Positions 1 to 64,000 of a DNA stretch of 64,000 bases are shown in pieces. The notes below the pieces were generated by a model. The model did not search any database. It had not been told where the DNA came from and saw nothing but the letters and a program-made list of their open reading frames with translations. Source of the stretch: Spirochaetae bacterium HGW-Spirochaetae-1 (lineage in GTDB: Bacteria; Spirochaetota; UBA4802; UBA5550); the NCBI GenBank assembly GCA_002839375.1, contig PGXY01000011.1:62001-126000 (forward strand). Reading direction: 5' to 3'. The translations under genes and the position numbers were made by a program. Positions within the stretch are counted from its first letter, which is position 1; each line of letters begins with the position of its first letter.

Positions 1-1
1 C

Positions 2-3000
2 TCTCTCAAGGCCACCAGGATAGGGTCGCGCGTAAAAGAGGAATTCGGCATAGACGTTCCGCTGAGGGTGGCCTTTGAGAACCAGACCGTGCAGTCCCTT
101 TCCGCGGCCATTGACGCTCTCCTGGGAAAGGTAAAGCCCGGCGAAGAAAAATCGTCCCTGCCGAAACTCGTACCCGTTGAGAAGAAGGAATACTACGAGG
201 TCTCCCACGCTCAGAAGAGACTCTGGTATCTTGACAAGATCATACCCGACAGCCCCTTCTATAATATTCCCGGCGCCGTGCTCGTGGAGAATGTGGAACT
301 GGATGTTGCCGTCATTGCCAGGGCCATGCAGGCCGTGGCGGACCGTCATGAAACACTGCGCACCGTTTTTCATGAAGTTAACGGAGAGCCGGTCCAGGTC
401 ATTTCTGAATCAATCGCCATTGAAGTGCCGGTCATAGACCTTCAGGGAAAGGAGAACCAGGACGGTCTTATCGCGGAAATTCTGGAGAAGGAAAAGTTCA
501 GGCCCTTTAATCTTGCAGCGGGCCCCCTTTTCAGGGTGAAAGTTGTGCGCTGCTCACCGCAGAAACACGCGCTGATCATAGTCATGCATCATATTATCTC
601 TGATGGCTGGTCCATGGGGCTTCTGGTCCAGGAGGCCGTGGGCAATTATTTTGCCATGGCCGCCGGCGGAGCCGTTCCCCAGGGCAAACTCGCCATACAG
701 TACAGGGATTATGCAGCCTGGCAGAACAGGGTACTGGCAGGCGATGCCTATGATGCTCAGAAAGAATACTGGCTGAAGGATCTTACGGGCGAGCTTCCCG
801 TTCTGGAGCTCCCCTATGACCGTCAGCGGCCCGTCGTCCAGAGCCAGCGCGGTAAAACCTTCCGCACGGTCATGGATAAAAATCTGTCACGGCAGATCAG
901 GGAATCGGCGCGCAGTCTCGATGTGACGCCCTTCATTCTGACCCAGGCAATATTTAAAATACTGCTTCATAAGCTTTCGCGGCAGGATGATATCATCATC
1001 GGCACTCCCATCGCCGGAAGAAACAGGTCCGAGATCGAGCCCCTCATCGGGTTTTTCGTCAACGTGCTTCCCATGCGGACCGTTATGACGGGAGATCCCG
1101 TGTTTAAGGCGCTTGTGGAAAGCGTGAAACAGACAGCCCTGGGAGCCTATGCCAACCAGGACTACCCCTTCGACAAGCTCGTGGAGGTCCTCAATCCCGC
1201 AAGGAACATGAGCCGTTCACCTATATTCGACGTGGTCTTCGAGTTCATCGAGGAGTCGGAGTACCTCTTCAATAACATGAACAGGAATGAAATACTACTG
1301 CGTGACATCACCGGCGATGATCCCAATGCGAAGTTTGATATTTTTCTCACTTTCATCGAGGGAAAGGAAGGCATAAATGTTAAGTTTGAATACAACGCCG
1401 ACCTGTTCAACGATGAAACCATTGAACGCTTCATGAAATATTATGTGAATATTGCGTCGTCGGTTCTGGAGAATCCCGATCTGTATATTTCTCAAATCAG
1501 CATGCTTGATGCCGGCGAAGAGAACATGGTTCTCCATGAATTCAACGGCAGGGAGCGCGATTATCCGCGGAACAAATGCATCCACGAGATATTTCAGGAT
1601 ATGGCCCTGCGGTACGCCGATAAGGCTGCCCTGGTCATGGGCGGCGAGACCATGACCTATGGAGAACTGGACATTCTTTCCAACCGGATGGCGCGCCATC
1701 TCCGCGAACACGGCGTGGGCAAGGGAACCCATGTCATACTCATGGTTGAAAAATCAACGGCGATGCTGGCGGCGGTTCTGGGCATCCTCAAGGCCGGGGG
1801 CGTGTATGTGCCCGTGGATCCCGAGTATCCACTGGCCCGCCGTAATTATATGATAAGCGATGTGAAGGCTCCCGTGGCCATTGTTCAAGGGTCCCTGACG
1901 GGAAACCTGGGTGATTTCACCGGACACACGGTGATACTGGACAGCTTTATACATGAGTGCGGTCATATAAACGGTTCGGCGATCACGAACGTCAATGATC
2001 CCGATGATGACTGTAATATCATTTATACATCGGGCTCAACGGGACAACCCAAGGGAGTCATGGTCACGCACCGGGGAGTGACGCGCCTGGTGATCAATAC
2101 GGACTGGGCCGACATTACTGAAAATGACCGATTTGCCCAGCTTAGCACTATATCTTTTGACGCGGCCACAATGGAATTCTGGGCGCCGCTTCTCAACGGG
2201 TGCACGCTCTTTATCGCCCGGAAGGAACAGGTTCTGAGTATTGAAAGCCTGGCAGAATTCCTGACGGAAAACGGAATTTCCATATTGTTCCTGACCACGG
2301 TACTGTACAATCAGTTTGTTGATACGAAGCCTGAGGCACTCAGGATATTTAAAAAAATACTGGTGGGAGGTGAGGCCCTCTCGGTCTCCCATGTTAGAAA
2401 AGGACTGGCATATATCGAGCCGGGAGTTTTTACCAACGTTTACGGGCCCACGGAGAATACTACCTTTTCAACCTGGTATTCCGTAAAGAGCGTGCCCGAT
2501 GACGCCGTGAGCATCCCGATCGGCTATCCAATAGCGAACTCCACCCTCTACATTCTCGACCAGTATATGAAGCCCGTTCCCGTGGGTGTGCCGGGAGAGA
2601 TTTATGTGGGCGGCGACGGACTTGCCAGGGGCTACCTCAATGACAATGAAAAAACAGCCATGACCTTTATCAAGAACCCCGTAAAGGGAATAGCCGACAA
2701 GATCCTGTATAAAACGGGAGACCTTGGGAAATGGCTTCCCGACGGCAGCGTTGACTTCCTTGGCAGGATTGACCACCAGGTTAAGATCAGGGGACACCGC
2801 ATCGAGCTCGGCGAAATCGAATGCGCCGTTCGTGCCATGGACGGGGTCAGTGACGCCGTGGTCGTGGTGAAAGGCACGGGAGACCAGAACAAGATACTTG
2901 CCGCCTACTATGTATCAGAGAGTGAGATGCCGGCCGACACCATCCGCGCGATCCTCAGGAAAGACCTGCCCGATTACATGATACCAAATGTATTCATGCG

Positions 3001-4699
3001 ACTTGGGTCGCTTCCTCTGAACAGGAACGGGAAGGTTGACAGAAAGGCCCTGCCTGAGCCCGATAACTCCAGGCCCGATATGGCAACGGAGTATATGGCG
3101 CCCCAGGGTGATGTGGAAACGGCCATCACCGCTATATGGCAGGATGTGCTGAAGATTGATAAAATAGGACGTTCCGATAATTTCTTCGACCTTGGCGGTG
3201 ATTCCATAATAAGCCTCCAGGTGGTGAACAGGCTGAACCAGCGTGGCTTCAGCCTGCAGCCCCGGGATTTGCTTCTTCATCAGACGATCGCCGAACTGGC
3301 ACAAATAGTCGACATGAAGAAATCCGTGGAAGCGGAGCAGGGCATAGTCACGGGACGCGCTCCTCTTACTCCCGTGCAGAAATGGTTCTTTTCACAGTCG
3401 CTCTGCAATGTGAATCACTTTAACCAGGCACTTCTGTTTAAAACATCTCTCAGGCTCGATGATGAACTCATGCGCCGCTGTATGGAGGAAATTCTTAAAC
3501 ATCACGACGCTCTTCGCATGCGCTTCGCGGACGCTGGACAGGAGAACAGTGCCGGGGAAGGGGAACTGCTTTTTGTATCGTGCCGCGTGGAAAGCCAGGA
3601 AGAGCTGGAAAGAGAAATCATGCGGCTCCAGTCATCCTTCGATATCTCCAGCGGTCCTCTTTTCGGCATGGGGCATTTTATCATGAAGGATACGGAATAT
3701 CTCATGCTGACCGCCCATCACCTGGTGGTGGATGGCGTGTCCTGGAGAATACTTATGGAAGATATTCTCAGTTCATACATGAGTCTCATGAAGGGGGAGG
3801 ATATTTCTCTTCCGCGTAAAACCACATCCTTCAAGGAGTGGGCGGTGAAGCTCCATGAATATTCAGCTTCTGAAAAGGTGAAGAAAGAAATTTCCTACTG
3901 GAATGAACTGACTGCCGGCGACAACGGGATAGTCGAAAGGGACCACGATCTGGGCGAAAATACCATGGCGGTCCAGGACGTGGTAGGCATATCATTCACT
4001 CCCGAATTCACGAACAGCCTGCTCCGCGAGGTTCACAGGACCTATAACACCGATGTGAATGACCTTATGCTCGCGGCCCTCATGAAATCCATGCAGGAAT
4101 GGACGGGCAGTGACATGGTATACATCGACCTGGAGGGCCATGGACGCGAGGATGTAATCGACGATGTCGATATAACCCGGACCGTTGGCTGGTTTACGAC
4201 GATTTTTCCCGTGGTGATGAGAATGCCCGTCGAATCGGAGCTTTCGAGCCAGATTAAATATGTGAAGGAAAAACTGCATTCCATACCAGTCAAGGGGTTC
4301 AATTACGGACTTCTCCGCTTTAACGGTGAACTGGCGGAAACATTCCAGCCCGATGTAAGTTTCAATTATCTGGGCCAGGTCCAGAACAGTGAAATGGGAG
4401 AAGTTTTCTCCCTGGTGACCACGGAGGTTGCCGGTGTCGTGGACGGGAAGAACAGCAGGGCCCATCTGCTGGACATCATCGGTATTGTGGTTGACGGCGC
4501 CATGCAGCTCGAGTTTTGCTACAGCACCAATCATTTCAGGCGCGGGACGATTGAAACCCTGGCCGCCTTTTATAAAAGGGACCTGGAAGATGTTGTTAAA
4601 CACTGCATGAACATGGAAAATTATGACATAACGCCATCGGACTTTGATCTTATCGATCTGAAACAGGAAGAGCTGGATAGCATCATCGATTTTGACTAA
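2..4699 (+). CDS. Nonribosomal peptide synthetase, 5'-truncated (PCP-C-A-PCP-E)
   Basis: The reading frame is open to the left window edge and encodes 1565 residues here, so the true start lies upstream. Residue 1 is the serine of a carrier-domain GGHSL-type motif (SLKATRI follows), so the fragment begins inside a peptidyl carrier protein. Next comes an LCL-type condensation domain (SHAQKRLWYL; HHIISDGWS at about residue 196), an adenylation domain (YTSGSTG at about 675; YGPTE; YKTGDL), a carrier with GGDSI (serine about 1068), and an epimerization domain (HHLVVDGVSW at about 1239; EGHGRE; FNYLGQ) to the C terminus. The GGDS carrier form is typical before E domains. The protein therefore adds one residue, flips it to D, and passes it to the synthetase whose ATG lies 10 bases downstream. 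The GTG at 68 is an internal codon, not the start. Confident in family and domain order; the number of upstream modules is unknown. Confidence 0.96.
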   Translation, partial: SLKATRIGSRVKEEFGIDVPLRVAFENQTVQSLSAAIDALLGKVKPGEEKSSLPKLVPVEKKEYYEVSHAQKRLWYLDKIIPDSPFYNIPGAVLVENVELDVAVIARAMQAVADRHETLRTVFHEVNGEPVQVISESIAIEVPVIDLQGKENQDGLIAEILEKEKFRPFNLAAGPLFRVKVVRCSPQKHALIIVMHHIISDGWSMGLLVQEAVGNYFAMAAGGAVPQGKLAIQYRDYAAWQNRVLAGDAYDAQKEYWLKDLTGELPVLELPYDRQRPVVQSQRGKTFRTVMDKNLSRQIRESARSLDVTPFILTQAIFKILLHKLSRQDDIIIGTPIAGRNRSEIEPLIGFFVNVLPMRTVMTGDPVFKALVESVKQTALGAYANQDYPFDKLVEVLNPARNMSRSPIFDVVFEFIEESEYLFNNMNRNEILLRDITGDDPNAKFDIFLTFIEGKEGINVKFEYNADLFNDETIERFMKYYVNIASSVLENPDLYISQISMLDAGEENMVLHEFNGRERDYPRNKCIHEIFQDMALRYADKAALVMGGETMTYGELDILSNRMARHLREHGVGKGTHVILMVEKSTAMLAAVLGILKAGGVYVPVDPEYPLARRNYMISDVKAPVAIVQGSLTGNLGDFTGHTVILDSFIHECGHINGSAITNVNDPDDDCNIIYTSGSTGQPKGVMVTHRGVTRLVINTDWADITENDRFAQLSTISFDAATMEFWAPLLNGCTLFIARKEQVLSIESLAEFLTENGISILFLTTVLYNQFVDTKPEALRIFKKILVGGEALSVSHVRKGLAYIEPGVFTNVYGPTENTTFSTWYSVKSVPDDAVSIPIGYPIANSTLYILDQYMKPVPVGVPGEIYVGGDGLARGYLNDNEKTAMTFIKNPVKGIADKILYKTGDLGKWLPDGSVDFLGRIDHQVKIRGHRIELGEIECAVRAMDGVSDAVVVVKGTGDQNKILAAYYVSESEMPADTIRAILRKDLPDYMIPNVFMRLGSLPLNRNGKVDRKALPEPDNSRPDMATEYMAPQGDVETAITAIWQDVLKIDKIGRSDNFFDLGGDSIISLQVVNRLNQRGFSLQPRDLLLHQTIAELAQIVDMKKSVEAEQGIVTGRAPLTPVQKWFFSQSLCNVNHFNQALLFKTSLRLDDELMRRCMEEILKHHDALRMRFADAGQENSAGEGELLFVSCRVESQEELEREIMRLQSSFDISSGPLFGMGHFIMKDTEYLMLTAHHLVVDGVSWRILMEDILSSYMSLMKGEDISLPRKTTSFKEWAVKLHEYSASEKVKKEISYWNELTAGDNGIVERDHDLGENTMAVQDVVGISFTPEFTNSLLREVHRTYNTDVNDLMLAALMKSMQEWTGSDMVYIDLEGHGREDVIDDVDITRTVGWFTTIFPVVMRMPVESELSSQIKYVKEKLHSIPVKGFNYGLLRFNGELAETFQPDVSFNYLGQVQNSEMGEVFSLVTTEVAGVVDGKNSRAHLLDIIGIVVDGAMQLEFCYSTNHFRRGTIETLAAFYKRDLEDVVKHCMNMENYDITPSDFDLIDLKQEELDSIIDFD
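1590..3057 (+). other. Adenylation domain of the truncated NRPS; predicted aliphatic residue (Ile/Leu/Val-like)
   Basis: By hand alignment to the GrsA phenylalanine domain, the ten specificity positions read D-A-M-F-L-G-V-T-F-K. The segment FDAATMEFW supplies D, A and M. F comes from ILFLTT, L and G from KKILVGGEA, V from TNVYG, and T and F from TENTTF. The pattern resembles codes for branched-chain aliphatic amino acids. No exact match is remembered with certainty, so only the class is called. The following E domain means the residue is predicted to be D in the product. Confidence 0.55.
3352..4670 (+). other. Epimerization domain
   Basis: The C-terminal 440 residues of the first synthetase carry E-domain signatures: PLTPVQKWFF at the start, the catalytic HHLVVDGVSW, YIDLEGHGRE, TVGWFTTIFP and FNYLGQ. 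The next domain, at the start of the second synthetase, has DCL-type features (PLSPMQQGMLFH and HHILLDGWC). DCL condensation domains accept a D-configured donor, so the protein boundary is consistent with transfer from an epimerizing module. Confidence 0.9.
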
Positions 4700-4709
4700 G
4701 GAGTTTTCT

Positions 4710-7700
4710 ATGGATTATCTCACCAAGCAGAACATTGCCGATATATATCCCCTCTCGCCTATGCAGCAGGGGATGCTTTTTCATACGCTGTATGATCCCG
4801 AAGCATCGGCATATTTTGAGCAATTCTGCTGCACCATAACAGGCACCTGGAACCTGGAAAATTTCCGGAAGGCCTGGAACCACCTTGTTGATCAGCATGA
4901 TATATTCAGAACCGTTTTTAACTGGAAAAATGTGGCCCAGCCGCTGCAGATCGTTTTAAAAAAAAGGCCCGTGGATTTTTTTGTTCACGACCTGGGGGCC
5001 ATGAGTGAGGAGGAGCAGAAGAAGCGGATAGATGAGTTTATAATCCGTGACAGGAGCGGATCTTTTGATCTCGCCCGCGGCTCCCTTATGCGTTTCAATG
5101 TATTCCAGCTCACGGCGGACAGGTTTTATTTTGTCTGGAGTTATCATCACATCCTCCTTGACGGGTGGTGTCTGTCCCTTATCATCTCCGATCTCATGGC
5201 GGCTTACATGGCCCTGGAAAAGGGGACAGCACTTCCTCATTTCAACCGCCCGTCATACAAGGGGTATATTGCCTGGCTTATGAAGCAGGATAAAAAGAAG
5301 TCCACGACATTCTGGACGGAATATCTCCAGGGTTTCGAGGCGCCCACGGTCCTGCCCTGGGACAACCGTGATGCTGGAAAGGAATTCGATATCAGGGAAT
5401 ATGCCTTTACCCTTCCGCAGGAAATGACCGCTGAACTCAATGATTTCGCACGGAAAAATCGTGTTACCATGAGCACTCTCATACAGGGTGCCTGGGCTCT
5501 GGTTCTCGGCAGGTACAGTGGGAGTGATGACGTGGTGTTCGGTTCCATTGTTTCCGGAAGGCCCGCTGATCTTAAAGGGGCGGAACAGATGATAGGTCTC
5601 TTCATCAATGCTCTTCCGGTCCGGGTCAAGCTGAACCGGAGTGTGGGCGACATGCTCGCCATGCTGCAGGAGAAGACACTGGGTATACAGGAATTCAGTC
5701 ATTCCTTCCTTCCCGATGTGAAGGCATGCAGCCGTGTACCCCGTAGCAGCAATCTCTTCGACAGTCTTTTTATTTTTGAGAATTATCCCCTCGATTCCTT
5801 TTCTTTTGTCAACGAGGACGGCATCGGTGTAACGGATATTAAAGCCATTGAAATGACCAATTTTGATCTCACCCTCTGCGTTCTGCCCGGTGAGAAACTG
5901 AAAATGACCCTGGCCTATATGCAGGGACGTTTCCTTGACGTCACCATTGAGCGGCTCATGAATCACCTGGTGACCTGTCTCAGGGCATTCCTCGACGATG
6001 CATCGGCATCTGCCAACGATATCGATATTCTTTCCCTTGAAGAAAAACGACTGATCCTGAACGATTTTAACAATACATCCCTGTCCTATGATGAAAGCAA
6101 AACCCTGGTAGGACTTTTTGAGGAACAGGTCCTGCTATCGGGCCTTGAGGCGGCTGTCCGGTTCAGGGATCAATCTCTCACCTATGAGGAACTGAACGCA
6201 CACGCCAACCGGCTTGCCTGGATGCTCCGCGAACAGGGGGTTGTTCCCGGCACCCTGGTGGGCATGATGTTCGATTCGCCCGTGGAAACCGTGGTTTCCA
6301 TCATGGGTATACTCAAGGCCGGCGGCGGCTATCTTCCCATCGACTATGAATTTCCCGAAAGCCGCATACAGTACATTCTCGGCGACAGCGCCATGCCCGT
6401 TCTGCTCACAACGGAAAAACTCGCCGGCAATGTGAAACACGCCGTAAAGAAGATATGCCTTGATTTAAATAACGACGGATTTCTTTCTCAGCCCTCGCAT
6501 GATCCTGATCGGATCAACAATGCCGGTGATACGGCCTATGCCATATACACATCGGGCTCAACGGGAAATCCCAAGGGAAGCCTCATTCCGCACCGCGGCG
6601 TGGTGAACCTGGTCCAGGGTCTGAAAAAGGAGATATACTCACATTACGAAGGAAGGCTGAAGGTGGCGCAGCTGGCGTCCTTCAGTTTCGATGCCTCTGT
6701 GCAGCAGATATTTGCAGTCCTGCTGCAGGGGCACACCCTGCTGCCCGTACCTGCCGCCATGAAGCGTGACCTGGGGGAACTGATTCCGTATATTGTCGAA
6801 AATAAAATAGATATCATCGACGGTACGCCCTCGCTCTGGGGGCTTCTTATTGAAAACGGTCTGGGTGACCGCGAAGGCCTTAATCTGAAGCATATCATTG
6901 TGGGAGGCGAGCCCCTGCCGGCGGTACTGGTGAGAAGATTCGGTGAAAGCAGTTACGGCACTTCCGTTAAGTGGACCAACGTGTACGGTGTCACGGAAGC
7001 CAGTGTTGATTCCACGCATTACACGGTGCGGGCCGCTGAACTGCAAAACAGGAGTCATGTTCCCATCGGTACGCCCCTGGCCAATACGCAGATATACATC
7101 CTGGACCGCTCGCGCCGGCCCGTTCCTATCGGCGTGCAGGGAGAGATTTATATCGGCGGCCATGGCCTGGCAAAGGGATACCTGAACAATCCCGGACTCA
7201 CAGAAAAAGCCTTTGTCGCCAGTCCTTTTATTCCAGGAGAGCTCCTGTACAAGTCCGGGGACCTGGGGCGATGGCTTCCCGAGGGAACGGTTGAATTCAT
7301 CGGGAGGATGGACTACCAGGTAAAAATCCGCGGTTTCAGGATTGAGCTCGGTGAGATAGAGGTCGCCCTGGGAGGCCATGAATCCGTGAACGACTGCGTA
7401 GTAGTGGACAGGGACGACCCCCGCGGGGAGAAGTTCATCATCGCCTATTATGCCTCGGAGAACGAAATTCCCATCGCCGAACTGCGGTCCTTTCTGGGAC
7501 TGACCCTTCCCGAATACATGATACCCCTGAAGTTCATCTGGATGAAAGAGCTTCCCCTCAACACCAGCGGTAAAATAGACCGCAGATCTCTGCCTGAACC
7601 TGATGATCTCAGGCCCGAGATGGCCGTCGAGTATGTGGCGCCAAGAAACGAGATGGAAGAAAAGATCGTTGAGCTGTGGAAACAAGTCCTGGGAGTTGAC

Positions 7701-10700
7701 CGTATAGGTGTTTTCGATAATTTTTTTGAACTGGGCGGCCATTCCCTCAGGGCGACCCAGGTCGTAGCGGCCATAAAGAAGGAAATGAACAGGGATGTGG
7801 CCCTGAAGGCCATATTTGAGAATCCCACCATTGAAGGTCTGTGTCGTGTACTGGAGTCCCGGGGCGGAGAAGCCTATGAGCCCATAGATGCCCTGCCGGT
7901 TCAGAAATATTATGAAATGTCCAATTCCCAGAAGCGTCTCTGGTTTCTTTATAAACTCATGCCGGGATCTTCATCGTATAACATACACGGCGATATAATG
8001 CTGGAAGGAAAAGTCGATATCGACGCCGTCATCGGGGCGCTCCGGATCATTATGGAACGCCATGAGATACTTCGCACCGTGTTCAAAGAGGTGAATGATG
8101 AACCGCGCCAGTTCATTTCCCGGGAGATGCAGCTGACTGTTCCCGTGGAGGATGTCTCCGGAATGAAAGACGCAGATAACCGTGTGGCGGCTATCATAAA
8201 GGAAGAAGAAAACTTTGTTTTTGACCTGGAAAGGGGACCCCTTTTCAGAGTAAAGATAGTGAAACAGGCCGTGGAAAAGCACATGCTCCTGCTCACCATG
8301 CATCATATTATTTCCGACGCTTGGTCATCGGGCGTACTCATGAAGGAGGCAGCGCTGCTCTACTCGCAGATAACGGCATCGGGTTCGCCGCAGCTGCCGG
8401 CCCTCAGGGTCCAGTACCGGGACTTTGCCGTATGGCAGCAGCGCATGCTGGACCGCGGCATGCTGAAGAAGCACGAGGAGTACTGGAAGAAGGAACTGTC
8501 CCATCCGCTGCCTGTGCTGGATATCCCGGCTGACCGTTCGCGGCCGCCTGTCCAGACCGATCACGGCGACGTCTGCCGTTTCAGTCTCGATGCCGATGTA
8601 TCGGAGTTATTGAAAAAACTGACGGGCGAGAAGGGCGCTACGCTGTACATGACCATCCTGGGCCTCTTCGCTCTTTTTCTCAGCAAGCTCACGCAGCACG
8701 ATGATATTATCATCGGTTCGCCCATTTCCGGCAGGAACCATCCCGACCTCCAGGACCTCATCGGGTTCTTCGTGAACACCATTGCATTGCGCCTGGACCT
8801 GGCGGAAAATCCCTCCTTCAGTGATTTTATGAACCAGGTCAAGACAAAATCTATCGATGCCTTCGCGCACCAGGACTATCCCTTTGACCGTCTCATCGAT
8901 GTGGTGAATCCCGCGAGGGACACGAGCCGGACGCCCATATTCAACACCATGTTTGTCCTGCAGAATGACGCCGATTCCCTGCGGCAGGCCACCATGGGGG
9001 GCATCACATTCAGTGATGTCACGGGAGACCGGGGAATAGCCAAGTTCGATCTTACCCTTTTTGCCTTTGAGAAAAGGGACGCCCTTGAATTGGCCTTTGA
9101 ATACAACACGGACCTCTTTGACCGTGAAACCGTCGAGGCCTATGCAGGATATTTTACCAACCTGATAAAGCAGGTTTGTTTATCGCCGGAGAAAAATGTC
9201 TCGGCCTACGGGCTCCTGAGCGATTCCGACAGGGAAAGACTTTTTGAAACCTTTAACCGTACGGAGAAGGAATATCCGGCTGAGCGCTGCATACAGGAAC
9301 TCATGGGAGACATGATTGAAAAATATCCCGACAGGACAGCTCTCGTCTGTGGCGGCGAAACGCTCACGTACGGCGAAATGGGGAGCCGTGTCAACCGCCT
9401 GGCCCACTACCTGCAGAACCGGGGTGTGGGGCCCGGGGTGCCCGTGGGTATATTCATGGACAGGTCCATGGAAATGGTCCTGGGTGTACTGGCCGTTATA
9501 CAGGCAGGCGGTACCTATATTCCCATAGAATCGGAATATCCCGCGGCGCGGATATCCTACATACTGAACGACTGCGGGGCTTCCCTTATACTCACGCTTA
9601 CCGACGTCATGGACCGCCTTCCCGTTTTTAACGGAGAGATCATTGTTCTGGATAAAGACCATGGTACCCTGGATAAATACCCCGATACAAAACCGGAAAC
9701 GACAGTCACCGGCGATGACTTGGTGTATGTCATCTATACATCGGGATCAACAGGAGAACCCAAGGGGATAGAGATCGAGCACCGGGGGCTGGTTAATTAC
9801 ATAACCTGGGCTGCCGACTACTACGGAGCCTGGGATGGCGGCAGCTTTCCGCTCTACACCTCCATGACCTTCGACCTCACGGTCACCAGTATATTCGTAC
9901 CACTTACCACAGGTCATGCCATACACATTATGCCTCCCGGCCTGGATGCCACGTCGCTGGTAAGGGCCGTGATAACCAGCGATACGGATATTGCAAAGCT
10001 CACGCCGGCGCACCTGGAGATTGCCGATGCACTCACGGCCGGTGATGTTGTCAAACCGCGACGGCTCAACAGGTTTATTCTCGGCGGCGAGGCCCTTTCA
10101 CCGCGGGTATCCCGTTCCATGCTTGAGCGCTATCCTGAACTGACTATCTACAATGAATACGGTCCAGCCGAGACCGTTGTGGGCTGTATCGTCCATGCCT
10201 TTAAATCGCTGGAAGAGGATTGCGCCAGTGTGCCAATTGGTACGCCCATCGCCAACACGGTCATCTATATCCTGGACCGGTACATGAATCCCGTTCCCGT
10301 GGGAGTGCCCGGCGAGATTTACATCAGCAGCCCCGGCGTAGCCCGGGGATATCACAATAAGGATGATATCACCGCCGGGAGTTTTGTTCCCAATCCCTTC
10401 AGGCCCGGCAACCGTCTGTACAAAACAGGGGATCAGGCCCGGTGGATGCGTGACGGTATTATCGAATATATCGGCCGCGTTGATCACCAGGTCAAGATCC
10501 GGGGCTATCGCATCGAGCCCGGAGAGATTGCAACACTGCTATCAACAATGCAGGGGATTACGGAATGCACGGTCATCGATCGCAGGGATAAAACCGGCGA
10601 CTTGTACCTGGCCGCGTATTATGTGGCCGGAGCGGAGATACCGGTCCAGGAGATCAAGTCCTTTCTGAAGGATCGGCTCCCGGAATACATGGTGCCGTCT

Positions 10701-13700
10701 CGTTTCATGCGCCTTGATTCAATGCCCTTGAATCCCAACGGCAAGGTGGACCGCAAAGCGCTGCCTGAACCTGAAGCCGTTGTATCGGCAGCGCACTACG
10801 TTGCGCCTCGTGATGAGATGGAGCGTGCCCTTGTGCAGCTCTGGCAGGAACTCCTGGGTGTGGAGAAGATTGGTATTCACGATAACTTTTTTGATCTCGG
10901 CGGCCATTCCCTCAAGGTGACGCAGGTTGTCGCGAGAGTTAAAAAAATGTTCGACAGGGACGTGACCATAAGCGGATTTTTTACTGAACCTACCGTGGAG
11001 GGTCTTGCCGCGCTTCTTGGTGGAGCGGCTGAAGAGGGCATCCCTTCCATACTCCCCGTGGCAAAGAGCGATTTCTACGAGCTCTCCCATGCGCAGAAGA
11101 GAATGTGGTTCCTGGACCAGATGATGCCCGGTACCGCTACCTATAATATCCCCATGCTTTTCAACCTGGAAAGTACGATCAACATAGAAAAGCTCCGCGG
11201 TGCACTCCAGGCTGTCGTTGATTCCCAGGAATCACTCAGGACCTGTTTCAGGGATTTTGATGGAAGGCCCGTCCAGGTGATCGCCGATTATTTGAAAGCG
11301 GAAATCACCGTGATTGAAAATACGGACAATGTGATGGAAACGGCATTCCGGGAAATGCTGCGGCCTTTCAACCTGGCCGAAGCACCGCTTTTCCGCGTCA
11401 TGCTGGTAAAGAAAAATGACGGCGCATTCCTCATGGTCATGACCATGCATCATATCATCTCCGACGGCTGGTCCGTGGAACTGCTCATGCGCCAGCTCAT
11501 GGGCGCTTATACGTCACTCGCAGCAGGCTCATCACCGCAAATCCCGGCATTGCCTGTCCAGTACAGGGACTATGCCGCATGGCAGAACACCCTCCTGGAA
11601 ACGGAATTCCTGCGGAAACAGGAAGATTATTGGAAACAGAAACTGGGGGGGACTCTCCCCGTTATTGATCTCCCCTTTGACCGGCCCAGGCCGGCCATGC
11701 AGACACTGAATGGCGCCGCGTACCGGTTCACCATCCCGGTGCAGGCCACTGAGAAGCTGAGAGTCCTGGCCAGGCAAGAGAACATGACCATGTTCATGAT
11801 CATGCTGGCTGTTTTCGATATGCTCATCATGAAGCTCTCGGGACAGGAGGATATCATCGTGGGTACGCCCATCGCGGGGCGCAATAATCCCGATGTGCAG
11901 AATATCATCGGTTTCTTTGTGAATACACTGGCACTGCGCGTGGCCGGAGAGGGAAACCCGTCTTTCACGGCATACCTGGAACGGGTAAAGGAGAGCTGCC
12001 TGGGGGGATACGCGAATCAGGATTATCCCTTTGACCGGCTTATCGATGCTGTAAATCCCGTGCGGGACATCAGCAGAAATCCCATCTTCGACATATTTTT
12101 CGTCTACCACCAGAGCGGTGGTGATATCGGCAAGGCCGCTTCTTCGGGACTCATAAGCTTTGACGGGCTGGTGGAGGGGATTTCAACGTCGAAGTTTGAT
12201 ATCACCCTTAACATCTCCGATCCCGGCGATGAACTGCAGGCCATTTTTGAATACAATACCGATCTTTTTAATCGAGAAACCATGAGCCGCTTTGCCGCTT
12301 ATGTTCTGAATCTCGTTGATGCCGTGACGGCCGATCCCGGACGACCCCTGTCGGAATACAGTGTCATGGGTGCGGACGAACTCCATTCGATCCTGTATGG
12401 TTTCAATGAAACTGCGGCCCCATTTCCTGCCGCGACATGTCCCTATCGGCTTTTTGAGGAGCAGGCGGCGAAAACTCCCGACAGGACGGCAGCGGAGTTC
12501 AACGGCGCATTTCTGACCTACCGGGAATTGAACGAAAAGGCCAACAGGCTTGCACACCGCCTCATGAAGGCAGGAGTTACAGCCGAATCCAAGGTTGGTC
12601 TTCTCGTGGACCGGTCCTTTGATATTCTCATCGGCATCCTCGGCATTCACAAGGCCGGCGGGGGCTATGTTCCCATGGACCCGGACTATCCCCAGTCGCG
12701 TATCGAGTACATGCTGGAGGATTCGCAGAGCCCGGTCCTGGTAACCCAGAGCAGGCATATCCCGCGTCTGAAAAAGAAACCGGAACATATCATAGCCCTT
12801 GACCGCGAAGACATGGGCGGCGAGAACAGTCAAAATCCCGTATCACGGGCCGGTTCGGATAACCTATCCCATCTCATCTACACCTCGGGGTCAACGGGGC
12901 TTCCCAAGGGAGTCATGATCGAGCACCGTAATGTCACGGCCTTCCTTCACTGGTGCCTGCGGGAATTTTCACCGGAGGAATACGCCGAGATGATAGCGGC
13001 CACATCAATGTGTTTCGATCTCTCGGTTTTTGAGTACCTGCTGCCCCTCATTACCGGATCGAAGGTGATCATACTGCGCTCGTCCCTGGAGATGAACGAG
13101 TACCTGGAGAAAAACACGGCAACCATGATAAACACGGTGCCCTCGGCGCTGAAGCATTTCATCAGCGTGAGTTCGAAACGGCACCGGGTCATGGCTATAA
13201 ACCTGGCTGGTGAGCCGCTGAAGCTTGATCTCGTCCAGGCCGCCTATGAACATATTGACGTTGACAAGGTGCGGAATCTTTACGGTCCCACGGAGGATAC
13301 CACCTATTCAACGGGATTCATGGTTCCCCGGAATTATGGCAGGCAGCCTCTTATCGGGCGGCCCATCGACAATACCAGGGCCTATATTCTTGACCGTTAT
13401 ATGAAACCGGTACCGGTGGGAGTCAAGGGCGAGATATACCTCTGCGGTGCAGACCTGGCCCGTGGATACTGGAACGCTCCGGAAAAAACAAAGGAACGCT
13501 TTATTCCGAATCCCATAACGGGCGATGAATACCCCTTTATCTACAAAACGGGAGACCTGGGCAGCTGGCTTTCCGATGGCAACATCGATTTCCACGGCAG
13601 GGTCGACTACCAGGTGAAGATACGGGGCAACCGCATCGAGCTGGGTGAAATAGAGACGCGCCTGTCCGAAGTCGATGAAATCAGCGACATCTGTGTCATC

Positions 13701-16700
13701 GACCGCGACGACCGCGACGGAAACAAATACCTGGTTGCTTACTATGTCGCCGATGAGGACCTGGTCATTGGCAGCCTCCGCGAGTTCCTTAAAAAGACTC
13801 TGCCGGACTACATGATTCCGTCCCGGTTTATCCGGGTGAATACACTTCCCCTGACACCTAACGGTAAAGTTGACCGTAAAGCACTCCCCGATCCCGACGA
13901 ACTCCGCCCTGTACTGCAGTCGGAATACGTGGCACCCCGCAGCGAAACGGAAAAAACACTGGCTGATATCTGGCAGCAGGTGCTGGGAATGGAACAGATC
14001 GGCGTAAAAGATAACTTCTTCGACCTGGGAGGTCATTCCCTGAAGGTTACCGAAGTAGTCGCCCTGGGCAAAAAACGCTTCTCACTCGATCTCGAAGTGC
14101 GAATGCTTTTCGAGGCGCCCACCATCGAGACCATGGCCGAAAGGATTGAGGAACTGCGAAAGGGTGGATCTGGGTATATGCTTATCGGTAAACAGGAAAG
14201 GAAAGAGTTCTATGAGCTCTCCCATGCGCAGATGCGCCTCTGGTTTCTTGACAGGATGAGTCCCGGCGAAGCCACGTATCATATACCCATGGCCATGATT
14301 ATGGAAATGAATCTCGATGTGACCCTGCTGGAGCGGGCCATCCAGATGGTCGTCGACGGGCAGGAATCGCTGCGAACGGGCATCACCTCACGCAACGGCG
14401 AACCCGTTCAGTACATAGTTGACGAGGTGAACGTTTCTCTCGATGTACAGACTATTTCCTCCAAGGATATACTGCAAAGTGTTGTTCTCGAGGTTTCTGC
14501 TCCCTTTGATCTCTCACAGGCACCCCTTTTCCGGGTCAGGCTTTTCAGAATAGAAGATGGAAGATATTTATTCGTCTTCGTCATGCATCATATAATATCT
14601 GACGGCTGGTCCCTGAAGGTTCTGGTCAGGTCCCTTGTGGAAGCCTATGCCGGACTATCGCGTGACGAATCTTTCACCATGCCGGAATCGGCCATACAAT
14701 ACCGTGATTATGCCGTATGGCAGAACGAGCTTATCCGCAGCGGCGGTATGAAAAAACAGGAGGAGTACTGGAAAGCGAAGCTGGGCGGAACACTGCCGGT
14801 GCTGGATCTTCCCTTTGATCGTCCCAGGCCGGCGGTGCAGACGCAAAATGGTGCCGGTTTCAAGTTTACCCTCGATGCTGCTCTCACCGGCCGGATTTAT
14901 GAAAGGGTCCGGGAGAAAAACATCACGCTCTATATGTATCTCCTTGCCGTTTTCAACATGATGCTTTCACGGCTAACGAATCTCGATGATATCATAGTGG
15001 GTTCCCCCATCGCGGGCCGGAACCATCCCGATGTGGAAAATGTGATCGGCTTTTTCGTCAATACCCTGGCATTCAGGACCGACATGGCCGGCAACCCGTC
15101 TTTTGAAACGCTCCTGGGACGCGTTCGGGAAGTCTGCCTCGAGGGATACGCCGGACAGGATTATCCCTTTGACCGGCTTATCGATCTTATTAACCCCGTG
15201 CGCGATACGAGCCGAAGCCCCATCTTCAATGTTTTCTTCGTGCTGCAGAACGAGGCCGATGAACTTTCGGCCGGCGGCATGAAGGGATTTAATTTCGAAG
15301 AGGTGAGCGGAGAGCACCGGACTGCCAAGTTTGATCTCAGCCTCTATGTGTCGGAATTCAGCGACCGGCTCGAGGCCTATTTTGAATACAACACCGATCT
15401 TTTTGATAAAGCCACGGTGGAGCGTTTTGCCGGTTACTTTAATATGCTGCTCAGTGCAGTCACTGCCGATACGACGGTAAAGATCGGCCATTGCCCCATG
15501 CTGGACGATACGGAAAAACAGGCGTTGCTTGCCGATTTCAATGCAACTGACAGGGAATACCGGAAAGATATCCGTACCTACCAGCTTTTCGAGGAGCAGG
15601 CGCAGAAAAATCCCGGGTCCGTGGCCGTGGTGTACGGCGATATGTCCATAACCTACGGCGAACTCAATGTCAGGGCCAATCAGCTGGCACGGAACCTCCG
15701 GGAAAAGGGTGTTCGGGCCGATGACATTGTGGGAATCATGGTGGATCGCTCGATTGAGATGATCATCGGCATACTGGCGATAAACAAGGCCGGCGCGGCC
15801 TATCTACCCCTTGATCCCGTCTATCCCCAGGACCGCATTATCTATATGCTGGAAGATGCCGGGGCACGCATACTCCTTTCCCGGGAAAGCCTGGGAGAAA
15901 AAATACGCGAGATGAATTTCCAGGGAACGGTCATCGATATATTTGATAAAGACCTCTATACGGGCGACGGCTCTGATCTTACCCCGATAAACGGGCCGGA
16001 GAATCTCATCTATGTGATCTACACCTCGGGATCCACGGGGAAACCCAAGGGCGTCATGCTGGAGCATGGGAACGTGGTCAATTTTATCACGGGGATGTGC
16101 GAGGATATCGACTTCTCACCGGCCAAAACCATTGTCTGTCTCACCACCATTTCCTTTGACATATTCGTTCTGGAGACCCATCTGGCCCTGGCACGGGGAA
16201 TGAAGATCGTCATGGCCGGCGAGGTCGAGCAGAATGACCCGGAACACCTGAAGGACCTCATTGTCCGCAATGGTGTGAACATGCTGCAGAGTACGCCATC
16301 GAGGCTTCGCCTGCTCATGGAGAGCGCCGGATTTATAGAGAGCCTCTCCTGTCTGTCGGAGATACTCGTGGGAGGGGAACCCTTTCCGGAAGACCTGCTG
16401 GCCATTCTGCGGAAGTCAATGAAGGGACGTATCATAAACGTCTACGGTCCCACGGAGACCACGGTATGGTCGACACTGAAGGATCTGACCGATGAGGCGC
16501 GGATCACCATTGGAAAACCCATCGCCAATACGCAGATATACATCGTCGACCGCTTTGACAATATCCAGCCCCGCGGCGTCATGGGCGAACTCTGCATAGG
16601 CGGTGACGGCCTGGCCCGCGGCTATCATAACAGGCCCGAGCTGACCGCGGAGAAATTTTGTCCCAACCCCTTTGCCGCCGGCAAGAAAATGTACCGCACC

Positions 16701-18533
16701 GGCGATCTGGCCCTATGGCTTCCCGACGGAAACCTCATCTGCCACGGCCGCGTGGACCATCAGGTCAAGATCCGCGGGAACAGGATCGAGCTGGGTGAAA
16801 TAGAAATCAGGATTCGTAACTTTGAAGCCATTGACGATGTGGCCGTCATCGACCGCGACGACCGGCTGGGAAACAAGTACCTGGCCGCTTATTATGTTTC
16901 ACAAAATGAGATACTTCCTGCCGAGTTCCGTGAATTTCTTAAAAAGGATCTTCCGGCCTATATGATTCCCAGCCGCTTCATGCGCATGGATTCCCTGCCT
17001 CTGACGCCTAACGGCAAGGTGGACCGGAAAGCCCTGCCCGAGCCCGATGATAAAAGGCTCATGGCGGAAAATGAGTATGTGGCGCCTGCAGGAGATGTTG
17101 AAACGGCCCTGTCCCTGGCCTGGGGTGAGGTGCTGGGACTGGAAAGAGTGGGGGCAACGGATAATTTCTTCGACCTGGGAGGGCATTCGCTGCTCATCAT
17201 GAAGGTAATCGCCAGGCTACAGTTCCGATATCCCGTTACGGTCCAGGATTTCTTTGATTACCAGACGGTTCGTCTTCTTGCTGAACGTATCGCCGATAAT
17301 ATGAGCCAGGCCGGTAAGGTGCCGGTCAATGAAACACTGGTAAGCGAGGAAAAGACAGCCGTCAGTGTTGATATTCCCCTGTCAGGAACCGCGGAAAGGC
17401 CGCGCACTGTTTTTCTTACCGGTGTCACGGGATACCTGGGAGCCCACCTTCTCTTTGAACTTCTGAAAGAAAGCGATGCCGTCATATACTGCCTTGTCCG
17501 TGCGAAAAGCAGGGAACAGGCCGAAGAGCGGATACTTGCAACCATGAATTTCTATTTTGAAAATGTGAATATTGATTTTGCCCGTATCCATGCCGTTCCC
17601 GGTGATATTGCCGTTGACGGACTGGCCATCGGGAAGAAAGACATGGCGAAACTCGGGAAAGGCCTTGATGCGGTCATGCACTGCGCCGCCGATGTCAGGC
17701 ACTTTGGTGATTATGCCCAATTCGAGAATATCAATGTCATGGGTACCGGGAGAATGATAGAACTGGCCAGGGCCGTCAACTGCCGCCGGTTCCATCACAT
17801 TTCCACCATGAGTGTTTCCGGCGATCACGTCCCGGGCATGTCTCAGGCCGTTTTCAGAGAAGGGGATTACGACCGGAACCAGCGTTTGGATAATGTGTAC
17901 GCCCGGAGCAAGTTTCATGCCGAGGGACTGGTAAGGGCTGCCATGGATTCCGGCCTCAATGCTACCATCTACCGGGTCGGTATCCTGGTAGGTGAAACGG
18001 GCAGCGGCAGGTTCCAGCGTTCCATCGGTACCAATGCCTTTTACGGTTTTCTCAAAGGGATACTGGACCTGGGTGCAATCCTGGATTTCACGGCGGAAAC
18101 CGTGGAAATGACTCCCGTTGATTCCTGCCGGGAGGCTATTGTGAAGCTTATGACCATGCCGGAAACAGCGGGACAGTGTCTGCATCTGTATAATCCCCGT
18201 TATATAAGCCTTAACCGGATCGGGCAGTATCTTAATTCTTTCGGGTACGATATTACCATGGCCTCACCGGGTGATTTTGCCCGTGTCATCGGCAGGGCCA
18301 ACGAGGAGAACGCCGCATCTCTCGAGGGCATGGTGCCTCATCTTTCCGGCGGTGTCGCAGCGAAAACAAACATACTGTATGATGACAGTATTACCAGCTA
18401 TTTTCTCACGGCAACGGGATTCAGATGGCCGGAGCTGAATGAAGAATTCATCCATGCCATTTTCAGATATGGCGTCACAGCCGAATTTTTCGAACCGCCC
18501 GTTTCCAGAAAAGAATTTGCATACTCGGAATAA
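4710..18533 (+). CDS. Four-module nonribosomal peptide synthetase with terminal thioester reductase domain
   Basis: A 4607-residue multimodular synthetase: C(DCL)-A-PCP, then three C(LCL)-A-PCP modules, then an R domain. The start chosen is the ATG at 4710, preceded by AAGGAG at 4698-4703. A TTG at 4692 in the same frame overlaps the upstream stop region and lacks this spacing. Carrier serines (GGHSL) fall at about residues 1012, 2067, 3110 and 4160. The specificity codes read Gln-like, Asn, Ala and Gly in order. The terminal domain has a Rossmann GVTGYLG near residue 4240, STMS, and YARSK near 4397. This is the Lys2/thioester-reductase type that releases the chain as an aldehyde or alcohol instead of by hydrolysis. 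There is no thioesterase domain and no MbtH-like gene in the window. Start and family are secure; substrates are inferred. Confidence 0.97.
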   Translation: MDYLTKQNIADIYPLSPMQQGMLFHTLYDPEASAYFEQFCCTITGTWNLENFRKAWNHLVDQHDIFRTVFNWKNVAQPLQIVLKKRPVDFFVHDLGAMSEEEQKKRIDEFIIRDRSGSFDLARGSLMRFNVFQLTADRFYFVWSYHHILLDGWCLSLIISDLMAAYMALEKGTALPHFNRPSYKGYIAWLMKQDKKKSTTFWTEYLQGFEAPTVLPWDNRDAGKEFDIREYAFTLPQEMTAELNDFARKNRVTMSTLIQGAWALVLGRYSGSDDVVFGSIVSGRPADLKGAEQMIGLFINALPVRVKLNRSVGDMLAMLQEKTLGIQEFSHSFLPDVKACSRVPRSSNLFDSLFIFENYPLDSFSFVNEDGIGVTDIKAIEMTNFDLTLCVLPGEKLKMTLAYMQGRFLDVTIERLMNHLVTCLRAFLDDASASANDIDILSLEEKRLILNDFNNTSLSYDESKTLVGLFEEQVLLSGLEAAVRFRDQSLTYEELNAHANRLAWMLREQGVVPGTLVGMMFDSPVETVVSIMGILKAGGGYLPIDYEFPESRIQYILGDSAMPVLLTTEKLAGNVKHAVKKICLDLNNDGFLSQPSHDPDRINNAGDTAYAIYTSGSTGNPKGSLIPHRGVVNLVQGLKKEIYSHYEGRLKVAQLASFSFDASVQQIFAVLLQGHTLLPVPAAMKRDLGELIPYIVENKIDIIDGTPSLWGLLIENGLGDREGLNLKHIIVGGEPLPAVLVRRFGESSYGTSVKWTNVYGVTEASVDSTHYTVRAAELQNRSHVPIGTPLANTQIYILDRSRRPVPIGVQGEIYIGGHGLAKGYLNNPGLTEKAFVASPFIPGELLYKSGDLGRWLPEGTVEFIGRMDYQVKIRGFRIELGEIEVALGGHESVNDCVVVDRDDPRGEKFIIAYYASENEIPIAELRSFLGLTLPEYMIPLKFIWMKELPLNTSGKIDRRSLPEPDDLRPEMAVEYVAPRNEMEEKIVELWKQVLGVDRIGVFDNFFELGGHSLRATQVVAAIKKEMNRDVALKAIFENPTIEGLCRVLESRGGEAYEPIDALPVQKYYEMSNSQKRLWFLYKLMPGSSSYNIHGDIMLEGKVDIDAVIGALRIIMERHEILRTVFKEVNDEPRQFISREMQLTVPVEDVSGMKDADNRVAAIIKEEENFVFDLERGPLFRVKIVKQAVEKHMLLLTMHHIISDAWSSGVLMKEAALLYSQITASGSPQLPALRVQYRDFAVWQQRMLDRGMLKKHEEYWKKELSHPLPVLDIPADRSRPPVQTDHGDVCRFSLDADVSELLKKLTGEKGATLYMTILGLFALFLSKLTQHDDIIIGSPISGRNHPDLQDLIGFFVNTIALRLDLAENPSFSDFMNQVKTKSIDAFAHQDYPFDRLIDVVNPARDTSRTPIFNTMFVLQNDADSLRQATMGGITFSDVTGDRGIAKFDLTLFAFEKRDALELAFEYNTDLFDRETVEAYAGYFTNLIKQVCLSPEKNVSAYGLLSDSDRERLFETFNRTEKEYPAERCIQELMGDMIEKYPDRTALVCGGETLTYGEMGSRVNRLAHYLQNRGVGPGVPVGIFMDRSMEMVLGVLAVIQAGGTYIPIESEYPAARISYILNDCGASLILTLTDVMDRLPVFNGEIIVLDKDHGTLDKYPDTKPETTVTGDDLVYVIYTSGSTGEPKGIEIEHRGLVNYITWAADYYGAWDGGSFPLYTSMTFDLTVTSIFVPLTTGHAIHIMPPGLDATSLVRAVITSDTDIAKLTPAHLEIADALTAGDVVKPRRLNRFILGGEALSPRVSRSMLERYPELTIYNEYGPAETVVGCIVHAFKSLEEDCASVPIGTPIANTVIYILDRYMNPVPVGVPGEIYISSPGVARGYHNKDDITAGSFVPNPFRPGNRLYKTGDQARWMRDGIIEYIGRVDHQVKIRGYRIEPGEIATLLSTMQGITECTVIDRRDKTGDLYLAAYYVAGAEIPVQEIKSFLKDRLPEYMVPSRFMRLDSMPLNPNGKVDRKALPEPEAVVSAAHYVAPRDEMERALVQLWQELLGVEKIGIHDNFFDLGGHSLKVTQVVARVKKMFDRDVTISGFFTEPTVEGLAALLGGAAEEGIPSILPVAKSDFYELSHAQKRMWFLDQMMPGTATYNIPMLFNLESTINIEKLRGALQAVVDSQESLRTCFRDFDGRPVQVIADYLKAEITVIENTDNVMETAFREMLRPFNLAEAPLFRVMLVKKNDGAFLMVMTMHHIISDGWSVELLMRQLMGAYTSLAAGSSPQIPALPVQYRDYAAWQNTLLETEFLRKQEDYWKQKLGGTLPVIDLPFDRPRPAMQTLNGAAYRFTIPVQATEKLRVLARQENMTMFMIMLAVFDMLIMKLSGQEDIIVGTPIAGRNNPDVQNIIGFFVNTLALRVAGEGNPSFTAYLERVKESCLGGYANQDYPFDRLIDAVNPVRDISRNPIFDIFFVYHQSGGDIGKAASSGLISFDGLVEGISTSKFDITLNISDPGDELQAIFEYNTDLFNRETMSRFAAYVLNLVDAVTADPGRPLSEYSVMGADELHSILYGFNETAAPFPAATCPYRLFEEQAAKTPDRTAAEFNGAFLTYRELNEKANRLAHRLMKAGVTAESKVGLLVDRSFDILIGILGIHKAGGGYVPMDPDYPQSRIEYMLEDSQSPVLVTQSRHIPRLKKKPEHIIALDREDMGGENSQNPVSRAGSDNLSHLIYTSGSTGLPKGVMIEHRNVTAFLHWCLREFSPEEYAEMIAATSMCFDLSVFEYLLPLITGSKVIILRSSLEMNEYLEKNTATMINTVPSALKHFISVSSKRHRVMAINLAGEPLKLDLVQAAYEHIDVDKVRNLYGPTEDTTYSTGFMVPRNYGRQPLIGRPIDNTRAYILDRYMKPVPVGVKGEIYLCGADLARGYWNAPEKTKERFIPNPITGDEYPFIYKTGDLGSWLSDGNIDFHGRVDYQVKIRGNRIELGEIETRLSEVDEISDICVIDRDDRDGNKYLVAYYVADEDLVIGSLREFLKKTLPDYMIPSRFIRVNTLPLTPNGKVDRKALPDPDELRPVLQSEYVAPRSETEKTLADIWQQVLGMEQIGVKDNFFDLGGHSLKVTEVVALGKKRFSLDLEVRMLFEAPTIETMAERIEELRKGGSGYMLIGKQERKEFYELSHAQMRLWFLDRMSPGEATYHIPMAMIMEMNLDVTLLERAIQMVVDGQESLRTGITSRNGEPVQYIVDEVNVSLDVQTISSKDILQSVVLEVSAPFDLSQAPLFRVRLFRIEDGRYLFVFVMHHIISDGWSLKVLVRSLVEAYAGLSRDESFTMPESAIQYRDYAVWQNELIRSGGMKKQEEYWKAKLGGTLPVLDLPFDRPRPAVQTQNGAGFKFTLDAALTGRIYERVREKNITLYMYLLAVFNMMLSRLTNLDDIIVGSPIAGRNHPDVENVIGFFVNTLAFRTDMAGNPSFETLLGRVREVCLEGYAGQDYPFDRLIDLINPVRDTSRSPIFNVFFVLQNEADELSAGGMKGFNFEEVSGEHRTAKFDLSLYVSEFSDRLEAYFEYNTDLFDKATVERFAGYFNMLLSAVTADTTVKIGHCPMLDDTEKQALLADFNATDREYRKDIRTYQLFEEQAQKNPGSVAVVYGDMSITYGELNVRANQLARNLREKGVRADDIVGIMVDRSIEMIIGILAINKAGAAYLPLDPVYPQDRIIYMLEDAGARILLSRESLGEKIREMNFQGTVIDIFDKDLYTGDGSDLTPINGPENLIYVIYTSGSTGKPKGVMLEHGNVVNFITGMCEDIDFSPAKTIVCLTTISFDIFVLETHLALARGMKIVMAGEVEQNDPEHLKDLIVRNGVNMLQSTPSRLRLLMESAGFIESLSCLSEILVGGEPFPEDLLAILRKSMKGRIINVYGPTETTVWSTLKDLTDEARITIGKPIANTQIYIVDRFDNIQPRGVMGELCIGGDGLARGYHNRPELTAEKFCPNPFAAGKKMYRTGDLALWLPDGNLICHGRVDHQVKIRGNRIELGEIEIRIRNFEAIDDVAVIDRDDRLGNKYLAAYYVSQNEILPAEFREFLKKDLPAYMIPSRFMRMDSLPLTPNGKVDRKALPEPDDKRLMAENEYVAPAGDVETALSLAWGEVLGLERVGATDNFFDLGGHSLLIMKVIARLQFRYPVTVQDFFDYQTVRLLAERIADNMSQAGKVPVNETLVSEEKTAVSVDIPLSGTAERPRTVFLTGVTGYLGAHLLFELLKESDAVIYCLVRAKSREQAEERILATMNFYFENVNIDFARIHAVPGDIAVDGLAIGKKDMAKLGKGLDAVMHCAADVRHFGDYAQFENINVMGTGRMIELARAVNCRRFHHISTMSVSGDHVPGMSQAVFREGDYDRNQRLDNVYARSKFHAEGLVRAAMDSGLNATIYRVGILVGETGSGRFQRSIGTNAFYGFLKGILDLGAILDFTAETVEMTPVDSCREAIVKLMTMPETAGQCLHLYNPRYISLNRIGQYLNSFGYDITMASPGDFARVIGRANEENAASLEGMVPHLSGGVAAKTNILYDDSITSYFLTATGFRWPELNEEFIHAIFRYGVTAEFFEPPVSRKEFAYSE
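4728..7865 (+). other. NRPS module 1 of second synthetase: C(DCL)-A-PCP, predicted Gln
   Basis: The condensation domain opens with IYPLSPMQQGMLFH and has YHHILLDGWC near residue 145, both DCL traits. The adenylation code reads D-A-Q-D-I-G-V-V-D-K, from FDASVQQ, DIIDGTP, HIIVGGEP, TNVYG and TEASVD. It differs only by I for L from the code known for Gln in lichenysin synthetase; Glu codes of this class carry K at the third position. Gln is the best call, Glu the alternative. Confidence 0.75.
7902..11028 (+). other. NRPS module 2: C(LCL)-A-PCP, predicted Asn
   Basis: The code reads D-L-T-K-I-G-E-V-G-K, from FDLTVTS, IAKLTPA, RFILGGEA, YNEYG and AETVVG. This matches the remembered Asn code of tyrocidine-type synthetases; Asp codes have H-I in place of E-V. 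The condensation active-site motif near residue 1198 is HHIISDAWS, with alanine instead of the usual glycine after the aspartate. The catalytic second histidine and the aspartate are intact. Confidence 0.8.
11070..14164 (+). other. NRPS module 3: C(LCL)-A-PCP, predicted Ala
   Basis: The code reads D-L-F-N-N-A-L-T-Y-K, from FDLSVFE, MINTVPS, AINLAGEP, RNLYG and TEDTTY. It matches a code recorded for alanine. The condensation domain carries an intact HHIISDGWS near residue 2247, and the carrier serine is near residue 3110. Confidence 0.75.
14205..17315 (+). other. NRPS module 4: C(LCL)-A-PCP, predicted Gly
   Basis: The code reads D-I-L-Q-L-G-V-V-W-K, from FDIFVLE, MLQSTPS, EILVGGEP, INVYG and TETTVW. 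It differs at two conservative positions from a glycine code (D-I-L-Q-L-G-L-I-W-K). The condensation motif HHIISDGWS is intact near residue 3293. As the last module, this residue becomes the reduced C terminus. Confidence 0.7.
17398..18530 (+). other. Thioester reductase (R) release domain
   Basis: The last 375 residues of the second synthetase are an NAD(P)H-binding extended SDR of the thioester-reductase family. They show VFLTGVTGYLGAHLL for the nucleotide fold, HHISTMSVSG with the catalytic Thr/Ser, and VYARSKFHAEGL with the Tyr-Lys pair. Domains of this family release the thioester-bound peptide by two-electron reduction to an aldehyde, or by four electrons to an alcohol. Which one applies cannot be read from sequence. 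Confidence 0.92.
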
Positions 18534-18548
18534 AACAGGGCGGTGTAT

Positions 18549-19301
18549 ATGACAAAAAGAATCGCGATTATAACAGGCGCCTCTTCCGGGCTGGGAAGGG
18601 AGTTCGCTATACAGCTTTCAGCCGCGTATGAACTTGACGAGATGATACTCCTGGCTCATGAAAAAGAACTCAAGGGCCTGGAGGAAACGGCATCTATGAT
18701 TTCCGTGCCCGCGGTCCTGGTTCCCCTGGACCTGACTGCGTCGGGCAGTATGGACCGGATTCGTGATATGCTGCGTGACCGGGCTCCCCGGATCAGCATC
18801 CTGGTGAATAATGCCGGATTCGCCCATCTGGGCACCTTTACCGAGGCGCCGCTGGACCGGCTTCTAACAATGATAGATTTGAATGTCAAGGCTCTGGTGG
18901 AGCTTACGCATATCTGCATCCCCCTCATGGATGCGGGAAGTTTCATATATCAGGTGGCGTCAATTTCGGCCTTTCTGCCGGGACCGAACCTCGCGGTTTA
19001 TGCCGCGTCTAAATCCTTTGTGCTCAGTTTCGCCCATGCCCTGTACCGTGAACTGGAGGGGAGGGGCATACATGTCATATCAGTGTCGCCCGGCCCCGTG
19101 GCAACCGGTTTCTGGCAGACCGCTTCATCGGGAGCCATGGCTCCTCCGCAGAATGCTTCCCGTCCCGCCGATGTCGTGGCCAGGGCTCTTAAAGACGCCG
19201 GAAAGAAAAGAATAAATTCCACCTATGGCTTTGCGGCGCAGCTCACAATCGCGCTTTCAAGAATTTTGAACAGAAAATTTCATCTGAGGCTGCTGCAATA
19301 G
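18549..19301 (+). CDS. Short-chain dehydrogenase/reductase
   Basis: A 250-residue classical SDR. The cofactor motif GASSGLG lies at residues 10-16, LVNNAG near 85-90, VASIS near 136-140, and the catalytic YAASK at 151-155. The start is the ATG at 18549, placed after an AGGGCGG stretch; a GTG two codons upstream is less well positioned. It follows the synthetase by 15 bases and precedes a type II thioesterase by 22, so it is almost certainly in the NRPS operon. Because the synthetase ends in a reductase domain, the likely role is a redox step on the released aldehyde or on an imine formed from it. A role in building a monomer is the alternative. The substrate is not readable from sequence. Confidence 0.9.
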   Translation: MTKRIAIITGASSGLGREFAIQLSAAYELDEMILLAHEKELKGLEETASMISVPAVLVPLDLTASGSMDRIRDMLRDRAPRISILVNNAGFAHLGTFTEAPLDRLLTMIDLNVKALVELTHICIPLMDAGSFIYQVASISAFLPGPNLAVYAASKSFVLSFAHALYRELEGRGIHVISVSPGPVATGFWQTASSGAMAPPQNASRPADVVARALKDAGKKRINSTYGFAAQLTIALSRILNRKFHLRLLQ

Positions 19302-19323
19302 CTGATGATTTGAGGTCGATACT

Positions 19324-20067
19324 ATGGGAAACCAATGGATAGATTTTACCCGAAGCACCGGTTATTCTGCCACGCTTTTCTGCTTTCCCTATTCCGGGGG
19401 GAGCGCCCAGGTATTCCTGAACCTGCCCAGGTATTTTTCTCCCGCTGTACGCATCATGGCCTTTGAGCCGCCGGGACGGGGGAGGCGTTTTGTCGATACC
19501 CTGGCCGGCTCTCTTGAAGATCTGGTGAATGATGCCTTCCGGGATTTTGACGACCTGTCAGGGGGGAAACCCTTTTATTTCTTCGGCCATTCTCTGGGCG
19601 GACTCACTGCCTTCGTGATGGCAGAGCGGTTGAAGTCCACCAACCTGCCCATGCCGGGCCATCTTTTCGTATCGGGGGTCAGAGCCCCAAACGTGCCCAG
19701 GCGCGAAGGCAATACCCATGATCTGCCCTTTGACGACTTCGTGGAAAAACTGAAGGAAATGGGCGGGACGCCCCAGGAGATCATGGATAACCGGGAAATG
19801 CTGGAGATCATGGTTCCCATCCTGAAAAGCGATTTCCGCTGCTATGAAACCTATCGCCCGGGCGAACCGGAACCGCTGCCCTGTCCCATAAGCGCCCTGG
19901 GAGGCAGCGCCGACCAGTTTGTGCTCCCCGCCGATATTGAACAGTGGTCATTGTACACGGGTTCCCGTTTTTCCAGCAGGATATTTTCGGGAGGTCATTT
20001 CTTCCTGCACACCGACATGAAAAATGTATGCCGTTACATCCAGGAGCGGACCGGCCTGAAGGCATGA
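19324..20067 (+). CDS. Type II thioesterase (NRPS editing)
   Basis: A 247-residue alpha/beta hydrolase of the SrfAD/GrsT family. It shows the N-terminal LFCFPYSGGSA, PPGRG near residues 49-53, the nucleophile elbow GHSLGG with serine 90, and GGHFFLH near the C terminus carrying the catalytic histidine. Type II thioesterases act in trans to clear misprimed acetyl groups or stalled residues from carrier domains. The cytoplasmic protein lies directly behind the synthetase and SDR in the same direction. Its presence does not imply hydrolytic chain release, because the synthetase has its own R domain. Confidence 0.92.
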   Translation: MGNQWIDFTRSTGYSATLFCFPYSGGSAQVFLNLPRYFSPAVRIMAFEPPGRGRRFVDTLAGSLEDLVNDAFRDFDDLSGGKPFYFFGHSLGGLTAFVMAERLKSTNLPMPGHLFVSGVRAPNVPRREGNTHDLPFDDFVEKLKEMGGTPQEIMDNREMLEIMVPILKSDFRCYETYRPGEPEPLPCPISALGGSADQFVLPADIEQWSLYTGSRFSSRIFSGGHFFLHTDMKNVCRYIQERTGLKA

Positions 20068-20111
20068 TCATTCCCGGGTGGCTGTGGTATTTTCATGGCT
20101 TCTTTTATCCA

Positions 20112-20140
20112 TTGACAAATAACATTAATGATGAGATGTT
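20112..20140 (+). promoter_or_regulatory. Possible sigma-70 promoter for the serine hydrolase gene
   Basis: A perfect TTGACA at 20112-20117 is followed after 17 bases by GATGTT at 20135-20140, which matches the -10 consensus at only three positions. It lies 27 bases upstream of the serine hydrolase ATG. It may give that gene a start separate from the NRPS operon. The -10 is weak. Confidence 0.3.
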
Positions 20141-20166
20141 ATGTTACTGCAAGGGAGGATATTTCC

Positions 20167-21408
20167 ATGAAGAAATCAGCCAGTACTGTTAAGACCAGGA
20201 AGATCGGGAAAATACTGTTACAGGTTTTCGGCCTCATTCTGGCCATATTGATTATTCTGGGTGCAGTTTACCACCGGCAGCTTGTGGCTCTCTACCGCGC
20301 CGTTACCCTCTTCGAACCGGGTCCCATAACGGAGAATTTCCGGAGCATGGGAGATATGTTCGAGTCACGGGTTATTCACCATGGCGATGCGGTTTTCCCA
20401 TTTCGGCACGATATGAAAAAACTGCCCGTGAACTACCGCTTTGAAGGTAAAACTTTAAATATCGAAAAATTTCTTAATCGTACCGACACCACGGGCATTA
20501 TAGTTGTAAAAGACGATATCATTCTTTATGAAAATTATTATCGGGGAAATACCGATACATCACGGGCAATAGCCTGGTCCGTATCGAAGTCCTTCGTTTC
20601 AGCCTTATTTGGAATTGCCATACATGAAGGCTTTATAAAGGATATAATGCAGCCCGTGACGAATTACGTACCATATCTCAAGGGCAGCGGGTACGATGGA
20701 GTTCCTGTAAAACATGTACTGCAGATGTCATCGGGCATCCGCTTCAACGAAGACTATGCCGATTTTAATTCCGATATCAACCGTATGGGCAGGGCCTTCG
20801 CCCTGAATACGTCCATGGATGAATTCGTGTCGTCGTTGAAATCAGAAAGAAAATCGGGAGAATACAACCACTATGTGAGCATGGATACACAGGTGCTGGG
20901 TATGATTTTGCGTGAGACAACGGGTAAAACGCTGTCGCAATATACCGAGGAGAAGCTCTGGAAACCGCTGGGCATGGAATCGGACGCACTCTGGCTCATT
21001 GATGGTAAGGGTATGGAACTGGCTTTTGGCGGCCTTAATGCCGTGCTGAGGGACTACGCACGATTCGGGCGTCTCTATCTGAAACGAGGTAACTGGAATG
21101 GACGGCAGATAGTCCCGGAGGCCTGGGTCAAGGCATCGCTGACGCCCGATGCCCCGCACCTCGTTCCCGGAAAGCGTGATAGTTCAAGCTGGGTCCTGGG
21201 CTACGGCTACCAGTGGTGGATCCCGGAGAATCCCGACAGTGATTTTCTGGCCATCGGCATCTATGGGCAGGCCATCTACATCTATCCGAAATACAATATT
21301 GTTATCGCACGGACCTCGGCATACAGGGACTACAACAAAGACGGCGATGCCATGGAAATAGAATCAATCGAGATGTACCGGGCCATCGCGAAAAGCATGG
21401 GGAAGTAA
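20167..21408 (+). CDS. Membrane-anchored serine hydrolase, beta-lactamase class C/DD-peptidase family
   Basis: A 413-residue protein with an N-terminal hydrophobic segment (about residues 15-35) after a lysine-rich start, followed by a beta-lactamase-fold domain facing the periplasm. The nucleophile motif SVSK is at residues 138-141. A GEYNHYVS stretch near residue 230 probably supplies the tyrosine motif, and QAIYIYPKYNIVI is the C-terminal strand. The overall layout resembles 6-aminohexanoate-dimer hydrolase-like enzymes. The start ATG at 20167 is preceded by AGGGAGG; upstream in-frame ATGs lack this. The gene ends inside the 3' end of the convergent PPTase gene, overlapping it by 45 bases. 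Its position suggests trimming of, or protection from, the NRPS product, but an unrelated cell-wall role is equally possible. Confidence 0.85.
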   Translation: MKKSASTVKTRKIGKILLQVFGLILAILIILGAVYHRQLVALYRAVTLFEPGPITENFRSMGDMFESRVIHHGDAVFPFRHDMKKLPVNYRFEGKTLNIEKFLNRTDTTGIIVVKDDIILYENYYRGNTDTSRAIAWSVSKSFVSALFGIAIHEGFIKDIMQPVTNYVPYLKGSGYDGVPVKHVLQMSSGIRFNEDYADFNSDINRMGRAFALNTSMDEFVSSLKSERKSGEYNHYVSMDTQVLGMILRETTGKTLSQYTEEKLWKPLGMESDALWLIDGKGMELAFGGLNAVLRDYARFGRLYLKRGNWNGRQIVPEAWVKASLTPDAPHLVPGKRDSSSWVLGYGYQWWIPENPDSDFLAIGIYGQAIYIYPKYNIVIARTSAYRDYNKDGDAMEIESIEMYRAIAKSMGK

Positions 21409-22053
21409 TACATGGCTCAACACTACATTGCCTGATAGCCTGCTTTCCGCAGTAAATGTCTGTCCTTTATGAACCCGGGAAGAGATATTTTTCAGTATCG
21501 TCCCGTGAAAAATTCCCGTATCATCGTCGCGGCGAAGCTCGGCATCCTTGAAATCGATATAGGCTCCCACCAGGGGGAAGAAGGCTTTGTATGCCGCTTC
21601 CTTGGCGGAAAAAATCATCCTGAAGCGGAGCTGGCATTCGTCGCGGGAAGCGTGGATCCATTGCAATTCAGAATCGGAGCAGACCAGGTTGAAGACGGGA
21701 AGTTCGACCGGTTCACCCATGTCCTCCACGTCAAGGCCGATGCCTGAGGCCAATATCACCGGGCATACGGCCGATACGGCCACTACCGATGTATGGGAAA
21801 TGGCGCCCACGTATCCTTCGGGCCACAGGGGTTCACCCATGGCCCCCCTGAGGACCGGGGGCGGGTCAGTGCATCCCGCACGCATGAGGGCGTTGCGGCT
21901 TGCAGCCCGTCCCATGATGAATTCACGGCGCCGTTTTTCCCGGGCCTTTTTTCCGAGCGAGCGCAGTTCGTCGGGATGAATGGCGAGGCCGTTAACATCA
22001 TCCATGGTGCTGATTGAAAAACCCACGTATTCGGGAAAGGGTGAAGCTATCAT
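21364..22053 (-). CDS. 4'-phosphopantetheinyl transferase, Sfp/EntD type
   Basis: A 229-residue protein with the family motifs in order: GRAASR (48-53), GEPLWPEGYVGAISHT (73-88), GIGLDVED (104-111, magnesium-binding acidic residues) and FSAKEAAYK (148-156). It transfers the phosphopantetheine arm of CoA onto the carrier serines, turning apo-synthetases into active ones, and acts in the cytoplasm. It lies in the NRPS cluster on the opposite strand, convergent with the serine hydrolase gene and divergent from the first stand-alone acyltransferase. Its length fits the family. The synthetases encode at least six carrier domains that need it. Confidence 0.93.
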   Translation of the reverse strand: MIASPFPEYVGFSISTMDDVNGLAIHPDELRSLGKKAREKRRREFIMGRAASRNALMRAGCTDPPPVLRGAMGEPLWPEGYVGAISHTSVVAVSAVCPVILASGIGLDVEDMGEPVELPVFNLVCSDSELQWIHASRDECQLRFRMIFSAKEAAYKAFFPLVGAYIDFKDAELRRDDDTGIFHGTILKNISSRVHKGQTFTAESRLSGNVVLSHVLLPHAFRDGPVHLD

Positions 22054-22099
22054 ACTCGTTACGTCGTACCGTTTCTATTGTTTGTATTCTGAAAAAGAG

Positions 22100-22128
22100 A
22101 TGACAAAAATCTTTCATGAGAGTATGGT
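22100..22128 (+). promoter_or_regulatory. Promoter for the first stand-alone condensation-type acyltransferase
   Basis: ATGACA (22100-22105) is separated by 17 bases from TATGGT (22123-22128). The predicted transcription start is near 22135, about 50 bases before the GTG start at 22186. It lies in the divergent gap between the PPTase and acyltransferase genes. Confidence 0.5.
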
Positions 22129-22185
22129 AAAGTAAAGAATGCGTCAAGCCCTTAAATATAATTGTTTATCCACGAGGGAGCCACA

Positions 22186-23547
22186 GTGAATTTCCGAACC
22201 GCGGACAGAATCGGTAGAACAAGGGAGACAATACCCCTTAATCATGTGGATTATCTCTGGCTGGTCCTGGAAGACCTCATGCCCTCCATGGGGCAGCTTA
22301 TCACGCTGAGATTCAAAACCCGGCACGGGGTGGAGGACATGTCATCTGCCTTGCGCCACATGATGCAGATATATCCCCGTCTCAGGCATCTCGTCTGTCC
22401 TGCACGGTGTACATACAGGCTGGAAATTCTTCCCGATACGGAAATAGATGATTATTTTCAGGATATTTTCACGGTGGAAACCGGTATTCCTTATGAATCG
22501 GATTCCTTTATGCATAGACGAAGAAATTTTCTGAACAGGGGTTTTGATCTGGAAAGGGAGCTGCCCCTGCGGGCCGTCTTTTTCCCCGACCATGAAAGTC
22601 CCACGCTTCTCCTGTCCCTGCACCACATTACCTGCGACGGCATGGGGTGGCGCCACCTGGTCGATACTCTCATGGCCTTTCTCAACGGCAAAACCGTGAT
22701 GCCTCTTCCTGTGGAGGATAATAGAATCTATTCATCATTCCTGGAAAAGCCGATCTGCCGGGTTCCCCGTCAACTGTTCCGTTCATGGAAGAATAACCGT
22801 GAAAACGTGTCGCGTAATCGGCAGGGAAAGCCCTTCATTTATCCGCTGAAAAACCGGTGTCCGGTTTTCGGTCCCACTGATATGCATGAACAGGACCTGT
22901 CATTGGGGCTTGATGTATTGAAAGGAGCGTCGAGGAGATATGACTGCACCATTACCGTTCTCCTCATGGCCGCCCTTGCCCTGACCATGGAGGAGCTGGA
23001 TAGCTCCGACCGGGGCGGCGATACCGCCCATATCCATTTTCTTATCGATCTGCGACCCTTTATGAAGCAGCCGGCGCCTGTTTTCGGAAATTATATCATC
23101 TCGGGGCTGGTTCGCGCTCATAACGCTATTTTCTCCGATTATCGGGCTCTGGTGAATACAGTGAAGGAACAACTCCAATATAACCTGGCGCAGGCGGAGA
23201 AGAAAAATATCATCATGCCTATTCTGATAAACGCCCTGATCAAGGTGGCGGGAAGAAGGCTGTCGGTACGCATAGCACACATAATCGAGAAGAAGGGGCT
23301 GCTTTCCTTTTCATATGTTTTTTCCAACATGGGAAACCTGGGAGCTTTGAACAGACATGGGTCCGGGGCAGTGCTTCTGGGCGCTAATGCCACGGTCTCC
23401 CAGCAGGGAATATTTTTTGTCACCAGCTGTATCGGGAACACCATGAACATGGTATTCTCATATCCGGAACGGGAAGTATCAAGAAATGAAATTCAATATC
23501 TTATTAATGTCTTCGAAAAGCATCTTAAAATGATTGTTGGCGGGTAA
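22186..23547 (+). CDS. Stand-alone condensation-type acyltransferase (copy 1)
   Basis: A 453-residue single-domain member of the CoA-dependent acyltransferase/condensation superfamily, as in PapA and wax-ester-synthase-like proteins. It has LNHVDYLWLV near the N terminus and the catalytic HHITCDGMGW at residues 146-155. GTG at 22186 is chosen because GAGGGAG lies five bases upstream; a TTG at 22162 has no such site. There is no adenylation or carrier domain and no membrane segment. It is clearly a paralog of the convergent gene at 23579-24973: both share LNH(V/I)D(Y/F)LWLV, GQLITLRF and YPR(L/M)R at the same places. It may acylate the N terminus or a side chain of the NRPS product, or esterify a lipid. 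The donor and acceptor are unknown. Confidence 0.8.
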   Translation: MNFRTADRIGRTRETIPLNHVDYLWLVLEDLMPSMGQLITLRFKTRHGVEDMSSALRHMMQIYPRLRHLVCPARCTYRLEILPDTEIDDYFQDIFTVETGIPYESDSFMHRRRNFLNRGFDLERELPLRAVFFPDHESPTLLLSLHHITCDGMGWRHLVDTLMAFLNGKTVMPLPVEDNRIYSSFLEKPICRVPRQLFRSWKNNRENVSRNRQGKPFIYPLKNRCPVFGPTDMHEQDLSLGLDVLKGASRRYDCTITVLLMAALALTMEELDSSDRGGDTAHIHFLIDLRPFMKQPAPVFGNYIISGLVRAHNAIFSDYRALVNTVKEQLQYNLAQAEKKNIIMPILINALIKVAGRRLSVRIAHIIEKKGLLSFSYVFSNMGNLGALNRHGSGAVLLGANATVSQQGIFFVTSCIGNTMNMVFSYPEREVSRNEIQYLINVFEKHLKMIVGG

Positions 23548-23578
23548 AACCCGTAGTCTTCGACAGGGCAATGTCCCA

Positions 23579-24973
23579 TTATACTTTAAGCAGGTCGTCC
23601 AGGGCGCCATCGAAGGCGTGGAAAAATTTTTCAATCTCGTCGCGGGTGAAAATATCCACGGGGTAGGAAATGCCCGTATTGATCCGGTCGCCCAGTATGG
23701 AGGAACTTATAAATATCCCATTCTGGGGAACGGTGCCGATCACTTCGCAGATTTGCGCTTTTGCCCCGTGGGAGTTAAGACGGTCGGCATGGCCTATGTT
23801 GGAGAATATATAGGTCAGGGGTACCTTGCCGCTTCTTTTCGCATAACGAGCCGCTTTTGTGTAGTTCTTGAGTCCCATGAATGTAGACAGCTTGTTGAGC
23901 ATCATGGGAAACATGGTCTCTCTTTTTTTAACCTGCCTGAGATTCTCCATGAGTTCGGACCTGACGATCGTTATAAGCCTGTGGGGGTTTTCCGGAGCTT
24001 CACCGGGAATGCGTATCATGCCCAGGAGCAGGTAGTTGCCGAAAACGGGCTTTCCCGTGTGAAAGAGAGGTCTCATGTCAATGATGAAATATATCTGGAT
24101 TACGTTTCCGTCGTGGGAGTGAGCCATTTTCCTGATTGCCATGGAGATGGCGGCGATGCACAGTTCTGTGAAGGCGAAAATACTGCATCCCAGCTCATGC
24201 GATTTGGCGTGGATGGCTGAGAAGGGGTGCGTGATTTCGGCCTGGAAAAGATCGGCATCTCCGAAGGTGTTGAAATCGGTGCACCGAGCGTGAATGATGG
24301 GGATATCATTTCGTCTGATATTCATGTTCCTTTTATATGTCTTGAAAGAGACAAGGAGCCTCGCAGGCATGTCGTACCAGGGTTTCAGCAGCGCCGAGGG
24401 AATGAGGCTGGGATTGTCCGCGGGGATGGGCTTTACCGGGGCGCCGTTCAGGAAAGACATGAATGTGTTGAGCATGTGCAGCCATCCCCTGGCATCGGTA
24501 AGGACATGATGGATTGAAAGGAACAATACCGGCGTATCACCGTCGGGAAGGTAGTGAATTTTAAAGGCCAACCCGTGTTCCAGGTCAAAGGGTTCGTTGA
24601 ACAGCATTTTTCGGTACTCGAAATAACCACGGCCATTATAGACCATATCGTGCTTCACGATAAATGACTCATCGAAGAGTTTCTCCAGAATGGGATCGTT
24701 ATCGGCCGGAACTTTCAGACGGAGTCTCATGATTTTATTTTCAAGCACCGAACGCATGCGGGGATATGCCGAGAGAAGGGACCGAACCGCCCTTTTTATT
24801 TCCTCGGGAGCATGCTTCGTGGTGAAGCGCAGCGTGATAAGCTGGCCGAATGAGGGGAACAGGCGGCTCATGACCAGCCATAAAAAATCGATGTGGTTGA
24901 GTTTGATGTACTGTGACCGGGTAGACATATTATACATTCCCGAGGCTTTTTTCTGTTTTATGCGACTGTTCAT
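23579..24973 (-). CDS. Stand-alone condensation-type acyltransferase (copy 2, variant active site)
   Basis: A 464-residue paralog of the convergent gene, with an end-to-end gap of 31 bases. The superfamily motif is HHVLTDARGW at residues 155-164. Both histidines and the aspartate are kept, but alanine replaces the usual glycine after the aspartate. The ATG at 24973 overlaps the TGA of the upstream acetyl-CoA transferase gene as ATGA, which indicates translational coupling. Alternative starts at two downstream ATGs (about 15 residues in) cannot be excluded, since no strong ribosome site is visible. The coupling suggests that this acyltransferase works on a CoA thioester handled by its neighbour, but the substrate is not readable. 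Confidence 0.8.
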   Translation of the reverse strand: MNSRIKQKKASGMYNMSTRSQYIKLNHIDFLWLVMSRLFPSFGQLITLRFTTKHAPEEIKRAVRSLLSAYPRMRSVLENKIMRLRLKVPADNDPILEKLFDESFIVKHDMVYNGRGYFEYRKMLFNEPFDLEHGLAFKIHYLPDGDTPVLFLSIHHVLTDARGWLHMLNTFMSFLNGAPVKPIPADNPSLIPSALLKPWYDMPARLLVSFKTYKRNMNIRRNDIPIIHARCTDFNTFGDADLFQAEITHPFSAIHAKSHELGCSIFAFTELCIAAISMAIRKMAHSHDGNVIQIYFIIDMRPLFHTGKPVFGNYLLLGMIRIPGEAPENPHRLITIVRSELMENLRQVKKRETMFPMMLNKLSTFMGLKNYTKAARYAKRSGKVPLTYIFSNIGHADRLNSHGAKAQICEVIGTVPQNGIFISSSILGDRINTGISYPVDIFTRDEIEKFFHAFDGALDDLLKV

Positions 24974-26871
24974 TGTTCGGTATCCATCTCAAAGGTTATG
25001 ACGCGCGTGTCCGAGCTGCTCTGGAGATGAGCCGCTTCCTTCTGGATAACCCGGATCATCGCCATGTTGTCCTCCCAGACATAGGCTGATAGTTTTTTGA
25101 AGCCCATATTGCCGGCTATTTCCGTCATGTACTTCAGGAGATAAGTTCCTATTCCCTTGTTCTGCCACCGGGGGTCTACCATGGCCGCAAATTCAGCCGT
25201 GTCCTTTTTGTCGTCGCCGTTTTCCCGGGCGATGTGGGCCACGGCAAGAACGTTGTCCTTGTTCCTGTTTAGCTCAGTCACGACAAGGGCCATGCTGTTT
25301 ATGTAATCGGCGTTCACCAGGGGCTGAGCCTGCTGGTGGTGCAGCACTGTGACGTTTCGCAGGAACCTGAAAAATTTATCATTCTGCGGCATAGTATAGA
25401 AGAGATCCTGGATGGCGCGTTCATCGGTGATCTTGACGGGCCTGATGATAAACTTGTTCTCCCGTATGGTTTTTTTCATCTCATATTTAAAGGGATAAAT
25501 GGCACTTTCAGCGGGAAGAACCTGGTCCTGGTATACGAAATTGAGGCGTTTGGCCTCTTCAAGGAGCCACTGACGGAAGCCGGGGTGGGCGATGCTTATA
25601 AGAGCCAGGGCCCGGTCCCGGATGGATTTGCCGTAGAGGTTGACGCAGCCATATTCGGTGACGATCCAGTTGGTGTCCGTCTGGGTGGTAATGATACCGC
25701 TGCGGCTGTAGGTGAATTCAGGCACGATGCGCGATTGGCTCCCGTCGCGCGTAGTGGAGCGCAGAGCGATGATACCCTTGCCGCCCGGTGAGAGCATGGC
25801 TGTCCGGTTGAAATCGGCGTGGGAGAGAACGCCGAAGAAGTCAATCTGGTCCTTCATGCCCACACAGGTCTGGCCGGTCAGGTCCACTTCCACGGCACCG
25901 TTGATGGCCACCATGTTGCCGTGGCTTCCAATGACCTGTGGATTGCTCACGTATTCCGGTTTACGCATTTCGATGCCGGGATTGTCGTTAAGGTAGTCAA
26001 AGAGGCGACGGGTGCCCAGACACAGGCTGGCAGTGGTTTTTCCCGTGTCGATATCCTTATTCATGTTTGTGACCGTTCCCGATTCCATGAGGTCGCAGAT
26101 TGTGTCAGTTATAATTTCGGAATGGATTCCCAGGTCTTTTTTTCCCACCAGGGAAAGCAGGGCGGCTTCTGGTATGCGGCCGAAGCCGAACTGGATGGTG
26201 GAGCCGTCGTCGATGAGAGAGGCGATATTTTCTCCCACCTCGAGCGTTTCAATATCGAGCTTTTCCATGGGGTACTCAATGAGAGGGGCGTCATGCTCGA
26301 TAAGGTGATCCACCATGCTCATGTGGATGAACCCATCGCCGAAGGTCCGTGGGATGTTCCTGTTTACCTGGGCAATGACAACGCTGGCCTTTTCAATGAT
26401 TGTCCTGGTAATGTCAACGGTGACTCCCAGACTCATGAATCCCCGGGAGTCGGGAATGCCAAGCTGGATCAGTGCCACGTCAACGGGTATGTATTCCTCA
26501 AGGATGAGGCGGGAAAGCCCGAAGGTTGAAACTGGCATATGGTCTGCATTACCCTGGTCAAAGGCGCTGCGCAGGCTGGGCGAAATGAAAAATGATTTTA
26601 TCCGGAACCTCGAACCGAATTTCCCGCCGAAATCGCTGTAACCGCTCAGAGGTATGGTGGTAAAAATTTCCACATCACTGAGCCCCCTGTTGTTTATGAT
26701 GAGAGTTTCCACAAGGAACCGGGGCTCGCTGCAGCCCGTTTCTATATACACCTTGTTGCCCGGCTGAACGAGATTTATGAGCTGTTCGGGCTGCCGCAGT
26801 TTTTCTTTGTATTCATTCTGCCACATATTAGTATTCCATGGCCCATCGGGCCCTGAGACGGTTTGATTCAT
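24970..26871 (-). CDS. Acetyl-CoA hydrolase/transferase fused to a GNAT acetyltransferase
   Basis: A 633-residue two-domain protein. The first 450 or so residues are an acetyl-CoA hydrolase/4-hydroxybutyrate CoA-transferase-type domain, with FGFGRIPEAAL and AINGAVEVDLTGQ, whose glutamate is the CoA-accepting residue in the family. The last 160 residues are a GNAT domain with QNKGIGTYLLKYM as the acetyl-CoA loop. Members move CoA between short acyl groups, typically acetate and butyrate-like acids; the GNAT may acetylate a protein or small molecule. The ATG at 26871 is chosen over an in-frame TTG at 26910. It is translationally coupled to the downstream acyltransferase. Domain calls are firm; the acyl substrate is unknown. 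Confidence 0.88.
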   Translation of the reverse strand: MNQTVSGPDGPWNTNMWQNEYKEKLRQPEQLINLVQPGNKVYIETGCSEPRFLVETLIINNRGLSDVEIFTTIPLSGYSDFGGKFGSRFRIKSFFISPSLRSAFDQGNADHMPVSTFGLSRLILEEYIPVDVALIQLGIPDSRGFMSLGVTVDITRTIIEKASVVIAQVNRNIPRTFGDGFIHMSMVDHLIEHDAPLIEYPMEKLDIETLEVGENIASLIDDGSTIQFGFGRIPEAALLSLVGKKDLGIHSEIITDTICDLMESGTVTNMNKDIDTGKTTASLCLGTRRLFDYLNDNPGIEMRKPEYVSNPQVIGSHGNMVAINGAVEVDLTGQTCVGMKDQIDFFGVLSHADFNRTAMLSPGGKGIIALRSTTRDGSQSRIVPEFTYSRSGIITTQTDTNWIVTEYGCVNLYGKSIRDRALALISIAHPGFRQWLLEEAKRLNFVYQDQVLPAESAIYPFKYEMKKTIRENKFIIRPVKITDERAIQDLFYTMPQNDKFFRFLRNVTVLHHQQAQPLVNADYINSMALVVTELNRNKDNVLAVAHIARENGDDKKDTAEFAAMVDPRWQNKGIGTYLLKYMTEIAGNMGFKKLSAYVWEDNMAMIRVIQKEAAHLQSSSDTRVITFEMDTEQ

Positions 26872-26990
26872 AATAGTTCCATTCTCAAATACAGGTTGCC
26901 GTATATGCAAGGGTTGTTAAGATTACTGTAATGCCCGGGCATTAAAAAAAGCAACAAAAAAAGTATGACTGGACGGTTAAAATGAAAAAT

Positions 26991-27947
26991 TCAGGTCAGG
27001 GCATTCCACACCAGTGCACCGGCCCCGGCAATGGCTGCATTTATCTCCGAGAGCTGTGAGGGCAGAATGCGCACCTTGCCGCGGTAAATGGGAAGGAGAT
27101 ACTCTTCCAGGTGCCGCCGAACCGGTTCCAGGATCAGGTCGCCTGCCCCGGCCAGTCCGCCAAAAAGGAAAATAGCCTGGGGACTCACATGGGCCACCGT
27201 GTCAGCCAGCTTCATGGCCAGGATTCTGCCCGTCCGTTCAAAGGCCTCCAGGGCCAGTGAATCGCCCTTTTCCGCCGCCTCGCTGATCATGCGGGCCGTG
27301 AGATCGTTAAAGGAAATATTCCTCATGGAGCTTTCGGAGATATATTCCGCCATCAATTCAAAAACAGTGCGGCGGATACCCGTGGCTGAGACATAGGTTT
27401 CCAGGCAGCCTCTTTTCCCGCAGCCGCATTCCCTGCCAGCTGGGTCCACAATGGTGTGTCCCAGTTCTCCGGCAAATCCATCGTGGCCATAGACCATCTG
27501 TCCGTTCACCACGATTCCGCTTCCCAGCCCCGTTCCCAGGGTAATGAGTACAAAGTCTTTCATGCCCTGCGCCCCGCCGTAGATCATCTCTCCCAGGGCC
27601 GCGGCATTGGCGTCGTTGGTAAGATATACGGGAAGATCAAAGTGATTCCTGAAAATATCTGCCAGGGGGACGATGCCCTTCCAGCGCAGGTTAGGAGCGA
27701 ACTCAACGGTGCCTCTGAAGAAATTACCATTGGGTACGCCAATACCGATACCCTTCAAACCCAGGTCCCGGGGCAGGCCGGCGAGCATAGCGTTGATTTT
27801 TTCCGCCAGGCGGGACACGAAATCTTCAGCTTTCTCATGTTCACTCGTGGGAATGGAGTCCTCGGCCAGGCTTGCGCCCGAACGGTCCACGGCGCCGAAT
27901 TTTGTGTAGGTTCCCCCGATATCGATACCGATTACAATCTCTTTCAT
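26991..27947 (-). CDS. ROK-family sugar kinase (glucokinase-like)
   Basis: A 318-residue protein with the ATP-binding IGIDIGGTYTKFG at the N terminus, ITLGTGLGSGIV, GELGHT, and the ROK zinc motif CGCGKRGCLE. The ATG at 27945-27947 is preceded by GGGGAA; in-frame upstream codons extend to 28019 without a ribosome site. There is no N-terminal helix-turn-helix, so it is a kinase rather than a ROK repressor. It phosphorylates glucose or a related hexose with ATP in the cytoplasm. The neighbours do not define the sugar. Confidence 0.88.
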   Translation of the reverse strand: MKEIVIGIDIGGTYTKFGAVDRSGASLAEDSIPTSEHEKAEDFVSRLAEKINAMLAGLPRDLGLKGIGIGVPNGNFFRGTVEFAPNLRWKGIVPLADIFRNHFDLPVYLTNDANAAALGEMIYGGAQGMKDFVLITLGTGLGSGIVVNGQMVYGHDGFAGELGHTIVDPAGRECGCGKRGCLETYVSATGIRRTVFELMAEYISESSMRNISFNDLTARMISEAAEKGDSLALEAFERTGRILAMKLADTVAHVSPQAIFLFGGLAGAGDLILEPVRRHLEEYLLPIYRGKVRILPSQLSEINAAIAGAGALVWNALT

Positions 27948-28098
27948 GGTGTTTTCCCCGTTTTTAAGGATTAAGTCTGCGACAGCCATAACTGAACGAC
28001 ATATATATGATAAATGCAAGCAGATTCACTGATTTTTAATACTATTCAGAAGCTGTCTCGTGCTGAACTCAAGTTCTGACCGGTAGACCCTATTTTTA

Positions 28099-28127
28099 TT
28101 GACAGTGTGCTGCAACTATGTTAATAA
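28099..28127 (+). promoter_or_regulatory. Promoter for the DUF2147 gene
   Basis: TTGACA (28099-28104), a 17-base spacer, then TAATAA (28122-28127). The predicted transcript begins about 40 bases before the ATG at 28171. Confidence 0.45.
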
Positions 28128-28170
28128 ATGACTGAATTGTCATTCATATTAATTATCTGGAGAGGTATTC

Positions 28171-28605
28171 ATGGCTAAAAAAACTGCTTTTTTTACAATG
28201 ATTGTTTCCCTCATGATTTTTGCGGGAACATCGGCTATTTCAGCGGGAAATCCCGATGCGCTGCTGGGAACCTGGCTTGTGGCTGCCAAGGACGGCAAGG
28301 TTGAGATTTACAAGTGCGGCAGCCGTTATTGCGGGAAAATCGTCTGGACACAGATTCCCGATGACAAGGACGTGAATAATCCCGATCCTGCCAGGAGAAA
28401 CGACAAACTGCAGGGCAAGCTCATGCTGCAGAATTTTTCTTTTGACGGGGAGGAGTGGGTTGACGGTACCATCTATGATCCCGGTGATGGTAAAACCTAT
28501 AGCTGCCTGATGTGGATGGATGGGAATAACAAACTCTGGGTCAAGGGCTATATCGGCATATCACTCATAGGACGAAAGGAACTCTGGACACGGGTAGAAA
28601 AATAA
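28171..28605 (+). CDS. DUF2147 family exported protein
   Basis: A 144-residue protein with a signal peptide (cleavage probably after ISA, near residue 25). The body matches the DUF2147 family: LLGTWLV at the mature start, SRYCGKIVW, TYSCLMWMDG, and the closing GYIGISLIGR with ELWTRV. Proteins of this family are small periplasmic beta-rich domains of unknown activity. A GGAGAGG ribosome site precedes the ATG. It is transcribed alone from its own promoter, divergently from the ROK kinase gene. Confidence 0.85.
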   Translation: MAKKTAFFTMIVSLMIFAGTSAISAGNPDALLGTWLVAAKDGKVEIYKCGSRYCGKIVWTQIPDDKDVNNPDPARRNDKLQGKLMLQNFSFDGEEWVDGTIYDPGDGKTYSCLMWMDGNNKLWVKGYIGISLIGRKELWTRVEK

Positions 28606-28622
28606 GCGGCGAAAACTATGCT

Positions 28623-28661
28623 CCCGAAGGGGCCGATGGCCGTGACCGTCGTCCCTTCGGG
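28623..28661. terminator. Inverted repeat between convergent genes, possible bidirectional terminator
   Basis: CCCGAAGGG (28623-28631) and CCCTTCGGG (28653-28661) are perfect 9-base arms with a 21-base loop. They lie between the DUF2147 stop and the stop of the convergent lipoprotein gene. No run of T follows on either side, so intrinsic termination is uncertain. Confidence 0.4.
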
Positions 28662-28700
28662 CTACATATATCCATGATAGGGTAAAAGGCAGTATAAATT

Positions 28701-29966
28701 CTATTCGGTTGTTTCGGTCTGGGCAATGGCCAGGGCAATTTCGTCGATCTGCAGGGCTGCCGAGCGGAGTAAATCCGCAGAGTTGTCCATTCCAAAAAGA
28801 GTTGAAATTACTACATTCAACTGAAGACTGTATTCAATTTCAAAAATATCATATCCAAAAATAACGATTGTTTCATAGAGATCCGCAAAGGCATTCACCG
28901 TTTTGCTGATATTATAGACAAGTTCCGAGTTAATGGAAAGCTCTGTTCCGGCGGTTTCCGGATCGGCCTGCTGGGGATTTACCTCCCCCAGAATGGGTAT
29001 CAGAAAATCAATGAAGATTACGAGCTGTTCGCGTCCGATTTGAATGTTTACACCGGAGATATAGCCTAATATCATATCGGCTATGGCTGAAGGATCCGTT
29101 GTATCAATCCCGGTATCGGTATCGTCGAGAGCGCCGCTTCCCAGGAGACCCGTGATAAAACCGATGTAAGGGGCTAATTCATCAGCTGTAAATATCGGAT
29201 CACCAGCGGCCCGGGCCGGGCTTGACGGTGCTGCCTGACTTCTCAGATTGTTCAATGCTGTAATGACGGGCTGGAGATCAAGATTGGTGAACAGAACCTT
29301 AGAAGTGCCATCATAGGTTACAGTAACATCATCATAACCCAGGAGTTGGGCCATGGTATTGAATGCATCAATGATCATGGCTGCCAGGTCATTGAGGGCG
29401 ATAGGTAATATGTTATTCATGAGTTCAGTGTTAAGGCCGGGAAGGGCCGCCAGAAAGGCCCCCAGTTCTTCGGTGCCTTCAATATCCTGAAATTGTGCGG
29501 CCAGATTCGTAAGCATCTGTACATAGCTATCAACGCCACTGACTTCTTTCAACTCACCATCAGAGAGATCGCTGTACATTTCAAAAATTGCCGCCAGAGC
29601 TGAAAGACTGTCGGTATCTGTATCCCCCGGCAGTCCCTGAAGAAGCGCCTTGAAATCGCTTAATTTTGTTTGAAGGTCGCCGTATTGCGTCGTGATATCG
29701 CCCAGGATTTTAGTGATATCTTCTGCGTTGACCCCGGTTCCACTTTCTTCATCAATGGTCTGCAGCTGACTGAAGAGATCAGCCAGTGAATTCATATCAA
29801 GGGCTATACTATCGGCCTGTTCCGCAACCTGCCGTACCTGATCGTCGGTGGCACTGTCGGAAGAGCTCATTTCACAGCCTGAAAAGGCCATCATGAGCAG
29901 GGAAATGAAGATAATTGCATGGTTTTTAAGAAGCTTTTTAATGCCGGATTTAATTATATGTTTCAT
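28701..29966 (-). CDS. Putative lipoprotein, alpha-helical, unknown function
   Basis: A 421-residue protein not recognised as a named family. A basic N terminus is followed by a hydrophobic stretch and the lipobox FSGC, with cysteine 31 the likely lipidated residue. The mature part is acidic and rich in Leu, Ala, Asp and Gln, with no obvious enzyme motif. The ATG at 29966 is used because AGAGG precedes it and the lipobox then sits at the expected distance; a GTG-rich extension upstream is unlikely. It has its own strong promoter, with a CCGTCCGGATGG palindrome just upstream. Nearly the same palindrome occurs at the beta-barrel operon on this strand, so it probably belongs to the same regulon and envelope system. 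Confidence 0.75.
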   Translation of the reverse strand: MKHIIKSGIKKLLKNHAIIFISLLMMAFSGCEMSSSDSATDDQVRQVAEQADSIALDMNSLADLFSQLQTIDEESGTGVNAEDITKILGDITTQYGDLQTKLSDFKALLQGLPGDTDTDSLSALAAIFEMYSDLSDGELKEVSGVDSYVQMLTNLAAQFQDIEGTEELGAFLAALPGLNTELMNNILPIALNDLAAMIIDAFNTMAQLLGYDDVTVTYDGTSKVLFTNLDLQPVITALNNLRSQAAPSSPARAAGDPIFTADELAPYIGFITGLLGSGALDDTDTGIDTTDPSAIADMILGYISGVNIQIGREQLVIFIDFLIPILGEVNPQQADPETAGTELSINSELVYNISKTVNAFADLYETIVIFGYDIFEIEYSLQLNVVISTLFGMDNSADLLRSAALQIDEIALAIAQTETTE

Positions 29967-29996
29967 AATACACACCTCTACACGGAAATAATGCAC

Positions 29997-30024
29997 AGTA
30001 TACCAATTAAGAGCAAATTGTCAA
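29997..30024 (-). promoter_or_regulatory. Strong sigma-70-type promoter for the lipoprotein gene
   Basis: On the minus strand, TTGACA (30019-30024) is separated by 16 bases from TATACT (29997-30002), about 31 bases before the ATG at 29966. Both hexamers are close to consensus. Confidence 0.65.
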
Positions 30025-30034
30025 GATTAATTTA

Positions 30035-30050
30035 AACCGTCCGGATGGTT
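30035..30050. promoter_or_regulatory. Palindromic operator candidate, site A
   Basis: AACCGTCCGGATGGTT is a 16-base palindrome with one mismatched pair. It sits 10 bases upstream of the -35 hexamer of the lipoprotein promoter. Its 12-base core differs by one base from the perfect palindrome at 35109-35120. Confidence 0.55.
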
Positions 30051-30095
30051 TTGTTCATTATTGGGGCAATCCAAAAATTGCCCCAATAAAATACC

Positions 30096-30836
30096 CTATT
30101 TCCCCAGGGCACCCTTGGAAAATACCGAATCGGGAATCCGGATATTATATTGAACAGATTTTACTTTTAAAATGGTCTTTCCCTCGCCATTGGCCATGGT
30201 CATGATTACTTCCATTGGTGTCAGGATTCCGCTTATATTCTGTACATTATTGTTTTCCAGGAACTTGAAAAGTTTTCCATGCTTGTAAAAATCAACGCGG
30301 ATTACGAAAAAGTCCGCCTTCCTGACATGGAGCACTATCTTGTCGTAGTTTATGGTTCCAACGGTCTTGACCGCTTCTACAACATAGCAGGGCGTTCCCA
30401 TGGTTGTGGCGTCGGACAGCTTTTTATACGTAAAGTCGTCGGTTTCCCTTGATTCCAGATCGTCATAAGTCATGTGTGATCCCGCAAAGGGTTTGTCCCG
30501 TTCGCCGCCCACGATCCGTTTTACCTTACCCGAACTGAGACGGATCCACTGGTCGTCATCCCTGCCGGCGTGGGCATGTGACAGGACCTTCATTTTAGTA
30601 GGTTTGATAAAGGCGCTGAGGGTTCTTGTTTCGCCGCCGACCTTTTTGGTCTTGATCTCAAATTCCTTGACGAGCTCACGCCCGCCCTTGAAAATTATCA
30701 TTTCAATTTTACTCTCGGCACTGTCGGCGCCCTTGAGGTTATTGGCCTTGTCGATTATTTCTCTTCCCGTCATGGCATACAGTACGGCTGCGGCTAAAAG
30801 TACGATAAGTACGGCTGATGCTGCTTTTCTAATCAT
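30096..30836 (-). CDS. LolA-like outer-membrane lipoprotein-sorting family protein
   Basis: A 246-residue exported protein with an N-terminal signal (hydrophobic to AVLYA near residue 21). The body fits the outer membrane lipoprotein-sorting family that accompanies RND-type and envelope export systems: TGREIIDKANNLKG at the mature start, ADDDQ-like GRDDDQWIRL, and a C-terminal KVKSVQYNIRIPDSVF. AGAGGAGA precedes the ATG at 30836. It is the last gene behind the repeat lipoprotein and the beta-barrel gene, with an 81-base gap. The likely role is carrying a lipid or lipoprotein across the periplasm for the complex encoded upstream. No transporter subunit is seen nearby. Confidence 0.8.
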   Translation of the reverse strand: MIRKAASAVLIVLLAAAVLYAMTGREIIDKANNLKGADSAESKIEMIIFKGGRELVKEFEIKTKKVGGETRTLSAFIKPTKMKVLSHAHAGRDDDQWIRLSSGKVKRIVGGERDKPFAGSHMTYDDLESRETDDFTYKKLSDATTMGTPCYVVEAVKTVGTINYDKIVLHVRKADFFVIRVDFYKHGKLFKFLENNNVQNISGILTPMEVIMTMANGEGKTILKVKSVQYNIRIPDSVFSKGALGK

Positions 30837-30917
30837 TCTGATTCTCCTCTGATAGTTTCCTGAATGAGTCCTCACCGGACTTCTTCAATGTGTATGTTTG
30901 TAGGAGTCCATTTCCCT

Positions 30918-33425
30918 TCAATAGGTTTCAGAAGAGAAGCGGACCGATTGATATAATACGTTGAGTCTGTTTTCAATATAGGTGTTTTCGTTAATCATTT
31001 TTATTTTGTCAGGCCAGTAGATGTATGTGAAGAGGCCCGTTCTTCGCCAGTAGTATCCGATATTCTCGCCATCATCGATGAGGCCGTTATTGTTTTCATC
31101 GAGGATTCCTATGAGATAGATGCTGTCTATTCTAAAGTTGTCGCCCACAGTTATTTCATCGAAGATGAAGGGAAATATGTCCATGTAGACGTAATCTGTG
31201 GCAAAATTGCCGTCACCGTCTACGTCCAGGGCTGTCACGGTCTGCAGGCCTATGACATAGTCGATATCGTCGATCTGGAAGAAATTGATGAGGTCCGTGC
31301 TGATGCCCCCTTCCTGGATTGCCACCATGATGATATTTTTACCGTTAACATCTGCATAGGGCAGGACTCCCCTGTCGAAGACAAAGGCCAGCCGGGCATT
31401 ATGGTCATGGATGGTCCTGTTTATGCGGAAGTCCCATCCGCTCTGCGGTATCACATTATCTCCCGCTGTGATCGGGAAGGAGAATTTCATGTCGTCCTTG
31501 TTCTGGCAGTATCCTATTTTATCACCCGCGTCGGGATAGACAAATCCGCCGTCATAGTTGCGGTCCCAGATGGCGATGACCATGATCTCTGTTCCGTCAC
31601 CGGGCTGGAGGCCCGTTGCAGCCAGGTCGATGTCGAAATGGGTTGATCCCGGCTCCAGCTTGCCGTAATACCGCAGTGAGGTGAAAAGGTTGTCCAGGAT
31701 ATTCATGGACGATGATTCCGTCACGAGCAGGAAGATGGGCGGCGAGTTCTCGTCGTATCCATCGGGGGCTTCGAAATCGCCTATGAGCCGCATGGGCTCC
31801 CCGCCCGGGTCGGGCGTGTCCGAGATATCCATGACGAAGTTGATATCGATGTCCGTAACGCCCGTGGAGGGCACGGTAATCATGGATGGAATACCGTATT
31901 CATTGTCGGCATAAAAGCCCAGGCCGTCGCCCGCATCGGGGCTCCCGTTGTTGTTCCGGTCGAGTATTGCGAAAAGGGTCACGTTCTCCAGGGGCAGTGT
32001 ATAAAAGGGCAGGATATCCAGCTCGTAGGCCATGGGTCCGGACCCCTTGGTGAAGGACTGGTACGCCGCGATTTCATCGGTGTCAATTTGTGTCATATCG
32101 AGGGAATTGATCTCGCCGGTATAGGCAATGAAAAGGACTGTTCCGCTCTCCGTGCCGTTTACCGTTCCCCGGACCGAGGCCTGGGTGCCGTAATGGGTTT
32201 TGTCTACCGCTATGGTCACCGGCGGATTTTCCAGGGACTCCAGGGTATAATTCATGGAGAGGTTGGCCTCGTCGATATAGTAGCCTATCATGTCACCCTG
32301 GTTCATTACGGGGAAACCGCCTGCGTCCATATCAAAGTCCCGGTCCCACAGGGCGAAGATAGTGATGTTTTCACCTGCCGTCAGGTCCGTCAGGGAGAGG
32401 TCGATGTCAAAGGTTTTCTGGCCTGCGGGCACCTGGTAATAGGTTTTCAGCGAGGCCAGGGGACTGCTCAACAGATTGGATGCACCGTTGCTGTCCGATA
32501 CGATGATAAAGACCGCGCCTGAATCAATGTCAGTCATGCCGTCGGGCAGGGTATAGGCGCCCCTAAGATGCACATCGTATCCCGAGGGCTCCATGATATC
32601 CATGATGAATTCAATGCTGCCGCAGTTATTGGTCCCTTTGTTGATTATCATGGTGGAAGGATATCCGTCATCACCGGAGAGGAAGCCGATGATATCGCCC
32701 TCATCGATGAGGCCGCTGCCGTTCCTGTCCAGTATGGCGAAAATATACACATCGTTCACCGGCGCGTCGAAGCCGTAGGGAATAATGGGAAGGGTGAATT
32801 TCTGGCAGGTGCCTGTTTTTTTTATGCGGCTGTATCCTATGATGGCATTAACATCAATGTCGGTAAAATCCATCCCCGTGAGCTCACCGGCATAAGCAAC
32901 GAGGAACACATCGCCGTTTTCTTCTCCCCGCAGGGTTCCCTCTACCTCGGCGCTGTAATCGAAGACCTCACGGTTCAGCTTGATGTGAATACCGCTGTTT
33001 ACCCCGTCTTCGAGCACGTAGGCCATGCTGAGCGTATCCTCGTTTATATAGAAACCCACCATGTCACCGGGGCCCGGGAAAGGCACCGAATTGGTAAAGT
33101 CGTCGTCGGTAAAGGCAAAGAGGTATACGGCATCGCCGGGGCTTACGCCGTCGTCCGTGAGGTCAATGCTGAAGTTGTCGGCGCCCGTTTCCACGGAGAC
33201 AAGCGTAATGATCGTATTCAGGGGGTCTGATATGACCAGGGAAAAATCGTCGGTGTTGGACACTGCAACAAAGAGGGGGGACGCCGTCGCAGCGAGTTCC
33301 GGTGTCACAGCCCAGGATCTCTCCAGGGTACCCTCAAGCATGAGGTTTCCTTTCGTATCCAGGCCGCAGCCGGAAAAGGCGGCGCATATCAGTAGTATTA
33401 CGGGAATGAAGAACTTAAAAATCAT
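30918..33425 (-). CDS. Large lipoprotein with three tandem repeat units carrying calcium-loop-like motifs
   Basis: An 835-residue lipoprotein with lipobox FSGC (cysteine 20). The mature protein is made of three repeat units of about 250 residues. Each unit has a first half ending in a (D/N)-rich 'GD.(I/V)G(F/Y)(Y/C)' turn, as in DRDFDMDAGGFPVMNQGD. The second half ends in a DxNxxGxxDxGD-type loop: DRNGSGLIDEGD, DRNNNGSPDAGD and DENNNGLIDDGE. These loops resemble EF-hand or dockerin calcium ligands without the flanking helices. The segments between look beta-rich. The gene overlaps the stop of the upstream beta-barrel gene by 11 bases, so the two are coupled. No named family is recognised. It is probably an outer-membrane-anchored partner of the barrel. 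Confidence 0.85.
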   Translation of the reverse strand: MIFKFFIPVILLICAAFSGCGLDTKGNLMLEGTLERSWAVTPELAATASPLFVAVSNTDDFSLVISDPLNTIITLVSVETGADNFSIDLTDDGVSPGDAVYLFAFTDDDFTNSVPFPGPGDMVGFYINEDTLSMAYVLEDGVNSGIHIKLNREVFDYSAEVEGTLRGEENGDVFLVAYAGELTGMDFTDIDVNAIIGYSRIKKTGTCQKFTLPIIPYGFDAPVNDVYIFAILDRNGSGLIDEGDIIGFLSGDDGYPSTMIINKGTNNCGSIEFIMDIMEPSGYDVHLRGAYTLPDGMTDIDSGAVFIIVSDSNGASNLLSSPLASLKTYYQVPAGQKTFDIDLSLTDLTAGENITIFALWDRDFDMDAGGFPVMNQGDMIGYYIDEANLSMNYTLESLENPPVTIAVDKTHYGTQASVRGTVNGTESGTVLFIAYTGEINSLDMTQIDTDEIAAYQSFTKGSGPMAYELDILPFYTLPLENVTLFAILDRNNNGSPDAGDGLGFYADNEYGIPSMITVPSTGVTDIDINFVMDISDTPDPGGEPMRLIGDFEAPDGYDENSPPIFLLVTESSSMNILDNLFTSLRYYGKLEPGSTHFDIDLAATGLQPGDGTEIMVIAIWDRNYDGGFVYPDAGDKIGYCQNKDDMKFSFPITAGDNVIPQSGWDFRINRTIHDHNARLAFVFDRGVLPYADVNGKNIIMVAIQEGGISTDLINFFQIDDIDYVIGLQTVTALDVDGDGNFATDYVYMDIFPFIFDEITVGDNFRIDSIYLIGILDENNNGLIDDGENIGYYWRRTGLFTYIYWPDKIKMINENTYIENRLNVLYQSVRFSSETY

Positions 33426-34980
33426 AGCGGACTCCCAGGGAGACGACGTCGTTATTGCTGAAGAGGTCGAACATGTTTACCGTGGCAACATCACCGTCGT
33501 CGACGCTCCTGATAAAGGCATAGGACAGGCGCAGGGTGACGCCGTTTTCAAAATCGTAGTCAAACTGCTGCATGAGAATGAATCCGCTCTCAAAGGTGTC
33601 AAAGACGCCCGTGAGTGACGCCGAGAGCCGGTCGTTCAGGAAGCTCCGGTTGATGTTCATGGTGAGAAGACCGGTGTAGTACGATGACATAAGGTCCGGG
33701 GCGAAGTATTTTGACTGCGACCATTCCATGGTGAACCGCCAGTCACCTCGGAAATAGTTGAATCCCATAGCATAGGAGAAGTAGTGGGAATCGCGTATCC
33801 TGAAAGGCCATATGATGGCGCCGGGATCGAGGTTTCCGTCGTCATCGGTGGCTATTGCCGATTCATCAACAACTCCCGGCTTGTCAGGCGAATAGAGCGC
33901 CTCGGCCTGGATGACGAACTTGTCCAGGGAAAAGGAGAGAGCCGCTCCCAACGCGGTATAGGTATAATATACAGGAGTGACTGCGACAAAGGAACCCTGG
34001 TTGGGCGGTGACAATATCTCCATGGGACGAAGGGCCGGTGTCTTGTCGGGTCCATGATAGGCGCTCACGGCAAAGTCGTATCCGTTTACGCTGCCGGCAA
34101 ACCGCATGGCATATCCGAAATTTTCCCATGAGACGGGAAGCGCGCTGTTGCCGTCCTGAAGGATGGTCAGTGGTCCTAACTCATAATTATATCCCCAGAA
34201 ATTCGTCTGGGACGGCGTTATGGCGGAAATATGCATGGGAACGAAGACAACATCAAGGGTATAATCTCCGATAAAAAACAGCGACGATACGGAAGGAACC
34301 CCGCAGTTTATCTCATCGCCGTCTTTAAAAAAGAGCTCACGCATGTCCTGGGGATTGATATACGACGTGGGATTGGTCGTATCGGCCGTTCCCCAGGCAT
34401 AGATCTGGTTTCCCACGCGGAATTGAAACAGTGACGTGGTTACATTGAAATAGAATTCATTGAAGGTGGCCTCAAATTCCCTGGTGGAAAAGCGTCCGTT
34501 CCGGGCGAGTGACCTGTCTTCGGTATAACAATAATCATCATACAGTCCCTTGTTGATGAAGGTGGGAAGGTAATAGAAGTTGGGAACGGCCTTTACGTAG
34601 ACGGACTCGCCACCCATTTTCATGGTCAGTTTCAGTCTCACTTCATTTTTTTTAATGCTGTCCACAGGCTCCTGTTCGGTGTAGGTGCTGATGAAGTTTT
34701 CAAGTTCTATCATGCCGTTCACCGAAAAGAAGGAATCACCACTTTCATTGCCGGAAAAATCCTCGTCATCGTCTGAATCCTTAAAATCCTCCTCGTCATC
34801 AAGGTCCTGGTTTTTTTTCACCGGCAGCATGGGTTTGTCCGCTACGCGCGGAATCGTTGTTTTTTTGGTTAGCCCTTTATTGACTGTCTGGGCCGCTGCC
34901 GAATTAGAAAAAGTGTGCAGAGTAACAAAAATAAGAAGGTAGAAACAAAAAATATTGACACAACCCCTAAAAACGCTCAT
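33415..34980 (-). CDS. Outer-membrane beta-barrel protein, DUF1302/porin-like
   Basis: A 521-residue protein with a signal peptide ending near AAAQ (about residue 31). A low-complexity acidic linker follows (DLDDEEDFKDSDDDEDF, about residues 55-75), then a beta-barrel of alternating aromatic strands ending in F at the C terminus. The stretch RVGNQIYAWGTADTTNP and the following NPQDMRELF resemble DUF1302-type outer-membrane proteins, which pair with lipid or RND export systems. The ATG at 34980 follows GAGGGAA; an upstream in-frame start would break the signal peptide. It is first in the operon with the repeat lipoprotein and LolA-like genes. The porin fold is confident; the cargo is unknown. 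Confidence 0.82.
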   Translation of the reverse strand: MSVFRGCVNIFCFYLLIFVTLHTFSNSAAAQTVNKGLTKKTTIPRVADKPMLPVKKNQDLDDEEDFKDSDDDEDFSGNESGDSFFSVNGMIELENFISTYTEQEPVDSIKKNEVRLKLTMKMGGESVYVKAVPNFYYLPTFINKGLYDDYCYTEDRSLARNGRFSTREFEATFNEFYFNVTTSLFQFRVGNQIYAWGTADTTNPTSYINPQDMRELFFKDGDEINCGVPSVSSLFFIGDYTLDVVFVPMHISAITPSQTNFWGYNYELGPLTILQDGNSALPVSWENFGYAMRFAGSVNGYDFAVSAYHGPDKTPALRPMEILSPPNQGSFVAVTPVYYTYTALGAALSFSLDKFVIQAEALYSPDKPGVVDESAIATDDDGNLDPGAIIWPFRIRDSHYFSYAMGFNYFRGDWRFTMEWSQSKYFAPDLMSSYYTGLLTMNINRSFLNDRLSASLTGVFDTFESGFILMQQFDYDFENGVTLRLSYAFIRSVDDGDVATVNMFDLFSNNDVVSLGVRYDF

Positions 34981-35084
34981 AATTATTCCCTCAAATGCGC
35001 TATATGAGGGAAAGCGCAGATGTGTCTGATTTTTTTTCATGATTTGCAGTTGCTGGATATTCTGATTTTTTATTTTTTTATGTG

Positions 35085-35103
35085 ATACTATACTGTATAG
35101 TAT
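35085..35103. promoter_or_regulatory. Perfect 19-base dyad overlapping the barrel-operon -10 region
   Basis: ATACTATAC-T-GTATAGTAT has 9-base arms around a single T. It overlaps a minus-strand TATACT (35099-35104) that could be the -10 of the beta-barrel operon. It may be an operator or a fortuitous AT palindrome. Confidence 0.4.
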
Positions 35104-35108
35104 ATAAC

Positions 35109-35120
35109 CCGTCCGGACGG
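35109..35120. promoter_or_regulatory. Palindromic operator candidate, site B
   Basis: CCGTCCGGACGG is a perfect 12-base palindrome. On the minus strand it falls between a poor -35 (CTGGTA or ACTGGT) and the TATACT at 35099-35104, about 130 bases before the beta-barrel ATG. A protein bound there would block or remodel the promoter. The core is nearly identical to site A at 30035-30050. Confidence 0.6.
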
Positions 35121-35361
35121 TACCAGTATACTAAAGAATCAGGATTTTTTTTGCAATAAAAAAACACATTATTAAAATTAATTTTTTGATTAATATTAAT
35201 AGTGTTAAGTTCTCTAATATAGAGTAAAATATGCAGTCGAAGTTTTTTGTGACTTTATTCCCGATTACAATACTGATTACCTGTATTTTACACCGGTGTT
35301 TCAGATGAAAATTGATTCCCGGACATTCTATCAACGGTTACAGAAAGATAAGGGAGCTCGA

Positions 35362-35751
35362 ATGATGAAAAGTGAATTAAAGGAATACTTTGAAACAGTC
35401 AGGGGAGCGGGAGTACTTTCCACGGCCGATTCCCGGGGGAGTGTCGATGCCGCCCTGTACGGCCGTCCCCATTTTATGGATGATGGTACTGTGGCATTCA
35501 TAATGCAGGACCGTCTCAGCCATGAAAATCTTCAGAGCAATGGGAAGGCCGTCTATCTTTTCAAAGAGGACGGCCCCGGCCACAAGGGCAGGCGTCTCTA
35601 CCTGGAAAAGAAGCACGAGGAAAAAAACACTCCCCGGATCAATGAACTCAGGAGGAGTTCCCATGGCCATAATGGCGGAGACGCCGATGAAAAGGACCGC
35701 TTCCTGGTGTTTTTTTCGATAGAGAAGGTCCGTCCTCTTGTTGGTGATTGA
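35362..35751 (+). CDS. Pyridoxamine 5'-phosphate oxidase-like flavin-binding protein
   Basis: A 129-residue protein with the layout of the PNPOx-like split-barrel family. It opens with a short helix, then GAGVLSTADSRGSVDAALYGRPHFM, in which the LSTAD..G strands are typical. TVAFIMQDRLSHENLQSNGKAVYLF follows, where FMN usually binds. The ATG at 35362 follows AAGGGAG; upstream frames have no ribosome site. Members bind FMN or heme and reduce small molecules, but the cofactor cannot be confirmed here. It lies 45 bases before the epimerase gene and may be co-transcribed. Confidence 0.75.
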   Translation: MMKSELKEYFETVRGAGVLSTADSRGSVDAALYGRPHFMDDGTVAFIMQDRLSHENLQSNGKAVYLFKEDGPGHKGRRLYLEKKHEEKNTPRINELRRSSHGHNGGDADEKDRFLVFFSIEKVRPLVGD

Positions 35752-35796
35752 TTTTTCGGCAAGGACATTCGATTAATAACAGGGGGGTTCTTTGTC

Positions 35797-36711
35797 ATGA
35801 GGATATTTATTACGGGCGGTAATGGTCTTGTGGGCAATGCGGTAACGTCACTTTTACTGCAACAGGGACACGAGGTGACCCATATGCAGCGGCAGGCAGG
35901 CCCGGACGGTTTTCACGATGGGAAAGTGCATACCATTCTTGCCGACGGGACCGGTTCGGGACCGTGGCAGGACGAGATGATATCTCATGACGTGGTTATA
36001 AATCTGGCAGGGGCAACCATTTTTACACGCTGGAATGAAAAGAACAAGTCACTTATCTATAAGAGCAGGATTCTCACCACGCGGAATATTGTGCAGGCAC
36101 TGGAACGGAAGGGTAACAGGGTAACGCGTTTTATCAGTACCTCGGCTGTGGGCTATTACGGACCGCACGGTGATGAATTTCTTGATGAGGAGGAACTGCC
36201 CGGCAATGATTTCCTGGCCGTGGTAACACGAGATTGGGAAGGAGAGGCACGGCAGGCTGAAAGGTCCGGCGTATCTACGGCCATAACCCGTTTTGGCATA
36301 GTCCTGAGTGAAAAGGGAGGGGCCCTGGGACAGCTCATTCCCCTCTTTCGCCGTGGACTGGGCAGTCCTCTGGGAACCGGCAGGCAATGGTTCTCCTGGA
36401 TCCACCACGAAGACCTGGCGCGTATTATCCTGTTTCTGATTGATAGCACCCGTATACAGGGACCGGTGAACTGTACGGCCCCGGTGCCCGTGACCAACAG
36501 GGAACTCACCACTGTCCTGGCCCGGGTTCTTGGCAGGCCTGCCTTTTTGCCGGCCGTTCCCTCCTTTGCATTGAAGCTCGCCCTGGGAGAATTCGCCTCG
36601 GTTCTTCTCGGGGGACAGCGGGCCGTACCAACACGGCTCCTCGGGGAAGGATTCTCCTTCTCCCACGGGTCCCTGGCGGAAGCCCTGGAGGATATCCTGA
36701 AAGCGCGATAG
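35797..36711 (+). CDS. NAD-dependent epimerase/dehydratase of the TIGR01777 (YfcH/SDR39U1) family
   Basis: A 304-residue extended SDR: ITGGNGLVGNAV (cofactor loop, residues 5-16), DVVINLAGATI, TRWNEKNK, STSAVGYYG with the catalytic residues, and a C-terminal DUF1731-like part (PAFLPAVPSFALKLALGEFA). Members are cytoplasmic oxidoreductases of unknown substrate. A weak CCCT-AGGG hairpin with a T-rich tail (about 36758-36780) follows the stop and could end transcription. Confidence 0.88.
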   Translation: MRIFITGGNGLVGNAVTSLLLQQGHEVTHMQRQAGPDGFHDGKVHTILADGTGSGPWQDEMISHDVVINLAGATIFTRWNEKNKSLIYKSRILTTRNIVQALERKGNRVTRFISTSAVGYYGPHGDEFLDEEELPGNDFLAVVTRDWEGEARQAERSGVSTAITRFGIVLSEKGGALGQLIPLFRRGLGSPLGTGRQWFSWIHHEDLARIILFLIDSTRIQGPVNCTAPVPVTNRELTTVLARVLGRPAFLPAVPSFALKLALGEFASVLLGGQRAVPTRLLGEGFSFSHGSLAEALEDILKAR

Positions 36712-36901
36712 GACCCCGGCGAAGTTACTGATGCCATGCATGAATTGAAAGTCGCCACCCCTGCGAGGGATTTTTAAATTTTCCTATCTTATCCAAAGGC
36801 CTCTTTTTAATAAATCAGTGAGTTTTGAGCCCCTGAGGGGGCGGCGGGAGCGGGTATCGGAATTATATCGATATTTATGCCGGGGGTCTTATGTTTTTTC
36901 C

Positions 36902-37783
36902 ATGGAGATAATTATCTTGACAAACCGCTTCACAACCCGGCACCTTTCAGAATACTATCACATCAATAAAGGATACGGTCGCGCCCCCATGCCGCTTTCT
37001 AAGGAAGAAATAAACAGTCTCATCGACAAGTTGAGGCAGAAATATGACGAGTATGCTGAAAAATACAGCATGAAATGGTTCGATAACGGACCCTTCGAGG
37101 ACAGGCTCCGCATGGCTGTTAAAAACAAGATGAACCTGGAAGGCTTTATCCTTGCCGAGATTACCAACTTTGAAAAGCTGAAAGAGAAATACGATAAAAA
37201 GAAAAATGAGAAGTCCTTTTCTGCCACGGTGGAAAATATCATAGAAGAGAATACGGCCAGGATACGGCGCCATCCCCGTATTGAGTTTCATCCCAGCGCC
37301 GGTTTTGAAATCAGCCATTTTTACGGGGCCCTGGCGGAATTCACCCAGTTCTATCTTCCCGTGCTGTGGATTCTGGAGCCCGATGATGAGGCCAAAAAGT
37401 CTCTTCTCGCATTTGAGAACAGCCTGAACTTTCAGGCCATGCCCAGGGGCAATAAGCCGTCAAAGAGAATCGAGGACCACGCCCTGCTCCTTTCCCGCAA
37501 GGGTATCACCGAGCTGGAGATTGAGCGGGACGCCAGCCATATCATGAAGGATTGTGCTTTTCTGCTTCATGAAATCATTGATTACTGCGGGGCTCTTCTG
37601 GAGGAGCGGAGGGCCCAGTGGGAGAACCCGCTGCGTTTCGACAAGCTTTACCTCGAGGAATCGCGGAAAAAAAGGATGATAGATATTTTCTCGGGAACAA
37701 CGGGATATGGGGCCATACTGGCAGTCAGTGAATACGCCGGAGCCGTTATCGAGGATTTTCGGCTCCAGGCCTTCAGAAGATGA
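36902..37783 (+). CDS. Conserved-looking hypothetical protein
   Basis: A 293-residue soluble, charged protein not recognised. It is largely helical by composition, with a lysine- and glutamate-rich middle (KLKEKYDKKKNEK near 105) and no signal peptide or membrane segment. The start is uncertain. ATG at 36902 is used; GTG at 36818 gives a longer arginine-rich leader, and a TTG at 36915 follows GGAG at better spacing. The 3' end overlaps the convergent receiver-phosphatase gene by 11 bases. Codon use resembles its neighbours, so it looks like a real resident gene. Confidence 0.7.
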   Translation: MEIIILTNRFTTRHLSEYYHINKGYGRAPMPLSKEEINSLIDKLRQKYDEYAEKYSMKWFDNGPFEDRLRMAVKNKMNLEGFILAEITNFEKLKEKYDKKKNEKSFSATVENIIEENTARIRRHPRIEFHPSAGFEISHFYGALAEFTQFYLPVLWILEPDDEAKKSLLAFENSLNFQAMPRGNKPSKRIEDHALLLSRKGITELEIERDASHIMKDCAFLLHEIIDYCGALLEERRAQWENPLRFDKLYLEESRKKRMIDIFSGTTGYGAILAVSEYAGAVIEDFRLQAFRR

Positions 37784-39434
37784 CGATGTCGCCCACGTCG
37801 CGGTCCCGCCTTATGCATATGATGGTGATATCATCCTCCTGATCGGCGTACTCGGTGAATTCATAGAGACTCCCGATGATGGTATGAATAATATCGCGGG
37901 AACTGTGCCCCTGGCCTTCGATAAACTGATCTTCAATCCTCTGTTCACCGAACATTTCCCCGTCCTCTTTCTTGTGGGCTGACCCCGCTTCCTGGATGCC
38001 GTCAGTGTAGAGAATTAACGAATCGCCCTCTTCAATGATTATCTCGCTGTCTTTATAGAGGTTGTCGGGGAACAGGCCTATGAGGGGGCCGGTGCTCGAT
38101 AGCCTGTTGCAGCTTTTTTCCCTGATGCGGTAATAGAACATGGGTGGGTGCCCCGCATTCACATAACGGATAACCCCGCTTTCCAGATTTATATGCAGGA
38201 CAAGGGCCGTGGCAAAATAATAAAGGCCCTGCAGGTCTGCGGCGATGACGTCGTTCACTGATTTGACTATTTCTGCCGGCGTTTTTCCATTACCCGAAAG
38301 AGTCTTGAAGAGAGTGCGTATCTGGTTCCCGATATAAGAAGAGGCGATGCCGTGACCCGAAACATCGCAGAGGATTATCTGGTAAACCTTTTTGCTGATG
38401 AAATACCCGTCGAAAAAATCACCGGAAATGTCCTGGGCCGGAAGGAATGCCGATGATATGTCGTAGCCCGTTATACGGCTGAAATCGGGAAGGGATGAGA
38501 CCTGAATCTTCCTGACCCGGGAAACCTCGGATTTATACTCGCTGTTCATTTTTTCAATGGCGTGCTCTACGCTGAAGCGGTTGTGCAGAATGGTGAAAAA
38601 ATTTGAAAAAAGGTTTATCATTTTCTGGTCGTCGTCGCGGAAAGGCGTATCGTTTTCGAACAGAATATAGCCGAATATTTTTTCCCCGAGGAGAAGGGGA
38701 ATTATCAGGCAGTATATGTGAGAATCTCCCGATTTGATGCGCATGGTGTCGCTGTTGGTGGTAAACCTTTCCGAAATACTGAGTATTTTGTTCAGTTCCT
38801 CGAAGGAGCGGTATTTTCCCGATTCCTCATATTCCTTTTTCACCAGGGTGATGAATTGCAGCCCCTGTTTTTTAACCACTTCGATGTAGCTCACGTTGAT
38901 GATTTCCGAGAGGTGCTCAGCTGTCTTGAAACTCGATTCCGGGTCCCGGGTGATTATATTTTCCTGGACGATCTGGTTGAAGGTATTGAGTTTATTATTC
39001 AATTCAAGCTGAGAGAGATACGCTGAATGTATGTTGGATCTGTCTCGTATGATCTTTTCGAACATCAGTATTTTTGCTTTCAGCTCATAGGGGATGAAGG
39101 GTTTACGGATGAAATCGTCGCTTCCGGCCACGTACCCTTTTTCAATGGTTTCAGAATCGGTTGTGCCCGTTATGATAAGAATCGCCGTTTCGGAAAAGGT
39201 TTTTTGTGCACGCAGTGAGCGGCAGATATCGATGCCGTTTCCATCAGGGAGGTTCAGGTCCAGGAGGATTATTTCCGGTGTCACGGATTTAATGGCGGTT
39301 TCGAAATCGGCCAGGTTTTTTGTCAGGATAAGGTGATAATCCTGATCCAGAAGTCCTCTCAGGGCTTCGAGCATGACTGCCGAATCATCGACAGCCAGGA
39401 CGGTTAATTTTTCGTTATCGGGAATCTGTCTCAT
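37773..39434 (-). CDS. Response regulator with receiver, GAF-like and SpoIIE/PP2C phosphatase domains
   Basis: A 553-residue signalling protein. The N-terminal receiver has the acidic pair D16-D17, phosphoacceptor D59 in LLDLNLP, and K111 in RKPF. A central part (about residues 140-310) looks like a GAF sensor. The C-terminal serine phosphatase has QDISGDFFDGY, CDVSGHGIASS, NAGHPP, YTDGIQEA and DDITIICIR. Such proteins dephosphorylate STAS-type anti-anti-sigma factors when their receiver is phosphorylated. A STAS protein is encoded 13 kb away at 52602-52958 and is a plausible but unproven target. No histidine kinase lies next to it. Confidence 0.93.
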   Translation of the reverse strand: MRQIPDNEKLTVLAVDDSAVMLEALRGLLDQDYHLILTKNLADFETAIKSVTPEIILLDLNLPDGNGIDICRSLRAQKTFSETAILIITGTTDSETIEKGYVAGSDDFIRKPFIPYELKAKILMFEKIIRDRSNIHSAYLSQLELNNKLNTFNQIVQENIITRDPESSFKTAEHLSEIINVSYIEVVKKQGLQFITLVKKEYEESGKYRSFEELNKILSISERFTTNSDTMRIKSGDSHIYCLIIPLLLGEKIFGYILFENDTPFRDDDQKMINLFSNFFTILHNRFSVEHAIEKMNSEYKSEVSRVRKIQVSSLPDFSRITGYDISSAFLPAQDISGDFFDGYFISKKVYQIILCDVSGHGIASSYIGNQIRTLFKTLSGNGKTPAEIVKSVNDVIAADLQGLYYFATALVLHINLESGVIRYVNAGHPPMFYYRIREKSCNRLSSTGPLIGLFPDNLYKDSEIIIEEGDSLILYTDGIQEAGSAHKKEDGEMFGEQRIEDQFIEGQGHSSRDIIHTIIGSLYEFTEYADQEDDITIICIRRDRDVGDIVIF

Positions 39435-39530
39435 GGTCGTATGGACGTTTTAATGAATATAGCTGTTGATATATTATACGCCCTTTTTGCGGTGAGTCAA
39501 CAATAAAGTCGGGAAAAACCCCCTGCCGAG

Positions 39531-40490
39531 TTATTCCCCGCTGTCAAAATCAAGTTCATACGAAACGGTCCTGTTTTCAAAAAAGACCCAGGCCATTTCA
39601 GCACCGATGACAAAGAGGAAGCAGGTATACCAAATCCATATCATGAGAATAACAATGGTGGAGAGGGGGCCGAAGATGGAAGAATAGTCGTTTATTTCAG
39701 TTATATAGTAGGAAAAGAGCGATTTGATGACCTCGTAGCTGAAGCAGGCGAAAAGCGCCCCCTGGAAGAGCGATTTATTGTCCAGTTTTTTCGGCGGCAC
39801 AAAGCGATAGAGGGTGAAAAAGAGAAGGGTGTTCACAGCCAGGGTGGATATAGAAGAAAGCAGGAAAGGGATATGGCCGATTGCTATGATAAAGTCGTGT
39901 AGGACCGGCACTGTTTTCATGTTTCTTTCAATAAAAGAGATTATATCACTGTTTTTAGCGATGGCGATAAAGTTGGAGATGATGGTAAAAGACAGGGCGA
40001 GTATGCTGATGCCGCCGATTATTATGAAGTGCCGTATTTTTGCCTTCCAGTACCGCCTGCTTTCCCCTATCCTGAAGGCCTTTTCCAGCACCCTTTCGAA
40101 AATATCGAAGACAAGGCTGCCCCACCAGAAGAGAAAGGGGATCCAGATAAAGGCCAGGTATCTTTTCGTATACACGATCTGGTCGAGGATAGCCACGAGT
40201 CTTTCGATATTTATTGACGGCAGCTGGAGCTTCAACTGGTTCAGGTAAAAGGTGACCATATCGCCAGATTTGTAAAAAAAACTGAGAAGAGAAATAATTA
40301 CCAGAGAAGCGGGGATAAAGGATATGAGAAGAAAAAACGCAATGGCACAGGTGGAAAGTTCCCCATCATGTTCCTCGTAATTACGTATTACCAGCCGCAG
40401 GTCGTTGAAAATGAGCTTTTTGATGGCACGGAGGGGTTTGATCACGAGCTGTTTTGGTATAATTAATAATTTTTTTACTATTCCTTTCAT
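39531..40490 (-). CDS. YihY/UPF0761 family inner-membrane protein
   Basis: A 319-residue polytopic membrane protein with six hydrophobic segments. Family features include CAIAFFLLISFIPA near the first helix, and GPLSTIVILMIWIWYTCFLFVIGAEMAW before the hydrophilic C terminus. Members were once named ribonuclease BN, but that assignment is not supported for YihY. Function is unknown. It stands alone, with about 95 bases separating it from the receiver-phosphatase gene downstream on the same strand. Confidence 0.88.
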   Translation of the reverse strand: MKGIVKKLLIIPKQLVIKPLRAIKKLIFNDLRLVIRNYEEHDGELSTCAIAFFLLISFIPASLVIISLLSFFYKSGDMVTFYLNQLKLQLPSINIERLVAILDQIVYTKRYLAFIWIPFLFWWGSLVFDIFERVLEKAFRIGESRRYWKAKIRHFIIIGGISILALSFTIISNFIAIAKNSDIISFIERNMKTVPVLHDFIIAIGHIPFLLSSISTLAVNTLLFFTLYRFVPPKKLDNKSLFQGALFACFSYEVIKSLFSYYITEINDYSSIFGPLSTIVILMIWIWYTCFLFVIGAEMAWVFFENRTVSYELDFDSGE

Positions 40491-40607
40491 CAGGTCCGGT
40501 TATTTGCTAAATTCGGGCGCGGGATTTGTATCTTCAAACGTGATACGGCAACCATGAGACATTTTTACTATTTAGCGGGTTGAAACATCAAGTGTTTTTT
40601 TTACAGA

Positions 40608-41303
40608 TTAATCATCTCCACCGAGAAAACCGGCACGCATGAGAAAATAGAGCAGTGTGGCTATGGCTGAAGCGGTCGCCGCGACATAGGTCATGGCCGC
40701 AGCAGACAGGACGCTGTTCACGCCGCTAAGTTCCGCTGATGATACAAGGCCTTCGGCGGCCAGTATCTGTTTTGCCCTGCTTGAGGCATTGAATTCTACG
40801 GGAAGCGTTATGATCTGAAAAAGGACCACCACACTGAAAAGGGCGATGCCGATTTTTACCAGTCCGGTAAAACTGAGAAGAAGACCGGCGATGATAATGA
40901 TCCAGGCGAAGTTCGATCCTACGGATGCCACGGGGACCATCATGTTTCTCAGCATGAGAGGTGAATAGGCTTCTTTGTGCTGAAGGGCATGGCCTGTTTC
41001 GTGGGCCGCGACTCCTATGGCAGCCACGCTGCTGCCCCGGTAAACTTCCGGGGAAAGACGTACTACTTTGCGGGCCGGATCATAGTGGTCAGAGAGAAAG
41101 CCTCCTGTTTCCACAACGTTAACACTGGAGAGACCGTGGCGGTCCAGTATCCTGCGCGCCGCTTGTGCTCCTGTCACCCCTGACCGGACAAAGGAACGTG
41201 AATATTTCTTAAAGGTGCTCTTTACCCTGTATGACGCCAGAAGTGATAGTATAAGTACGGGCGCCATTATCATCCAGTAAAGGGGATCTATTCCAAAGTA
41301 CAT
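40608..41303 (-). CDS. Membrane zinc metallopeptidase, YugP type
   Basis: A 231-residue membrane protein of the putative neutral zinc metallopeptidase 2 family. It has an N-terminal membrane segment, the zinc motif HETGHALQH (HETGH at 101-105), LPVEFNASSRAKQIL with the third-ligand region, and C-terminal hydrophobic helices. The ATG at 41303 has an excellent AAGGAG seven bases upstream. A longer frame to 41471 runs through the promoter region and is rejected. It probably acts on membrane or periplasmic substrates, which are unknown. Confidence 0.9.
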   Translation of the reverse strand: MYFGIDPLYWMIMAPVLILSLLASYRVKSTFKKYSRSFVRSGVTGAQAARRILDRHGLSSVNVVETGGFLSDHYDPARKVVRLSPEVYRGSSVAAIGVAAHETGHALQHKEAYSPLMLRNMMVPVASVGSNFAWIIIIAGLLLSFTGLVKIGIALFSVVVLFQIITLPVEFNASSRAKQILAAEGLVSSAELSGVNSVLSAAAMTYVAATASAIATLLYFLMRAGFLGGDD

Positions 41304-41464
41304 AATTCTTCTCCTTAATATCAGGCATAAACCAGGTCTTTTTGCGTCTCTTAATATATCTATGAAATATTGAATGAAATATGTGGTTTTTGTTACAAAA
41401 ATATGACTGTCCGGTCCGGGATGGCATGCCGTAGCATACGGGGAACTGATGTGGACAATATCAT

Positions 41465-41493
41465 TTGACAATTTTACCGTGAATTGATATCTT
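41465..41493 (+). promoter_or_regulatory. Promoter for the TPR lipoprotein operon
   Basis: TTGACA (41465-41470), a 17-base spacer and TATCTT (41488-41493), with the ATG at 41550. It lies in the divergent gap upstream of the metallopeptidase gene. A GTCCGG core related to the envelope operators occurs 50 bases upstream (41409-41414). Confidence 0.6.
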
Positions 41494-41549
41494 AGTTCCG
41501 ATTCGGTACTGCCTGCAATTAATTGGAACCGATATCAGAGGACGAATAC

Positions 41550-43487
41550 ATGAAATTGACCATCAGAACGGCATTCCTTCTTTTACTGCTTATACCCGTC
41601 ACCCATTGTGCTACTACAGGGCAAAAGGAAGGGATCAAAGCGGCTGCGGAACCGGGGCATTCATCCCCGAATGAAAATGGTATTTTAATCAGGGAAGACT
41701 GGTCCCTCTACAGTTATGGCCTTCATTACAAGCAATACGCAGTCGAGAATCCCCAGGACCCGAAGCGTGCGGAATACCTGAATAAGGCCCTGGGCTATTT
41801 CCAGGAAGCACAGGCTTCGGAGCGCGCCCTTGACCGTGTCTGGTCCCAGATTTCGGACTGCTATTTTTACCTCTATAATTTCCCCGCGGCACTGGAGTAT
41901 GCCCGGAAGGCAATCGATCTGAACCCATCTTTCCAGGAGCCGTATAACAGGACGTATAACATCTATATGCGCCTTAAAAATGAGGGGAAGGCCGCTGAAA
42001 TTCTGGAAGAATACTGCCGGGCCAATCCCGGGGATATTCACATCCTTTTCCTTCTGGGTGAACATTATCTGAAATCCATGTCGGACCGTGATAATGCCGG
42101 GCGGATATTCAGGAGGGTGATTGAATTATCCAACAATTCGGCCAATGAAAACTACTACAGGGAATACTCGTATTACTATTTAGGGTACCTGGCATTCTAC
42201 AATAATGATTACGAGAAGGCTCTTACATATTACCGTGAGGTCTATTCCATCAACAATACCAATGATAAGGCCCTGTACATGCTGGCCCTTCTCTACATGC
42301 TTCGATATGACCTGGACAGGGCGCAGGAATTCGCCCTCCTGTATCTTGCCATTGCTCCCGATAACAGCGTAATGAACGGCATCATGGGAAGGTCTCTCTA
42401 TCTCAGGGATGACGGCAGGGCGATTCATTATCTGAGAAAAGCAATTGATGGCAGGACCGTTGAAGGCTTCCAGGCCCAGGGGCTGCTTCTGGAAATGCGG
42501 CAGAAAGATGACGAAGCCGCCAATGTGCTCACGGCCATTATAAAAAACAGGCCCAGGGCCATAACGCCGCACATCGCCATGGCGCATATATACAGGCGGG
42601 CCGGCGATACGAGGAGTGAGTTCAATGAGCTGATCAGCGCCGGAATTATTTCATACCAGTCCGGCTTAATGTCCGTAGCCAGAGAATGCTTCAGCCGCGC
42701 CGTTGAGATCGATGACAGCGTTGCAGAAGCCTTTTATTACCTGGGGAGGATTTATGAGGAGAATGAGGATTATTCCATGGCCCTGGTGCGGTATCGGAGG
42801 GTAAACGAAATCAATCCCGACACCGACATGCTGCTGCATATGGGTTACCTGTACGGTTTGCAGAAAAATTATGATATGGCCTTTCAGCATTTTGAAATGG
42901 CTTCCAGGCGTGAACCGGTAAATCCCAAGCCGTATTTTTACAAGGGACTGGTGTTCCTGTGGGTGAAAGATTATACATTCGCCGAGGAAAACATGCTCAA
43001 GGCCATTGAACTGGATGATGGCAGCGAGACCTACTATTTTTATCTTGCCGTCATTCAGGAAAAGAATAAAAAACTGAATGAGGCCATAAGCTCTCTTGAA
43101 AAAGCCCATGAGAAAAATCCTGAGAGTGCCAGGGTGAATAATTACCTTGGTTATCTCTACGCTGATAATGATATGAAGATCGACAGGTCCCTGGAATTGA
43201 TACAGAAGGCACTTCTGTCCGAACCGAACAACGGGGCATACCTGGACTCTCTGGGCTGGGCCTATTACCGGCAGGGCAACTATCCCCTGGCCCTGGAAAA
43301 ACTCCTTCTGGCCGAGAAGCAGCTGGATAAAACCAGCTCCCCGGACCCTGTGGTTTATGATCACATCGGGGACACGTATTATAAAATCGGCGATGCCGAT
43401 CGGGCGGTCTTTTACTGGAAGAAGTCCCTGAAGCTTGATGACAACAGGAAAATCAGGGGAAAGCTCGACGGTGTTTCAAAAAAATAA
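41550..43487 (+). CDS. TPR-repeat lipoprotein
   Basis: A 645-residue exported protein built almost entirely of tetratricopeptide repeats. Typical A/B helix signatures recur, such as ALEYARKAIDLNPSFQEPYN, EAFYYLGRIYEENEDYSMAL and NNYLGYLYADNDMKIDRSLE, for at least a dozen repeats. The signal sequence ends in VTHC (cysteine 20), a relaxed lipobox of the kind seen in spirochaetes. AGAGGA precedes the ATG at 41550. It is followed 12 bases later by a LolA-like lipoprotein gene. The likely role is an envelope scaffold for assembly or protein sorting. Confidence 0.9.
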   Translation: MKLTIRTAFLLLLLIPVTHCATTGQKEGIKAAAEPGHSSPNENGILIREDWSLYSYGLHYKQYAVENPQDPKRAEYLNKALGYFQEAQASERALDRVWSQISDCYFYLYNFPAALEYARKAIDLNPSFQEPYNRTYNIYMRLKNEGKAAEILEEYCRANPGDIHILFLLGEHYLKSMSDRDNAGRIFRRVIELSNNSANENYYREYSYYYLGYLAFYNNDYEKALTYYREVYSINNTNDKALYMLALLYMLRYDLDRAQEFALLYLAIAPDNSVMNGIMGRSLYLRDDGRAIHYLRKAIDGRTVEGFQAQGLLLEMRQKDDEAANVLTAIIKNRPRAITPHIAMAHIYRRAGDTRSEFNELISAGIISYQSGLMSVARECFSRAVEIDDSVAEAFYYLGRIYEENEDYSMALVRYRRVNEINPDTDMLLHMGYLYGLQKNYDMAFQHFEMASRREPVNPKPYFYKGLVFLWVKDYTFAEENMLKAIELDDGSETYYFYLAVIQEKNKKLNEAISSLEKAHEKNPESARVNNYLGYLYADNDMKIDRSLELIQKALLSEPNNGAYLDSLGWAYYRQGNYPLALEKLLLAEKQLDKTSSPDPVVYDHIGDTYYKIGDADRAVFYWKKSLKLDDNRKIRGKLDGVSKK

Positions 43488-43499
43488 TCACAGGACAGA

Positions 43500-44315
43500 A
43501 TGAAGATGAAATTAAAGACCATTGCCGTAGCATCGGCAGCGCTGCTTCTGTTTTGCCTCGGCTGCCTCGGCGGGCAACTGCATAAAGAGAAAAAGGAAGC
43601 GGTCATACGCTCCGGGGATGGAAAAACCCGGTCCATGCTTGATGCGGTGAAGGCCTTTAATACCGCGGCTCCCGACACAATATCGGCTTCCATGACCATT
43701 GATGGTGCAATGAAGACTAAAAAATTCAAAGCCCTGGGAAAGGCACAATTTGACCGGAAAGCGGGTAAAATGTCCCTGGCCTTTATCGACTTTATATTCA
43801 AAAGCCCCATTACGCATATGTTTCAGGACAGGGACGTGATATATTTTTATTTTCCCGCGGAAAAAAAGATTTTCAAGGATAATATCAATACCATCAGTCT
43901 CCTGAACTACAGCACCATAAATCTTGATTTTAAATTGATTCAGGATCTGGCCACGGGTCGTATACCGGTTCTCGAGAACTATACGGTGAAGGACGGACTG
44001 GCGTCGCCGCAGGACAACAAATCCTATCTCATCCTGGAGAATGATCTCTGGTACGAAACAATATCATTCTCATCGGACCAGCCCGATAGGATTAAACTGA
44101 TGAATAAAAAGACCAGGGAAGAGGTGGAGATATACCTGAAGAGGAAAATCTCCACCGACAGCTGCTCCTTTTTCCGGCAGATCTCAATCGTTATTAAAAA
44201 TGCCGAAACGCGCATCGATGTTCAGTTCGACGATGTAAAGCTCAATAAGCCGGTCATGGTAAAAACCATCGGTGAAATAAAAATACCCCGCGATGTTCAG
44301 ATCATCGGCATGTAG
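43500..44315 (+). CDS. Lipoprotein with LolA-like fold (DUF4292-like)
   Basis: A 271-residue lipoprotein with lipobox CLGC (cysteine 22). The beta-rich body (SASMTIDGAMKTKKFKALGK, then FDRKAGKMSLAFID, KIFKD and a closing VKTIGEIKIPRDVQI) fits the outer-membrane lipoprotein-carrier superfamily. Two ATGs, at 43500 and 43506, are possible starts. It is coupled in an operon with the TPR lipoprotein. It may bind a lipid or lipoprotein tail in the periplasm. It converges with the ferritin-VIT1 gene with only four bases between the stops. Confidence 0.7.
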   Translation: MKMKLKTIAVASAALLLFCLGCLGGQLHKEKKEAVIRSGDGKTRSMLDAVKAFNTAAPDTISASMTIDGAMKTKKFKALGKAQFDRKAGKMSLAFIDFIFKSPITHMFQDRDVIYFYFPAEKKIFKDNINTISLLNYSTINLDFKLIQDLATGRIPVLENYTVKDGLASPQDNKSYLILENDLWYETISFSSDQPDRIKLMNKKTREEVEIYLKRKISTDSCSFFRQISIVIKNAETRIDVQFDDVKLNKPVMVKTIGEIKIPRDVQIIGM

Positions 44316-44319
44316 ATCA

Positions 44320-45201
44320 TCATACATCGATTCCTATGAGGACCCTGACGCCATATCCAATTGCGAAGGAAAGGGCGGCCACACCCAGGCTTATAGCGCA
44401 CATCTCGAGAAACCTTTTTCTGAAAGGAAGGTCCTTCGCTACAGAAATATAAAAATTGAACATGAGGATGATGAGAATGGCATTAACAAGCGTCATGGCC
44501 AGGCACAGGAGATAATGGTCAAGTAACAGGTATGGAGCGATAAGTATCGCTACCGTTATGACATAGGCGATGCCGGTATAGATGCTCGATTTAAGGGGAT
44601 TTTCTCCACCCTCATCGGATTTCGTAGAAAGATACTCCGAAGCCGCCATGGAAAGCGACGCGGCAATGCCGGTGATGAGCCCGGCAATGGCGATAAGGCG
44701 AGTGTTCTGAAGAGCGAAGCTGAGTCCCGCCAGTGTTCCCGTGAGTTCCACCAGTGCGTCGTTGAGGCCCAGAACCACGGAGCCCATATATTTCAGATGC
44801 TCCTCTTCTATGAGTCCGATGAGTTCCTTCTCATGGGCATCCTCATCGGCCATTATCCGGTCAGCATCGGGAATGGACTGGGCGACGAGTCCATAATTGA
44901 TGACGGCCTGTTCCTCTCCGCGCTCCATTAGTTTGATGCCGAAGGTTATGCCCAGGAGACGCGAGATCCAGAAAAATTTGAATATTTTCCACCGGCTTGG
45001 ACGAACATCTTTACCGGTAAATTCCTTCCAGAACGAATAGTGGCGCAGTTCATCGCCGGCAATATCCAGAAGAATTTTACTGTTTCGGGGGTCCTTGATT
45101 TTTCCCGAGAGCCTGGTGTAGATGTGGTGCTCGGTTATCTCATTTTTCTGTGCTGTCAGGAGCGTCCGTATGAGTTCATCGCTGAGTTTATTTTCACTCA
45201 T
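44320..45201 (-). CDS. Ferritin-like/VIT1-CCC1 membrane transporter (MbfA-like)
   Basis: A 293-residue fusion. Residues 1-135 form a rubrerythrin-like di-iron four-helix domain, with E21/E24 in NEITEHH, E51 and H54 in GDELRHY, and DEDAHEKEL near 120. The rest has five hydrophobic segments of the VIT1/CCC1 family (GSVVLGLNDALVELTGTLAGL, SMAASEYLSTKSD). Members with this layout export or store iron or manganese and sense metal through the ferritin domain. It lies 17 bases behind the SGNH hydrolase gene. Confidence 0.9.
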   Translation of the reverse strand: MSENKLSDELIRTLLTAQKNEITEHHIYTRLSGKIKDPRNSKILLDIAGDELRHYSFWKEFTGKDVRPSRWKIFKFFWISRLLGITFGIKLMERGEEQAVINYGLVAQSIPDADRIMADEDAHEKELIGLIEEEHLKYMGSVVLGLNDALVELTGTLAGLSFALQNTRLIAIAGLITGIAASLSMAASEYLSTKSDEGGENPLKSSIYTGIAYVITVAILIAPYLLLDHYLLCLAMTLVNAILIILMFNFYISVAKDLPFRKRFLEMCAISLGVAALSFAIGYGVRVLIGIDV

Positions 45202-45218
45202 GATCCGTGCTCCTCGTT

Positions 45219-46067
45219 TTATTTCTGCAGCAGAAAATTTTCAATGAGATCGGCCGTCATCGTAGCGCCCTTGCAGTTCAGGTGCAGGTAGTCCGTCATG
45301 AGGCTGAAACCGTTTGTCGTTGATATGTCATTGAAACTTGTACCCATGATGGTGTTCATGAAAATGGCCTTGTACATCATCATCTCGTGCTGATCGTACG
45401 GCGACGGGGGACTGCATGTTTTGTCAGCGAGATACGTCCGCATATTTTCGTGGAGCGGAATATAGGATACATTTTTACCTGCAGCGATTTCCTTTATGAT
45501 GGCGCTGTATTCTCCGGTTCTCCGGAAGGCCTCATGATTATTATCCTCCCCGATGGGAGGCAGGGAGAGCAGGGCGATACGTGCCTTTGTTTTTGTCCGC
45601 AGGATATCGCACAGTGACGAGAGGTTTTTGCGGAACCATTCCCTGTCGGGATATTGCGGAAGTTTCATTTCCTTCATCTGGTGGCGTGCTGTGGAATCGC
45701 GCAGTGATCCGTTTGCGTCATTGGAGCCGATGAGGATGGTGATATAATCGGGGTCGCACCGGATAACCTCATCGACACGCTGAAGGGCGTTCCAGGCCAG
45801 TTCGCTGTTTATCCCGGCATTGACGAAGATAAACCCATCCCCTTCCATTTTTTCCGATAATATATCGACATAGTTGCAGCTCACACGGCCGTGGGTAATA
45901 CTGTCACCGATACATACAACAACTTTTTTCTCAGGGTTTTTGTTCTGCAGGATAAAGACTGCCGGCCTGTTGTCGGGCAGCTTTGTAGCCCGGTAATAAC
46001 CAACGGTATAGATGACGACAAGAATTATGATAAGAGCGGCTAAAGCTGCCAGAGCATATTTTATCAT
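45219..46067 (-). CDS. SGNH/GDSL-family hydrolase, membrane-anchored
   Basis: A 282-residue protein with an N-terminal transmembrane anchor (residues 3-25). An SGNH esterase domain follows: block I CIGDSITHG with the nucleophilic serine, block II NAGINSELAW, block III LIGSNDANG, and block V DYLHLN with the catalytic Asp-His pair. It would act on acetyl or acyl esters in the periplasm. It is first in a two-gene unit with the metal transporter, which gives no hint of the substrate. Confidence 0.88.
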   Translation of the reverse strand: MIKYALAALAALIIILVVIYTVGYYRATKLPDNRPAVFILQNKNPEKKVVVCIGDSITHGRVSCNYVDILSEKMEGDGFIFVNAGINSELAWNALQRVDEVIRCDPDYITILIGSNDANGSLRDSTARHQMKEMKLPQYPDREWFRKNLSSLCDILRTKTKARIALLSLPPIGEDNNHEAFRRTGEYSAIIKEIAAGKNVSYIPLHENMRTYLADKTCSPPSPYDQHEMMMYKAIFMNTIMGTSFNDISTTNGFSLMTDYLHLNCKGATMTADLIENFLLQK

Positions 46068-46205
46068 AGCGGGTTTCTCCTGTGAACCTGTTTATTTATA
46101 TGTATAAACAGTCCCGGATAATAGCAAACATATTTTAATACGGTCGCAGCTGAAAAGGTGCAGCATGCTGCTCCTTTTCAACTGGATTGAAAATCAAAAA
46201 AATAA

Positions 46206-46234
46206 TTGTAAATCTCCCGCCGGGTCTTTATATT
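46206..46234 (+). promoter_or_regulatory. Promoter for the rubrerythrin gene
   Basis: TTGTAA (46206-46211), 17 bases, then TATATT (46229-46234). The ATG at 46295 follows a GGGAGG ribosome site. Confidence 0.45.
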
Positions 46235-46294
46235 GTGATCAATCATTCCGCCATAAATCGAGACAAAAAAGGGTAAGTTCCCGGGAGGTAATTT

Positions 46295-46921
46295 ATGAAA
46301 AAGTATGGTGTTGCTGTTTTAGTCTTGTCTATGATTACAGCTGTTTCTTTCAGTTGTAAACCAAAGGAGACGGCCAGGGATATGTCTATCAAGAACCTGA
46401 AGGAGGCCATAACAGGTGAAACCACGGCCAGCCAAAAGTATGCGGCCTACGCGAAAAAGGCAAAGGAGGAGGGATTTGCACCGATCGCCGTTATGTTCGA
46501 GGCCACTTCAAAAGCTGAAAGCATTCACGCAAAAAGGGACATGGAGGCGCTTTCAGGTCTTGGTGAGAAAATGGAACCCATTAACCCTCAGTTTGCGGTA
46601 AAGACGACCATGGAAAATATCAAGGATGCCATAAAGGGCGAATCCTATGAGATTGAAACAATGTATCCCGGTTTTATTAAAACTGCCGAAGAGGCGCAGT
46701 TGAATGAGGTTGTAACATCCTTCAACTATGCTTTTGATACAGAGAAAAAACACCTGGCAATTTACAAGGAAGCCCTGGCAGCACTGGAGAAAAAAGATCT
46801 GAAACAATTATCAGCAACATACAGTGTATGTCCGAAGTGCGGCAATACATATTCCAAGGATGTCCCCACGTCATGTGAGATATGCGGCGAGGCGCAAGGT
46901 ACATTCATAGTTATAAAATAA
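46295..46921 (+). CDS. Exported rubrerythrin (lipoprotein)
   Basis: A 208-residue rubrerythrin with a signal peptide ending in lipobox SFSC (cysteine 21), so it is predicted to be lipidated and periplasmic. The four-helix di-iron domain has E in GETTASQKY, the ESIH pair near residue 77, E in GESYEIE and DTEKKH near 150. A C-terminal rubredoxin-like domain has CPKCG and CEICG. Rubrerythrins reduce hydrogen peroxide in anaerobes and are normally cytoplasmic. The export signal and the nearby octaheme cytochrome suggest electron supply outside the inner membrane. It is not in an operon with its neighbours. Confidence 0.9.
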   Translation: MKKYGVAVLVLSMITAVSFSCKPKETARDMSIKNLKEAITGETTASQKYAAYAKKAKEEGFAPIAVMFEATSKAESIHAKRDMEALSGLGEKMEPINPQFAVKTTMENIKDAIKGESYEIETMYPGFIKTAEEAQLNEVVTSFNYAFDTEKKHLAIYKEALAALEKKDLKQLSATYSVCPKCGNTYSKDVPTSCEICGEAQGTFIVIK

Positions 46922-46929
46922 CAGCATAA

Positions 46930-46988
46930 ATTCAGACGGCATGGAATCGATGGCGGACCTGCATGGCGGGTTTTCAAGCCGTCTGAAT
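46930..46988. repeat. Inverted repeat downstream of rubrerythrin
   Basis: ATTCAGACGGC (46930-46940) and GCCGTCTGAAT (46978-46988) are perfect 11-base arms around a 37-base loop, just after the rubrerythrin stop. It could be a terminator stem or a small REP-like element. No T-run follows directly. Confidence 0.45.
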
Positions 46989-47111
46989 GAATTTCAATTC
47001 TTTTCCTGTATTCATCGGTTTCAAAGAACCTGCAGTAAGTCCCTGACCGTAATAAGTGTGGTACGGTCGTCGTTCATATCTTAATTTCTATCATTCTCGA
47101 GGAGGCGTGAT

Positions 47112-48488
47112 ATGATCAACAGGCCTGGGTTTTTTTTCCAATCGGTAATCATTGTTTTCATTTCGGCAGTTTTTTTGTGGTTTGCAGGGTGTTCCGTGAA
47201 GGGGTGTGGAACCACAGGATCTGTGATTGCACCGGCGGTGGATAATGCGGGCTATATTATCCTGGCCTGGAACGATCTCGGTATGCACTGTCTCAACGCC
47301 ACGTATGATAACGGGGTGATTCTGCCGCCCTATAATACACTGTGGGCCCAGGTAATAAAACGGGGCGTCAGGCCGGAGATAATAACGGGAGACGTTTCTC
47401 TGCGTTACCGGATTCTCAATAATACCCGTTCCTATGGAAAGAAAAACGCGAAAACCGGCGCCGATTATGGACAATTCTGGGATAACGCCAAAAAACTTTT
47501 TGGCGCTGTTCTTGAGCGGGATACGGGACTGAATCTTGAGGATCCGCAGACACATAACGGCCTGCAGGGGGAAATGGTTGCCATGACCGATCATTTCCAG
47601 GCCAATGGCATTCCTTTAACACCTGTTGACGATTCCGGCACATGGAATCCCTTTCAGGTTGCCGAAATATCTCTCTATGATGCTGACAATAAACTGCTTG
47701 CCATGACCAGGACCACAATTCCCACATCTGATGAAATAAATTGCGGTAAATGTCATAATGACGTAAAACCGGTCATGCTCGATGTATTACGGAAGCATGA
47801 TGAAAAAGTTAAAAAAGTGAACCTGGAAAAAGGCAAGCCAAAATTATGCGCCGAATGCCACGGCAGTCCGGCTCTGGGAATGAAGGGACGGGGTTCGGCG
47901 AATACATATCTTTCCGAAGCAATCCACGGTTTCCACGCCGACAAGGGAGCTCTTTGCTATGACTGCCATCCCGGTCCCGTCACCAGGTGCAATCGAAGCA
48001 TAAGTCATAGCGCCGATGATGGTAATTGTATTAAATGTCACGGTGATTTGAAGACAATGGCCGACGGCATTAAAAAGGGCAGAATTCCCTGGATGGAGGA
48101 ACCGGCCTGTTCCGATTGCCATAAGGGCGTTGCCCAGGTGGATACGAAAAGTGTGCTCTATCGGAATGCTGGAACAGGCCACGGAAATCTTTTCTGCCCG
48201 GCCTGCCACGGAAGTCCGCATGCCATGACTCCTTCGTCAAAGGAGACCGATAACTATCAGGCCCTCCAGTATCAGGGAAAGGCCATGAGCCTGGGAAGCT
48301 GTGGTGTCTGCCATGATGATTCACGGGGCAAAGGCAATATGGGGTTTATCAAAAAACACGGAGAATCGTCCGTGGCCTTCTCGGCCTGTAATGTGTGTCA
48401 TACGCAGGTTATATCCGGTGAAGTGGCAAAATGGCCCCATGAATTTAAATGGAACGCCAGGGCGAAGAAAGGAGTTAAAATAAAATAA
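47112..48488 (+). CDS. Octaheme c-type cytochrome lipoprotein
   Basis: A 458-residue exported protein with lipobox FAGC (cysteine 27) and eight CxxCH heme sites: CGKCH, CAECH, CYDCH, CIKCH, CSDCH, CPACH, CGVCH and CNVCH. The first 210 or so residues form a heme-free domain with WNDLGMHC, seen in other envelope multiheme cytochromes. GAGGAGG precedes the ATG. It is predicted to be membrane-tethered in the periplasm or at the cell surface and to move electrons. No quinol oxidase partner or terminal reductase is visible in the window. It is transcribed alone. Confidence 0.93.
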   Translation: MINRPGFFFQSVIIVFISAVFLWFAGCSVKGCGTTGSVIAPAVDNAGYIILAWNDLGMHCLNATYDNGVILPPYNTLWAQVIKRGVRPEIITGDVSLRYRILNNTRSYGKKNAKTGADYGQFWDNAKKLFGAVLERDTGLNLEDPQTHNGLQGEMVAMTDHFQANGIPLTPVDDSGTWNPFQVAEISLYDADNKLLAMTRTTIPTSDEINCGKCHNDVKPVMLDVLRKHDEKVKKVNLEKGKPKLCAECHGSPALGMKGRGSANTYLSEAIHGFHADKGALCYDCHPGPVTRCNRSISHSADDGNCIKCHGDLKTMADGIKKGRIPWMEEPACSDCHKGVAQVDTKSVLYRNAGTGHGNLFCPACHGSPHAMTPSSKETDNYQALQYQGKAMSLGSCGVCHDDSRGKGNMGFIKKHGESSVAFSACNVCHTQVISGEVAKWPHEFKWNARAKKGVKIK

Positions 48489-48503
48489 TGTAATATATCA
48501 TGT

Positions 48504-48566
48504 TGGGGCGGATTATTTTGCAGGGGCGGGTTTCAAACCCGCCCCTGCAACAGAATAACCCGCCCT
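48504..48566. repeat. Long palindromic element between cytochrome and nrdJ genes
   Basis: TTGCAGGGGCGGGTTT (48518-48533) and its exact complement (48535-48550) flank a single base. The flanking GGGCGGATTATT and AATAACCCGCCC extend the pairing imperfectly, giving a hairpin over 25 pairs long. It lies between convergent stops and could act as a two-way terminator. Its form matches REP- or MITE-like palindromes with GGGGCGGGTTT cores found between genes in other bacteria. Confidence 0.65.
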
Positions 48567-48600
48567 TACATGTATTTTCGCACCATGTATGGTATGGCTG

Positions 48601-50946
48601 TCAACCGCATCGCGAAAAACCGCAGGAACGGCATACGGAACAGCCCGATTCAAACTCCAGGGGGCCGTGGCAGTCGGGGCATACGCCCACCATAGTCGTA
48701 TCGCTTCCCTTGCCGTTTGTTTCGGCCAGGTTTTTTGATATTTCATGCAGATCAGACTCATGTCCTTCGGGGGCCGTGCCGGTTATTCCCGTATGGCTCT
48801 CCAGTGCCTTGGCAATGGCGTCGGCGCAGGAGTAGATTCTTCCTCCCTTGGCCCAGGCCTGGTTGGGGCAGCGTACTCCCTTGAGCTGCTTGACTATCTG
48901 GTCCTTTTCGATGCCGCTCCTGAGGCCCAGGGATATGAGCCGGCTTACTGCCTCGGTCTGGCTTGCGGCGCATCCTCCTCCCTTGCCCATTGTGGCGAAG
49001 ACCTCGAACATACCCTTCTCGTCTTCATTGATCGTGACGTAAAGGGAACCGCAACCCGTGGTCATCTTTCTCGTGGCACCCCAGGTTACTTCACTGCGCG
49101 GCCTGGGAACGATATGCCCGTCCCCGTAATGGGACTCCATGGGTGATTCACTTTTTGTCTTGCCGGTGCTCTTCGTGGAGAGTACCTGGGCGTCGCGGGA
49201 ACCGTCGCGGTATACCGTGACCCCTTTGCATCCCAGTTCATAGGCCATGGTGTAGACCTTTTCTATGTCGTGAACCGTTGCGCTGTTAGAGAAGTTCACG
49301 GTTTTTGAAACGGCATTGTCGACGAACTTCTGAAAAACCGCCTGGAGGCGAATATGCCATTCCGGCGATATGTCATGGGCTGTGACAAAGACTTTCTGTA
49401 TTTCTTCCGGTATGCCGTCGATGCCCGCCGCTGATCCGTGTTCAGCCACCATCTCCATGATCTCTGCGTCGTAGAATCCCATTTTTTTCGCGGTCTCCTC
49501 GAATATGGGGTTGGTTTCGATGAGAATGTCGTTGTCCATGACATTGCGCATGTATGCCAGCGCAAAGACCGGTTCTATGCCGCTCGAGGAATTGGCGATG
49601 ATGCTGATGGTCCCTGTTGGTGCGATGGTGGTGGTCGTGGCGTTTCTCAGAGGCTTTTCACCTTTTTCGGCGTAGGCGCTGTGTTCAAAGTTGGGGAAGG
49701 CGCCCCGCTCCACGGCAAGGGCGCGGGACTCTTCCGTGGAATCGGCCTGGATTGCCGACATGATTTTTTCAGCCAGGTCAATGGCCTCCTGGGAGTCGTA
49801 GGGGATGCCCATCCTGAGAAGGACGTCGGCAAAACCCATGATACCCAGGCCTATTTTCCTGTTATCCTTGGTCTGCCTGTCGATTTCGGGAAGGGGATAC
49901 CTGTTCATATCGATGACATTATCCAGGAAGTGAACGGACGTGACGGTAATATCCCTGAGCAAGTCAAAGTCGATTTCAAAGTGTTCATTTTTTTCCACCA
50001 GGACGCTGTTCAGGTTGATGGATCCCAGGTTGCATGATTCGTAGGGAAGAAGGGGCTGTTCACCGCAGGGATTGGTGGACTCGATGAGCCCGATTTTTTT
50101 AAGCGGGTTGTGCTCGTTGATGCGGTCGATGAAGACAATCCCCGGTTCGCCGTTGCTCCAGGCTTTTTCCACGATGAGTTGGAAGATTTCGCGGGCGTCG
50201 ATCGTTTCCACGACGGCGCCGCTGCGCGGGTTTTTCAGATCGAAGGAGGTTCCATCCTTAACGGCATTCATGAATTCATCCGTGAGGGCAACGGATAGGT
50301 TGAAATTGGTCAGCGCCGTTCCGTCCTCCTTGGCGCGGATGAACTCAATGATATTGGGATGATCAATGTTGAGGATAGCCATATTGGCACCGCGCCGCGT
50401 CCCGCCCTGTTTTATGGTCTCGGTTGCCGCGTTGAAAATATTCATGAAGGATACGGGGCCGCTGGAAACTCCTGCCGTTGATTTGACCATATCGTCGCGC
50501 GGCCGGAGCTTTGAAAAGGAAAATCCCGTGCCGCCGCCGCTTTTATGAATGAGGGCCATGTTCTTCACGGAGTCGAATATTTTATCCATGGAGTCTTCCA
50601 CGGGAAGCACGAAGCAGGCCGAGAGCTGCCCCAGGGGCCGTCCGGCGTTCATGAGAGTGGGGCTGTTGGGTATGAACTGCAGCTCCGCCATGAGATTATA
50701 AAAACGGTCGGCAGTTTTATTAATATCTTCCGTTGTCCTGCCGTAAAAAGAATCGGCTGAAGCCACGTATTTAGCCACGCGTTGAAATAATTCCCCGGGT
50801 GTTTCTATTATTTCGCCCTTGTCGTTTTTGGCCAGGTATCGTCGTTCCAGTACGACCCGGGCATTGGGGGATAAGGAGGGCTGTTTCTCCGAGGAAATGG
50901 TGATATCATGCCAGTTCATGTCTTTTGATTTATTCACTGCCTGCAC
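48601..50946 (-). CDS. nrdJ: Adenosylcobalamin-dependent (class II) ribonucleotide reductase
   Basis: A 781-residue class II ribonucleoside-diphosphate reductase. It has the redox cysteine in QLSACFVLP, the catalytic NPCGEQPLLPYESCNLGSIN with the radical cysteine and glutamate, APTGTISIIANSSSGIEPVFA, and a TSCPD-type domain near 650 (MTTGCGSLYVTINEDE). The C-terminal zinc-ribbon-like tail has CPDCH and CSVCRSCG. It makes deoxynucleotides using adenosylcobalamin, independent of oxygen. The start is one of two GTGs (50946 or 50937) or the ATG at 50919; an AGGAG lies close to the first. No cobalamin riboswitch motif is seen upstream. Length is typical. Confidence 0.94.
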   Translation of the reverse strand: MQAVNKSKDMNWHDITISSEKQPSLSPNARVVLERRYLAKNDKGEIIETPGELFQRVAKYVASADSFYGRTTEDINKTADRFYNLMAELQFIPNSPTLMNAGRPLGQLSACFVLPVEDSMDKIFDSVKNMALIHKSGGGTGFSFSKLRPRDDMVKSTAGVSSGPVSFMNIFNAATETIKQGGTRRGANMAILNIDHPNIIEFIRAKEDGTALTNFNLSVALTDEFMNAVKDGTSFDLKNPRSGAVVETIDAREIFQLIVEKAWSNGEPGIVFIDRINEHNPLKKIGLIESTNPCGEQPLLPYESCNLGSINLNSVLVEKNEHFEIDFDLLRDITVTSVHFLDNVIDMNRYPLPEIDRQTKDNRKIGLGIMGFADVLLRMGIPYDSQEAIDLAEKIMSAIQADSTEESRALAVERGAFPNFEHSAYAEKGEKPLRNATTTTIAPTGTISIIANSSSGIEPVFALAYMRNVMDNDILIETNPIFEETAKKMGFYDAEIMEMVAEHGSAAGIDGIPEEIQKVFVTAHDISPEWHIRLQAVFQKFVDNAVSKTVNFSNSATVHDIEKVYTMAYELGCKGVTVYRDGSRDAQVLSTKSTGKTKSESPMESHYGDGHIVPRPRSEVTWGATRKMTTGCGSLYVTINEDEKGMFEVFATMGKGGGCAASQTEAVSRLISLGLRSGIEKDQIVKQLKGVRCPNQAWAKGGRIYSCADAIAKALESHTGITGTAPEGHESDLHEISKNLAETNGKGSDTTMVGVCPDCHGPLEFESGCSVCRSCGFSRCG

Positions 50947-51197
50947 TGCTCCTGTGTATTTTAAATATATCGATAGTACGCATGTGCCCGTTTCAGGGCG
51001 GTTGGTTGTATTATGTCTTGTTTGAAAAGCTATTTGTTAAAAAAAAAATTTGCCGGTTCTCTGATGAACCGGGGAAAATATTAAATGATTGTTCGGAAAT
51101 GGCAACAATTATTCGATATGCTTGTGTAAATAATAACCGGACTGCCTGATACGGGATCAGATCGAATAGTACCGGATCACTCCTGAAGTGTAGAATA

Positions 51198-52280
51198 TCA
51201 GCCCTTTACGACCATGTCGTAAAATTGCGCAAAGAGATATTGTGAATCATGCGGTCCGGGACTCGCTTCGGGGTGATGCTGTACCGACAGTATGGGCAGT
51301 TTGGTGTGACGGAGCCCCTCCACGGTGTTGTCGTTCAGGTTTATGTGGGTAATTTCCACATCGGGATTGTCTTTCATGGAATCCATATCAACGGCGAAAC
51401 CGTGATTCTGGGATGAAATCTCTATTTTATCGGTGAGGAAATTTTTAACCGGCTGATTTCCTCCGCGGTGGCCGAACTTCAGCTTGTAGGTTTTTCCTCC
51501 CAGGCCCAGGGCAAGGATCTGGTGCCCGAGACAGATGCCCAGTGTGGGGATCTTTTCTTTTACTATATCATGCACCAGGTCTTTGGCGTAATCGATGGCA
51601 TCGGGGTCGCCTGGACCGTTGCTGAGAAAAACAGCATTGATTCCATCCTTTATGGCCTCTTTAAGCTGCGTTTTGGCAGGATAGACCCTTACAGAGAATC
51701 CGGCTTCCCCTAAGAGATGCAGGATATTCCTTTTTACGCCGAAATCAAAGACGGCCACACGGGGCGCCTTTTCCTTTTCGGTATAATCGTAAGCAACGGC
51801 GCAGGATACGTCCGATGCCAGGTCCAGTCCTTCCATGAGGGGGTGGGCCAGCAGTTTTTCCATGGCCCCCTTCCTTTCGAAGAATATGCCGGAACGCATG
51901 GCGCCCTTGTCGCGGATGTGCCTGGTGAGCTTACGGGTATCGATCCCTTCTATGGCGGGGATTTTATTTTTCTTGAGGTAATCTCCCAGGGATGACGTGG
52001 CCCTGAAATTCGAATAGGTCTTGCTGTATTCCTTGACGATGAAACCGGCAACCTGCACCTTCTCCGATTCCACATCCTCTTCGTTCACACCGTAATTGCC
52101 GATCATGGGGTAGGTCATGGCGACGATCTGACCAATATAGGAAGGGTCTGTGAGTATTTCCTGATAGCCGCTCATGGAAGTGTTGAAAACCGCTTCTCCC
52201 ATGGTATCAGCCTCGTATCCGAAACTCTTTCCTTCGAATTCCGTACCATCTTCAAGGAGGAGAAAGCATTGTTTTGACAT
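51198..52280 (-). CDS. carA: Carbamoyl-phosphate synthase small subunit
   Basis: A 360-residue protein with the CarA N-terminal domain (LLLEDGTEFEGKSFG, NTSMSGYQEILTDPSY, EDVESEKVQVAGFIV) and a class I glutamine amidotransferase domain with the catalytic cysteine in GICLGHQ and the HPEASPGPHD histidine-glutamate pair. It hydrolyses glutamine to supply ammonia for carbamoyl phosphate in pyrimidine and arginine synthesis. The large subunit carB is not adjacent and must lie elsewhere. The promoter and a leader dyad are upstream. Confidence 0.95.
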   Translation of the reverse strand: MSKQCFLLLEDGTEFEGKSFGYEADTMGEAVFNTSMSGYQEILTDPSYIGQIVAMTYPMIGNYGVNEEDVESEKVQVAGFIVKEYSKTYSNFRATSSLGDYLKKNKIPAIEGIDTRKLTRHIRDKGAMRSGIFFERKGAMEKLLAHPLMEGLDLASDVSCAVAYDYTEKEKAPRVAVFDFGVKRNILHLLGEAGFSVRVYPAKTQLKEAIKDGINAVFLSNGPGDPDAIDYAKDLVHDIVKEKIPTLGICLGHQILALGLGGKTYKLKFGHRGGNQPVKNFLTDKIEISSQNHGFAVDMDSMKDNPDVEITHINLNDNTVEGLRHTKLPILSVQHHPEASPGPHDSQYLFAQFYDMVVKG

Positions 52281-52315
52281 ATAAAACCCCGATTTACTGA
52301 AATTACCCGCCGCAG

Positions 52316-52331
52316 GACCGTTAACACGGTC
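52316..52331. promoter_or_regulatory. Dyad in the carA leader
   Basis: GACCGT-TAAC-ACGGTC is a perfect 6-base dyad between the carA -10 and the start codon. It could be a small hairpin or an operator. No T-run follows, so attenuation is not indicated. Confidence 0.35.
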
Positions 52332-52342
52332 ATGATACTTGG

Positions 52343-52372
52343 ATTACAATTTCTCATCACACCTGTTGTCAA
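52343..52372 (-). promoter_or_regulatory. Promoter for carA
   Basis: On the minus strand, TTGACA (52367-52372), an 18-base spacer and TGTAAT (52343-52348). The leader to the ATG at 52280 is about 55 bases. Confidence 0.55.
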
Positions 52373-52601
52373 TATTAATAATGACGGCAGGTTTATTTTT
52401 CTTAAGGTACTGCGGTGAAAGACAGCTGTCAATGGTTGTCGGGAAAAATGGGAAAGATTGTAATAAAATTTGAAAAATCACCGTCTGTTGGGTATGTTAT
52501 GAGCATCCTCTTTGTCAAATTACAATAATGTAAATTCATTTTGTACTATGAAAATTAAAGTAAAAAAAACTTGACAGAAATACCGCTATACTATCAGGAT
52601 T

Positions 52602-52958
52602 ATGTCACATATTTTAAGTATAAAAAACATTAATCGTATGGATGGGCTCACCATGAATGTTGTGAATGGCTCGCTTCATAAAAATGATGCCATTGTGTAT
52701 CATTTCCCCGAATATATCGATTTTGAAACGGCATCCAACTATTTCGATAAGATTATCCGTGTGAATTTTGAAAAGAAGCTTGTTTTTGACCTCACTACAA
52801 CCAGGGAAGTCCATTCCTCCTTTATCGGTTTTCTCCTCGATATAAAGCAGAAGTATGAATCCAATGGCGGACATTTTTTACTGAAACTGTCACCGTCCCT
52901 GGAGCATCTTTTTAATCAGATCAAACTCCTGGAACATTTCAATCGGAACGTCCATTAA
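52602..52958 (+). CDS. STAS-domain protein, anti-sigma-factor-antagonist-like
   Basis: A protein of up to 118 residues with a STAS fold: a first strand (DAIVYHFPEYIDF), LVFDLTTTREVHSSFIGFLL with the phosphorylatable serine region, and GGHFLLKLSPSLEHLFNQIKL. Such proteins bind anti-sigma kinases in partner switching and are controlled by SpoIIE-type phosphatases, one of which is at 37773-39434. The start is uncertain: the ATG at 52602 has AGGA only a few bases upstream, and ATGs at 52638 or 52653 are possible. It is transcribed alone. Confidence 0.7.
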   Translation: MSHILSIKNINRMDGLTMNVVNGSLHKNDAIVYHFPEYIDFETASNYFDKIIRVNFEKKLVFDLTTTREVHSSFIGFLLDIKQKYESNGGHFLLKLSPSLEHLFNQIKLLEHFNRNVH

Positions 52959-52992
52959 ATTCCATTAGTCTGCCGCCGTTCCCGGCGATATC

Positions 52993-53724
52993 CTATTCTG
53001 TCATTTTATCCATAACCGGTTCCCGGAGTCGCTTGTTCCTGGTTCGAAGCTTCATGTTCAGGACCTCTACGAACAGAGAGAAGAATACGGCGAAATATAT
53101 ATATCCTTTCGGTATCTCGTAATGAAAGCCCTCGAGTACGAGCATAAATCCAATCAACAGGAGAAAAGAAAGAGCCAGTATCTCCAGTGTCGGATTCTTG
53201 TGTATGAAATCGGAAACCTTTCCTGAAAAAATCATCATGATGATAATTGAGAGAACAACAGCTGTTATCATGACCGGGAGCCTGTCCGTAAGTCCTATGG
53301 CTGTCAGAATCGAGTCGAAGGAAAATACTATATCGAGGAGACCTATCTGGATGATAGTGCTCAGGAAATTCACCTTTACCTGTACGTAATCTTCCTTATT
53401 ATTGGCAATATTCATTTTATGATGAATTTCACTGGTACTCTTGGCGAGAAGAAAAATCCCCCCCGCGGCGAGTATAATTTCCCGTATGCTGAAGTCCGAG
53501 GAGAAAACGGAGAAGAGTGGTTCGGTCAGATGCTTCACCATCCAGGTCAGTGAGATGAGTAGTATTATCCTGAAACCCAGGGCGAGGGTCAGGCCTAAAA
53601 CCCGCCCCTTTTTTTTCTGTGAATCGGGAAGTTTTCCCGTCAGTATCGATATAAAAATGATATTGTCAATGCCCAGGACGATCTCAAGAAAGGTGAGAGT
53701 AATAAGCGCAATAATCCATTCCAT
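52993..53724 (-). CDS. TerC-family integral membrane protein
   Basis: A 243-residue membrane protein with about seven hydrophobic segments and the family's acidic intramembrane motifs: LEIVLGIDNIIFISIL in the first helix and LLDIVFSFDSILTAIG in the middle. The ATG at 53724 is preferred to the GTG at 53730 for spacing from GGAGAAG. Members are linked to metal ion, especially manganese, efflux or to metallation of exported proteins. It stands alone, downstream of the TetR gene on the same strand with a 77-base gap. Confidence 0.9.
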   Translation of the reverse strand: MEWIIALITLTFLEIVLGIDNIIFISILTGKLPDSQKKKGRVLGLTLALGFRIILLISLTWMVKHLTEPLFSVFSSDFSIREIILAAGGIFLLAKSTSEIHHKMNIANNKEDYVQVKVNFLSTIIQIGLLDIVFSFDSILTAIGLTDRLPVMITAVVLSIIIMMIFSGKVSDFIHKNPTLEILALSFLLLIGFMLVLEGFHYEIPKGYIYFAVFFSLFVEVLNMKLRTRNKRLREPVMDKMTE

Positions 53725-53807
53725 AATCACTTCTCCGTCATGGTTGTAATTGTGATGCTCAGATTATTTCTGCATCCGATTACGTCAATAAATTTCACTT
53801 TGAATAA

Positions 53808-54404
53808 TTAACGGTGTTTCAGAATGCCGCTGCCGATGATGTCGGCCATGAAGGTCCTGAATTCCCGGTCCGATACATTGATGGCGTCGAAGATGCCCAT
53901 CTTTTTGTACTGCAGCATGCCTTCCGTCACCGAGGCCAGGAGAAGCGAGAGCTTTACCGGGTCCACGTCGCGATAGATTTCCTGATCAATGCCCTGGGTA
54001 ATGGTTTCGGCCATGATGGACATGAGGAGCCTCATCTGCGCGACGATCTCGTCGTTTTCCGTATCGTCACCGGAGTCATAGGCCGATTTATACTCCATGA
54101 GCAGGTTGTAATGTTCCTTGTTTTCATTGAAAAACGAAATGAAGGCGTCATAGGTCGATATGAGCTTGTTCTGGGGCATCTCCTGGTGGGCCGTGACGTC
54201 CTTGAATTTCCGTATCAGTATTTCCGTGGCCTCGATGCAGATGGTCTTATAGATGTCTTTCTTGTTTTTAAAATGAAAATAGACGGCCCCCGTGGTCAGT
54301 TTCGCCTCGGCCGCGATGGTGCGCATGGAAATCCCGCTGTATCCGTATTTAAGGAAGAGTTTCCGTGCTGTTTTTAAGATGGCTTCCCGGTTATTGGGCC
54401 GCAT
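53808..54404 (-). CDS. TetR-family transcriptional regulator
   Basis: A 198-residue regulator with the N-terminal helix-turn-helix typical of TetR: REAILKTARKLFLKYGY, then SMRTIAAEAKLTTGAVYFHFKNKKDIY (residues 26-52). The rest is a helical ligand-binding domain. It begins three bases after the hisD stop and so is co-transcribed with hisD. TetR proteins bind short palindromes; the CCGTCCGGACGG sites in this window are candidates but the link is not shown by proximity. Confidence 0.92.
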   Translation of the reverse strand: MRPNNREAILKTARKLFLKYGYSGISMRTIAAEAKLTTGAVYFHFKNKKDIYKTICIEATEILIRKFKDVTAHQEMPQNKLISTYDAFISFFNENKEHYNLLMEYKSAYDSGDDTENDEIVAQMRLLMSIMAETITQGIDQEIYRDVDPVKLSLLLASVTEGMLQYKKMGIFDAINVSDREFRTFMADIIGSGILKHR

Positions 54405-54407
54405 ATA

Positions 54408-55706
54408 TCATTCCTTTCCGAACCGTACATCGATAGAACCGCCGTGCTTGTCGTCGAATCCCTCGACCTTCGACATGACACCCACGGGGCTCCGGGCCTT
54501 TTTCAGCGCTTCGCGTGTCAGGTGCTGAAACGTTGTGCGGCGCATGAAGGTCTCCACGGAGGTTCCCGATGAGAACCGCGCGGCCCCGCCCGTGGGCAGG
54601 ATGTGGTTTGTCCCCGAATAGTAGTCGCCGACGGCTACGGGTGCATGGTCTCCCAGGAAGAGGGAGCCCACGTTTCTCAGCCGGTGCAGGTATTCCAGGG
54701 GATTTTCCACCATGAATTCCATGTGCTCCGGTCCATAGCTGTTGGAAAACTGAATAGCCTCGTCAAGGGAGTCCACGAGAAGGATAGAGGCGTTCCTGAG
54801 CGAAGTCTTCTTTATCTCATGCCTTCCGCATCCCGATTCGATATCTTTTTTTATTTCCTCATTTACCGCTTCCGCCAGGGATTTCGACGTGGTGACCAGA
54901 ACCGCCAGGGCCCGTTCCTCGTGCTCGGCCTGGGACAAAAGGTCAAAGGCAACCCAGCGCGGATTGGCCCGGTCGTCGGCGATAATAAGGACCTCCGAGG
55001 GGCCCGCCATGGAGTCGATCTGGATCACGCCCAGGCTGAAGAGATAGGTCTTGGCCGCCGTGACGTAGATGTTTCCCGGGCCCACGATTATTTCCGCTTT
55101 CGGAACGGTTTCAGTGCCGAAACCGGCGGCGGCGATTCCCTGGGCGCCGCCCGATTTGATCACCCGATCTACACCCAGGATCCGGCATATGGCGAGAATC
55201 GTGTCGGGAACGCGTCCCGTTTTGTCGGGGGGAGTGATGACGGAGATGTTTTTCGTTCCGGCGATCTGGGCGGGAATGACGCCCATGAGGACCGATGACG
55301 GATATGAGGCCTTGCCTCCCGGTACATACATGGCGGCGCTTTCAATGGGCTGGTACATGATGCCCAGAGTAGAACCGCCCCGGTTATATATGATGGCGTC
55401 GCGTTTCTGGTGGAGATGAAATTCTTCGATATTATTTTTAGCTTCCGTGAAGGCCTCGAGAATGTGTTTCGGTGTGTTTTTATATCCCGTCCCGATTTCC
55501 TCTTCCGTGGCCACGACGCGGTCAAGCTTCACCCCGTCGAATTTTTCCGTGTATTTTTTTACGGCTTCATCACCGCTGCTCCGCACGTCATTGACAATGG
55601 GGACCACGGTTTCCATCATGATGGAACTGAAATCATCGCCGAAACGGTTGAATAGACGGTCCAGCTCCTGTTTGGTCAGGTCATTGAGTTTCTTAATCGG
55701 TATCAT
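54408..55706 (-). CDS. hisD: Histidinol dehydrogenase
   Basis: A 432-residue protein with HisD family blocks: YVPGGKASYPSSVLM, GGAQGIAAAGFGTETVPK, IVGPGNIYVTAAK, IDSMAGPSEVLIIAD, the zinc ligands in LLSQAEHE, the catalytic GPEHME, and PVAVGDYYSGTNH. It would oxidise histidinol to histidine in two NAD-dependent steps. The C-terminal zinc-ligand region reads EGFDDKHGGS where EGL..HA is usual, so the ligand histidine is shifted by one residue. No other his genes are near, and a TetR regulator follows in the operon. A HisD-like enzyme of other function is possible but less likely. Confidence 0.85.
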   Translation of the reverse strand: MIPIKKLNDLTKQELDRLFNRFGDDFSSIMMETVVPIVNDVRSSGDEAVKKYTEKFDGVKLDRVVATEEEIGTGYKNTPKHILEAFTEAKNNIEEFHLHQKRDAIIYNRGGSTLGIMYQPIESAAMYVPGGKASYPSSVLMGVIPAQIAGTKNISVITPPDKTGRVPDTILAICRILGVDRVIKSGGAQGIAAAGFGTETVPKAEIIVGPGNIYVTAAKTYLFSLGVIQIDSMAGPSEVLIIADDRANPRWVAFDLLSQAEHEERALAVLVTTSKSLAEAVNEEIKKDIESGCGRHEIKKTSLRNASILLVDSLDEAIQFSNSYGPEHMEFMVENPLEYLHRLRNVGSLFLGDHAPVAVGDYYSGTNHILPTGGAARFSSGTSVETFMRRTTFQHLTREALKKARSPVGVMSKVEGFDDKHGGSIDVRFGKE

Positions 55707-55986
55707 GTCGCACCTGTGTATTATTTTAAGGGTGTAAATGAAAAATCTACAGGAAAGCCCGTTTTCGTCAATAAGTTTATGGTTTTACCGCTGCCGGGAG
55801 AATCCCTGTTTATGGTACAGAAGGAAGATACCCGGTTTACCGGATCATCTTCCGGTGTGGAAATTCCCGGCGATAATGTTCAATTTATTCGAAAACTCCC
55901 CGGGTTTTCTGCTTGATTTTCATGAGGTATTTCTGTCTATCTTTATATGGCGACCGGTTTCACAATAAATAATATTGCCATAAAAC

Positions 55987-56604
55987 ATGCAACCGATGAT
56001 TAAAAATAATATGAAATTTATTTATGTACTGCTCATTCTAATAATCATCACTCCTGCGCTTGATGCCGCGGATCAACCGGAAAAGCCCATTACAAGGGAT
56101 TATCACAGCATAAAGAAGGAACAGGCCAAAGATTACCGGTCCGGGGTGGATGAATCGGAAAAAGACAGGGTGAAGGAATGGTTCACCGAGGATATCGATT
56201 ATTATGAAAGGCTTATCAAGCTGAAAAGCGATTACCGTGACTGGGCCATGGATAAAATCAATGAAAACCAGGAAGTGAAATTTTCCGCATATACCGACGG
56301 TAAAAATTTTACCGCTAAAGAGAAAGAGATATTATATGATTATCACCTGAGGTTGTTCTCCAGGGGTAACGCTGAAAAGGTGGTAAAGAGGCCCGGGAAA
56401 AAACGTTCACGCGCCATTGTGCCCGTGGTTAAGGAGAAGGAACAGGGTATGCCTTTGGATTTTCCCGTGCCGAATTCCAGAAATAATGAGAATAAAAAAA
56501 CATTTCATGGTATTATGCTGCCAACGGCAATAGGTGCCGCACTGGCAATTATGTTCGGTATTGCCGTGATCGCGATGAAGAAACGAAAGGCCGGAAACAA
56601 TTGA
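55987..56604 (+). CDS. Hypothetical exported protein with C-terminal membrane anchor
   Basis: A protein of about 205 residues not recognised. A hydrophobic signal (YVLLILIIITPALDA, about 13-27) is followed by a charged helical region. A proline- and basic-rich linker then leads to a single C-terminal transmembrane helix (GIMLPTAIGAALAIMFGIAV) and a KKRK stop-transfer tail. The start is uncertain: ATGs at 55987, 55999 and 56011 are possible and none has a strong ribosome site. It lies 22 bases before the PfkB kinase gene and may be co-transcribed. Confidence 0.65.
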   Translation: MQPMIKNNMKFIYVLLILIIITPALDAADQPEKPITRDYHSIKKEQAKDYRSGVDESEKDRVKEWFTEDIDYYERLIKLKSDYRDWAMDKINENQEVKFSAYTDGKNFTAKEKEILYDYHLRLFSRGNAEKVVKRPGKKRSRAIVPVVKEKEQGMPLDFPVPNSRNNENKKTFHGIMLPTAIGAALAIMFGIAVIAMKKRKAGNN

Positions 56605-56626
56605 AAACAAGCCGGGGAAGGATCAG

Positions 56627-57511
56627 GTGAAAGACAGGTATTGTATTGCAGGAATAGGCGAGGTTCTCTGGGATGTTTTCCCCGAAGGCGAGCAACTCGG
56701 CGGCGCTCCCGCCAATGTGGCATGCCAGTGTGCGCGCCTGGGAGCGCAGGCATATCTGATAAGCTGCGTTGGCAATGATGGCAGGGGTGAGCGGGCAAGG
56801 AACTATCTGCGAGGGCACGGTGTTGACCTTTCCTGCCTGGCGGTCAGTCTTGAATTTGAGACGGGGGTCGTCAATATTGTCCTTGATGCCCAGGGCAAGC
56901 CGGCCTACGAGATAAGGGAAGGAGTCGCCTGGGACCACATACCCTGGTCAGAAGACCTGAAGCCGGTTCTCGCGAGGCTCGACGCCATCTGTTTCGGAAC
57001 CCTGGCCCAGCGCAGTGAGCTGTCGCGGTCCTGCATTGAATCATGTCTGTCGGAAGTCCCTGAAAAATGCCTGCGGGTCTTCGATGTGAATCTGCGGATG
57101 CAGTTTTATTCCCGGGAGATACTCCGGCGCTCGCTGGAAGCTGCCAATGCCCTGAAACTCAACGACGAAGAACTGCCTGTGCTTGCGGCGATGTTCGGTC
57201 TTTCCGGAACGGACCGGGAACAACTGGGACAATTGATGGATATCTTTGATCTGCGCATTGCGGCATTGACCTGCGGGGCGAAGGGCGCATGGATGATGAC
57301 CCGCGAGGAAGCCCATTTCTCCGTGAGTCCCGAAATCGTTGTTGTCGATACCGTGGGCGCCGGGGATGCATTCACCGCCGCAATGATCTCGGGGTTCCTG
57401 ACGGGAAAGCCCCTCAGTGAGATAAACAGGGATGCGAACGCCCTGGCCGCGTATATATGCACCGTGAAGGGCGCCCTGCCGTCTTTGCCCGGTTCCGGTG
57501 AAGCCCTGTAA
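56627..57511 (+). CDS. PfkB-family carbohydrate kinase, fructokinase-like
   Basis: A 294-residue kinase with GIGEVLWDVFPEG and LGGAPANVA at the N terminus, as in fructokinases, FDVNLR in the middle, and the catalytic DTVGAGDAFTAAM with the base aspartate. The start is the GTG at 56627 after GGAAGGA. It is followed 19 bases later by a sugar transporter gene, so the pair probably takes up and phosphorylates fructose or a similar sugar. Confidence 0.9.
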   Translation: MKDRYCIAGIGEVLWDVFPEGEQLGGAPANVACQCARLGAQAYLISCVGNDGRGERARNYLRGHGVDLSCLAVSLEFETGVVNIVLDAQGKPAYEIREGVAWDHIPWSEDLKPVLARLDAICFGTLAQRSELSRSCIESCLSEVPEKCLRVFDVNLRMQFYSREILRRSLEAANALKLNDEELPVLAAMFGLSGTDREQLGQLMDIFDLRIAALTCGAKGAWMMTREEAHFSVSPEIVVVDTVGAGDAFTAAMISGFLTGKPLSEINRDANALAAYICTVKGALPSLPGSGEAL

Positions 57512-57530
57512 TGTTTGTATGGAGAAAATA

Positions 57531-58874
57531 ATGAACCACAAACGTCTGTTTTCCTGGTCGGTCATCGCGGCCCTTGCCGGGTTTCTTTTCGGATTTGACA
57601 CGATTGTCATCTCCGGCGCTGAGCAGAAGATACAACAGGTCTGGAACATGACGGGTTTCATGCACGGCCTGGCCATGAGCAGCGCCCTCTGGGGAACGGT
57701 AATCGGTTCGCTTACGGGCGGATGGCCCGCGGAACGGTGGGGCAGAAAGAAGACCCTGTTTATGATCGGAGCCCTGTATTTTGTCTCGGCCATCACCTCG
57801 GGAATCGCGCCGGATAAGTTTTTCTTCATGGCTTCACGATTTATCGGCGGTCTCGGGGTCGGCATGGCCACGGTCGCCGCTCCAATGTACATTTCTGAAA
57901 TTTCTCCGGCACGGCTGCGGGGGCGTCTAGCCGGCATGTTTCAGTTTAATATCGTTTTCGGTATTCTTGTGGCGTTCCTGTCGAACTACCTCCTGGCCAG
58001 GTATGTGAATGAACAGATTGCCTGGCGCTGGATGCTGGGAGTCGAGGCCTTTCCAGCGCTGATATATACGATCTTTTGTCTCACCATTCCTGAAAGTCCG
58101 CGCTGGCTGATTGTGCATGGCGGTAAGTATGATGAAGGGCTTCGTGTGTTTCGCCTGATCAATCCGGATATGTCTGAGAGCGAAATAAAGGAACTGGCCG
58201 ACAGTGTCAGGGTTTCTGCCGGTCACCGTGAAACGGCGGCAAAATTCTGGACCACGAGTCTCCGGATTCCCATTCTGCTCGCGTTTTTCGTCGCCTTCTT
58301 CAATCAGCTCTCGGGGATCAACGCAATACTCTACTTTGCCCCGCGAATTTTTGAATGGACCGGTCTGGGGGCTCGTGCGGCATTGCTGCAGTCCGTGGGA
58401 ATCGGTATTATGAATTTGATTTTTACCTTTGTCGGATTGTGGATGATCGACAGGCTGGGCAGGCGCACGCTGCTGTACATCGGTTCTATCGGCTATATTC
58501 TTTCCCTGGGGACCTGCGCCTGGGCCTTTCACGCGGGGAATTATTCCATTGTCCCCATCTGCATTTTCGCCTTTATCGCGGCACATGCCATCGGGCAGGG
58601 AACCGTTATCTGGGTTCTCATCAGTGAGATATTCCCGAACCGGAACCGGGCGAACGGGCAGGCCCTGGGAAGTTTCACACACTGGTTTTTTGCCGCCTTC
58701 CTGACGCTGTTTTTTCCCCGCATGGCCGAATCCCTGGCGCCATCGACCATCTTCGCTTTTTTCTGTTTCATGATGGTCCTGCAGCTCATCTGGGTGAAGA
58801 CCATGGTCCCTGAAACAAAGAATGTTTCGCTGGAAGAGATGCAGGAAAAACTGGGGATCGGGGCAGATAAGTAA
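57531..58874 (+). CDS. MFS sugar:proton symporter (sugar porter family)
   Basis: A 447-residue transporter with 12 predicted helices. It has sugar-porter marks: GFLFGFDTIVISGAEQ in helix 1, WPAERWGRKKTLF between helices 2 and 3, PESPRWL in the central loop, FFNQLSGINAILYFAP in helix 7, and VPETKNVSLEEM at the C terminus. The ATG at 57531 follows GGAG at seven bases; an upstream in-frame ATG at 57498 overlaps the kinase gene and lacks a site. It is coupled in an operon with the fructokinase-like gene. Confidence 0.93.
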   Translation: MNHKRLFSWSVIAALAGFLFGFDTIVISGAEQKIQQVWNMTGFMHGLAMSSALWGTVIGSLTGGWPAERWGRKKTLFMIGALYFVSAITSGIAPDKFFFMASRFIGGLGVGMATVAAPMYISEISPARLRGRLAGMFQFNIVFGILVAFLSNYLLARYVNEQIAWRWMLGVEAFPALIYTIFCLTIPESPRWLIVHGGKYDEGLRVFRLINPDMSESEIKELADSVRVSAGHRETAAKFWTTSLRIPILLAFFVAFFNQLSGINAILYFAPRIFEWTGLGARAALLQSVGIGIMNLIFTFVGLWMIDRLGRRTLLYIGSIGYILSLGTCAWAFHAGNYSIVPICIFAFIAAHAIGQGTVIWVLISEIFPNRNRANGQALGSFTHWFFAAFLTLFFPRMAESLAPSTIFAFFCFMMVLQLIWVKTMVPETKNVSLEEMQEKLGIGADK

Positions 58875-58902
58875 TTATTCCCGTCGCCTGAATATCATCG
58901 CC

Positions 58903-59769
58903 ATGAAAAGATTTAAAAGAATATATATAGAAATAACCAATGTCTGCAATCTGAGCTGCAGCTTTTGTCCCGGTTCAGGAAGAAGACCGGAATTCATGGA
59001 TGAAAAAACGTTTACCCTGATCCTCGATCAGGTAAAAGAGTTCTCGGACTACATCTATTTTCATGTGAAGGGTGAACCGCTTATGCACCCCCTTCTCGGC
59101 CGGTTTCTCGACATCAGCCATGAAAAAGGCTTCAGGGTCAGCCTGGCAACGAACGGCATACTTGCCGGGAAAATGAAAGACCTGCTGCTTGATAAACCGG
59201 CCCTCCGGCAGATAAGTTTTTCTCTTCACAGCCTGGAAGGGCAGTCGGACCTTTCTGAACAGGAAAAATATCTCGATGATATATTTTCCTTTGCCCTGGA
59301 TGCCGTAAAAAAAACAAAAATGTTCATAGAATTCAAGCTGTGGAACCTGGACGGCGGAACGGAACACGACTTAAATGCGATGATAATTGACCGCATGGAG
59401 AAGAGACTTGCCGTTTCCGTGAAGGAACAGGAGAAAGAAGCTAAGGGGAAGGGGATACGGTTGTTGAATAAAATTTATTTAAGCAGGGCGGAAAAATTTT
59501 TCTGGCCCGATATGAAATCCCCGGATAACCATCCTCGTGGTTTTTGTTATGGATTGAAAAGACAGGCCGCCCTGCTCGTAGACGGTACCGTGGTCCCCTG
59601 CTGTCTTGACGGGCAGGGGATCATGAACCTGGGGAATATCCATGAAACGCCCTTCGCCGAGATTATTTACGGTGAACGGGCATCAAGTATCGTCCGTGGT
59701 TTCTCTGAAAGGATGGCTGTCGAGGAATTATGCAGAAAATGCACCTACCGGGACAGGTTTGATATTTGA
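58903..59769 (+). CDS. Radical SAM protein with SPASM-like C terminus
   Basis: A 288-residue enzyme with the iron-sulfur CxxxCxxC motif as C15, C19, C22 in VCNLSCSFC. The radical SAM barrel follows, and then a shorter cysteine-bearing tail: GFCYGL, VVPCCLDGQG and CRKCTYRD near the end. SPASM-type tails hold extra iron-sulfur clusters in peptide- or protein-modifying enzymes. The ATG at 58903 is 28 bases after the transporter stop; its ribosome site is weak. No precursor peptide gene is seen beside it, so the substrate is unknown. Confidence 0.85.
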   Translation: MKRFKRIYIEITNVCNLSCSFCPGSGRRPEFMDEKTFTLILDQVKEFSDYIYFHVKGEPLMHPLLGRFLDISHEKGFRVSLATNGILAGKMKDLLLDKPALRQISFSLHSLEGQSDLSEQEKYLDDIFSFALDAVKKTKMFIEFKLWNLDGGTEHDLNAMIIDRMEKRLAVSVKEQEKEAKGKGIRLLNKIYLSRAEKFFWPDMKSPDNHPRGFCYGLKRQAALLVDGTVVPCCLDGQGIMNLGNIHETPFAEIIYGERASSIVRGFSERMAVEELCRKCTYRDRFDI

Positions 59770-59777
59770 TCGCCGGG

Positions 59778-59829
59778 ACCCCGGTTTTTCGCGGCGGGAA
59801 GTGATATCAAACGTCCCGCCGGCCGGGGT
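59778..59829. terminator. Nested inverted repeats after the radical SAM gene
   Basis: ACCCCGG (59778-59784) pairs with CCGGGGT (59823-59829), enclosing GGCGGGA (59793-59799) paired with TCCCGCC (59814-59820). The structure lies between the radical SAM stop and the tRNA on the other strand. A T-run occurs only inside it, so termination is uncertain. Confidence 0.35.
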
Positions 59830-59873
59830 TTGCAAGAGGAATAAGGTGTATCTGAGAGCGGTACTACAGTATG

Positions 59874-59946
59874 TGCGTCTGACACGAGTTGAACGTGCGA
59901 CACATGGCTTCGGAGGCCATTGCTCTATCCACTGAGCTACAGACGC
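59874..59946 (-). tRNA. tRNA-Arg (anticodon CCG)
   Basis: A 73-base cloverleaf on the minus strand. The acceptor GCGTCTG pairs with CAGACGC, the D-loop region is TAGCTCAGTGGATAGAGCA, and the anticodon stem ATGGC/GCCAT holds loop CTCCGAA with CCG at positions 34-36. The T-arm contains GTTCAACTC. The discriminator base is A and CCA is not encoded. It reads the arginine codon CGG. Confidence 0.95.
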
Positions 59947-60056
59947 GTAATTTACGGCACCATGGCCTTAAAAAAAGTCTTGCCTGACCGGTGTTTTCTG
60001 TCAATAATAAAAAATACCTGTAGAAGATATTCAAAAGGACTGGAGAAGTATCCCCG

Positions 60057-61277
60057 ATGAAAAAGAGAGCAGCAAAAATGATTATGGCCATTCTCCTGGC
60101 GGGGAGTTCGCTTTTTGCCGGTGAAGAAGCCGCTCCGCAAAAGCTGCGGTTTAAGTACACGCCGGGCGAAAAGTACCGGATAGTGACTGAAGTAGAAGAG
60201 GATGTGCTGATCAATGGCGTCCTTACGCATCAGTCCATGATACTGAACAAGGTTGCCGTGGATACCGCCGAGGTCAAAGACGGTTCCGGCCGCCTTGATT
60301 GCGATTTCCAGATGTCCGAATCGTTCCAGGGCATGTTCAACACCTTTTATCTTAAAGAAAGCTACCGGTCACAGTTCTGGCGTGATGAACTGGGCGTTTT
60401 TACCATCGACGCGTCATTCTTCATGCCCGTCGTGCGCAATGTTCCCCGGTTCCCCGAAGGGACGGTTAAACCGGGCGATACCTGGACGGGCGATGCCGAG
60501 GAGGCCCATGATTTTCGCAGGAGCTACGGTATCGCCAATGCTTTCAGATTCCCCGTGAAGGTGCATTACACCTATCTCAGGGATGAGATCAAAGAGGGCG
60601 TGAAGACCGCCGTGCTGAAGGTTGAATTCACCGTTTTTCACCAGGTGAAGTACGAGGGCGTTCCGGCAAGACCCGTACCGGTGAAAATTACCGGCACATC
60701 GTCACAGCTCTACTGGTGGGACAGGGCTGCCGGACAGTTCCATTCTTATCACGAGGATTTCGATTTTATTTTCTTTCTCTCCAATGCCTCATCGGTCGAA
60801 TACAGGGGAACGGCCGAGGGACGGCTTCTGAAATCACCGAAGCTTGACCGGGACCGTCTTGTCGATGAACTGAATAAAAAAATAAAAGAGGACAACATTG
60901 CCGATGCATCGGTCAGAAAGGATAAAAACGGCGTCACCATTATACTTGAGGACGTCCGGTTTCCGCCCAATTCCGATGAACTGACCAAGGCTGAAAAGGA
61001 CAAGCTCACGCGTATAGCTGATATTTTAAAACAATTCCCGGAACGTGATTTTCTCCTAACGGGGCACACGGCGCGGGTCGGCGAGGAAAAGACTTCGCAG
61101 GTCCTGTCGGAACAGCGAGCCATGGCAGTCGCCGGTTACCTCGTTTCAAAAGGCGCCTGCGACAAGACCCGTATCGTTACACAGGGAAAGGGGTCCCGTG
61201 AACCGGCAGCGGACAATTCCACGGAAGAGGGGCGCAGGCGCAACCGCCGCGTGGAGATTACAATACTTGAAAACTAG
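60057..61277 (+). CDS. OmpA-family outer-membrane protein
   Basis: A 406-residue exported protein with a signal peptide ending near LFAG (residue 22). A large beta-rich N-terminal domain (about residues 30-280; GTVKPGDTWTG and YTYLRDEIKEGVKTAVL) has no named family. The C-terminal OmpA-like peptidoglycan-binding domain has LTGHTARVGEEKTSQ, LSEQRAMAVAGYLVSKG and a closing RRRNRRVEITI. It probably links the outer membrane to the cell wall. The gene precedes a YhhN-family gene by 24 bases. Confidence 0.9.
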   Translation: MKKRAAKMIMAILLAGSSLFAGEEAAPQKLRFKYTPGEKYRIVTEVEEDVLINGVLTHQSMILNKVAVDTAEVKDGSGRLDCDFQMSESFQGMFNTFYLKESYRSQFWRDELGVFTIDASFFMPVVRNVPRFPEGTVKPGDTWTGDAEEAHDFRRSYGIANAFRFPVKVHYTYLRDEIKEGVKTAVLKVEFTVFHQVKYEGVPARPVPVKITGTSSQLYWWDRAAGQFHSYHEDFDFIFFLSNASSVEYRGTAEGRLLKSPKLDRDRLVDELNKKIKEDNIADASVRKDKNGVTIILEDVRFPPNSDELTKAEKDKLTRIADILKQFPERDFLLTGHTARVGEEKTSQVLSEQRAMAVAGYLVSKGACDKTRIVTQGKGSREPAADNSTEEGRRRNRRVEITILEN

Positions 61278-61301
61278 CAATTGTGCAAAGGAGGCTTCAT
61301 T

Positions 61302-61991
61302 ATGTTCTGGTTGGCACTTATTCCCGGCATCGTCGCAATACTGTTCTTTCTCGTTGTAAGGGTCAAAAGAGGGGGGCTTCCCGGTACCCTGGCAAAATCC
61401 ATACCGTCATTTTTTTTCATCGTCACGGCCTGCGCGGCCCTGGCTGCCAACCCTGACCAGTACCGGTATGGCCTGCTCATTATTCCCGGCCTGGTGTGCG
61501 GGCTCCTGGGCGATATCTGGCTCGATCTTAAGTATGCCTATCCCGGCGATGCCGATATCTATCTCTATGCGGGATTCTATTCATTTTTTGTCGGGCATAT
61601 CTTTTTTATCACGGCGATATTCTCGCACTACGACTGGAACGTGCTCACTCTTGTGATCTCTTTCGTTCTTGCCCTGGCCGGTGCAGTGATCAATATCGCC
61701 CTGGAAAGGCCGCTCAAACTGAATATGGGCGCATTCAAAATCACGTGCTTTATATATGGACTTTCCCTTATGATGACCGCATCATCATCCATTGTGGCGG
61801 CATACGTAACCGGGGAAACAGTCTGGTATGTCATGTCCGCAGGAAGTATTTTCTTTCTTCTTTCCGACCTGGTTCTTTCCGGGACTTACTTCGGTGAGGG
61901 GAAAAACACTCCGGCCTATGTTGTGGTGAATCACGGCCTGTATTATATTGCGCAGTTTCTCATCGCGTCGTCGATTCTTTTTATGAAATGA
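61302..61991 (+). CDS. YhhN-family membrane protein (lysoplasmalogenase-like)
   Basis: A 229-residue membrane protein with about eight hydrophobic segments and the family motif GLLGDIWLDLKY, plus LLSDLVLSG near the C terminus. AAAGGAGG at 61287-61294 fixes the ATG at 61302. The animal homolog TMEM86 hydrolyses the vinyl ether of lysoplasmalogens, and some bacterial members may act similarly. The activity is only a family inference. Confidence 0.88.
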   Translation: MFWLALIPGIVAILFFLVVRVKRGGLPGTLAKSIPSFFFIVTACAALAANPDQYRYGLLIIPGLVCGLLGDIWLDLKYAYPGDADIYLYAGFYSFFVGHIFFITAIFSHYDWNVLTLVISFVLALAGAVINIALERPLKLNMGAFKITCFIYGLSLMMTASSSIVAAYVTGETVWYVMSAGSIFFLLSDLVLSGTYFGEGKNTPAYVVVNHGLYYIAQFLIASSILFMK

Positions 61992-62034
61992 TTTATTATC
62001 TTTCCCCGGCAATAATGAGATCAGGGTTTTACCC

Positions 62035-63438
62035 TCACGCAATGAGCCCCAGCTGCCTCTTCTTTCGGTAGTGGTCTTTCACTCCCTTGATAAATGTAAC
62101 ACAGCGATTGATCTCCGTGAATTCCGGCAGACCGGCATTTTCAGCCACGGTGCGGTATTTGTCCATGTATTCCTGGCCGCCCGGTGCGATGAGCCACAGG
62201 GCCACGGGTTTTTCATACCGGTCTTTGAGCTTTGCCAGGTCAGCCATGTGATCGGGCGCTGTGAATGTGGAGGCCAGGCCCTCAACGATGACGGAATCAA
62301 CCGCGGGGTCCTTCATGACAGCCTCCAGGGCTGTTGTATATACTTTTGCCAGGCCGTTTTTTTCCACGGCGGGCCACAGGTCCACGGGGTGCGTGGGGTC
62401 CATCCATTCCGGGAAGACGTTTTTAATCTCCTGCAGGGTCTCCGGTGAGAGTTCCGCCAGGGGAAGACCCTGGTCGTGGAGGAGGTCCGTGGTGATGATG
62501 CCGGCGCCGCCCGAGAAGGTGATGACTGCCGTACCACCCCGGTGGTTGCCCATAACGGTTTTGGAAAAGCCGCGGATGACGTCCATGAGCTCATGGGTGT
62601 CGTAGACCTGGACTATTCCCGCCTGTTTGAAGGCACCGGTGTAGACGGCTGATTCGCCCGAAAGGCTGGCCGTGTGACTCATGGCTGCTTTTGCGCCCAT
62701 GGGGCTCCTGCCTGCCTTGAGTATAACAATGGGTTTATGCGTGGAACGGGCCAGCTCAAGGAACTTTCTGCCGTCGCTGATGGATTCGGAGTAGAGGCCG
62801 ATAACGTCCGTGTTGTCGTCATTTATATAGTATTCCAGCAGTTCCGTTTCGTTAACGTCGCACTTGTTGCCGATGGAGGCCACCTTGCTGAGGCCCATAC
62901 CGCCGCGTTCCAGCATCATCATGAGAAAACCGGCCGAGAGCATGCCGCTCTGGACAATGAGGGAAACATTGCCGGGCTGCATCAGGGTTTTCCAGTTATC
63001 CTGGTACATGAAGGAGAAAACGTTGCGGGAATGACCGTCGAGGAGACCCATGCAGTTGGGGCCCCAGAGACGGATGCCGTTTTCCCGGGCCAGCTTCATC
63101 GATTCATCCTGGAGGCGGCGTCCCTCATTACCCGTCTCGGAAAAACCGGCCGATTCGATGATGATGGCCTTCACTTTTTTGGCAGCGCAGGCTTTAATAG
63201 TTTCGGGCAGGAACTTCGCCGGGATGAAGTATATGACCAGGTCAAAATCTTCCGGTATGGAAGCGATGTCGGGATAGCAGGGAATGCCCAGTATTTCGGT
63301 ATACTTGGGGTTTACGGGATAGACCCTGCCCGTGTATCCTCCCAGGGCGTTTCTCAGTATGTGGAATCCGCCGCGCTGGGGATTGTCCGTGGCGCCCAGG
63401 ACGGCCACGCCTTTGGGATGAAAAAAATGATCGATCAT
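62035..63438 (-). CDS. Acyl-CoA synthetase (ADP-forming)/CoA-binding protein, alpha-subunit type
   Basis: A 467-residue protein with an N-terminal CoA-binding Rossmann domain (GVAVLGATDNPQRGGFH, VNPKY, SAGFSETG, LWGPNCMGLL). Succinyl-CoA-ligase-like domains follow, including the phosphohistidine motif SHTASLSG near residue 256. It corresponds to the alpha part of ADP-forming acetate- or acyl-CoA ligases; the ATP-grasp beta part is not in the window. It follows a TetR gene by 19 bases, so expression is probably under that regulator. Confidence 0.88.
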   Translation of the reverse strand: MIDHFFHPKGVAVLGATDNPQRGGFHILRNALGGYTGRVYPVNPKYTEILGIPCYPDIASIPEDFDLVIYFIPAKFLPETIKACAAKKVKAIIIESAGFSETGNEGRRLQDESMKLARENGIRLWGPNCMGLLDGHSRNVFSFMYQDNWKTLMQPGNVSLIVQSGMLSAGFLMMMLERGGMGLSKVASIGNKCDVNETELLEYYINDDNTDVIGLYSESISDGRKFLELARSTHKPIVILKAGRSPMGAKAAMSHTASLSGESAVYTGAFKQAGIVQVYDTHELMDVIRGFSKTVMGNHRGGTAVITFSGGAGIITTDLLHDQGLPLAELSPETLQEIKNVFPEWMDPTHPVDLWPAVEKNGLAKVYTTALEAVMKDPAVDSVIVEGLASTFTAPDHMADLAKLKDRYEKPVALWLIAPGGQEYMDKYRTVAENAGLPEFTEINRCVTFIKGVKDHYRKKRQLGLIA

Positions 63439-63457
63439 GACAGTACTATCCTCCTCG

Positions 63458-64000
63458 TTATTTCAACACCAGTGCTTCTATGAAAACATTTTCAGCAAAG
63501 GTGAGCGTAGATTTCAGGTTTTTATTGAGCTTGTCCCCGGGATTTTTCATGTCCAGAGACTGAACGATTCCCAGGAACGCGCCCCAGAGAAGGTCCTGGA
63601 GCTGGTATACGTCGGATTTTTTAATGAGGCCCTGGTCCATGGCCAGGGTATAAATTTTTCTCATGCCGCGATAGCGCAGCCGCGCCGCATCGATGACCCT
63701 GGAACGCACTTCCTCGGTCACCTCGTCGATGATGCCCGTCAGGTTGAAGAGCATGAAAATCCGGAAGGCATCGGGGTCACGGCTGAAGATCCGGTAATAG
63801 GTGGCAAAATGGTCGCCGATGATAGCGGCGCCCGAGGTGTACTGGCCATGGGAGACTTTCTCCAGCATGGTTTCCATGTCGGTTTTGAGGTCCTCTATGA
63901 CGGGGTAGGTAATGGTGCAGTAGAGCTCATCCTTGGTCTTGAAATACTGGTATATGGTGGGTTTGGATATTTCCGCCTCGACGGCTATTTCATCCATGGT
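63458..64000 (-). CDS. TetR-family regulator, truncated at the window edge
   Basis: The C-terminal 180 residues of a TetR regulator. The visible frame begins within the helix-turn-helix (MDEIAVEAEISKPTIYQYFKTKDELY), so about 20 residues and the true start lie beyond base 64000; the ATG at 63997 is internal. The helical remainder is the ligand-binding part. Its operon position before an acyl-CoA ligase subunit suggests control by a fatty-acyl or related CoA, which is an inference. Confidence 0.85.
   Translation of the reverse strand, partial: TMDEIAVEAEISKPTIYQYFKTKDELYCTITYPVIEDLKTDMETMLEKVSHGQYTSGAAIIGDHFATYYRIFSRDPDAFRIFMLFNLTGIIDEVTEEVRSRVIDAARLRYRGMRKIYTLAMDQGLIKKSDVYQLQDLLWGAFLGIVQSLDMKNPGDKLNKNLKSTLTFAENVFIEALVLK

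Follow-up and report, generated by a model that had tools for sequence, protein, structure and literature searches.

A and B, two neighbouring genes that face each other, encode paralogous stand-alone proteins of the condensation superfamily, members of a rare family that accompanies one type of reductase-terminated NRPS in a few distant bacteria. As judged from sequence, they would be soluble O-acyltransferases of a distinct condensation/WS-DGAT/PapA branch that modify what the neighbouring FAAL-NRPS-reductase line makes, a reading that we favour, if not strongly. The 64,000-nucleotide stretch of DNA that was analysed, referred to here as the window, is C11:62001-126000 of the host genome (G000); its relevant features are collected in Table 1.

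Table 1. Genes and motifs of the A/B region, in window coordinates.
Feature	Position	Strand	Remarks
NRPS N1, C-terminal part	1..4699	+	whole gene C11:57997-66699, 2900 aa: FAAL-FAAL-T-C-A-T-E
NRPS N2	4692..18533	+	4613 aa; four C-A-T modules followed by a reductase domain (NAD_binding_4); codes Gln, Asn, Ala-like, Gly-like
SDR oxidoreductase	18543..19301	+	conserved after NRPS in G028, G393, G723 (49-51% identity)
Type II thioesterase	19324..20067	+	conserved in G028, G393, G723 (45-47% identity)
Beta-lactamase/esterase-family serine hydrolase (PF00144)	20128..21408	+	
4'-phosphopantetheinyl transferase (PPTase)	21364..22053	-	48% identity to G393 PPTase
Protein A, stand-alone condensation-superfamily acyltransferase	22186..23547	+	453 aa, GTG start; full-length homologues elsewhere; PF00668 E 1.1e-9
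A active-site motif HHITCDG, residues 146-152	22621..22641	+	sequence
Protein B, paralogue of A	23579..24973	-	464 aa; 32% identity to A; PF00668 E 8e-6, under cut-off
B active-site motif HHVLTDA, residues 155-161	24491..24511	-	sequence; catalytic His and Asp retained, G to A
CoA-transferase/acetyl-CoA hydrolase fused to GNAT	24970..26910	-	TGA overlaps ATG of B (ATGA); pathway membership uncertain

The gene pair

The first-pass annotation had described a convergent pair of paralogues with no other domains next to an R-domain NRPS, and on all of these points it is borne out. Both open reading frames are where it placed them, with 31 bp separating the two stops, and the proteins align over 439 residues (32% identity, 54% positives, 273 bits), with an E value of 3e-91 that puts their paralogy beyond chance. 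The sole Pfam domain of each is a weak match to PF00668 in the N-terminal half, which in A scores 38 bits, above the cut-off, over model positions 31-181 of 456, and in B scores 25.2 bits against a cut-off of 30.6; an NCBIfam search with A and B gave no meaningful assignment. The NAD_binding_4-terminated NRPS (N2) ends 3.6 kb upstream of A, the genes for the SDR, thioesterase, beta-lactamase-like protein and PPTase lying between. The motifs that had been quoted, HHITCDG for A and HHVLTDA for B, are also correctly read. GAGGGAG immediately precedes the GTG start of A on its 5' side; the gap between A and B was searched for a terminator, and none was found, nor did a search turn up repeats pointing to mobility. 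A simple hydropathy scan gives no transmembrane window in A and one in B, and the proteins probably have few or no transmembrane segments, in keeping with soluble enzymes. The ATGA overlap with the CoA-transferase/GNAT gene suggests that this gene and B are translationally coupled, which would be compatible with a CoA donor.

The eight complete members of the family can be aligned from end to end, and all of them retain the second His and the Asp of HHxxxDG (His147 and Asp151 in A). (In C domains the second His is usually assigned a catalytic role, the exact function of which is debated.) The remainder of the motif is less constant: two copies have R or N in place of the first His, and Ala replaces the Gly in B and in one of the G723 copies (RHVTGDA). 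These last two substitutions are what might be cited for B, and perhaps other copies, being catalytically dead and acting on A as a partner protein or regulatory subunit. We regard that as very improbable, every copy retaining the second His and the Asp, and enzymes of the C superfamily with altered motifs being capable of activity, as is the case for HQxxxDM in streptothricin ORF18 (PMC11546977). For the same reasons the G-to-A change in B is no evidence of a different reaction. The proposal that divergence of the active sites signals two different acyl transfers is not supported: neither protein has lost the second His or the Asp, and the G-to-A change recurs in a deltaproteobacterial copy.

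Distribution and association with the NRPS

The genomes searched number 788 and come from two phyla, 393 from that of the host and 395 from that of the deltaproteobacterial genomes referred to below (the phyla differ, since the genomes listed for the two samples do not overlap). Five of the 788 carry the A/B family: the host, with two copies, the deltaproteobacterial genomes G393, with two in tandem, and G723, with three in tandem, a further member of their phylum, G423, with one, and G028 with a decayed remnant. The convergent layout is particular to the host. A first scan of public genomes with two peptide patterns drawn from the A/B alignment found nothing, the patterns being too strict, as the relatives found by the later HMM search make clear; A is absent from 97 relatives of the host, and a plasmid search with A gave no match. 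With a two-sequence HMM, the 393 genomes of the host's phylum yielded, apart from the host itself, the G028 remnant alone (same order, another family). The 395 of the other phylum yielded two carriers, G723 and G423, beyond G393. A class-level search with a better profile revealed no further carriers of the family. The remnant, of ~0.85 kb (L020:8208-9061, on G028:C63), is marked by stops and frame changes and lacks the HHxxxDG region; it sits between a C-terminal NRPS reductase and an SDR plus thioesterase that are 45-49% identical to those of the window.

The NRPS type was defined by matches to the reductase domain of the window (>380 bits, at least 44% identity) in the same two samples. Strong matches occur in four of the 788 genomes, G000, G028, G393 and G723, the next best match scoring 236 bits at 36% identity. 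All four of these genomes carry the A/B family, so that the pairing with this NRPS, the conservation of which the first-pass annotation had left to be checked, does recur; conversely, four of the five family carriers have the NRPS, and the three NRPS genomes with intact family genes have two or three copies each. The corresponding hypergeometric value, 3e-10, is naive in ignoring shared ancestry and joint transfer, and we prefer the counts to it. Four genomes underlie the co-occurrence, a pattern that would also arise if the genes had been transferred jointly by horizontal transfer. That a rare family recurs with this NRPS in a handful of distant bacteria suggests a pathway, so far undescribed, to an acylated lipopeptide. 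A separate scan with the reductase domain found one close record (L048, Deltaproteobacteria bacterium isolate AUK176, which is part of G393), in which the NRPS-reductase is followed by SDR, thioesterase, PPTase and serine hydrolase genes, the last looking, as read from its sequence, like the serine hydrolase of the window.

G393 is a fragmented MAG in which the two tandem members lie on a contig other than that of the NRPS; G723 likewise has its acyltransferases and its NRPS on different contigs. In both genomes the copies adjoin genes for UDP-galactopyranose mutase (glf), a family 1-type glycosyltransferase, a WS/DGAT-like acyltransferase, PGA_cap and MFS proteins, and these neighbourhood genes are 45-77% identical between the two. 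(In G393, a 266-aa protein with a weak match to the 2-oxoacid dehydrogenase acyltransferase E2 catalytic domain, L134:9420-10220, also adjoins the acyltransferase pair.) G423 has no condensation domain and no NRPS in its genome; its single family member is accompanied by a glycosyltransferase-like gene and two WS/DGAT-like enzymes. The acceptor therefore need not be a carrier-bound peptide, nor is the NRPS product an obligatory one, and G423 suggests what is the strongest rival to our reading: that A/B acylate a glycolipid made independently of the NRPS, the latter being merely a frequent neighbour in a cell-envelope lipid island. The glf-glycosyltransferase-PGA_cap-MFS operon, which in G723 is not adjacent to the NRPS, fits such an arrangement. 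We nonetheless consider it somewhat unlikely, in view of the presence of the family in each of the four NRPS genomes and its near-absence from the others, and of the location of its genes within the NRPS cluster in G000 and G028.

Placement among known acyltransferases

In a phylogenetic tree the A/B family is a single clade with 100/100 support, distinct from the NRPS domains included (11 C, 2 E) and from a WS/DGAT-like set, with weak support for the deeper order. The tree rejects an origin of the two proteins in C or E domains of the same cluster. Copies from the deltaproteobacterial phylum form a clade that excludes A and B; duplication thus seems to have taken place independently in each lineage, although A is a long branch. 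Three other stand-alone condensation-like proteins considered as relatives, at C11:221909 (L014) and in G021 and G030, fall outside the family. The assignment to stand-alone condensation-type acyltransferases made at the outset is upheld as to superfamily, and the family is tied to this NRPS type. Of the three families named there for comparison, the condensation family gave the weak PF00668 match, whereas no match to PapA_C or to PF03007 was found.

The likeness to NRPS C domains consists of the motif (exact HHxxxDG in A, HHxxxDA in B) and of similarity in the N-terminal half; six of seven family members match PF00668, with E values up to 0.01. In contrast to C domains, A and B lack a full-length PF00668 match (about one-third of the Pfam model is covered), have no attached carrier or adenylation domains, and stand as a separate clade. 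The fold superfamily, HHxxxDG and the stand-alone form are held in common with WS/DGAT enzymes, and in hhalign comparisons the family aligns with the WS/DGAT-like set at 98.6% over 390 columns and with NRPS C domains at 96.8% over 366 columns. The WS/DGAT catalytic domain itself, PF03007, has no match in the family, and WS_DGAT_C (PF06974) matches one member of seven, weakly (0.0017). Neither PapA_C (PF16911) nor an NCBIfam PapA model finds a match among the members, and PapA5 reaches an E value of 0.61 at best in a profile search.

Stand-alone C domains exist, VibH being one, and A and B might be such trans-acting condensation enzymes, forming an amide or ester on a carrier-bound intermediate. 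The weak PF00668 match and the HHxxxDG motif are what one would expect of them, and a free-standing C domain, OaaC, is able to use acyl-ACP (PMC13142362). The NRPS modules, however, have C domains of their own, the clade is separate from C domains and aligns better with WS/DGAT-like enzymes, and one of its members belongs to the NRPS-free G423, all of which makes a condensation role quite unlikely.

PapA, WS/DGAT and C-domain signatures each failing at least one comparison, the glycopeptidolipid locus is the nearest working analogy, as distinct from a class to which A and B belong. In the mycobacterial locus, NRPSs (Mps1/Mps2) produce a tripeptide-amino alcohol whose N-acylation is proposed to be the work of PapA3, and the sugars become acetylated (PMC3537567). 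The likeness lies in a stand-alone condensation-superfamily acyltransferase beside an NRPS whose N-acylated peptide has an amino alcohol at its end (PMC3537567), and in the FAAL, glycosyltransferase and lipid context of related genomes. The host line has a FAAL-FAAL-T start and a terminal reductase domain, which may yield a product of this kind; the host differs in its peptide codes and its phylum, and in having seven acyltransferases that belong to two families. A search of the clusters examined with an MbtH-like sequence pattern gave no hit. No paper turned up by a literature search was recognised as describing this locus.

The assembly line and a proposed function

The A domains of N1 and N2, with codes extracted by motif anchoring, read DAMFLGVTFK, DAQDIGVVDK, DLTKIGEVGK, DLFNNALTYK and DILQLGVVWK, which, by comparison with codes in the literature, we take to be aliphatic, Gln, Asn, Ala-like and Gly-like, in that order. 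A fatty acid loaded by FAAL would be condensed with these approximately five residues, and the terminal reductase domain, perhaps with the SDR, would release an aldehyde or alcohol. (N1 opens with two consecutive FAAL-like regions before its first carrier domain, from C11:57997, or L013:15997, onward; the first NRPS proteins of G393 and G723 open similarly.) No Ser/Thr code is found among these A domains; the predicted product has no side-chain hydroxyl, and O-acylation therefore needs the terminal alcohol, a fatty-acid hydroxyl or a sugar. Glycosyltransferases adjoin the homologues in G393 and G723, and G423 has its glycosyltransferase-like gene. Among the ORFs scanned in the host cluster there is none, the nearest one found being ~140 kb away on the same contig.

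A and B have company on the other side of the NRPS. Directly upstream of N1 and outside the window, five tandem WS/DGAT-like acyltransferases of ~400 aa are encoded on the minus strand (C11:51040-57333, or L013:9040-15333). In an all-against-all comparison they are 41-52% identical to one another and 37-43% identical to the two G423 enzymes, and their closest solved relative is the diacylglycerol O-acyltransferase 6chj (E 4e-6). Together with A and B, this makes seven stand-alone acyltransferases flanking one FAAL-NRPS-reductase line. We read A and B as O-acyltransferases by analogy with mycobacterial PapA and glycopeptidolipid loci. All seven enzymes may use acyl-CoA or acyl-carrier species as donors and acylate hydroxyls on the lipopeptidyl alcohol or on a sugar attached to it, and the second His of HHxxxD would activate the acceptor hydroxyl; enzymatic activity, donor, acceptor and order of steps are here what we infer from the paralogy, superfamily, motif conservation, NRPS architecture and co-occurrence observed.

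Glycopeptidolipid-type envelope lipids are best known from mycobacteria. A broader proposition, which we put forward tentatively and as possible rather than probable, is that Gram-negative-type bacteria from two phyla or more make a class of polyacylated lipopeptidyl-alcohol (glyco)lipids that has not been described before and that parallels the glycopeptidolipids. Their synthesis would pair a reductase-terminated FAAL-NRPS with dedicated stand-alone acyltransferases of two families (the seven copies here), each with its own hydroxyl. If true, this would mean that envelope lipids of the glycopeptidolipid type also occur in unrelated diderm bacteria, and it would provide a testable set of acyltransferases, the number of enzymes being matchable to the acyl groups on one product. 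The A/B family marks such loci, being present, in the sample searched, in every genome with this NRPS type.

Other genes of the window and contig

Beyond B, the genes of the window that were examined resemble ordinary cell functions. Between 30096 and 35040, on the minus strand, a LolA-like lipoprotein-sorting protein, an 835-aa protein and a DUF1302 protein are encoded in a row; the 835-aa protein starts with a lipoprotein-like signal and has no Pfam match. Elsewhere on the contig (L014:3988-8874, which is C11:219987-224873) lies a second group, in which neighbouring ORFs of 453 and 448 aa resemble stand-alone acyltransferases and are accompanied by a methyltransferase-like ORF and an EryCIII-like glycosyltransferase; near this group, at 9262-11197, ORFs resembling beta-ketoacyl synthase III were read by eye.
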